This document shows positions 1 to 19,357 of a stretch of 19,357 nucleotides of DNA, in pieces. The translations under genes were made by a program, and so were the position numbers. The first letter of the stretch is position 1. Each line of letters begins with the position of its first letter. Below the pieces are notes generated by a model. That model searched no databases, had not been told where the DNA came from, and saw only the letters and a program-made list of their open reading frames with translations. The stretch covers positions 1 to 19,357 of the forward strand of contig JAGTWP010000001.1 of NCBI GenBank assembly GCA_018260755.1. The letters are read 5' to 3'. This DNA comes from Candidatus Altarchaeum sp. GTDB taxonomy: Archaea; Altiarchaeota; Altiarchaeia; Altiarchaeales; Altiarchaeaceae.

Positions 1-94
1 AGGATCAGTATTTCAAACGAAATGCAAAAGAAAAAATTAAATGTATTCAATGTTGCTCGGAAATTTTAAAAACTTTATTTTGAAAATCAGAAAA

Positions 95-104
95 ATTTAT
101 TTAT
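95..104 (+). promoter_or_regulatory. Archaeal TATA box for nadC
   Basis: TTTATTTATA lies with its centre about 29 bases before the NadC ATG, preceded by an A-rich stretch that could serve as a BRE. The spacing matches the usual archaeal TATA-to-start-site distance, so the transcript is probably leaderless or nearly so. No Shine-Dalgarno motif is seen. This is a motif-and-spacing inference only. Confidence 0.5.
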
Positions 105-128
105 ACTTTTATTTTACTTTTATTTAAA

Positions 129-968
129 ATGCTCCCCGAAATTTTAGAGAAAAAATTTATAGAAATGCTTATTGAAGAAGGAACAGATGTAACAACAAAA
201 TTTACCCCTCAAAAGAAGGTAACTGCAAAAATTATCGCAAAAGAGGACGGAATTGCAGCAGGAGTTTATGAATTAAAAATTTTGTTTGAAACATTTAAAA
301 TAAATGTATTGCAGGCAGTGAAAGACGGGAAAAAATTTAAAGATGGTGATACATTGTTCGTATTAGAAGGTGATTCCCATAAAATTTTAAATGTTGAAAG
401 AACCGCTCTGGATATTTTTTCAAGGATGTGCGGAATTGCAACATTAACTAATAAATTTTGCGAAATTGCAAAGAAAGTAAATCCGAACATCAGGATAGCG
501 GCAACAAGAAAAACAACGCCTTTGTTCAGATATTTTGAAAAAAGAGCGGTTGAAATAGGAGGTGGCGATATACATCGTATGGATTTGGAGGATAATATTT
601 TAATAAAGAACAATCATCTATTTCTATTTCACAATAATATTGAAGATGCGTTAAAAGCGGCAAAAAAGTCGGCAAGTTTTACAAACAAGATTGAGATTGA
701 AGTAAGAAGTAAAGAGGATGCGATGGAAGCGGCAAATTATGCGGAAATTATTATGTTTGATAATATTAATCCGGACGAAATTGCAGAAAGTATAAAAGAA
801 ATAAGAAAAATGAATAAAAATATATTATTTGAGGCGTCGGGAAGGATGAATTTAGAGAATATTGCGGACTATGCAAAGACGGGGGCCGATGTGCTTTCAA
901 TCGGGGCATTGACACATTCTGCAAAACAGGTTGATATAAGTTTGAGGATTGTTGAGATAAAAGAATAA
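129..968 (+). CDS. nadC: Nicotinate-nucleotide pyrophosphorylase (carboxylating), quinolinate phosphoribosyltransferase
   Basis: Converts quinolinate and PRPP to nicotinate mononucleotide, CO2 and PPi in de novo NAD synthesis; soluble enzyme. The 279-residue length is normal for the family. The N-terminal half carries ERTAL (90-94) and a CGIATLT stretch (101-107). The QPRTase barrel has TRKTTP (126-131), GGGDIHR (144-150), IKNNH around K160, an acidic EIEVR segment (189-193), IMFDN (208-212), EASGR (235-239) and SIGALTHS (257-264). These are the substrate- and PRPP-binding positions of the family, and all appear intact. The close relative ModD (molybdate cluster) is a possible mis-call, but the TRKTTP and GGGDIHR segments fit NadC well. 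No nadA or nadB lies in the window. The ATG is chosen because a TATA box sits at leaderless spacing before it. Confidence 0.93.
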   Translation: MLPEILEKKFIEMLIEEGTDVTTKFTPQKKVTAKIIAKEDGIAAGVYELKILFETFKINVLQAVKDGKKFKDGDTLFVLEGDSHKILNVERTALDIFSRMCGIATLTNKFCEIAKKVNPNIRIAATRKTTPLFRYFEKRAVEIGGGDIHRMDLEDNILIKNNHLFLFHNNIEDALKAAKKSASFTNKIEIEVRSKEDAMEAANYAEIIMFDNINPDEIAESIKEIRKMNKNILFEASGRMNLENIADYAKTGADVLSIGALTHSAKQVDISLRIVEIKE

Positions 969-1058
969 AAATTGGAAAAATTTATCAAAAAATTTAAGTT
1001 ATTTATGTAAAAAACCGCAATTATTTAAAAAGAACAAAAATTTAAAAGGTAAAATAAA

Positions 1059-1889
1059 ATGGATTTTATAGAACCGCTTAAATATCCGTTAAAGGATATA
1101 AAAAAGTTGGTGGTAGGAGGGCTAATGGTATTACCAGGAATCTTTTTGTTGCTAATCCCCTTCATTATAGCGAGCGGTTATTTTATAAGGGTTGCAGAAA
1201 GCACTATAAAGGGACAAAACGAACCTCCTGAATTTGATAACTGGAAAAACCTTTTCGTTAAAGGTCTTGGTTTCATTTTGATTTGTATTGTGTATACTAT
1301 TATATTCTATCTAGTACTCCTTCTAGCACTCCTTCCAGCAATATTTTTTTCTTCTGTCAGTACATACACCTCTTACGGTTACTCATCACTAGATACTCTT
1401 GCGAATATGATGGCCATAATATTCTTTTTTATCGCTCTTATTCCGTTGATTATTTCATTAATAATGAATATAATAGCATTAGTAAAATACGGTGAAAATG
1501 GAAGTGTTGGGGAGGGGTTTAAATTTATGGAAATTTGGAGAAATTTTAGAAAGAATTTAGGGAATTATAGTATGGGATACATTCTTTTTTTTGGCGTGTA
1601 TCTGGTTCTCGCAATTTTGTACTCTATGTTCTTTATGTTAATATCTTCTGTATTTGTTGGAGCAGAAATAATCGGTGGAGATCTGGGTGCCATTGTTGAA
1701 ATAATAATCGTGCTTCTAATTTTGGGTATTTTGGGCATAATATGTTTCTATCTTTATTTGTTTTTGATGAGAATGTTTGCACAAATTTACAAAGAATCCA
1801 AACTAAAGTTGGGAGAAGATAGTAGAAATATACCTTCACAACCTGAAACTGCTTTTAATGCTGGTACAGAACAATCGGAGAAACAGTAG
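1059..1889 (+). CDS. DUF4013 family membrane protein
   Basis: Function unknown. The N-terminus (YPLKDIKKLVVGG, then LIPFIIASGYFIRV and PPEFDNWKNLFVKGL within the first 70 residues) is the typical opening of DUF4013, a family of multi-pass membrane proteins common in archaea. I count about six hydrophobic segments (roughly residues 18-42, 68-98, 112-142, 168-200, 210-240), then a short polar tail from about 248 rich in Glu, Gln and Ser. The length (276 residues) is in the usual range. A TTTAAAAAG box lies about 30 bases before the ATG, consistent with its own promoter. The gene stands alone between nadC and the methyltransferase, with more than 90 bases on each side, so context does not suggest a role. 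Confidence 0.75.
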   Translation: MDFIEPLKYPLKDIKKLVVGGLMVLPGIFLLLIPFIIASGYFIRVAESTIKGQNEPPEFDNWKNLFVKGLGFILICIVYTIIFYLVLLLALLPAIFFSSVSTYTSYGYSSLDTLANMMAIIFFFIALIPLIISLIMNIIALVKYGENGSVGEGFKFMEIWRNFRKNLGNYSMGYILFFGVYLVLAILYSMFFMLISSVFVGAEIIGGDLGAIVEIIIVLLILGILGIICFYLYLFLMRMFAQIYKESKLKLGEDSRNIPSQPETAFNAGTEQSEKQ

Positions 1890-2012
1890 TTTGGGCAGAA
1901 CCAACGAATGGGAAAAATTAAAGTAAAAGAAAATTTTGTAGTGATAATGGAGTGTGCGTATGAGAATTCTTGATTCTAAAATACTACCGTTCTAAAAAAT
2001 GTTGTTTTTAAA

Positions 2013-2633
2013 GTGAAATTTTTGGATATGGATGAAAAAACCAAACTGAAATATGTTTATTACGACCAAAAATTACCAGTAGGGCATAAATTCAAGGAGA
2101 TCAAATTTAAATTTAACGAACACAAATTCAGGTTTCTGACTGATGTCGGAATGTTTGCAAGGTTTGAGGTTGATACTGGGACAAAATTTTTATTGAGGAA
2201 TTTAGATACAAAGCCCGATGATGCCTTTCTGGATTTGTGCTGTGGTTACGGAGTTGTCGGAATAACAATGAGTAAATTTTGCAAATCAGTTGTAATGAGC
2301 GATGTCAATGAAAGGGCAATTGAAATGGTAAAAAGAAATTTGGAGCTAAATTTAGTTACAAATGCAAGGGTTGTGAATAGTGATTTATTTGAAAATATTC
2401 CTGAGAAATGCACAATAATTGCAACAAATCCCCCGTTGAGAGCAGGAATTGAGTTTATGAGAAAACTCGTTGACTTAGCAATAGAGCATCTTTATGATAA
2501 TGGTAGAATATGTATCGTTGCCAGAAAAAAGCAGAATGCGTATAAAATATTTGAAATTTTAGGCGAAAATTTTGATGCAACAGTTGTTGAAAAAGGAGGT
2601 GGTTATGTGGTAATGAAAGGAATCAAGAGATGA
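2013..2633 (+). CDS. Class I SAM-dependent methyltransferase, MJ0882/RsmC-like
   Basis: Predicted S-adenosylmethionine-dependent methyltransferase, probably acting on RNA. Motif I is LDLCCGYGVVG (73-83), the acidic end of strand 2 is MSDVNERA (95-102), and motif IV is TNPPLRAG (138-145). NPP-[LIF]-R is the version seen in the archaeal MJ0882 family, which is related to bacterial RsmC/RsmD (m2G methyltransferases). The fold looks complete to GGGYVVMKG at the C-terminus. The start is uncertain: GTG at 2013 gives 206 residues, and ATG at 2028 gives 201. Neither has a clear promoter or ribosome-binding site. The 3' end overlaps the convergent glycosylase gene by 11 bases. Family is confident; substrate is inferred. 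Confidence 0.85.
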   Translation: MKFLDMDEKTKLKYVYYDQKLPVGHKFKEIKFKFNEHKFRFLTDVGMFARFEVDTGTKFLLRNLDTKPDDAFLDLCCGYGVVGITMSKFCKSVVMSDVNERAIEMVKRNLELNLVTNARVVNSDLFENIPEKCTIIATNPPLRAGIEFMRKLVDLAIEHLYDNGRICIVARKKQNAYKIFEILGENFDATVVEKGGGYVVMKGIKR

Positions 2634-3276
2634 GTCCTTTGATGTCATCTTTATAATCTTTTCCTTTGTGTTCCTTCCCGAAACGAACAATTAATGCATG
2701 ATATTCGTTATAAATTTTAACTAAATCCTCTTCCTTGCAGTGCTTTTTTATTTTGTTTTCAAAAATTTCCCTTAATTCATCATAGTCCATCTTAAATACA
2801 TCAGAATTATCATCTTTGAGCGCATCATAAATCCTTCTTGTATAAGTATCTATCACAAATATCGCTTTTTCAAATACATAAAGTAAAATTGAATCAGCGG
2901 TTTCCCTTCCGATTCCTTTAATCTTCAGCAATTCATTTCTTAATTCAAAAATTTCCTTCTTTTGCATACATTCAATAAAATTTTCTCCATAATTAGCAAG
3001 CAAATATGCACAAAAATTTTTCAGTCGTTTTGCCTTCTGCTTGTAAAATCCTGATGGTTTTATTAAAATTTCAATATCTTCAACAGGCATATTCGCGATT
3101 GCCTTAATTGAGCATACATTTTTTGCCTTTAAATTTTTTATTGCCTTTTCAACATTATTCCATGCGGTATTTTGAGTTAAAATTGCTCCTATCATGATTT
3201 CTTCTTTATTGTAAGCGGGCCACCAGTGCTGCTCGCCAAATTTTTTAAATAATGTTAGGTATAATTTATATATCAT
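2623..3276 (-). CDS. Endonuclease III-related HhH-GPD DNA glycosylase (COG2231, MagIII-like)
   Basis: Predicted base-excision-repair glycosylase. From the ATG at 3276 it is 217 residues, the size of Helicobacter MagIII (3-methyladenine glycosylase). QHWWPA (16-21) and GAILTQNTAW (30-39) are typical of this subfamily. The helix-hairpin-helix is LKIKGIGRETADSILLY (117-133), and the catalytic Asp is in VIDTYTRR (D143). Where Nth has its Schiff-base lysine (GxGxKTA) this protein has Glu, which points to a monofunctional glycosylase. The four-Cys iron-sulfur loop of Nth/MutY is absent, as in MagIII. An upstream TTG at 3303 would add nine residues, but homologues begin near this ATG. It is the last gene of a minus-strand trio, 39 bases after hjc from this start, and overlaps the methyltransferase tail-to-tail. 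The damaged base it removes is not readable from sequence. Confidence 0.85.
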   Translation of the reverse strand: MIYKLYLTLFKKFGEQHWWPAYNKEEIMIGAILTQNTAWNNVEKAIKNLKAKNVCSIKAIANMPVEDIEILIKPSGFYKQKAKRLKNFCAYLLANYGENFIECMQKKEIFELRNELLKIKGIGRETADSILLYVFEKAIFVIDTYTRRIYDALKDDNSDVFKMDYDELREIFENKIKKHCKEEDLVKIYNEYHALIVRFGKEHKGKDYKDDIKGLIS

Positions 3277-3315
3277 TTCAACTTGTTTTGAAAAAGAACA
3301 CAATAGATCTTACTT

Positions 3316-3693
3316 TTAAATTTTTTGAAAATGGCTCACAATGTCTTCATATATCTCAAAGTGCTCATTTATATCTATGTTCTTATCTATTTTTTCAAGG
3401 TCATAGAATCGGACATCCTTTTTTAGAAATTTTACCGCAAAAATACACTTGATATTAGCAATTTCTTTAAATTTTTTAAAATTTTCAACACCTTTTGAGA
3501 GGTAAATTTTATCGCTTTTCGTCTTTTTGCATTGTATTGCCATAACAAGACCATTCTTCATAATCAATACATCCGGTAATAATTTCGAATATCTTCCGCT
3601 GCCTGCAACTCTCATCGCAACAAATCCGTCGGCACTAAATTTCTCAACTAAATTTCTCTCAAAAACAACACCTTTTATATATTTGTTATTCAT
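3316..3693 (-). CDS. hjc: Holliday junction resolvase Hjc
   Basis: Archaeal four-way-junction endonuclease of the PD-(D/E)xK fold, acting as a dimer in recombination and replication restart. The 125-residue length is typical. The signature segments are KGVVFERNLV (7-16, catalytic E12), GFVAMRVAGSGR (23-34), and PD (40-41, D41). The third position of the active-site motif is Q54-C-K56, where characterised Hjc proteins have Glu-x-Lys. The Lys and the IYLSKG segment after it are kept. The codon is CAA, one base from GAA. Gln at this site is tolerated in some PD-(D/E)xK nucleases, so activity is uncertain rather than excluded. It sits between the ACT gene and the glycosylase, apparently in one transcript. 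Confidence 0.9.
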   Translation of the reverse strand: MNNKYIKGVVFERNLVEKFSADGFVAMRVAGSGRYSKLLPDVLIMKNGLVMAIQCKKTKSDKIYLSKGVENFKKFKEIANIKCIFAVKFLKKDVRFYDLEKIDKNIDINEHFEIYEDIVSHFQKI

Positions 3694-3746
3694 TTCAATT
3701 CATTTACTAATTTCAATTCATTTACTAATTTCAATACATTTACTAA
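3693..3746. repeat. 18-bp tandem repeat, three copies
   Basis: The unit TTTCAATTCATTTACTAA occurs at 3693-3710 and 3711-3728 exactly, and at 3729-3746 with one change. It fills nearly the whole gap between the ACT stop codon and the hjc start, touches both, and adds in-frame multiples of 18. On the minus strand each unit contains ATGAATTGA, a start-stop pair resembling the true hjc start ATGAATAAC. Confidence 0.85.
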
Positions 3747-4240
3747 TTCAAACCACTTATTAATAAGAATTCCTTCTCCTTGCAAATTTCGTTCAGTGTT
3801 TTATTTATTTGTCCCTCCTGTGCTTCATCGTATTCAATCTTTAACATACACGCAGAAACAGAATCCGGCGACTTCATAATCACACTTAAATCATATACTA
3901 ATCCTCCTTCATTGATTTTGTCTATTGTTCCCCGGATATCTTTATCTATGACATGTCCGACCATAATAATTGTTTTAGTCCTTTTTTTATAATATTTTTT
4001 TCCTTCAATATTTATTTCAGAAATTTTGAGCCCTTCTTTGAGTAGTGCATTTTGGACATTTTCAACTGATTTAATGTCATCAATTCCAAACACAATTTCA
4101 ACAGGAATTTCATCATTCTCTTTAAATTTGTGCGAATGAATAATACTTTGTATATTTGCATTGTTGGCTGAAATAGGTTCAATTGCCCTGATTAAACTTC
4201 CCGGTGTGTCCTTTAAAAAAATTTTCATATTTATTTTCAT
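3743..4240 (-). CDS. ACT-domain protein, predicted regulator of amino acid metabolism (COG2150)
   Basis: A 165-residue soluble protein. The N-terminal ACT-like unit begins MKIFLKDTPGSLIRAIEPIS (5-24), with the DxPGSL ligand-loop pattern and the NIQSIIHSH strand. A second half (about 88-165, TIIMVGHVIDKDIRGTIDKI then DLSVIMKSPDSVSACMLKI) looks like another ACT-type beta-alpha-beta unit. This architecture matches the archaeal COG2150 family, which often lies near homoserine dehydrogenase in methanogens; here it instead heads a cluster with hjc and a DNA glycosylase. ACT domains usually bind amino acids, but the ligand cannot be told here. Translation may start at M1 or at M5. It ends TAG-TAA, and the TAG overlaps the 18-bp repeat block. 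Confidence 0.8.
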   Translation of the reverse strand: MKINMKIFLKDTPGSLIRAIEPISANNANIQSIIHSHKFKENDEIPVEIVFGIDDIKSVENVQNALLKEGLKISEINIEGKKYYKKRTKTIIMVGHVIDKDIRGTIDKINEGGLVYDLSVIMKSPDSVSACMLKIEYDEAQEGQINKTLNEICKEKEFLLISGLN

Positions 4241-4358
4241 TTTTCATTCGGTTAAAATTTATGTACTTGATTTGTTTGATTTGTTTATTAAATTAAGTTT
4301 AAAATTTAATTGTAATTACTTTAATCAATTAAGAGTTTGAAAAAATTTATAACTTAAT

Positions 4359-4442
4359 GCCGAGGTGGCAGAGTCCGGTAATGCGCACGCCTCGAGAGCG
4401 TGTTCCCGTGAGGGAATCAGGGTTCAAATCCCTGCCTCGGCG
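4359..4442 (+). tRNA. tRNA-Ser (anticodon CGA)
   Basis: Acceptor strands GCCGAGG and CCTCGGC pair fully, with discriminator G. The anticodon stem CACGC/GCGTG holds the loop CTCGAGA, giving anticodon CGA, which reads UCG. A long variable arm (TTCCC-GTGA-GGGAA) marks a class II serine tRNA. The T arm is CAGGG-TTCAAAT-CCCTG. CCA is not encoded and no intron is present. Confidence 0.97.
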
Positions 4443-4500
4443 AAAAATTTAACGATAAAAAATTTCAAATAAATTTTTATATGAATTCTAATTTTTAAGA

Positions 4501-4543
4501 AGTTATAAATTTAAAGAGTTATATATTTAAAGAGTTATAAATT
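4501..4543 (+). promoter_or_regulatory. Triplicated TATA-like 16-bp repeat before the ornithine cyclodeaminase gene
   Basis: AGTTATAAATTTAAAG (4501-4516), AGTTATATATTTAAAG (4517-4532) and the partial copy AGTTATAAATT (4533-4543) run head to tail. Each copy contains a TATA-box-like core. The second copy is centred about 33 bases before the ATG, close to leaderless spacing. The others would give a short leader or none that is usable. Promoter function is inferred. Confidence 0.6.
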
Positions 4544-4555
4544 AAATTTTTTAAA

Positions 4556-5767
4556 ATGAGGCAGGAAACAATAGAGTTTACAGGACATATTATTGATTCT
4601 ATGATACTTCCAAAGGTGTTTGATACAATAATGGAAGATAAAGGGGACTTTGAGGTTTTGGAATTTAAAATCGGCAAGAAAAAAACCGAGCCAAGTTATA
4701 CAAAAATTTTAGTGAAAGGAAAAGATAACGAGCATCTCAATACAATTCTTCAAAAACTACAAAAATTAGGGGCAATTATTGCTGTTCCGAAGGATGCTGA
4801 GACTGAAATTGCAGACATGGATGGCGCTGCTCCTGAAAATTTCTGTCCTACAACAAACCAGAAGACATATATAAGGATATGCAGGGAATGGAAAGAAGTA
4901 AAGAATCAGAAAATGGATGCATGTGTTGTTATTGAAAATGAAATTCCAGTCTGCAAAATATTCAGACATATAAAAAAAGGCGACAAAGTTGTTGTCGGAT
5001 TAGAAGGAATTAAGATTGAACCTATTGAAAGGTCAAGAGAACCAATGGGTTTATTCGGATTTATGAGGAGTGATACATCAACGGAAAAACCAACTATCAC
5101 TTTGATAAAAGAGGTTGCAAACGAATTGAAAAAAATAAAAAAGTCGGGTGGAAAGATTGGTGTTGTTTGCGGTTCTGCTGTTATTCATACAGGAGCAAGC
5201 AGGGCACTTGCAGAAATTATAAATCTGGGATATGTTGATGCGTTTTTTGCCGGGAATGCCGTTGCAGTCAGGGATATGGAGTATGAAATTTACGGAACAT
5301 CACTTGGGGTTAACATTGAAACGGGAAAAGTAGAGCAGTACGGATACAGGAAACACACTTCAACCATAAATTCAATAATACGATTAGGTTCAATTAAGAA
5401 AGCAATAGATAAAGGAATAATAAAGCATGGAATGATGTACGAATTAATTACAAAGAATATTCCCTACATTCTTGCGGGAAGTATAAGGGATGACGGACCT
5501 TTGCCCGAAGTAATAACTGATATACGCGAATCACAGGATAAAATGCGTGAATTATTAAGGGATTTGGATTTGGTTTTGATGATGGGTTCACTGTTACATT
5601 CGGTTGCTGTTGGAAATTTAATGAAAGCTGAAACAAAGGTTATTTGCGTTGATATAGATCCTGCAATTGTTATTAAATTGAGGGACAGAGGAACATCACA
5701 GGCAATAGGAATAGTAACTGATTTAGGAACATTTATTCCGGTATTGCTTGAAGAACTTAAAAAATAA
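4556..5767 (+). CDS. Archaeal ornithine cyclodeaminase (TIGR00300, LOR/SDH family)
   Basis: Predicted to convert ornithine to proline and ammonia with NAD, feeding arginine/ornithine carbon into proline. The 403-residue length and domain order fit TIGR00300. The N-terminal LOR domain (about 1-105) opens with VEFTGHIIDSMILPKVFD-type sequence (here residues 6-23). The TTNQKTYI segment (99-106) and QKMDACVVIE (118-127) follow. The C-terminal SDH-like Rossmann region carries KIGVVCGSAVIHTGA (200-214), FFAGNAVAVRD (230-240), ILAGSIRDDGP and LMMGSLLHSVAVGN. The family is characterised in methanogens and is related to the C-terminal part of cyanobacterial ArgZ/AgrE, but this copy lacks the arginine-dihydrolase domain. 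It stands alone on the plus strand, about 110 bases after tRNA-Ser, with a repeat-rich promoter. The older label 'LOR/SDH bifunctional enzyme' should not be taken literally for archaea. Confidence 0.87.
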   Translation: MRQETIEFTGHIIDSMILPKVFDTIMEDKGDFEVLEFKIGKKKTEPSYTKILVKGKDNEHLNTILQKLQKLGAIIAVPKDAETEIADMDGAAPENFCPTTNQKTYIRICREWKEVKNQKMDACVVIENEIPVCKIFRHIKKGDKVVVGLEGIKIEPIERSREPMGLFGFMRSDTSTEKPTITLIKEVANELKKIKKSGGKIGVVCGSAVIHTGASRALAEIINLGYVDAFFAGNAVAVRDMEYEIYGTSLGVNIETGKVEQYGYRKHTSTINSIIRLGSIKKAIDKGIIKHGMMYELITKNIPYILAGSIRDDGPLPEVITDIRESQDKMRELLRDLDLVLMMGSLLHSVAVGNLMKAETKVICVDIDPAIVIKLRDRGTSQAIGIVTDLGTFIPVLLEELKK

Positions 5768-5775
5768 ATTTAATG

Positions 5776-5807
5776 TTAAAATCATTATTTATTAAAATCA
5801 TTATTTA
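5776..5807. repeat. 16-bp exact tandem duplication
   Basis: TTAAAATCATTATTTA occurs twice with no gap, just after the ornithine cyclodeaminase stop codon and before the next promoter. No function is evident. Confidence 0.8.
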
Positions 5808-5838
5808 TCATCAAAACTTAATTCATTTATAATTATTA

Positions 5839-5848
5839 TTTATTTATA
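5839..5848 (+). promoter_or_regulatory. TATA box for the small membrane protein gene
   Basis: TATTTATATC-type sequence is centred about 46 bases before the ATG at 5890. This predicts a leader of about 20 A-rich bases without a ribosome-binding site. It is the best TATA match in this 122-base gap. Confidence 0.4.
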
Positions 5849-5889
5849 TCCTAAAACTAATTAATAAACAATAATAAACAAAAACCAAA

Positions 5890-6243
5890 ATGGCAACGGA
5901 AAAGGGGTTGATCGTGTTGGCGACATTTTTTATAGTGATGTCGTTAACTACGAACATAGGGTTTGCTAAAGATGGTGCAGTAATAGAACTGTACGCAGCA
6001 ACTGTTTTGAACATCTTGGCAACCTTGGTGAAGGTATCAATGAAGAAAGGTGTTTTGGCAATGACTTCTCTGGGAGCAAGTGTTGTTTCAGACATACACT
6101 TGATAGCAGCAGTAGTTGTGTTGGGAAGTGATCCTGCTTTAGCAGCAGGTCTGGCATTTGGAGCAATTTTTGCAAATGTGGTTAGTGTTGCATTATTGCT
6201 TATGGAAAGCTATTTTGAAGCCAAGAAAGAATATTCGGAATAA
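5890..6243 (+). CDS. Small membrane protein, DUF6394-like
   Basis: 117 residues with about four hydrophobic segments (5-22, 32-50, 57-80, 82-106). Function is unknown. The pattern TFFIVMSLTTNIGF (11-24), then ELYAATVLNILATLVK (33-48) and a second half with SDIHLIAA (67-74) and FANVVSVALLLMES (93-106), resembles the DUF6394 family of small membrane proteins found in bacteria and archaea. That assignment is from memory of the family pattern and needs a profile search. No signal peptide or catalytic motif is visible. A strong oligo-T region follows, so the gene probably forms its own transcript after the ornithine cyclodeaminase. Confidence 0.6.
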   Translation: MATEKGLIVLATFFIVMSLTTNIGFAKDGAVIELYAATVLNILATLVKVSMKKGVLAMTSLGASVVSDIHLIAAVVVLGSDPALAAGLAFGAIFANVVSVALLLMESYFEAKKEYSE

Positions 6244-6271
6244 ACCAGGAGAAAAAACCAAAACAATATAA

Positions 6272-6302
6272 ATTTTATTTTTTTTATTTTTTTTATTTTT
6301 TT
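6272..6302 (+). terminator. Oligo-T transcription terminator region
   Basis: Three consecutive runs of seven to eight T, separated by single A residues, lie about 30 bases after the stop of the small membrane protein gene. Archaeal RNA polymerase terminates at such oligo-T tracts on the non-template strand without needing a hairpin. Confidence 0.65.
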
Positions 6303-6349
6303 ATAATAATTAATTAAATATTTCTTAAAATTCATACAATTAATAGACA

Positions 6350-6428
6350 TGTTGCAAAATAACTTTTCCACCTTTGAATTCCTTTAAATTTTATTTGTTT
6401 TCACCTTTAAAATTTTTAATTTGCAACA
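6350..6428. repeat. 79-bp element bounded by inverted TGTTGCAAA
   Basis: TGTTGCAAA at 6350-6358 is mirrored by TTTGCAACA at 6420-6428, with weaker complementarity continuing inward. The inner part contains two related CACCTTT segments. It could be a small MITE-like element, a hairpin, or the end of a decayed insertion sequence; nothing here decides between them. This is the core of the 353-base stretch 6244-6596, which otherwise holds the oligo-T tracts and a possible gene remnant. Confidence 0.4.
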
Positions 6429-6600
6429 ACTCTATTTTGTAAAGCAACATCATGCGGGGCAAATTTTTGAGAGATTTCTAAATTTATTCAAAAATACACA
6501 ACAAGAAAGAGTGTGGAGTAAGATAATTACAAATTCAAAATTAAAAAAGAGATTTGTTGATATTTGTTTTTATGTTGATGATAAAAATACACAAGTTTAA
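6388..6600 (+). pseudogene. Possible gene remnant without a start codon
   Basis: Seventy codons are open up to a TAA at 6598-6600, with no ATG, in DNA where a frame this long is unlikely by chance. The translated part has coding-like segments such as HHAGQIFERFLNLFKNTQQ, QERVWSKIITNSKLKKRF and VDICFYVDDKN. I do not recognise the family. It runs out of the inverted-repeat element and stops exactly at the 3' end of the isocitrate dehydrogenase gene. It could be a 3' fragment of a transposon gene cut by rearrangement, or chance. Confidence 0.25.
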
Positions 6601-7691
6601 CAAATTTCTCTTATTATTGCATCTGTCATTTGTTTTGTTCCGACTACTTTTTTAGGGTCCTTTGCTATGTCAAAGGTTACATATCTTTCGTCTTCAAAGA
6701 CCTTTGCAACCGCATTTTCCAAAATTTCAGCAGCTTTGTTTTCATTGATAAATTTTAACATCAGGACACCCGAAAGAATCAAAGATGCCGGATTTAGCAT
6801 GTTTTTGCCTTTAAATTCTGGTGCAGAGCCGTGAACCGCCTCAAAAACAGCACAATTTTCTCCTATATTTGCCCCCGGAGCAACACCTAATCCGCCAATC
6901 AAACCCGCACACAAATCACTTACAATGTCTCCGTATAAATTTGGTAGAACCAAAACATCATAATTTTCAGGAATAGTAACCAAATCCATGCACAAACTAT
7001 CAACTAATTTATGCTTAAATTTTATTTCAGGATAAATTTTTGAAATTTCTTCTGCGGCGTGCATAAATAAACCATCGCTAAATTTCATGATGTTTGACTT
7101 TGTAACTGCTGTTACACTTTTCCTGCTGTTGTCTTTTGCATATTCAAAAGCATACTTTGTAATTCTCTTACTCGCAAATTCCGAAATTGCCTTTATACTT
7201 ATTGCAGAGTTCTCTCTTATCTTTCCCTTATTTTTACTTTCAATAAATTTGAGCAGGTCATTTGTTTCTTCTTTATTATTTTCAAATTCAATTCCAGCAT
7301 ACAAATCCTCTGTATTTTCCCTTATTATAACAAGGTCAATATTTTCCGGATTGATTATTCTTGTTTTAATCCCTTTATAATATTTGCACGGCCGCAAGCT
7401 AACATACAAATCAAGTTTTTTTCTTAGTTCAACATTAACGCTTCTGAAGCCCTTTCCAAGTGGTGTTGTAACAGGACCCTTTAAGGCAATTTTATTTCTT
7501 TTTATTGAATCAATTACATAATCCGGCAAAGGTGTTCCTTCTTTTGCTACTATATCCGCACCAGCATCAAAAATTTCCCATTCAATATTTTTCCCGCATA
7601 TCTCCATTGCTTTATCAATTGCCCTTTTTGCCTGTTCTATTAGTTCAGGACCTGAACCATCACCTCTTATTAATGTTATTTTATGTGACAT
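6597..7691 (-). CDS. Isocitrate dehydrogenase, probably NAD-dependent
   Basis: Beta-decarboxylating dehydrogenase converting isocitrate to 2-oxoglutarate. The substrate loop RSVNVELR (83-90) has the Ser-x-Asn pattern (S84, N86) of isocitrate enzymes, where isopropylmalate dehydrogenases differ. R90, R100, R124, Y131 (in [10 protein letters not shown]), K198 and the Mg-binding aspartates D231, D255 and D259 are all present. The cofactor loop reads HGSAPEF (287-293). E292 sits where NADP enzymes carry Lys (K344 in E. coli), so NAD is favoured. At 364 residues it is slightly longer than the short archaeal/Thermus-type relatives. The gene is alone on its strand. Its start is abutted by about 225 bases of pyrimidine-rich repeat in which no clear TATA box can be picked. 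An isopropylmalate or homoisocitrate enzyme is less likely. Confidence 0.82.
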
Positions 7692-7918
7692 CTTTATTCT
7701 TATTTTTATTTTATTTTTATTTTATTCTTATTTTTTTATTCTTATTCTTATTTTATTCTTATTTTTTTATTCTTATTTTATTCTTATTTTTTTATTCTTA
7801 TTTTATTCTTATTTTATTCTTATTCTTATTTTATTCTTATTTTATTCTTATTTTATTCTTATTTTTTTATTCTTATTCTTATGTTATTCTTATTTTATTC
7901 TTATTCTTATTTTATTAA
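7692..7918. repeat. Low-complexity TTATTCTTATTTTA-type repeat array
   Basis: About 225 bases made only of shuffled TTATTCTTA, TTTTA and TTTTTTTA words, with a single G near 7883. It starts one base before the isocitrate dehydrogenase ATG and therefore forms the immediate upstream region of that gene on the minus strand, as a purine-rich AATAAGAATAAAA-like stretch. It fills most of the 353-base gap 7692-8044. The rest (7919-8009) is AT-rich and should hold the peptidase promoter, but no box is clear. Length variation by slippage is likely. Confidence 0.85.
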
Positions 7919-8009
7919 ATTTTTTAAATTTAACTTTTATTTTTGTTTATTAAATTTTTAATCGTTAAATTTTTAAATTTTAAGCACATATTTTATTATT
8001 TAATCAATT

Positions 8010-8048
8010 ATGACTAATCTACAAAAAACACATATCTACCAAAAATGA
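8010..8048 (+). other. 12-codon upstream ORF overlapping the peptidase start
   Basis: ATG at 8010 opens a 12-codon frame (MTNLQKTHIYQK) whose TGA overlaps the peptidase ATG as ATGA. Its first six codons resemble the peptidase's own MTNIQK, so a roughly 35-base duplication of the start region is likely. It could couple translation or be a by-product of the duplication. Confidence 0.35.
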
Positions 8049-9082
8049 CAAACATACAAAAAAATAGAATCCGAAATATTAAAGAAGAAATCAGGGAGAA
8101 AAAGGCATTACTGATTTATAATCCGAAAAATTTATATTATCTGTGCGGAATTGAGGGCTTTGGAGCAGTCGGATTATTAACTTCTGAAAAATTTACATTA
8201 TTTTTAAACGAAAATGATTATGAACTCGCTGCCGATAAAAACCTCGCTCATGAAGTCCGTGTAGAAATTTATAAAAAAGGAATTGTGAAGGATACGGTAA
8301 AAGAAGGACTCAAAAAAGGCAAAATTTCAGAAATTTTTGTTGATAATATTTATGGGGAAGCACTGAGAAATTTGGAAAATGTAATCGGAAGAAGAATAGA
8401 AATATATGATGTTGTTGAGAGAGCAAGGATGCTCAAAACAGATGATGAGATTGAAAATATAAGAAAAGCATGCGAGATTGCAAGAAAAGGTATCAAATTA
8501 GCAAGAAAAATTTATCTGTCAGAAAAGCGAATTAGCGAACACAATCTGGCAGCGGAGATTGAATATTTTATGAAGAGGCAGGGAAGTGAAGGAACATTTG
8601 AAGATGGAATATTGCTTGCCTGCGGAAAAAATGCAGCACACATTCATGCAAAGCCGTCAGACAAAATAATTGATGATGCAATGCTTGTCGATTTGGGAGC
8701 AAAATTTAGCAATTATTTTTCCGATTTCAGCAGGACTTTTACAGAAAGAGCAGAAGATAATGAAGTTAAAAAGCATGCTGAATTCATAGAAAATTTAGAA
8801 AGGACATGTATTGATAAAATTTATACGGGAATGAAAATCTCGGAAATTTCAAAATTTGCCGATAAAAAGATAGAAGAAAATGGCTTTAAACTTTTACATT
8901 CACTCGGGCACGGTGTCGGATTAGATGTTCATGAACTGCCTAATATAAACAATAATTCAGAAACGGAATTTGCAGAACATACAGTTTTTACAATTGAGCC
9001 GGGAATTTACAAGGCAAATAGATTCGGAATAAGATTTGAAGATACATGCGTAATAAAAAACGGAAAAGCAAAAATTTTGTAA
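8045..9082 (+). CDS. M24 family Xaa-Pro peptidase (aminopeptidase P/prolidase-like)
   Basis: Dinuclear-metal peptidase removing or cleaving at X-Pro bonds; cytosolic. The N-terminal creatinase-like domain (about 1-125, ALLIYNPKNLYYLCGIEG) is followed by the pita-bread catalytic domain. All five metal ligands are visible: D216 (VDLGAKF), D227 (SDFSRTF), H289 (LGHGVGL), E318 (TIEPGIY) and E332 (RFEDT). The second-shell His residues lie in AAHIHAKPS (198-205) and VHELP (295-299). At 345 residues it matches the archaeal PepQ/aminopeptidase P size. Dipeptidase and aminopeptidase activity cannot be told apart by sequence here. The start ATG is the one overlapped by the upstream mini-frame. An in-frame alternative is not needed, because the domain begins within 20 residues. 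Confidence 0.9.
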   Translation: MTNIQKNRIRNIKEEIREKKALLIYNPKNLYYLCGIEGFGAVGLLTSEKFTLFLNENDYELAADKNLAHEVRVEIYKKGIVKDTVKEGLKKGKISEIFVDNIYGEALRNLENVIGRRIEIYDVVERARMLKTDDEIENIRKACEIARKGIKLARKIYLSEKRISEHNLAAEIEYFMKRQGSEGTFEDGILLACGKNAAHIHAKPSDKIIDDAMLVDLGAKFSNYFSDFSRTFTERAEDNEVKKHAEFIENLERTCIDKIYTGMKISEISKFADKKIEENGFKLLHSLGHGVGLDVHELPNINNNSETEFAEHTVFTIEPGIYKANRFGIRFEDTCVIKNGKAKIL

Positions 9083-9091
9083 ATCAAAAAA

Positions 9092-9451
9092 TCAACTTAA
9101 AATTTTACTCATAACTCCTCCTATTTTTCTTTTCATTTCTTCTGTTTTTGTCTTTGTGATTGAGTCAAAAACATCCTTTGATTTTTGAGCGGCATAATCG
9201 GAAAGCCCTTCTTTTGTATTTTTTTGTATTTTTTCTTTTATTAATTTGTAACTCATATCTGTTGCTTTATCTTTCATGACTTTGCCAAGATTTGTTTTTA
9301 AATTTTTGGTAATTATATCCCCTGCTTCTTTTTTTATATTTGTTTCTAAATTGCTCTTTATTAAATTTCCCGCTATGTTGTTATCTTTGACTTTTTTTTC
9401 TACCTTTTTTTTCATATCTTTCCTTATTTTTGAAACAGTTGTATTTTCCAT
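9092..9451 (-). CDS. Lysine-rich orphan protein, helical
   Basis: I do not recognise this protein. It is 119 residues, with very high Lys plus Glu/Asp and no Cys, Trp, Pro or His. Small hydrophobic residues are spaced for a continuous amphipathic helix (for example KKKVEKKV, NLIKSNLETNIKK, KLIKEKIQK). No signal peptide or membrane segment is present. The composition recalls LEA-like or coiled-coil stress proteins, but it is not alanine-rich as LEA proteins usually are. It is convergent with the peptidase gene, with nine bases between stops, and divergent from tRNA-Arg. It may be a lineage-specific gene; coding status rests on the long open frame, a start near the tRNA promoter region and good spacing. 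Confidence 0.6.
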   Translation of the reverse strand: MENTTVSKIRKDMKKKVEKKVKDNNIAGNLIKSNLETNIKKEAGDIITKNLKTNLGKVMKDKATDMSYKLIKEKIQKNTKEGLSDYAAQKSKDVFDSITKTKTEEMKRKIGGVMSKILS

Positions 9452-9502
9452 ATTGTAAAAATATCGGATTTAAATTTTAATAAATAACCTTATAAAATAA
9501 AT

Positions 9503-9512
9503 AAATTTATAA
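9503..9512 (+). promoter_or_regulatory. TATA box for tRNA-Arg
   Basis: AAATTTATAA is centred about 41 bases before the tRNA 5' end, predicting a start site around 9534 and a 15-base leader for RNase P removal. Confidence 0.5.
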
Positions 9513-9548
9513 TATGAAGGTACAAATATAAAATATAAAGTGATTTTT

Positions 9549-9622
9549 GCCCAAGTGGGGTAGCATGGATATCCTGGAGGCCTGCGGAGCTTCCGACCCG
9601 GGTTCAAATCCCGGCTTGGGCG
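9549..9622 (+). tRNA. tRNA-Arg (anticodon GCG)
   Basis: Acceptor strands GCCCAAG and CTTGGGC pair fully, with discriminator G. The anticodon stem GAGGC/GCTTC (one G-U pair) holds the loop CTGCGGA, giving anticodon GCG, which reads CGU/CGC. The T arm is CCGGG-TTCAAAT-CCCGG. CCA is not encoded. Confidence 0.93.
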
Positions 9623-9682
9623 ATTTCAAATACAAAAAGTATTTAAAATCTTCGAGTGAAACGAGGTGATTTCAAAATGAAA

Positions 9683-9772
9683 TTTTGAAAATATCCGAAA
9701 GATTTTGAAAATCGTAGATATTTTGAAAATATCCGAAAGATTTTGAAAATCGTAGATATTTTGAAAATATCC
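9683..9772. repeat. 38-bp tandem repeat of nested palindromes, 2.4 copies
   Basis: Two exact 38-bp units (9683-9720 and 9721-9758) are followed by 14 more matching bases. The units alternate two perfect palindromes: GATTTTGAAAATC (9701-9713, 9739-9751) and GATATTTTGAAAATATC (9717-9733, 9755-9771), separated by CGAAA and GTA. There are no unique spacers, so it is not a CRISPR array. Confidence 0.9.
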
Positions 9773-9787
9773 AACGGAGTAAGATTA

Positions 9788-9805
9788 TTTCAAACTTGTT
9801 TGAAA
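9788..9805. repeat. Perfect hairpin TTTCAAAC/GTTTGAAA
   Basis: TTTCAAAC-TT-GTTTGAAA, an 8-bp stem with a two-base centre. It is part of the palindrome cluster after tRNA-Arg. Confidence 0.75.
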
Positions 9806-9880
9806 ATGCACAAAAGAAGTGGGCGTAAGTAAGGTTATTTCAGGATTTTAAATTCAGAGATTTTCATGCAATTCAAATAA

Positions 9881-9898
9881 GTAAGGTTATAACCTTAC
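9881..9898. repeat. 18-bp perfect palindrome
   Basis: GTAAGGTTATAACCTTAC is fully self-complementary. Its left half also appears at about 9830-9837 as GTAAGGTTAT-like sequence without the mirror half. It lies 63 bases past the rps17 stop on the rps17 strand. It could be a protein-binding site or a processing hairpin. Confidence 0.75.
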
Positions 9899-9960
9899 GG
9901 ATGTTTTTTGAAAATTTCACGGATAAATTTGACGCCTTTTGAATAGTTGCACTTCGTAAT

Positions 9961-10218
9961 TTAAGATAATTTTTCAGTAACAACAAAGGCAACATTTTTT
10001 CCGGTTCTTCTGCATTCTTCCGCCTTGACATTATCTCCTGCTTTTACATCTAAATTTTCCGGAACTCTTGCTAAAATTTTTGTCCTTGCTTTTGAATATC
10101 TTTCATACTTTCTGATTTTGACAAGACGGTCATTTCTTATGCATACTACCTTCTTTGCTTTTGCATTAACTACAACTCCCACTATATTTTTACCCCTGAT
10201 TGATAATTTTTCTACCAT
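9961..10218 (-). CDS. rps17: Small ribosomal subunit protein uS17
   Basis: Primary 16S rRNA-binding protein with an OB fold. The core reads RGKNIVGVVVNAKAKKVVC (8-26), KYERYSKARTKILARVPENL (37-56), then VKAGDNVKAEECRRTGKNVAFVV. KYERY and AECRPLSKTK-like elements are archaeal in style. At 85 residues it is the length of bacterial S17; archaeal S17 is usually 105-115 residues, with an N-terminal extension containing a Cys/His segment (C-CPWHG type) that is missing here. The upstream in-frame codons do not encode it. It is the last ribosomal gene of the cluster, 104 bases after rnp1, with a TATA box in the gap. Confidence 0.88.
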   Translation of the reverse strand: MVEKLSIRGKNIVGVVVNAKAKKVVCIRNDRLVKIRKYERYSKARTKILARVPENLDVKAGDNVKAEECRRTGKNVAFVVTEKLS

Positions 10219-10261
10219 TTTTGATATATTACTAAAAGTTAATTGTGTTAAAATTAATTAA

Positions 10262-10275
10262 ATTTATATATAAAT
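10262..10275 (-). promoter_or_regulatory. TATA box upstream of rps17
   Basis: ATTTATATATAAAT lies about 50 bases before the rps17 ATG in an otherwise gene-free 104-base gap. It is the strongest TATA-like match in the ribosomal cluster. It suggests that rps17 can be transcribed separately from the genes before it. The sequence is symmetrical, but no gene faces the other way. Confidence 0.45.
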
Positions 10276-10322
10276 AAAATTTGTATAAATCGGAAATTAT
10301 TAGAAATAATTAGAAATGCAAA

Positions 10323-10649
10323 CTAAAATTTAAAAGAAATTTTATAGTGTTTTTTAATTCGTTCTTCGGGTCTGCCCAACATCAAATTCCCATCTATTTT
10401 AACAACACTTCTATCATCTAATTGTGTTGTAAGTATTATTGAATTCTTCGGAAACATTTTTATATTATTGTTGCGGTCTTCAATCAGAAACACGTTTTTT
10501 GTTTCTTTATAAACTTTACCCCGCATTTTGTAACTTTCACCGCTGAGCGGCATGACATCAACATCAAGACCTGTCATTTCATGCCTCAAAATATTAAAGG
10601 GATTTCGCATATTGAATAATCTCACATCGTTCGGAAATACAAAAATCAA
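10323..10649 (-). CDS. rnp1: RNase P protein component 1 (Rpp29/p29 homologue)
   Basis: Protein subunit of archaeal RNase P, which with Rpp21 supports the RNA-cleaving core during tRNA 5' maturation. Family marks are NPFNILRHEMTGLDVDV (16-32), GKVYKETKNVFLIE (44-57), MFPKNSIIL and VKIDGNLMLGRPEERIKK (83-100). The length of 108 residues is normal. Position between aIF1 and S17 is the classic archaeal location. The first 13 residues are weakly conserved in type, so M14 is an alternative start. Eleven bases separate it from aIF1, implying one transcript. Confidence 0.92.
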   Translation of the reverse strand: MIFVFPNDVRLFNMRNPFNILRHEMTGLDVDVMPLSGESYKMRGKVYKETKNVFLIEDRNNNIKMFPKNSIILTTQLDDRSVVKIDGNLMLGRPEERIKKHYKISFKF

Positions 10650-10660
10650 ACACTAAAAAA

Positions 10661-10999
10661 TTACTTTTTTCTTGGAGGTCTCTCTTTTCTCACAGGTCTG
10701 TCTTTAACATCCATCTTTTCTTTTGGAAAACCCAATTTTATCAGGATGTCTTCTATTTTGCTTTTATGATCCCCTTGTAGTTCAATAATATTTCCTTCTC
10801 TTATTGTTCCTCCGCATCCCAACCGCCTTTTAATTTCTCTTGCAGTATTTTCTATATTTTCTTTATCTATTCCGTCTATAATTGTCACCACCTTATGGTA
10901 CTTCCTGTTATCAAATGACACAAATATTCCTTCTGTTGTTTTTATTTCCTTACAAACACACAACTCTTCGGGAAGTCCACACTTAGGACAAATAGCCAT
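10661..10999 (-). CDS. Translation initiation factor aIF1 (SUI1)
   Basis: Start-site selection factor on the 30S subunit. The N-terminus has the archaeal Cys pattern CPKCGLPEELCVC (4-16), followed by the SUI1 domain: KVVTIIDGIDKENIENTARE, LGCGGTIREG (60-69) and IELQGDHKSKIEDILIKLGF. The basic tail RPVRKERPPRKK (101-112) is a modest extension beyond the usual end. It lies between rpl29 and rnp1 in conserved archaeal order, with short gaps. Confidence 0.94.
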   Translation of the reverse strand: MAICPKCGLPEELCVCKEIKTTEGIFVSFDNRKYHKVVTIIDGIDKENIENTAREIKRRLGCGGTIREGNIIELQGDHKSKIEDILIKLGFPKEKMDVKDRPVRKERPPRKK

Positions 11000-11022
11000 T
11001 GCTTTTTATTTTTTAAAAATTA

Positions 11023-11235
11023 TTAGGATTGCTTATTTTTTTCTTTTTCGTGTTTTATTGTGAGTAATCGCGCAATGGTTCTTTTTATTTCTCTTATTGA
11101 ACCGATGGATTCAGACGAAATTCCCGCTGAAATATCGCTTTTTATTTTCATTTTTCTTTTATGTAGATCTTTAAGATGCTCTTCCGTATCATCTGCATTC
11201 ATTTCCCTTAATTCTTTTGCCCTAAGAATAGCCAT
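11023..11235 (-). CDS. rpl29: Large ribosomal subunit protein uL29
   Basis: Two-helix protein near the nascent-chain exit. ILRAKELREMN (3-13), LHKRKMKIKSDISAG (24-38) and the basic helix IREIKRTIARLLTIKHEKE (47-65) are typical. The 70-residue length is normal. It follows rps3 after a 49-base AT-rich gap, as in other archaeal clusters. Confidence 0.93.
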   Translation of the reverse strand: MAILRAKELREMNADDTEEHLKDLHKRKMKIKSDISAGISSESIGSIREIKRTIARLLTIKHEKEKNKQS

Positions 11236-11284
11236 TTATTAATAAATTAAATTTATTTGAATAAATTTATTTGAATTAAAAAAT

Positions 11285-11938
11285 TTATTTTTTGTTTTCT
11301 GTGGATCGAACAGGTGCGGATGTCGGTATGTTTTTCTTTTGCAGGGTCCTAAAGATTATCTGGTCCGGAAATTTTAGATCCCGGGGAAGAATATCTACGC
11401 TAATACCTATAATCCCTTGTTTTAGCCGTGCCTGCATTTTGGCGTGTCTTACCATAGTTAAAGGAAATCCTGTCTTTTTCATATATCCTTTTCTAAATTT
11501 TTCAGTTGTTCCCCGTTCACCTTTACCTTTAATTTTTCCCGACAGGTTTATTTCAACTCCTAATGCACCGTGTGCCATCACAGCATCAACTGCTCTGTGA
11601 GCAACTATTCTGTATCTGTCTCCTCTTTCAATCGCATCACCTATTTCCTCTGCCATAATATTTGCATCTAAGTACGGCTCTTTAACCGCTTGAACATCCA
11701 CATTCGGGTCATCCATCTTAAATTTTTCCTTCAGATCTTCGGTAAGCTGGTTTATTTTAGTTCCAGCATGTCCTATTACCAATGGTGGTCTTTCGACATT
11801 AAGAATTATTCTCGTTGAGAGAGATCCCTTATGAATGTCCATTTTACTATATCCTACCTTGCCCAAAGTACTTTTTATATATTTTTCTACAAACATCCTG
11901 TTTTTTCCTTTTTCTATAAATATTTTTTTTACAGACAT
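11285..11938 (-). CDS. rps3: Small ribosomal subunit protein uS3
   Basis: 30S head protein lining the mRNA entry channel. The type II KH domain includes RPPLVIGHAGTKINQLTEDL (50-69). The C-terminal domain has GALGVEINLSGKIKGKGERG (122-141) and the QGIIGISVDILP strand. The length of 217 residues fits archaeal S3 without the longer acidic tails some carry. Its ATG is two bases from the rpl22 stop, so translation is probably coupled. Confidence 0.95.
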   Translation of the reverse strand: MSVKKIFIEKGKNRMFVEKYIKSTLGKVGYSKMDIHKGSLSTRIILNVERPPLVIGHAGTKINQLTEDLKEKFKMDDPNVDVQAVKEPYLDANIMAEEIGDAIERGDRYRIVAHRAVDAVMAHGALGVEINLSGKIKGKGERGTTEKFRKGYMKKTGFPLTMVRHAKMQARLKQGIIGISVDILPRDLKFPDQIIFRTLQKKNIPTSAPVRSTENKK

Positions 11939-11940
11939 TT

Positions 11941-12471
11941 TTATATACGAATTTCTTTTTTCATTTCTTTTTTATTCTTTTTCGTAGTTGTATTTTTTAT
12001 CTTTTCATTTTCTTTCATTTCTTCAAGAACAATCTGAATATGTGTAACCCTTGTTGCCCATGTGGCCCTTCTTCCTGTTGGCTTTGCTTTTTTTCTCTTT
12101 GCCCCCTGAAGTGCCTGAATATGTGAAATTATTAAATTTTTTGTATCTATTCCCGGCTTATGTTCAGCATTCCTCTCTGCACTCCTTAGTAATTTTAGGA
12201 CCTCTTTACATATCTTTACTGGATATCTTCCCGGACCACCTTTTCCACCTATTGCAGAACGATGTCCCGCACCTTTACAAAATTTTACATAAGGAATAAA
12301 ATCCTTAAAGGCAATCACATTATCTAAATATTTCATTGCGTTCTCCATTTTCATTCCTTTGAGCGCTTTTACTACATTTACAGATGCCTTAAAGGAAACA
12401 TCCAAATCCTTTCCGCATACCTTTACCTCTTTTTCAGGTGTCTTTGAAATATAAGTATAACCAATTTCCAT
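11941..12471 (-). CDS. rpl22: Large ribosomal subunit protein uL22
   Basis: Exit-tunnel protein. Core marks are FKDFIPYVKFCKGAGHRSA (55-73), PGRYPVKICKEVLKLLRSAE (80-99), NLIISHIQALQGAKRKKAKP (112-131) and ATWATRVTHIQIVLEE (136-151), the last being the tunnel hairpin end. At 176 residues it is about 20 longer than usual. The extra part is a Lys/Glu/Thr-rich tail with several AT-rich codons, suggesting a low-complexity extension. Conserved order S19-L22-S3 is kept. Confidence 0.94.
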   Translation of the reverse strand: MEIGYTYISKTPEKEVKVCGKDLDVSFKASVNVVKALKGMKMENAMKYLDNVIAFKDFIPYVKFCKGAGHRSAIGGKGGPGRYPVKICKEVLKLLRSAERNAEHKPGIDTKNLIISHIQALQGAKRKKAKPTGRRATWATRVTHIQIVLEEMKENEKIKNTTTKKNKKEMKKEIRI

Positions 12472-12509
12472 TTTAGGGTATTTTAATATTTGATATGATT
12501 TATTTAAAA

Positions 12510-12929
12510 TTACTTCCTCAGGGAAGTAAATTTAGACCCTCTTGTAGCACCAAGACCTGCCGCACTATGTTTTACTGTCTTTCTTGTCATAACAAATTCT
12601 CCGAGATAATGTCCTATCATTTCGGATGTAATTTCAACAGGTATAAACGCAGTTGGATTTACACTATCCTTGCCTCCCCTATGGACTGCTATTTTTGCTC
12701 CTACCATTTCGGGAAGTATTGGCATGTCCCTTGACTGTGTTTTTATTACCTTGTTTTTATTCGTTGTTAATGTTTTTCTTATTTTCAGTAATAATTTTCT
12801 TCTAGGTTCATCCAAGCCCCTGTTCAAAACCCTTCTTATTCTTGAGGGCATAACCTTTGCTAGCTCGTCCATGGACAGTGCTTTTAACTGGTCTGTTGTT
12901 TTTCCCCGGTAATTAAATATTCTCGCCAT
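12510..12929 (-). CDS. rps19: Small ribosomal subunit protein uS19
   Basis: 30S head protein. KTTDQLKALSMDELAKVMPS (10-29) and RRVLNRG (33-39) are the archaeal N-terminal part. DMPILPEMVGAKIAVHRGG (68-86), AFIPVEITSEMIGHYLGEF (92-110) and the C-terminal KHSAAGLGATRGSKF are the conserved rRNA-contacting parts. The length (139) is typical. Gaps of 38-48 bases separate it from rpl22 and rpl2. Confidence 0.95.
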   Translation of the reverse strand: MARIFNYRGKTTDQLKALSMDELAKVMPSRIRRVLNRGLDEPRRKLLLKIRKTLTTNKNKVIKTQSRDMPILPEMVGAKIAVHRGGKDSVNPTAFIPVEITSEMIGHYLGEFVMTRKTVKHSAAGLGATRGSKFTSLRK

Positions 12930-12977
12930 TTTTTATATCTGTTCTTAAACTTAGTTAATTTTTAAATTTTTTAAATT

Positions 12978-13697
12978 TTATGCCCTTTTCTTTTTCCCGC
13001 TTCTTTTTGCAGCAATAAGTCCGACCTTTGCACCCGGCGGAGCATTTCTGCTTACTGTTGTAGAATGTCCAAGTCGCGGTTCTTTTCCACCGTGCGGATG
13101 ATTAACAGCGTTCATTGAGATACCTTTGATGTTCGGATATTTCTTGCCTCTTGCTTTATGTTTGTAATAATTTGTTCCTGCACGAATTAATGGTTTTATG
13201 ACTCTTCCCATAGCAGCAACCCTTCCGATAGTAACAATGCTGTTAAGAGAAATAAGTTTATCCTTCTTTGAAGGTAAAATAATTTTTCCGTTATTTCCAA
13301 CTCCTTCTACAAAAGTTACGGATGTACCGCTTGTTCTTGCCATACGGTAATTACCATATTGAACATTACATATTTGCGTTCCCGGATTGATGCTCTTTAA
13401 CATAGTTATATTTCCAACAGACGGTTCTGCATTTATTCCGATTTTTATGTGCTGCCCCACCCAAAGTCCATCAATGGCAATAACATAAATCTCTTTTAAA
13501 TCCTCGGTCAAAATTTTTGCCAAAGGTGCCGTATGAATCTGATCTTTAATTATATCAACAACCTGTCCCATAATTGTTTTTCCGTTTGTAAAAATTTCCA
13601 TAATCTGTGAATAATCAATTCTGTTACTTCTGAATGACTTTGATCTCCATACACTGCTGCCTTTTCCCCTTCTTTGGCATTGTAAATTTTTTGGCAT
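12978..13697 (-). CDS. rpl2: Large ribosomal subunit protein uL2
   Basis: Peptidyl-transferase-centre protein required for subunit joining. The 239-residue length matches archaeal L2. RRGKGSSVWRSKS (9-21), the central beta-barrel part, and the conserved AVNHPHGGKEPRLGHSTTV segment (197-215) with its essential His are intact. A TATA-like ATAAATTTAAATATAAAT sits just before the start, as with several genes of this cluster, so internal promoters are possible. Confidence 0.96.
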   Translation of the reverse strand: MPKNLQCQRRGKGSSVWRSKSFRSNRIDYSQIMEIFTNGKTIMGQVVDIIKDQIHTAPLAKILTEDLKEIYVIAIDGLWVGQHIKIGINAEPSVGNITMLKSINPGTQICNVQYGNYRMARTSGTSVTFVEGVGNNGKIILPSKKDKLISLNSIVTIGRVAAMGRVIKPLIRAGTNYYKHKARGKKYPNIKGISMNAVNHPHGGKEPRLGHSTTVSRNAPPGAKVGLIAAKRSGKKKRA

Positions 13698-13751
13698 TTT
13701 TATGTCTGATTATAAATTTAAATATAAATTTTACTTTTTTATTATTTTTTA

Positions 13752-14000
13752 TTATATCGCTCCGAATCTTGATGCAATATCTACTGCCGAATATTCCGGC
13801 ATGAGTTTTGCATAAACCTTTTTCATTCCGTGAATAATGGTGGTATTAACTTTTATTACCTTTATTTTATAATCCCTTTCTAATTCTTCTTTAATTTGTT
13901 TTTTTGTTGCATTAATATCAACAGCAAAAGAAAGTGCATTATTTTTTTCCCTTAAATTTACTGCCTTTTCCCCCATCAGCGGATAAAGTATAACTCCCAT
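13752..14000 (-). CDS. rpl23: Large ribosomal subunit protein uL23
   Basis: Exit-site protein that docks SRP and chaperones. ILYPLMGEKAVNLREKNNAL (4-23), FAVDINATKKQIKEELERDY (25-44) and VIKVNTTI (48-55) followed by KKVYAKL fit the family. The 82-residue length is typical of archaea. It sits between rpl4 and rpl2, 31 and 54 bases away. Confidence 0.95.
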   Translation of the reverse strand: MGVILYPLMGEKAVNLREKNNALSFAVDINATKKQIKEELERDYKIKVIKVNTTIIHGMKKVYAKLMPEYSAVDIASRFGAI

Positions 14001-14031
14001 CTTAATTAATGTTAATTAAATTTTTAAATTT

Positions 14032-14694
14032 TCATTTAAATATTTCAGTTGCTTTTTTTGTCCATAGGACATTGTCTATTAATTTTGATCCGAGAACAAA
14101 ATCATTTACCTGTAAATCCAATACATTCCTTACTTTGATAAAATCAATATTTCTTGCAGTAATATCATTATCTTCAACAACAAATAAAATTTTCTTGTCA
14201 TTGACTATGTTCTTCTCTTTAAGTAAATTTATGAAATTTAACACATCCTTTGCTTTTTTTAAATTTTCAACATCATCCGAAACAACCGCAAATTTTGCAT
14301 TTGCAATTGCAGAATACATTGCTAATTCGTATTCTTTGTTGTTTATCTTCTTTATTAATACTTTATTAACTTCCTGCGGATGTGCTGCCCTCCCGCCAAC
14401 TGATTCCGGAACTCTTCTGACTCTTCCAAGCCCTCCTTTTGCTAATTTTTCTCTTGGTTTCCTTGATATTGCCTTGCCTACTGTTACTCTGAATGACCTT
14501 TGTCTGTTTCCAAAATAATCGGCACTTGTTCTTAAGCCCGCTAACGGATCCCTTCCCTGCGGTTGAAATGTTTCCGATATCTCTGAGACCACAGCTCTTT
14601 GAATTATATCCTGTCGTAAGGGGGTGTTAAAAATTTCGCCGAGTGTTACCGATTCAACAGCTTCTCCGTTCAAACCGTAAACCTTTACATCCAT
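14032..14694 (-). CDS. rpl4: Large ribosomal subunit protein uL4
   Basis: Exit-tunnel protein. The N-terminus MDVKVYGLNGEAVESVTL and PLRQDIIQRAVVSEISET (25-42) are typical. The long tunnel loop (about 45-110, with RTSADYFG, then GGLGRVRRVPESVGGRAAHP at 87-106) is present. At 220 residues it is about 30 shorter than most archaeal L4; the loss appears spread over the C-terminal half rather than a truncation. An AAATTTATATTTAA box lies about 26 bases before the ATG, at leaderless spacing, so a promoter inside the cluster is plausible. Confidence 0.94.
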   Translation of the reverse strand: MDVKVYGLNGEAVESVTLGEIFNTPLRQDIIQRAVVSEISETFQPQGRDPLAGLRTSADYFGNRQRSFRVTVGKAISRKPREKLAKGGLGRVRRVPESVGGRAAHPQEVNKVLIKKINNKEYELAMYSAIANAKFAVVSDDVENLKKAKDVLNFINLLKEKNIVNDKKILFVVEDNDITARNIDFIKVRNVLDLQVNDFVLGSKLIDNVLWTKKATEIFK

Positions 14695-14779
14695 TGTGAT
14701 TTAATAATTACTTTAAATTTATATTTAACAATTGAAATTAGTATTAAAATTTATCATATCTTTTATCATATCTCTAAAT

Positions 14780-15757
14780 TTATCTAACAATTATTTCTTT
14801 TAAGTCATATTTTTCTTTTGTTTCTGTGTTATATGGATTGAAAGACAAACCAAGCACTCTTTTTGTTGTGCCAGGAACGGAACCTTTTACCAGCACATAT
14901 TTTGTATTTAAAACGCCGAAATTTAAAAATCCTCCTTTCGGAGTTATGTTTTCGTTTGAAATTTTAAGTAACAGTTTATTTATTTCTGATCTCATATGAT
15001 AGCCCATTTGTCCTGCCTGTGGTGCTCTCCATGAAGTATGTCGCGGTGTAACTGGATTTAAGGGACAGTGTCTTCTTTTTCCGGTTACTTTTCTGCCCTG
15101 GGTTATAATTCCCCATCTTTTAACCGCACCCTGCCATCCCTTTCCTTTCGTAACACCACTAACGGCAATAAGAATATTTTCTTTGAATATATTGTCAACA
15201 TTTATCTCCTTTCCGAAATTTTCCTTTGCAAAATTTATCTGGCTGTTAATGTCACCTCCTATTGGAATTTCAAGTATGTCTGGTTTTTTCTTTATACTTA
15301 ACAATCTCGGATTTGTACAACAAAGCAACCTGACTTCCTCAATTCCATCCTTGTCACGTTCTATATCCTCAAATTTTTTTGAAATAATCTCAGTGCTGTT
15401 ATTTTTGGATAAATTTATCGCTCTGCTTAAGTCCTTGTCTGATTTTTCTGAAATTATATCAGTGTAAGGCATTAAATTTAAGTATGGTTTGTGATAAAAT
15501 CTGATACCGAATACCTTTAACGGAGGGGTTGCTATAATTGTGCATGGAATTGCCATATTTAACTTGTTTGTCGGCGAATTCGGAGTATTATCCGTTGCCA
15601 TAATATGTACCATTCCGACCTTATAGCCGGCAAATCCCGATGGAATTGTTCCTAAATTTTTATCCTCTCTTTTTTTTATCTTCGGTACTGTTCTGCTTGC
15701 TCTTTGTCTCGGGCTGTATGCTAATGAACCTCGTCTTGGTTTCGTCTTTTTTGCCAT
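14780..15757 (-). CDS. rpl3: Large ribosomal subunit protein uL3
   Basis: First gene of the ribosomal cluster. RRGSLAYSPRQRA (8-20), GFAGYKVGMVHIM (41-53), VSGVTKGKGWQGAVKRWG (207-224) and WRAPQAGQMGYHMR (251-264) are the conserved archaeal/eukaryotic L3 segments, including the Trp finger region near the peptidyl-transferase centre. 325 residues is slightly short for archaeal L3. The region upstream is shared with the divergent J-domain gene and contains an 8-bp inverted repeat and more than one TATA-like box. Confidence 0.95.
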   Translation of the reverse strand: MAKKTKPRRGSLAYSPRQRASRTVPKIKKREDKNLGTIPSGFAGYKVGMVHIMATDNTPNSPTNKLNMAIPCTIIATPPLKVFGIRFYHKPYLNLMPYTDIISEKSDKDLSRAINLSKNNSTEIISKKFEDIERDKDGIEEVRLLCCTNPRLLSIKKKPDILEIPIGGDINSQINFAKENFGKEINVDNIFKENILIAVSGVTKGKGWQGAVKRWGIITQGRKVTGKRRHCPLNPVTPRHTSWRAPQAGQMGYHMRSEINKLLLKISNENITPKGGFLNFGVLNTKYVLVKGSVPGTTKRVLGLSFNPYNTETKEKYDLKEIIVR

Positions 15758-15825
15758 CTTTTGTATTTTTGAATATTTTGAATATAATAATTAAAATTTG
15801 AATAATAATTAGGAAAGGATATATT

Positions 15826-15849
15826 AAAACCAATTTAAATTTTGGTTTT
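15826..15849. promoter_or_regulatory. Inverted repeat in the divergent rpl3/J-domain promoter region
   Basis: AAAACCAA at 15826-15833 is mirrored by TTGGTTTT at 15842-15849 around TTTAAATT. It lies about 70-90 bases from both divergent start codons and touches a TATA-like ATATATTAAA (15819-15828) facing rpl3. It may be an operator controlling the ribosomal cluster, the J-domain gene, or both. It is symmetric and well placed but has no demonstrated binder. Confidence 0.4.
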
Positions 15850-15916
15850 TATTTTTGGGAAAATTTATAAAAATGTCTAATTATAAACTTAAAAATTATT
15901 TAAATAACACTAAGAA

Positions 15917-16669
15917 ATGAATGAGTCCGACTATTATAAAATTTTGGAAATAAGCAGGAATGCAACAAAGGATGATATTAAGCAGGCATACAGAAAACTG
16001 GCAATGCTGTATCATCCTGACAGAGCATCCGCTGACATGAAAAAGATAAATGAGGAAAAATTTAAAGAAATAGCAGAAGCATATGCGATATTAAGCAATG
16101 ATGAAAAAAAGGCACAATATGATGAATCTGAACGATGCAGGGATGAAAGAATAAGAGCTGAAAGAGGAAAAAGAGTATGGGATGAAAGAATAAGAGCTGA
16201 AAGAGGAAAAAGAGTATGGGATGAAAGAATAAGAGCTGAAAGAGGAAACGGAAGAATGAGTGGGCAAAACAGAGAATATATTTACAAAACATCACTGGGA
16301 CATGGTAATTTTTTCTCCGTTATCTTATTTTGTGCCGGCATGGTTGTTTTAAGCAATAATATTGTCGCAGCAATGTTGACGGGAATAGTATGTTATTTAT
16401 TCCTTGTGAAAATTGCAAAAATAACAAATCACAATTCTTTTATACTGTTTGTAATGATTTTGGTCGGGCTTGTTGCTTTGGGGATCAATATTAGTGCTGC
16501 AATTGCAGCAGGTGTAATATTCACACTTGTTGCTATAATATTTAAATATATTTTTTCTTTTATGCTGATCTGCGGAGGGCTTGTTATTTTAGGAATTAAT
16601 ATTATTCCTGCACTTGGAGCTGCTTTAATATTCATCGCTGCAGGCAAAATATTTAAAACAAAACGATAA
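15917..16669 (+). CDS. Membrane-anchored J-domain protein with tandem repeats
   Basis: The N-terminal J domain (about 4-70) begins [20 protein letters not shown] (5-24), has HPD at 33-35, and ends [17 protein letters not shown], so it should stimulate an Hsp70. None of the DnaJ Gly/Phe, zinc or C-terminal client domains follow. Residues 76-111 are a charged linker of nearly identical 13-residue repeats ([13 protein letters not shown], twice complete and once partial). Residues 130-246 hold three copies of a hydrophobic hairpin with a shared core ([40 protein letters not shown]), each about 35-40 residues. The protein is thus a cytosolic J domain on an arm over a six-segment membrane part. It is divergent from rpl3 and is followed by the PsiE-ACT gene. 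No dnaK or grpE is in the window. Confidence 0.85.
16142..16249 (+). repeat. 39-bp in-frame coding repeat, 2.8 copies
   Basis: Units at 16142-16180 and 16181-16219 are identical at nucleotide level, and 16220-16249 matches for most of a third unit. Identity including third codon positions means recent expansion. Each unit encodes 13 residues, so unit loss or gain keeps the frame. Confidence 0.92.
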
Positions 16670-16717
16670 ATTTTATCAGCCAAAACATATTTTTAAACAA
16701 AAAACATATTGATAAGA

Positions 16718-17395
16718 ATGATAAAATTTATTAAAATACAAAAAATGGAAAAATTTCCCACGCCATTAAGGCATTTAAAATTTACAACTGCAATTCTTGA
16801 CTATATATTTATTGTCTTACTTGTGCTCGTTGTAGGTGTTGGATTTTATGAATTTGTAAGTGTTTTGTATATGCAGATAACATCGGGAAAGACGGACTTT
16901 ATGCCGTTGTTAGGCTCTTTATTTGTTGTCTTAATCGGACTGGAATTGCTGAAATTAAGTTTAACTGCTAAAAGAGGGGGCGTAAATTTTTACATTATAG
17001 CAATTCTTGATATTGTAATGATTGCCCTGGCAAGGAAAATAATTTTATTGTCTCCGAAAACCATTATTGATATTTATGAATATTTTGCAATCGGATTTAT
17101 TATGCTCGTAATACTTATAGTCATAAAATTTATGCCCGCGCCGTTTGCTCTGACACTTAAAAATCAGTTACATTTATATACAATAGTAAAAGACGAAGTC
17201 GGGGCACTTAACAAAGTTACATATCTGCTGAAAAATTTAAATATAAATCTGTCAAAGGTTGAAGTTGTCCCTATTGGCGATGGAAAATCATCGCTTAATG
17301 CAACACTTGATTTAAAAAACACAAATTTAAGCGAAGATGAAATTGAAGAAAAGCTGGGTGAGTTAGATGTTGTATTTAAAGCAAAAGTCAGGTAA
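16718..17395 (+). CDS. PsiE-like membrane domain fused to a C-terminal ACT domain
   Basis: Four membrane segments (about residues 24-55, 62-81, 90-110, 116-140 from this start) contain FIVLLVLVVGVGFYEF, VVLIGLELLKL and FYIIAILDIVMIALARKII, which match the PsiE family (phosphate-starvation-inducible E; biochemical role unknown). From about 151 the protein continues LHLYTIVKDEVGALNKVTYL and on to VVFKAKVR, an ACT-like beta-alpha-beta unit with the DEVGAL ligand-loop pattern. PsiE proteins normally end after the membrane part, so this is a fusion suited to sensing a small ligand on one membrane face. Starts at TTG 16709, ATG 16718 or ATG 16745 are possible; 16718 is chosen because an ATTTTTAAA box sits about 26 bases before it. 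It follows the J-domain gene by 48 bases, so co-transcription is possible. Confidence 0.72.
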   Translation: MIKFIKIQKMEKFPTPLRHLKFTTAILDYIFIVLLVLVVGVGFYEFVSVLYMQITSGKTDFMPLLGSLFVVLIGLELLKLSLTAKRGGVNFYIIAILDIVMIALARKIILLSPKTIIDIYEYFAIGFIMLVILIVIKFMPAPFALTLKNQLHLYTIVKDEVGALNKVTYLLKNLNINLSKVEVVPIGDGKSSLNATLDLKNTNLSEDEIEEKLGELDVVFKAKVR

Positions 17396-17412
17396 AAATA
17401 TCAGATTTATTG

Positions 17413-18471
17413 CTAAATTTTAAATTTTTTCTTTGCACTTGCGATTAGTCCTATCGGCCCTGTCATCATCATATCTCCGCCTGGAGATGCAAAGTAATAA
17501 TCAAGTTCCGTTTCTTTTATTAAATTTCTGTTAGGTCCCGTGACAACTACTTTCTTTATATTGTCAAATCCGATGGTTTCAAATATTATTGCACCGTTTC
17601 CGCCGTCATTATAAATTTCCTCATTTGTAACATTTCCATCGGCAAATTTCCTCATTAAATTTTTAACCTTTTCCGGATCTTTCAGACATTTTGTATGATG
17701 TTCCATATAACTTATAACTTTGTCATTATGAATTACTGCAAAGGTCGTGTGTCCATTTCCGAAATTTATAAGCATGTAATTATTTAAGTCCTTTACATAT
17801 TCGTCCTGCATACATCCGAGAACCGCACAATGGGCGGTGTCCATTATTAACACATTATCTCTTTGTAATTTTAATGACTTAAACAGCGATTTAAGGCGGT
17901 AAAAACTATTATCTATTTCATCATAACTTATCATTGCCAAATCCCTGAAGTCCTTAAATTTGCTTAATTTTTCCTTAAAGACCTTAAATCTATAAACCCT
18001 GTTTGAAATATTTTCTCTTGCTCCGTGTTCCTGAACGGCATAACAAACGGCACCAAATTCGTCGAAACCAGAAAAATTTTTAAATATACTCAAATCACTT
18101 TCGGAAAATTTCATAATTTCATCAACATCTTTAGTCACTTTTTCAAGAGCGCTTTCTTCTATAATTTTTACATTAAAATCGCCTGATTTTTCTCCGTGAT
18201 ATGTAAATGTTTTGAATGCCTCTTCGGTAATAAAAATTTCCTTTTTACTTCCCGCATACTTCAACGCTTTCTTTATTTTTCCGCCGCCAATGCAGTCGCC
18301 ATAAATCAGCAGTCGTTTTTTGTCCGAATCTGCAAATTTAAATAATTCATCGGCATAGAGCAAAGAAGGTGCCGGAAGTACCATTTTAAAACAATTTTCA
18401 AGGTTTTTGTTTGAATCATAAAGTAAAATATCCTGTGTTCCCGCTCCAATATCTACTGCTAAAAGTTTCAT
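17413..18471 (-). CDS. DUF1786 protein, ASKHA (actin/Hsp70/acetate kinase) fold
   Basis: COG4012/DUF1786 protein, an uncharacterised family mostly of archaea, sometimes mislabelled as pyruvate formate-lyase activating enzyme. From the ATG at 18471 it opens with KLLAVDIGAGTQDILLYD (2-19), a phosphate-1 loop of the ASKHA ATPase fold. A second nucleotide-binding-like strand is YMLINFGNGHTTFAVI, and DGGNGAIIFETIG with VVVTGPNR forms the adenosine-side part. The C-terminus SPGGDMMMTGPIGLI is typical of the family. 352 residues is normal. An upstream TTG (18498) would add nine residues; the ATG places the conserved strand at residue 2 as expected. It is tail-to-tail with the PsiE-ACT gene (17 bases) and head-to-head with cobS. 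An ATP-dependent activator role (like BcrA/BadF or HgdC) is conceivable but unproven. Confidence 0.82.
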   Translation of the reverse strand: MKLLAVDIGAGTQDILLYDSNKNLENCFKMVLPAPSLLYADELFKFADSDKKRLLIYGDCIGGGKIKKALKYAGSKKEIFITEEAFKTFTYHGEKSGDFNVKIIEESALEKVTKDVDEIMKFSESDLSIFKNFSGFDEFGAVCYAVQEHGARENISNRVYRFKVFKEKLSKFKDFRDLAMISYDEIDNSFYRLKSLFKSLKLQRDNVLIMDTAHCAVLGCMQDEYVKDLNNYMLINFGNGHTTFAVIHNDKVISYMEHHTKCLKDPEKVKNLMRKFADGNVTNEEIYNDGGNGAIIFETIGFDNIKKVVVTGPNRNLIKETELDYYFASPGGDMMMTGPIGLIASAKKKFKI

Positions 18472-18531
18472 TTTAAATTTTTTTATGTTGCTAGGCAATT
18501 AATTGATTAACAAAAAGTAAATAAAATAAAG

Positions 18532-18558
18532 AAATAAAACAAATAAAACAAATAAAAC
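18532..18558. repeat. 9-bp tandem repeat before cobS
   Basis: AAATAAAAC occurs three times exactly, ending six bases before the cobS ATG. It forms the presumed 5' leader or promoter-proximal region. Confidence 0.7.
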
Positions 18559-18564
18559 AAAACA

Positions 18565-19353
18565 ATGAACCCGATAATGAACGAAATAAAAAAATTTTTG
18601 TGTGCAATTCAGTTTTTAACAATAATAAAGCTCAAATCTATTGAATGGGATGAAAAATTTACGGCAAAATCAGTCGCTTATTTTCCAGCAGTTGGAATTT
18701 TAATCGGATGTATTTTGGCAATCACCTATTTTATTCTTTCTCCTGTTTTTCCCAATACAATAACAGCGGTTATGCTCATAGTCATTGAAATAATATTTAT
18801 AAGAGGACTGCATTTGGACGGATTTATAGACACCGTTGATGGCTTATTCGGGGGAATGAATAAAGAAGAACGGCTGCGAATTATGAAGGATACCCATCCC
18901 GGCAGTTTTGGAATTATTGCTGTTGTATTATTAATTTTGCTTAAATTTACCTTAATTTTTGAAATTTTAAATTTAAATCAGGATAAAGTTTCTATTGCGA
19001 TTTTAATATTGATGCCGACACTTGGAAGATATGCGATGCTCATTCCGATGGCAATTCAGCCATACGCGCGCAATAACGGAACAGCACATTGGACAAAATT
19101 TGTTAAATTCAGGGAAATTTTAACTGCGAGTTTATTTATGATTTCCCCTGTAATTTTAATATCTGTTTTTCTAAATTTAAAAATATTTTTGTTAATAGCA
19201 CTAATAATTGCATTGCTCATTTTTTCTCTGATGCTGTCAAAATATATTGCTTCAAAAATCGGAGGGATGACAGGAGATACTTACGGCGCGCTCACTGAAA
19301 TTTCAGAAATTTTTGTATTGATTGTATTACTTGCATTTGTTTTATGTCTTTGA
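18565..19353 (+). CDS. cobS: Adenosylcobinamide-GDP ribazoletransferase (cobalamin synthase)
   Basis: Integral membrane enzyme joining alpha-ribazole (or its phosphate) to adenosylcobinamide-GDP in the last steps of B12 synthesis. The signature LHLDGFIDTVDGLFGG (82-97) carries the acidic metal/phosphate residues, followed by RIMKDTHPGSFGI (105-117) and the C-terminal GGMTGDTYGALTEISE (241-256 region). About six membrane segments and 262 residues are normal. M5 is an alternative start. The gene is complete; its TGA is one base before an ATG at the window edge, so a further gene, likely also for cobalamin synthesis, probably follows in the same transcript. No cobalamin riboswitch is seen upstream. 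Confidence 0.93.
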   Translation: MNPIMNEIKKFLCAIQFLTIIKLKSIEWDEKFTAKSVAYFPAVGILIGCILAITYFILSPVFPNTITAVMLIVIEIIFIRGLHLDGFIDTVDGLFGGMNKEERLRIMKDTHPGSFGIIAVVLLILLKFTLIFEILNLNQDKVSIAILILMPTLGRYAMLIPMAIQPYARNNGTAHWTKFVKFREILTASLFMISPVILISVFLNLKIFLLIALIIALLIFSLMLSKYIASKIGGMTGDTYGALTEISEIFVLIVLLAFVLCL

Positions 19354-19354
19354 A

Positions 19355-19357
19355 ATG
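19355..19357 (+). other. Possible start codon of the next gene, cut by the window edge
   Basis: ATG begins one base after the cobS TGA (TGAAATG). The tight spacing suggests a coupled downstream gene, but no coding sequence is visible to test this. Confidence 0.3.

Follow-up and report, generated by a model that had tools for sequence, protein, structure and literature searches.

The locus analysed here raises the question of whether a PsiE-like membrane protein of Candidatus Altarchaeum sp. ends in a genuine ACT domain and, if so, what such a domain would do on a membrane bundle. PsiE takes its name from phosphate-starvation induction in E. coli, where it is also encoded in a heat-resistance island with chaperones (PMC7010813), and in the literature searched we found no established molecular or biochemical function for it. 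Throughout, the window is the whole stretch of DNA that was analysed (19,357 nucleotides; contig JAGTWP010000001.1, positions 1 to 19,357). An initial annotation of the window had read a frame starting at 16718 as a PsiE-like domain fused to an ACT domain, an unusual combination that would give the membrane protein a small-molecule input, and had suggested that it may form a two-gene unit with a J-domain membrane protein encoded 48 bases upstream. The gene and its parts are as follows.

16745..17395 (stop included), forward strand: PsiE-ACT fusion gene, 216 aa, with a start kept in four genomes
16799..17125, forward strand: PsiE domain, residues 19-127, with four transmembrane helices (PF06146)
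17159..17392, forward strand: ACT domain, residues 139-216, placed by profiles, hhalign and VIA-align
17192..17209, forward strand: ligand-loop motif D150-E-V-G153-A-L155, placed by the archaeal ACT alignment

The frame is real and continuous, and it is intact in all four Altarchaeum genomes. An ORF finder placed its start at 16709 and the initial annotation at 16718, but the start common to the genus (4/4 genomes, with an N-terminus of MEKF or MKKF) is ATG 16745, which on this comparison is probably the true one; it lies 27 nt inside the position first annotated and makes the gap to the J-domain gene 75 bp instead of 48. Purifying selection acts on both halves of the protein, the dN/dS values across the four genomes being 0.16-0.45 in the membrane half and 0.17-0.27 in the ACT half. 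A counterpart in a Candidatus Altarchaeum sp. HURL_140 contig shares 89% identity with it, and no PADLOC entry matched either the fusion or the J protein.

For the membrane half, a profile run bore out the PsiE assignment: PF06146 scored 37.2 bits over residues 19-127, above the curated Pfam cut-off of 23.9. An AlphaFold2 model together with hydropathy places four transmembrane helices at residues 9-47, 53-74, 80-101 and 109-129. Alignment of archaeal PsiE domains revealed a glutamate in helix 2 (E67) that is conserved in 33 of 37 domains, and a basic pair in helix 3 (R97 in 34/37 and K98 in 27/37), all of which PsiE-ACT keeps. Lysine-plus-arginine values across the family are 2.3 for the N-terminus, 1.5 for loop 2 and 3.1 for the C-terminal tail as against 0.5 and 0.6 for loops 1 and 3, a bias that, by the positive-inside rule, would put both termini and loop 2, which joins helices 2 and 3, inside the cell. 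Bare PsiE proteins (PF06146; E. coli and many archaea) have the same four-helix domain, the helix-2 glutamate, the helix-3 arginine-lysine pair and the same predicted topology, but the members checked stop soon after helix 4, whereas PsiE-ACT continues into its ACT part. Three of the four Altarchaeum genomes also encode a second, bare PsiE gene of ~140 residues. Fold searches with the whole model returned matches that were all filled by the ACT half, and none of them bear on the PsiE half.

Judged from the sequence of PsiE-ACT alone, the ACT assignment would be marginal: PF13291, PF22629 and PF01842 all match inside residues 144-210 but reach 19.6-21.2 bits where the cut-off is 27. Such scores would suit an ordinary PsiE tail that resembles ACT by chance, but that reading is refuted and retains next to no probability: the protein runs about 90 residues further than other archaeal PsiE proteins, which when they carry no ACT part end ~3-44 residues past the domain, and ACT matches above the cut-off are found both in a same-genus orthologue (L006; ACT_4, 27.7 bits) and in a fusion from a different archaeal phylum (L042 of genome G149; PsiE 36.7 and ACT 39.7 bits, each past its cut-off). 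Profile-to-profile comparison by hhalign and structural modelling stand against it as well. The four ACT parts aligned by hhalign to archaeal AbrB-ACT proteins with an E-value of 4.7e-10 and a probability of 96.7 over 72 columns, and both AbrB-ACT proteins scanned (2/2) match PF01842 at or above the cut-off. The AlphaFold2 model, built from a 46-row alignment, reached an overall pLDDT of 86.7 (~95 in the ACT part) and consists of four long helices followed by beta-alpha-beta-beta-alpha-beta, which is the order of the ACT fold. The best VIA-align match of the ACT part was 6wo1_B, an acetohydroxyacid synthase small subunit (Z 12.6, rmsd 1.7, 76 residues), and Foldseek and VIA-align matches included IlvN, homoserine dehydrogenase, SerA, AF1403 and the C-terminal domain of MgtC, a fold agreement that is not independent of the sequence comparison because the 46-row alignment contained soluble ACT domains. 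The fold is a common one, and the matches also include the ferredoxin-like S6 and EF-1 beta, which are non-sensors, and NikR. A low-confidence model (pLDDT 53) from the four genus sequences alone had its strands and helices in the same order as the 46-row model. Together, the L006 profile score, the hhalign comparison, the 46-row model and the matches to solved structures settle the assignment, and the C-terminal part of PsiE-ACT is a genuine ACT domain; the initial annotation was right on this point, even though the protein's own best profile score (21.2 against 27) falls short.

Comparison with known systems sets this domain beside likely regulators. Its closest sequence relatives, the archaeal AbrB-ACT proteins (NCBIfam PRK08577, NF006352), carry an N-terminal MazE/AbrB-type hairpin domain where PsiE-ACT has a membrane domain, and other close ACT relatives carry further C-terminal domains, which we take to be V4R-like and DUF5612. 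Its best structural match, the acetohydroxyacid synthase small subunits IlvN/IlvH, are soluble regulators of branched-chain amino-acid synthesis enzymes, whereas PsiE-ACT is a membrane protein. MgtC (PDB 2lqj), one of the fold matches, is likewise a small multi-helix membrane protein with a C-terminal ACT fold, a divergent one according to Yang et al. (2012; cited in PMC4469704); its membrane part belongs to the MgtC family and not to PsiE, and it serves as an earlier example of an ACT domain at the end of a small membrane protein. Four loci in the genomes searched (L098, L099, L144 and L146) encode an AbrB/MazE-like N-terminal hairpin with a C-terminal ACT domain (PRK08577) and are possible metabolite-responsive regulators; the literature searched held no paper joining ACT with AbrB in archaea.

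Evaluating the domain for a binding site, we found that the DEVGAL loop picked out by the initial annotation is present in each of the four genus genomes, where it reads D-E-V-G-(A/T)-L. Among aligned archaeal ACT domains D150 is conserved in 13/14, G153 in 14/14, L155 in 13/14 and N168 in 12/14, and PsiE-ACT has the ligand-loop pattern D/N-x-x-G-x-L plus the following asparagine. Presumably D150, G153 and N168 lie at the position of the serine site of SerA and the valine site of IlvN/IlvH, and the conserved loop and asparagine make a small-molecule input plausible. Among ACT-like folds, some bind metal (NikR) and others bind nothing, and the domain might instead be a ligand-free pairing module that joins at least two PsiE bundles or serves as a docking site for a soluble ACT protein. 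The ACT fold is in itself a dimerisation module and ACT domains usually pair, the genome encodes several other ACT proteins that could serve as partners, and the gene neighbourhood lacks a pathway context for a ligand, all of which would suit pairing alone; yet the conserved ACT residues include the ligand loop (D150, G153, N168) and not just sheet-packing positions, and most close ACT relatives resemble regulators, such that we regard a purely structural role as unlikely, if worth keeping in mind. Elsewhere, at 3743-4240 on the reverse strand and near a tRNA-Ser, the window encodes another small ACT-domain protein of 165 aa, whose match is below the Pfam cut-off.

The combination is as unusual as first suggested, since the other archaeal PsiE genes checked lack an ACT part and some carry protoglobin instead. 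The PF06146 searches took in 29 genomes from the window's phylum, 297 relatives drawn from the whole domain, 23 genomes of another phylum and 395 around a further centre, and the fusion profile was run on 393, 395 and 398 genomes, in overlapping sets that cover about 1,150 archaeal genomes overall. Among these, full-length PsiE-ACT is limited to G149 and the four Altarchaeum genomes, and within the window's phylum (29 genomes) PsiE is confined to the genus Altarchaeum. Other long archaeal PsiE frames (up to 303 aa), read individually, have no ACT part, and protoglobin fusions apart, their excess length lies upstream of the domain. The PsiE-domain tree has long branches and open forks and does not separate one fusion origin from two. 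No relative of either PsiE-ACT fusion appeared in tblastn searches of plasmids, through which bacteria were covered, and viral contigs likewise yielded none. These analyses confirm PsiE-ACT as a rare, conserved and new combination of two known families.

In another archaeal phylum, locus L010 (1486-2385, reverse strand) encodes an N-terminal protoglobin (PF11563, 89.7 bits) joined to PsiE (PF06146, 70.9 bits), and similar frames lie at L011 and L055. Protoglobin is a haem sensor-type domain, and as in PsiE-ACT a PsiE domain is thus joined to a sensor-type domain, except that the extra domain is protoglobin at the N-terminus in the one and ACT at the C-terminus in the other. No paper joining PsiE with protoglobin was found in the literature searched.

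Turning to the neighbourhood, two features lie directly upstream of the fusion.

15917..16669, forward strand: gene for a J-domain membrane protein (DnaJ PF00226, 83 bits)
16681..16715, forward strand: upstream element CAAAACATATTTTTAAACAAAAAACATATTGATAA, 35 bp with a TATA-like core, probable promoter

If PsiE-ACT and the J-domain membrane protein worked as one membrane-stress or nutrient-sensing unit, one would point to their adjoining, same-strand genes in the window, to the same order in G003 and to the E. coli PsiE encoded with chaperones in its heat-resistance island (PMC7010813). The genus, however, does not keep this arrangement. The J gene adjoins PsiE-ACT in one of the four genomes, that of the window; in G003 the J gene and the upstream element stay together but are split from PsiE-ACT by an insert of 1607 bp that resembles a mobile element and carries TIR and PIN genes; and full-length J homologues were found in G000 and G003 only, not in G001 and G002, each of the four genomes being incomplete (65-87%). 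In G001 the 827 bp upstream of PsiE-ACT contain no J gene, and the L042 fusion has neighbours unrelated to these, a GPN-type GTPase gene (few-base overlap) and then a PAC2 gene.

The upstream element adds to this picture. It starts twelve bases past the end of the J-domain gene (16669) and is present in exactly one copy each in G000, G002 (identical) and G003 (1 mismatch), while it was not found in G001; a reversed control pattern gave no hits in those genomes, and 200 window shuffles gave 0. In G002, where it occurs without a J gene, 30 bp separate its end from the PsiE-ACT start, and the sequence farther upstream is unrelated to the J gene. The pattern suggests that PsiE-ACT is probably transcribed from its own promoter, the 35-bp element. 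Given the split in G003, the J absences, the separate element and the L042 neighbours, the proposed two-gene unit is not supported, and we consider it very improbable.

The insert in G003 (L001 4366-5972) has 13-bp inverted ends, GTAACTATTCAGC, and an 8-bp border repeat, TATAAAAT; its genes are one for a TIR domain, with a ThsB-like profile match, a small ORF and one for a PIN protein of the VapC type, and no transposase gene was seen within its 1607 bp. The 13-bp end occurs 15-50 times per Altarchaeum genome (G000-G003) against 0 for a reversed-pattern control and, going by these counts, is a genus-wide repeat or insertion family. Within the window, 16134-16250 holds three in-frame 39-bp repeat copies, the last diverging, which lie in the linker of the J protein and are fewer in the G003 homologue, and 7505-7918 on the forward strand is a low-complexity repetitive LFLFYFYF stretch that is probably a simple-sequence repeat and not a gene.

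Our preferred explanation, to which we give roughly even chances, is that an ACT dimer in the cytoplasm binds an amino-acid-like ligand and thereby controls the PsiE bundle, where ligand, dimer, orientation and output are each inferred. The PsiE four-helix bundle would carry its C-terminal ACT domain on the cytoplasmic side (N-in/C-in), and transcription of the gene would probably start at a promoter of its own. Two subunits would pair through their ACT domains, an amino acid or similar metabolite would bind at the D150-G153/N168 interface, and binding would alter PsiE helix packing and hence membrane activity. Because no clear metabolic pathway gene beside the fusion is common to both phyla, the ligand cannot be guessed from context. 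One special case of this explanation names the output, in that the bundle would move a solute or ion as a metabolite-gated transporter or channel with the ACT domain as its allosteric valve; the intramembrane E67 and the R97-K98 pair would fit with a polar route across the bundle, but the literature searched gives no transport function for PsiE, and we think this version quite unlikely.

Between readings, the presence of the closest ACT relatives on likely regulators, taken with the protoglobin-PsiE proteins, favours a regulatory role, and the recurrence of the ACT fusion in two archaeal phyla alongside the protoglobin fusions points in the same direction, namely that PsiE answers to a signal. 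Extending this to the family, PsiE might be a membrane output module mounted on interchangeable sensors, with ACT for a metabolite and protoglobin for gas or redox state, and PsiE proteins would then be ligand-controlled effectors and not passive stress proteins; we offer this as a tentative and somewhat doubtful generalisation. The fusion itself suggests that an intracellular small molecule can control PsiE proteins. The ligand pocket of ACT domains is well understood, and the fusion therefore offers a way into PsiE, in that identifying the ACT ligand would reveal which signal a PsiE protein responds to, and the main value of PsiE-ACT is that it makes testable what PsiE responds to.
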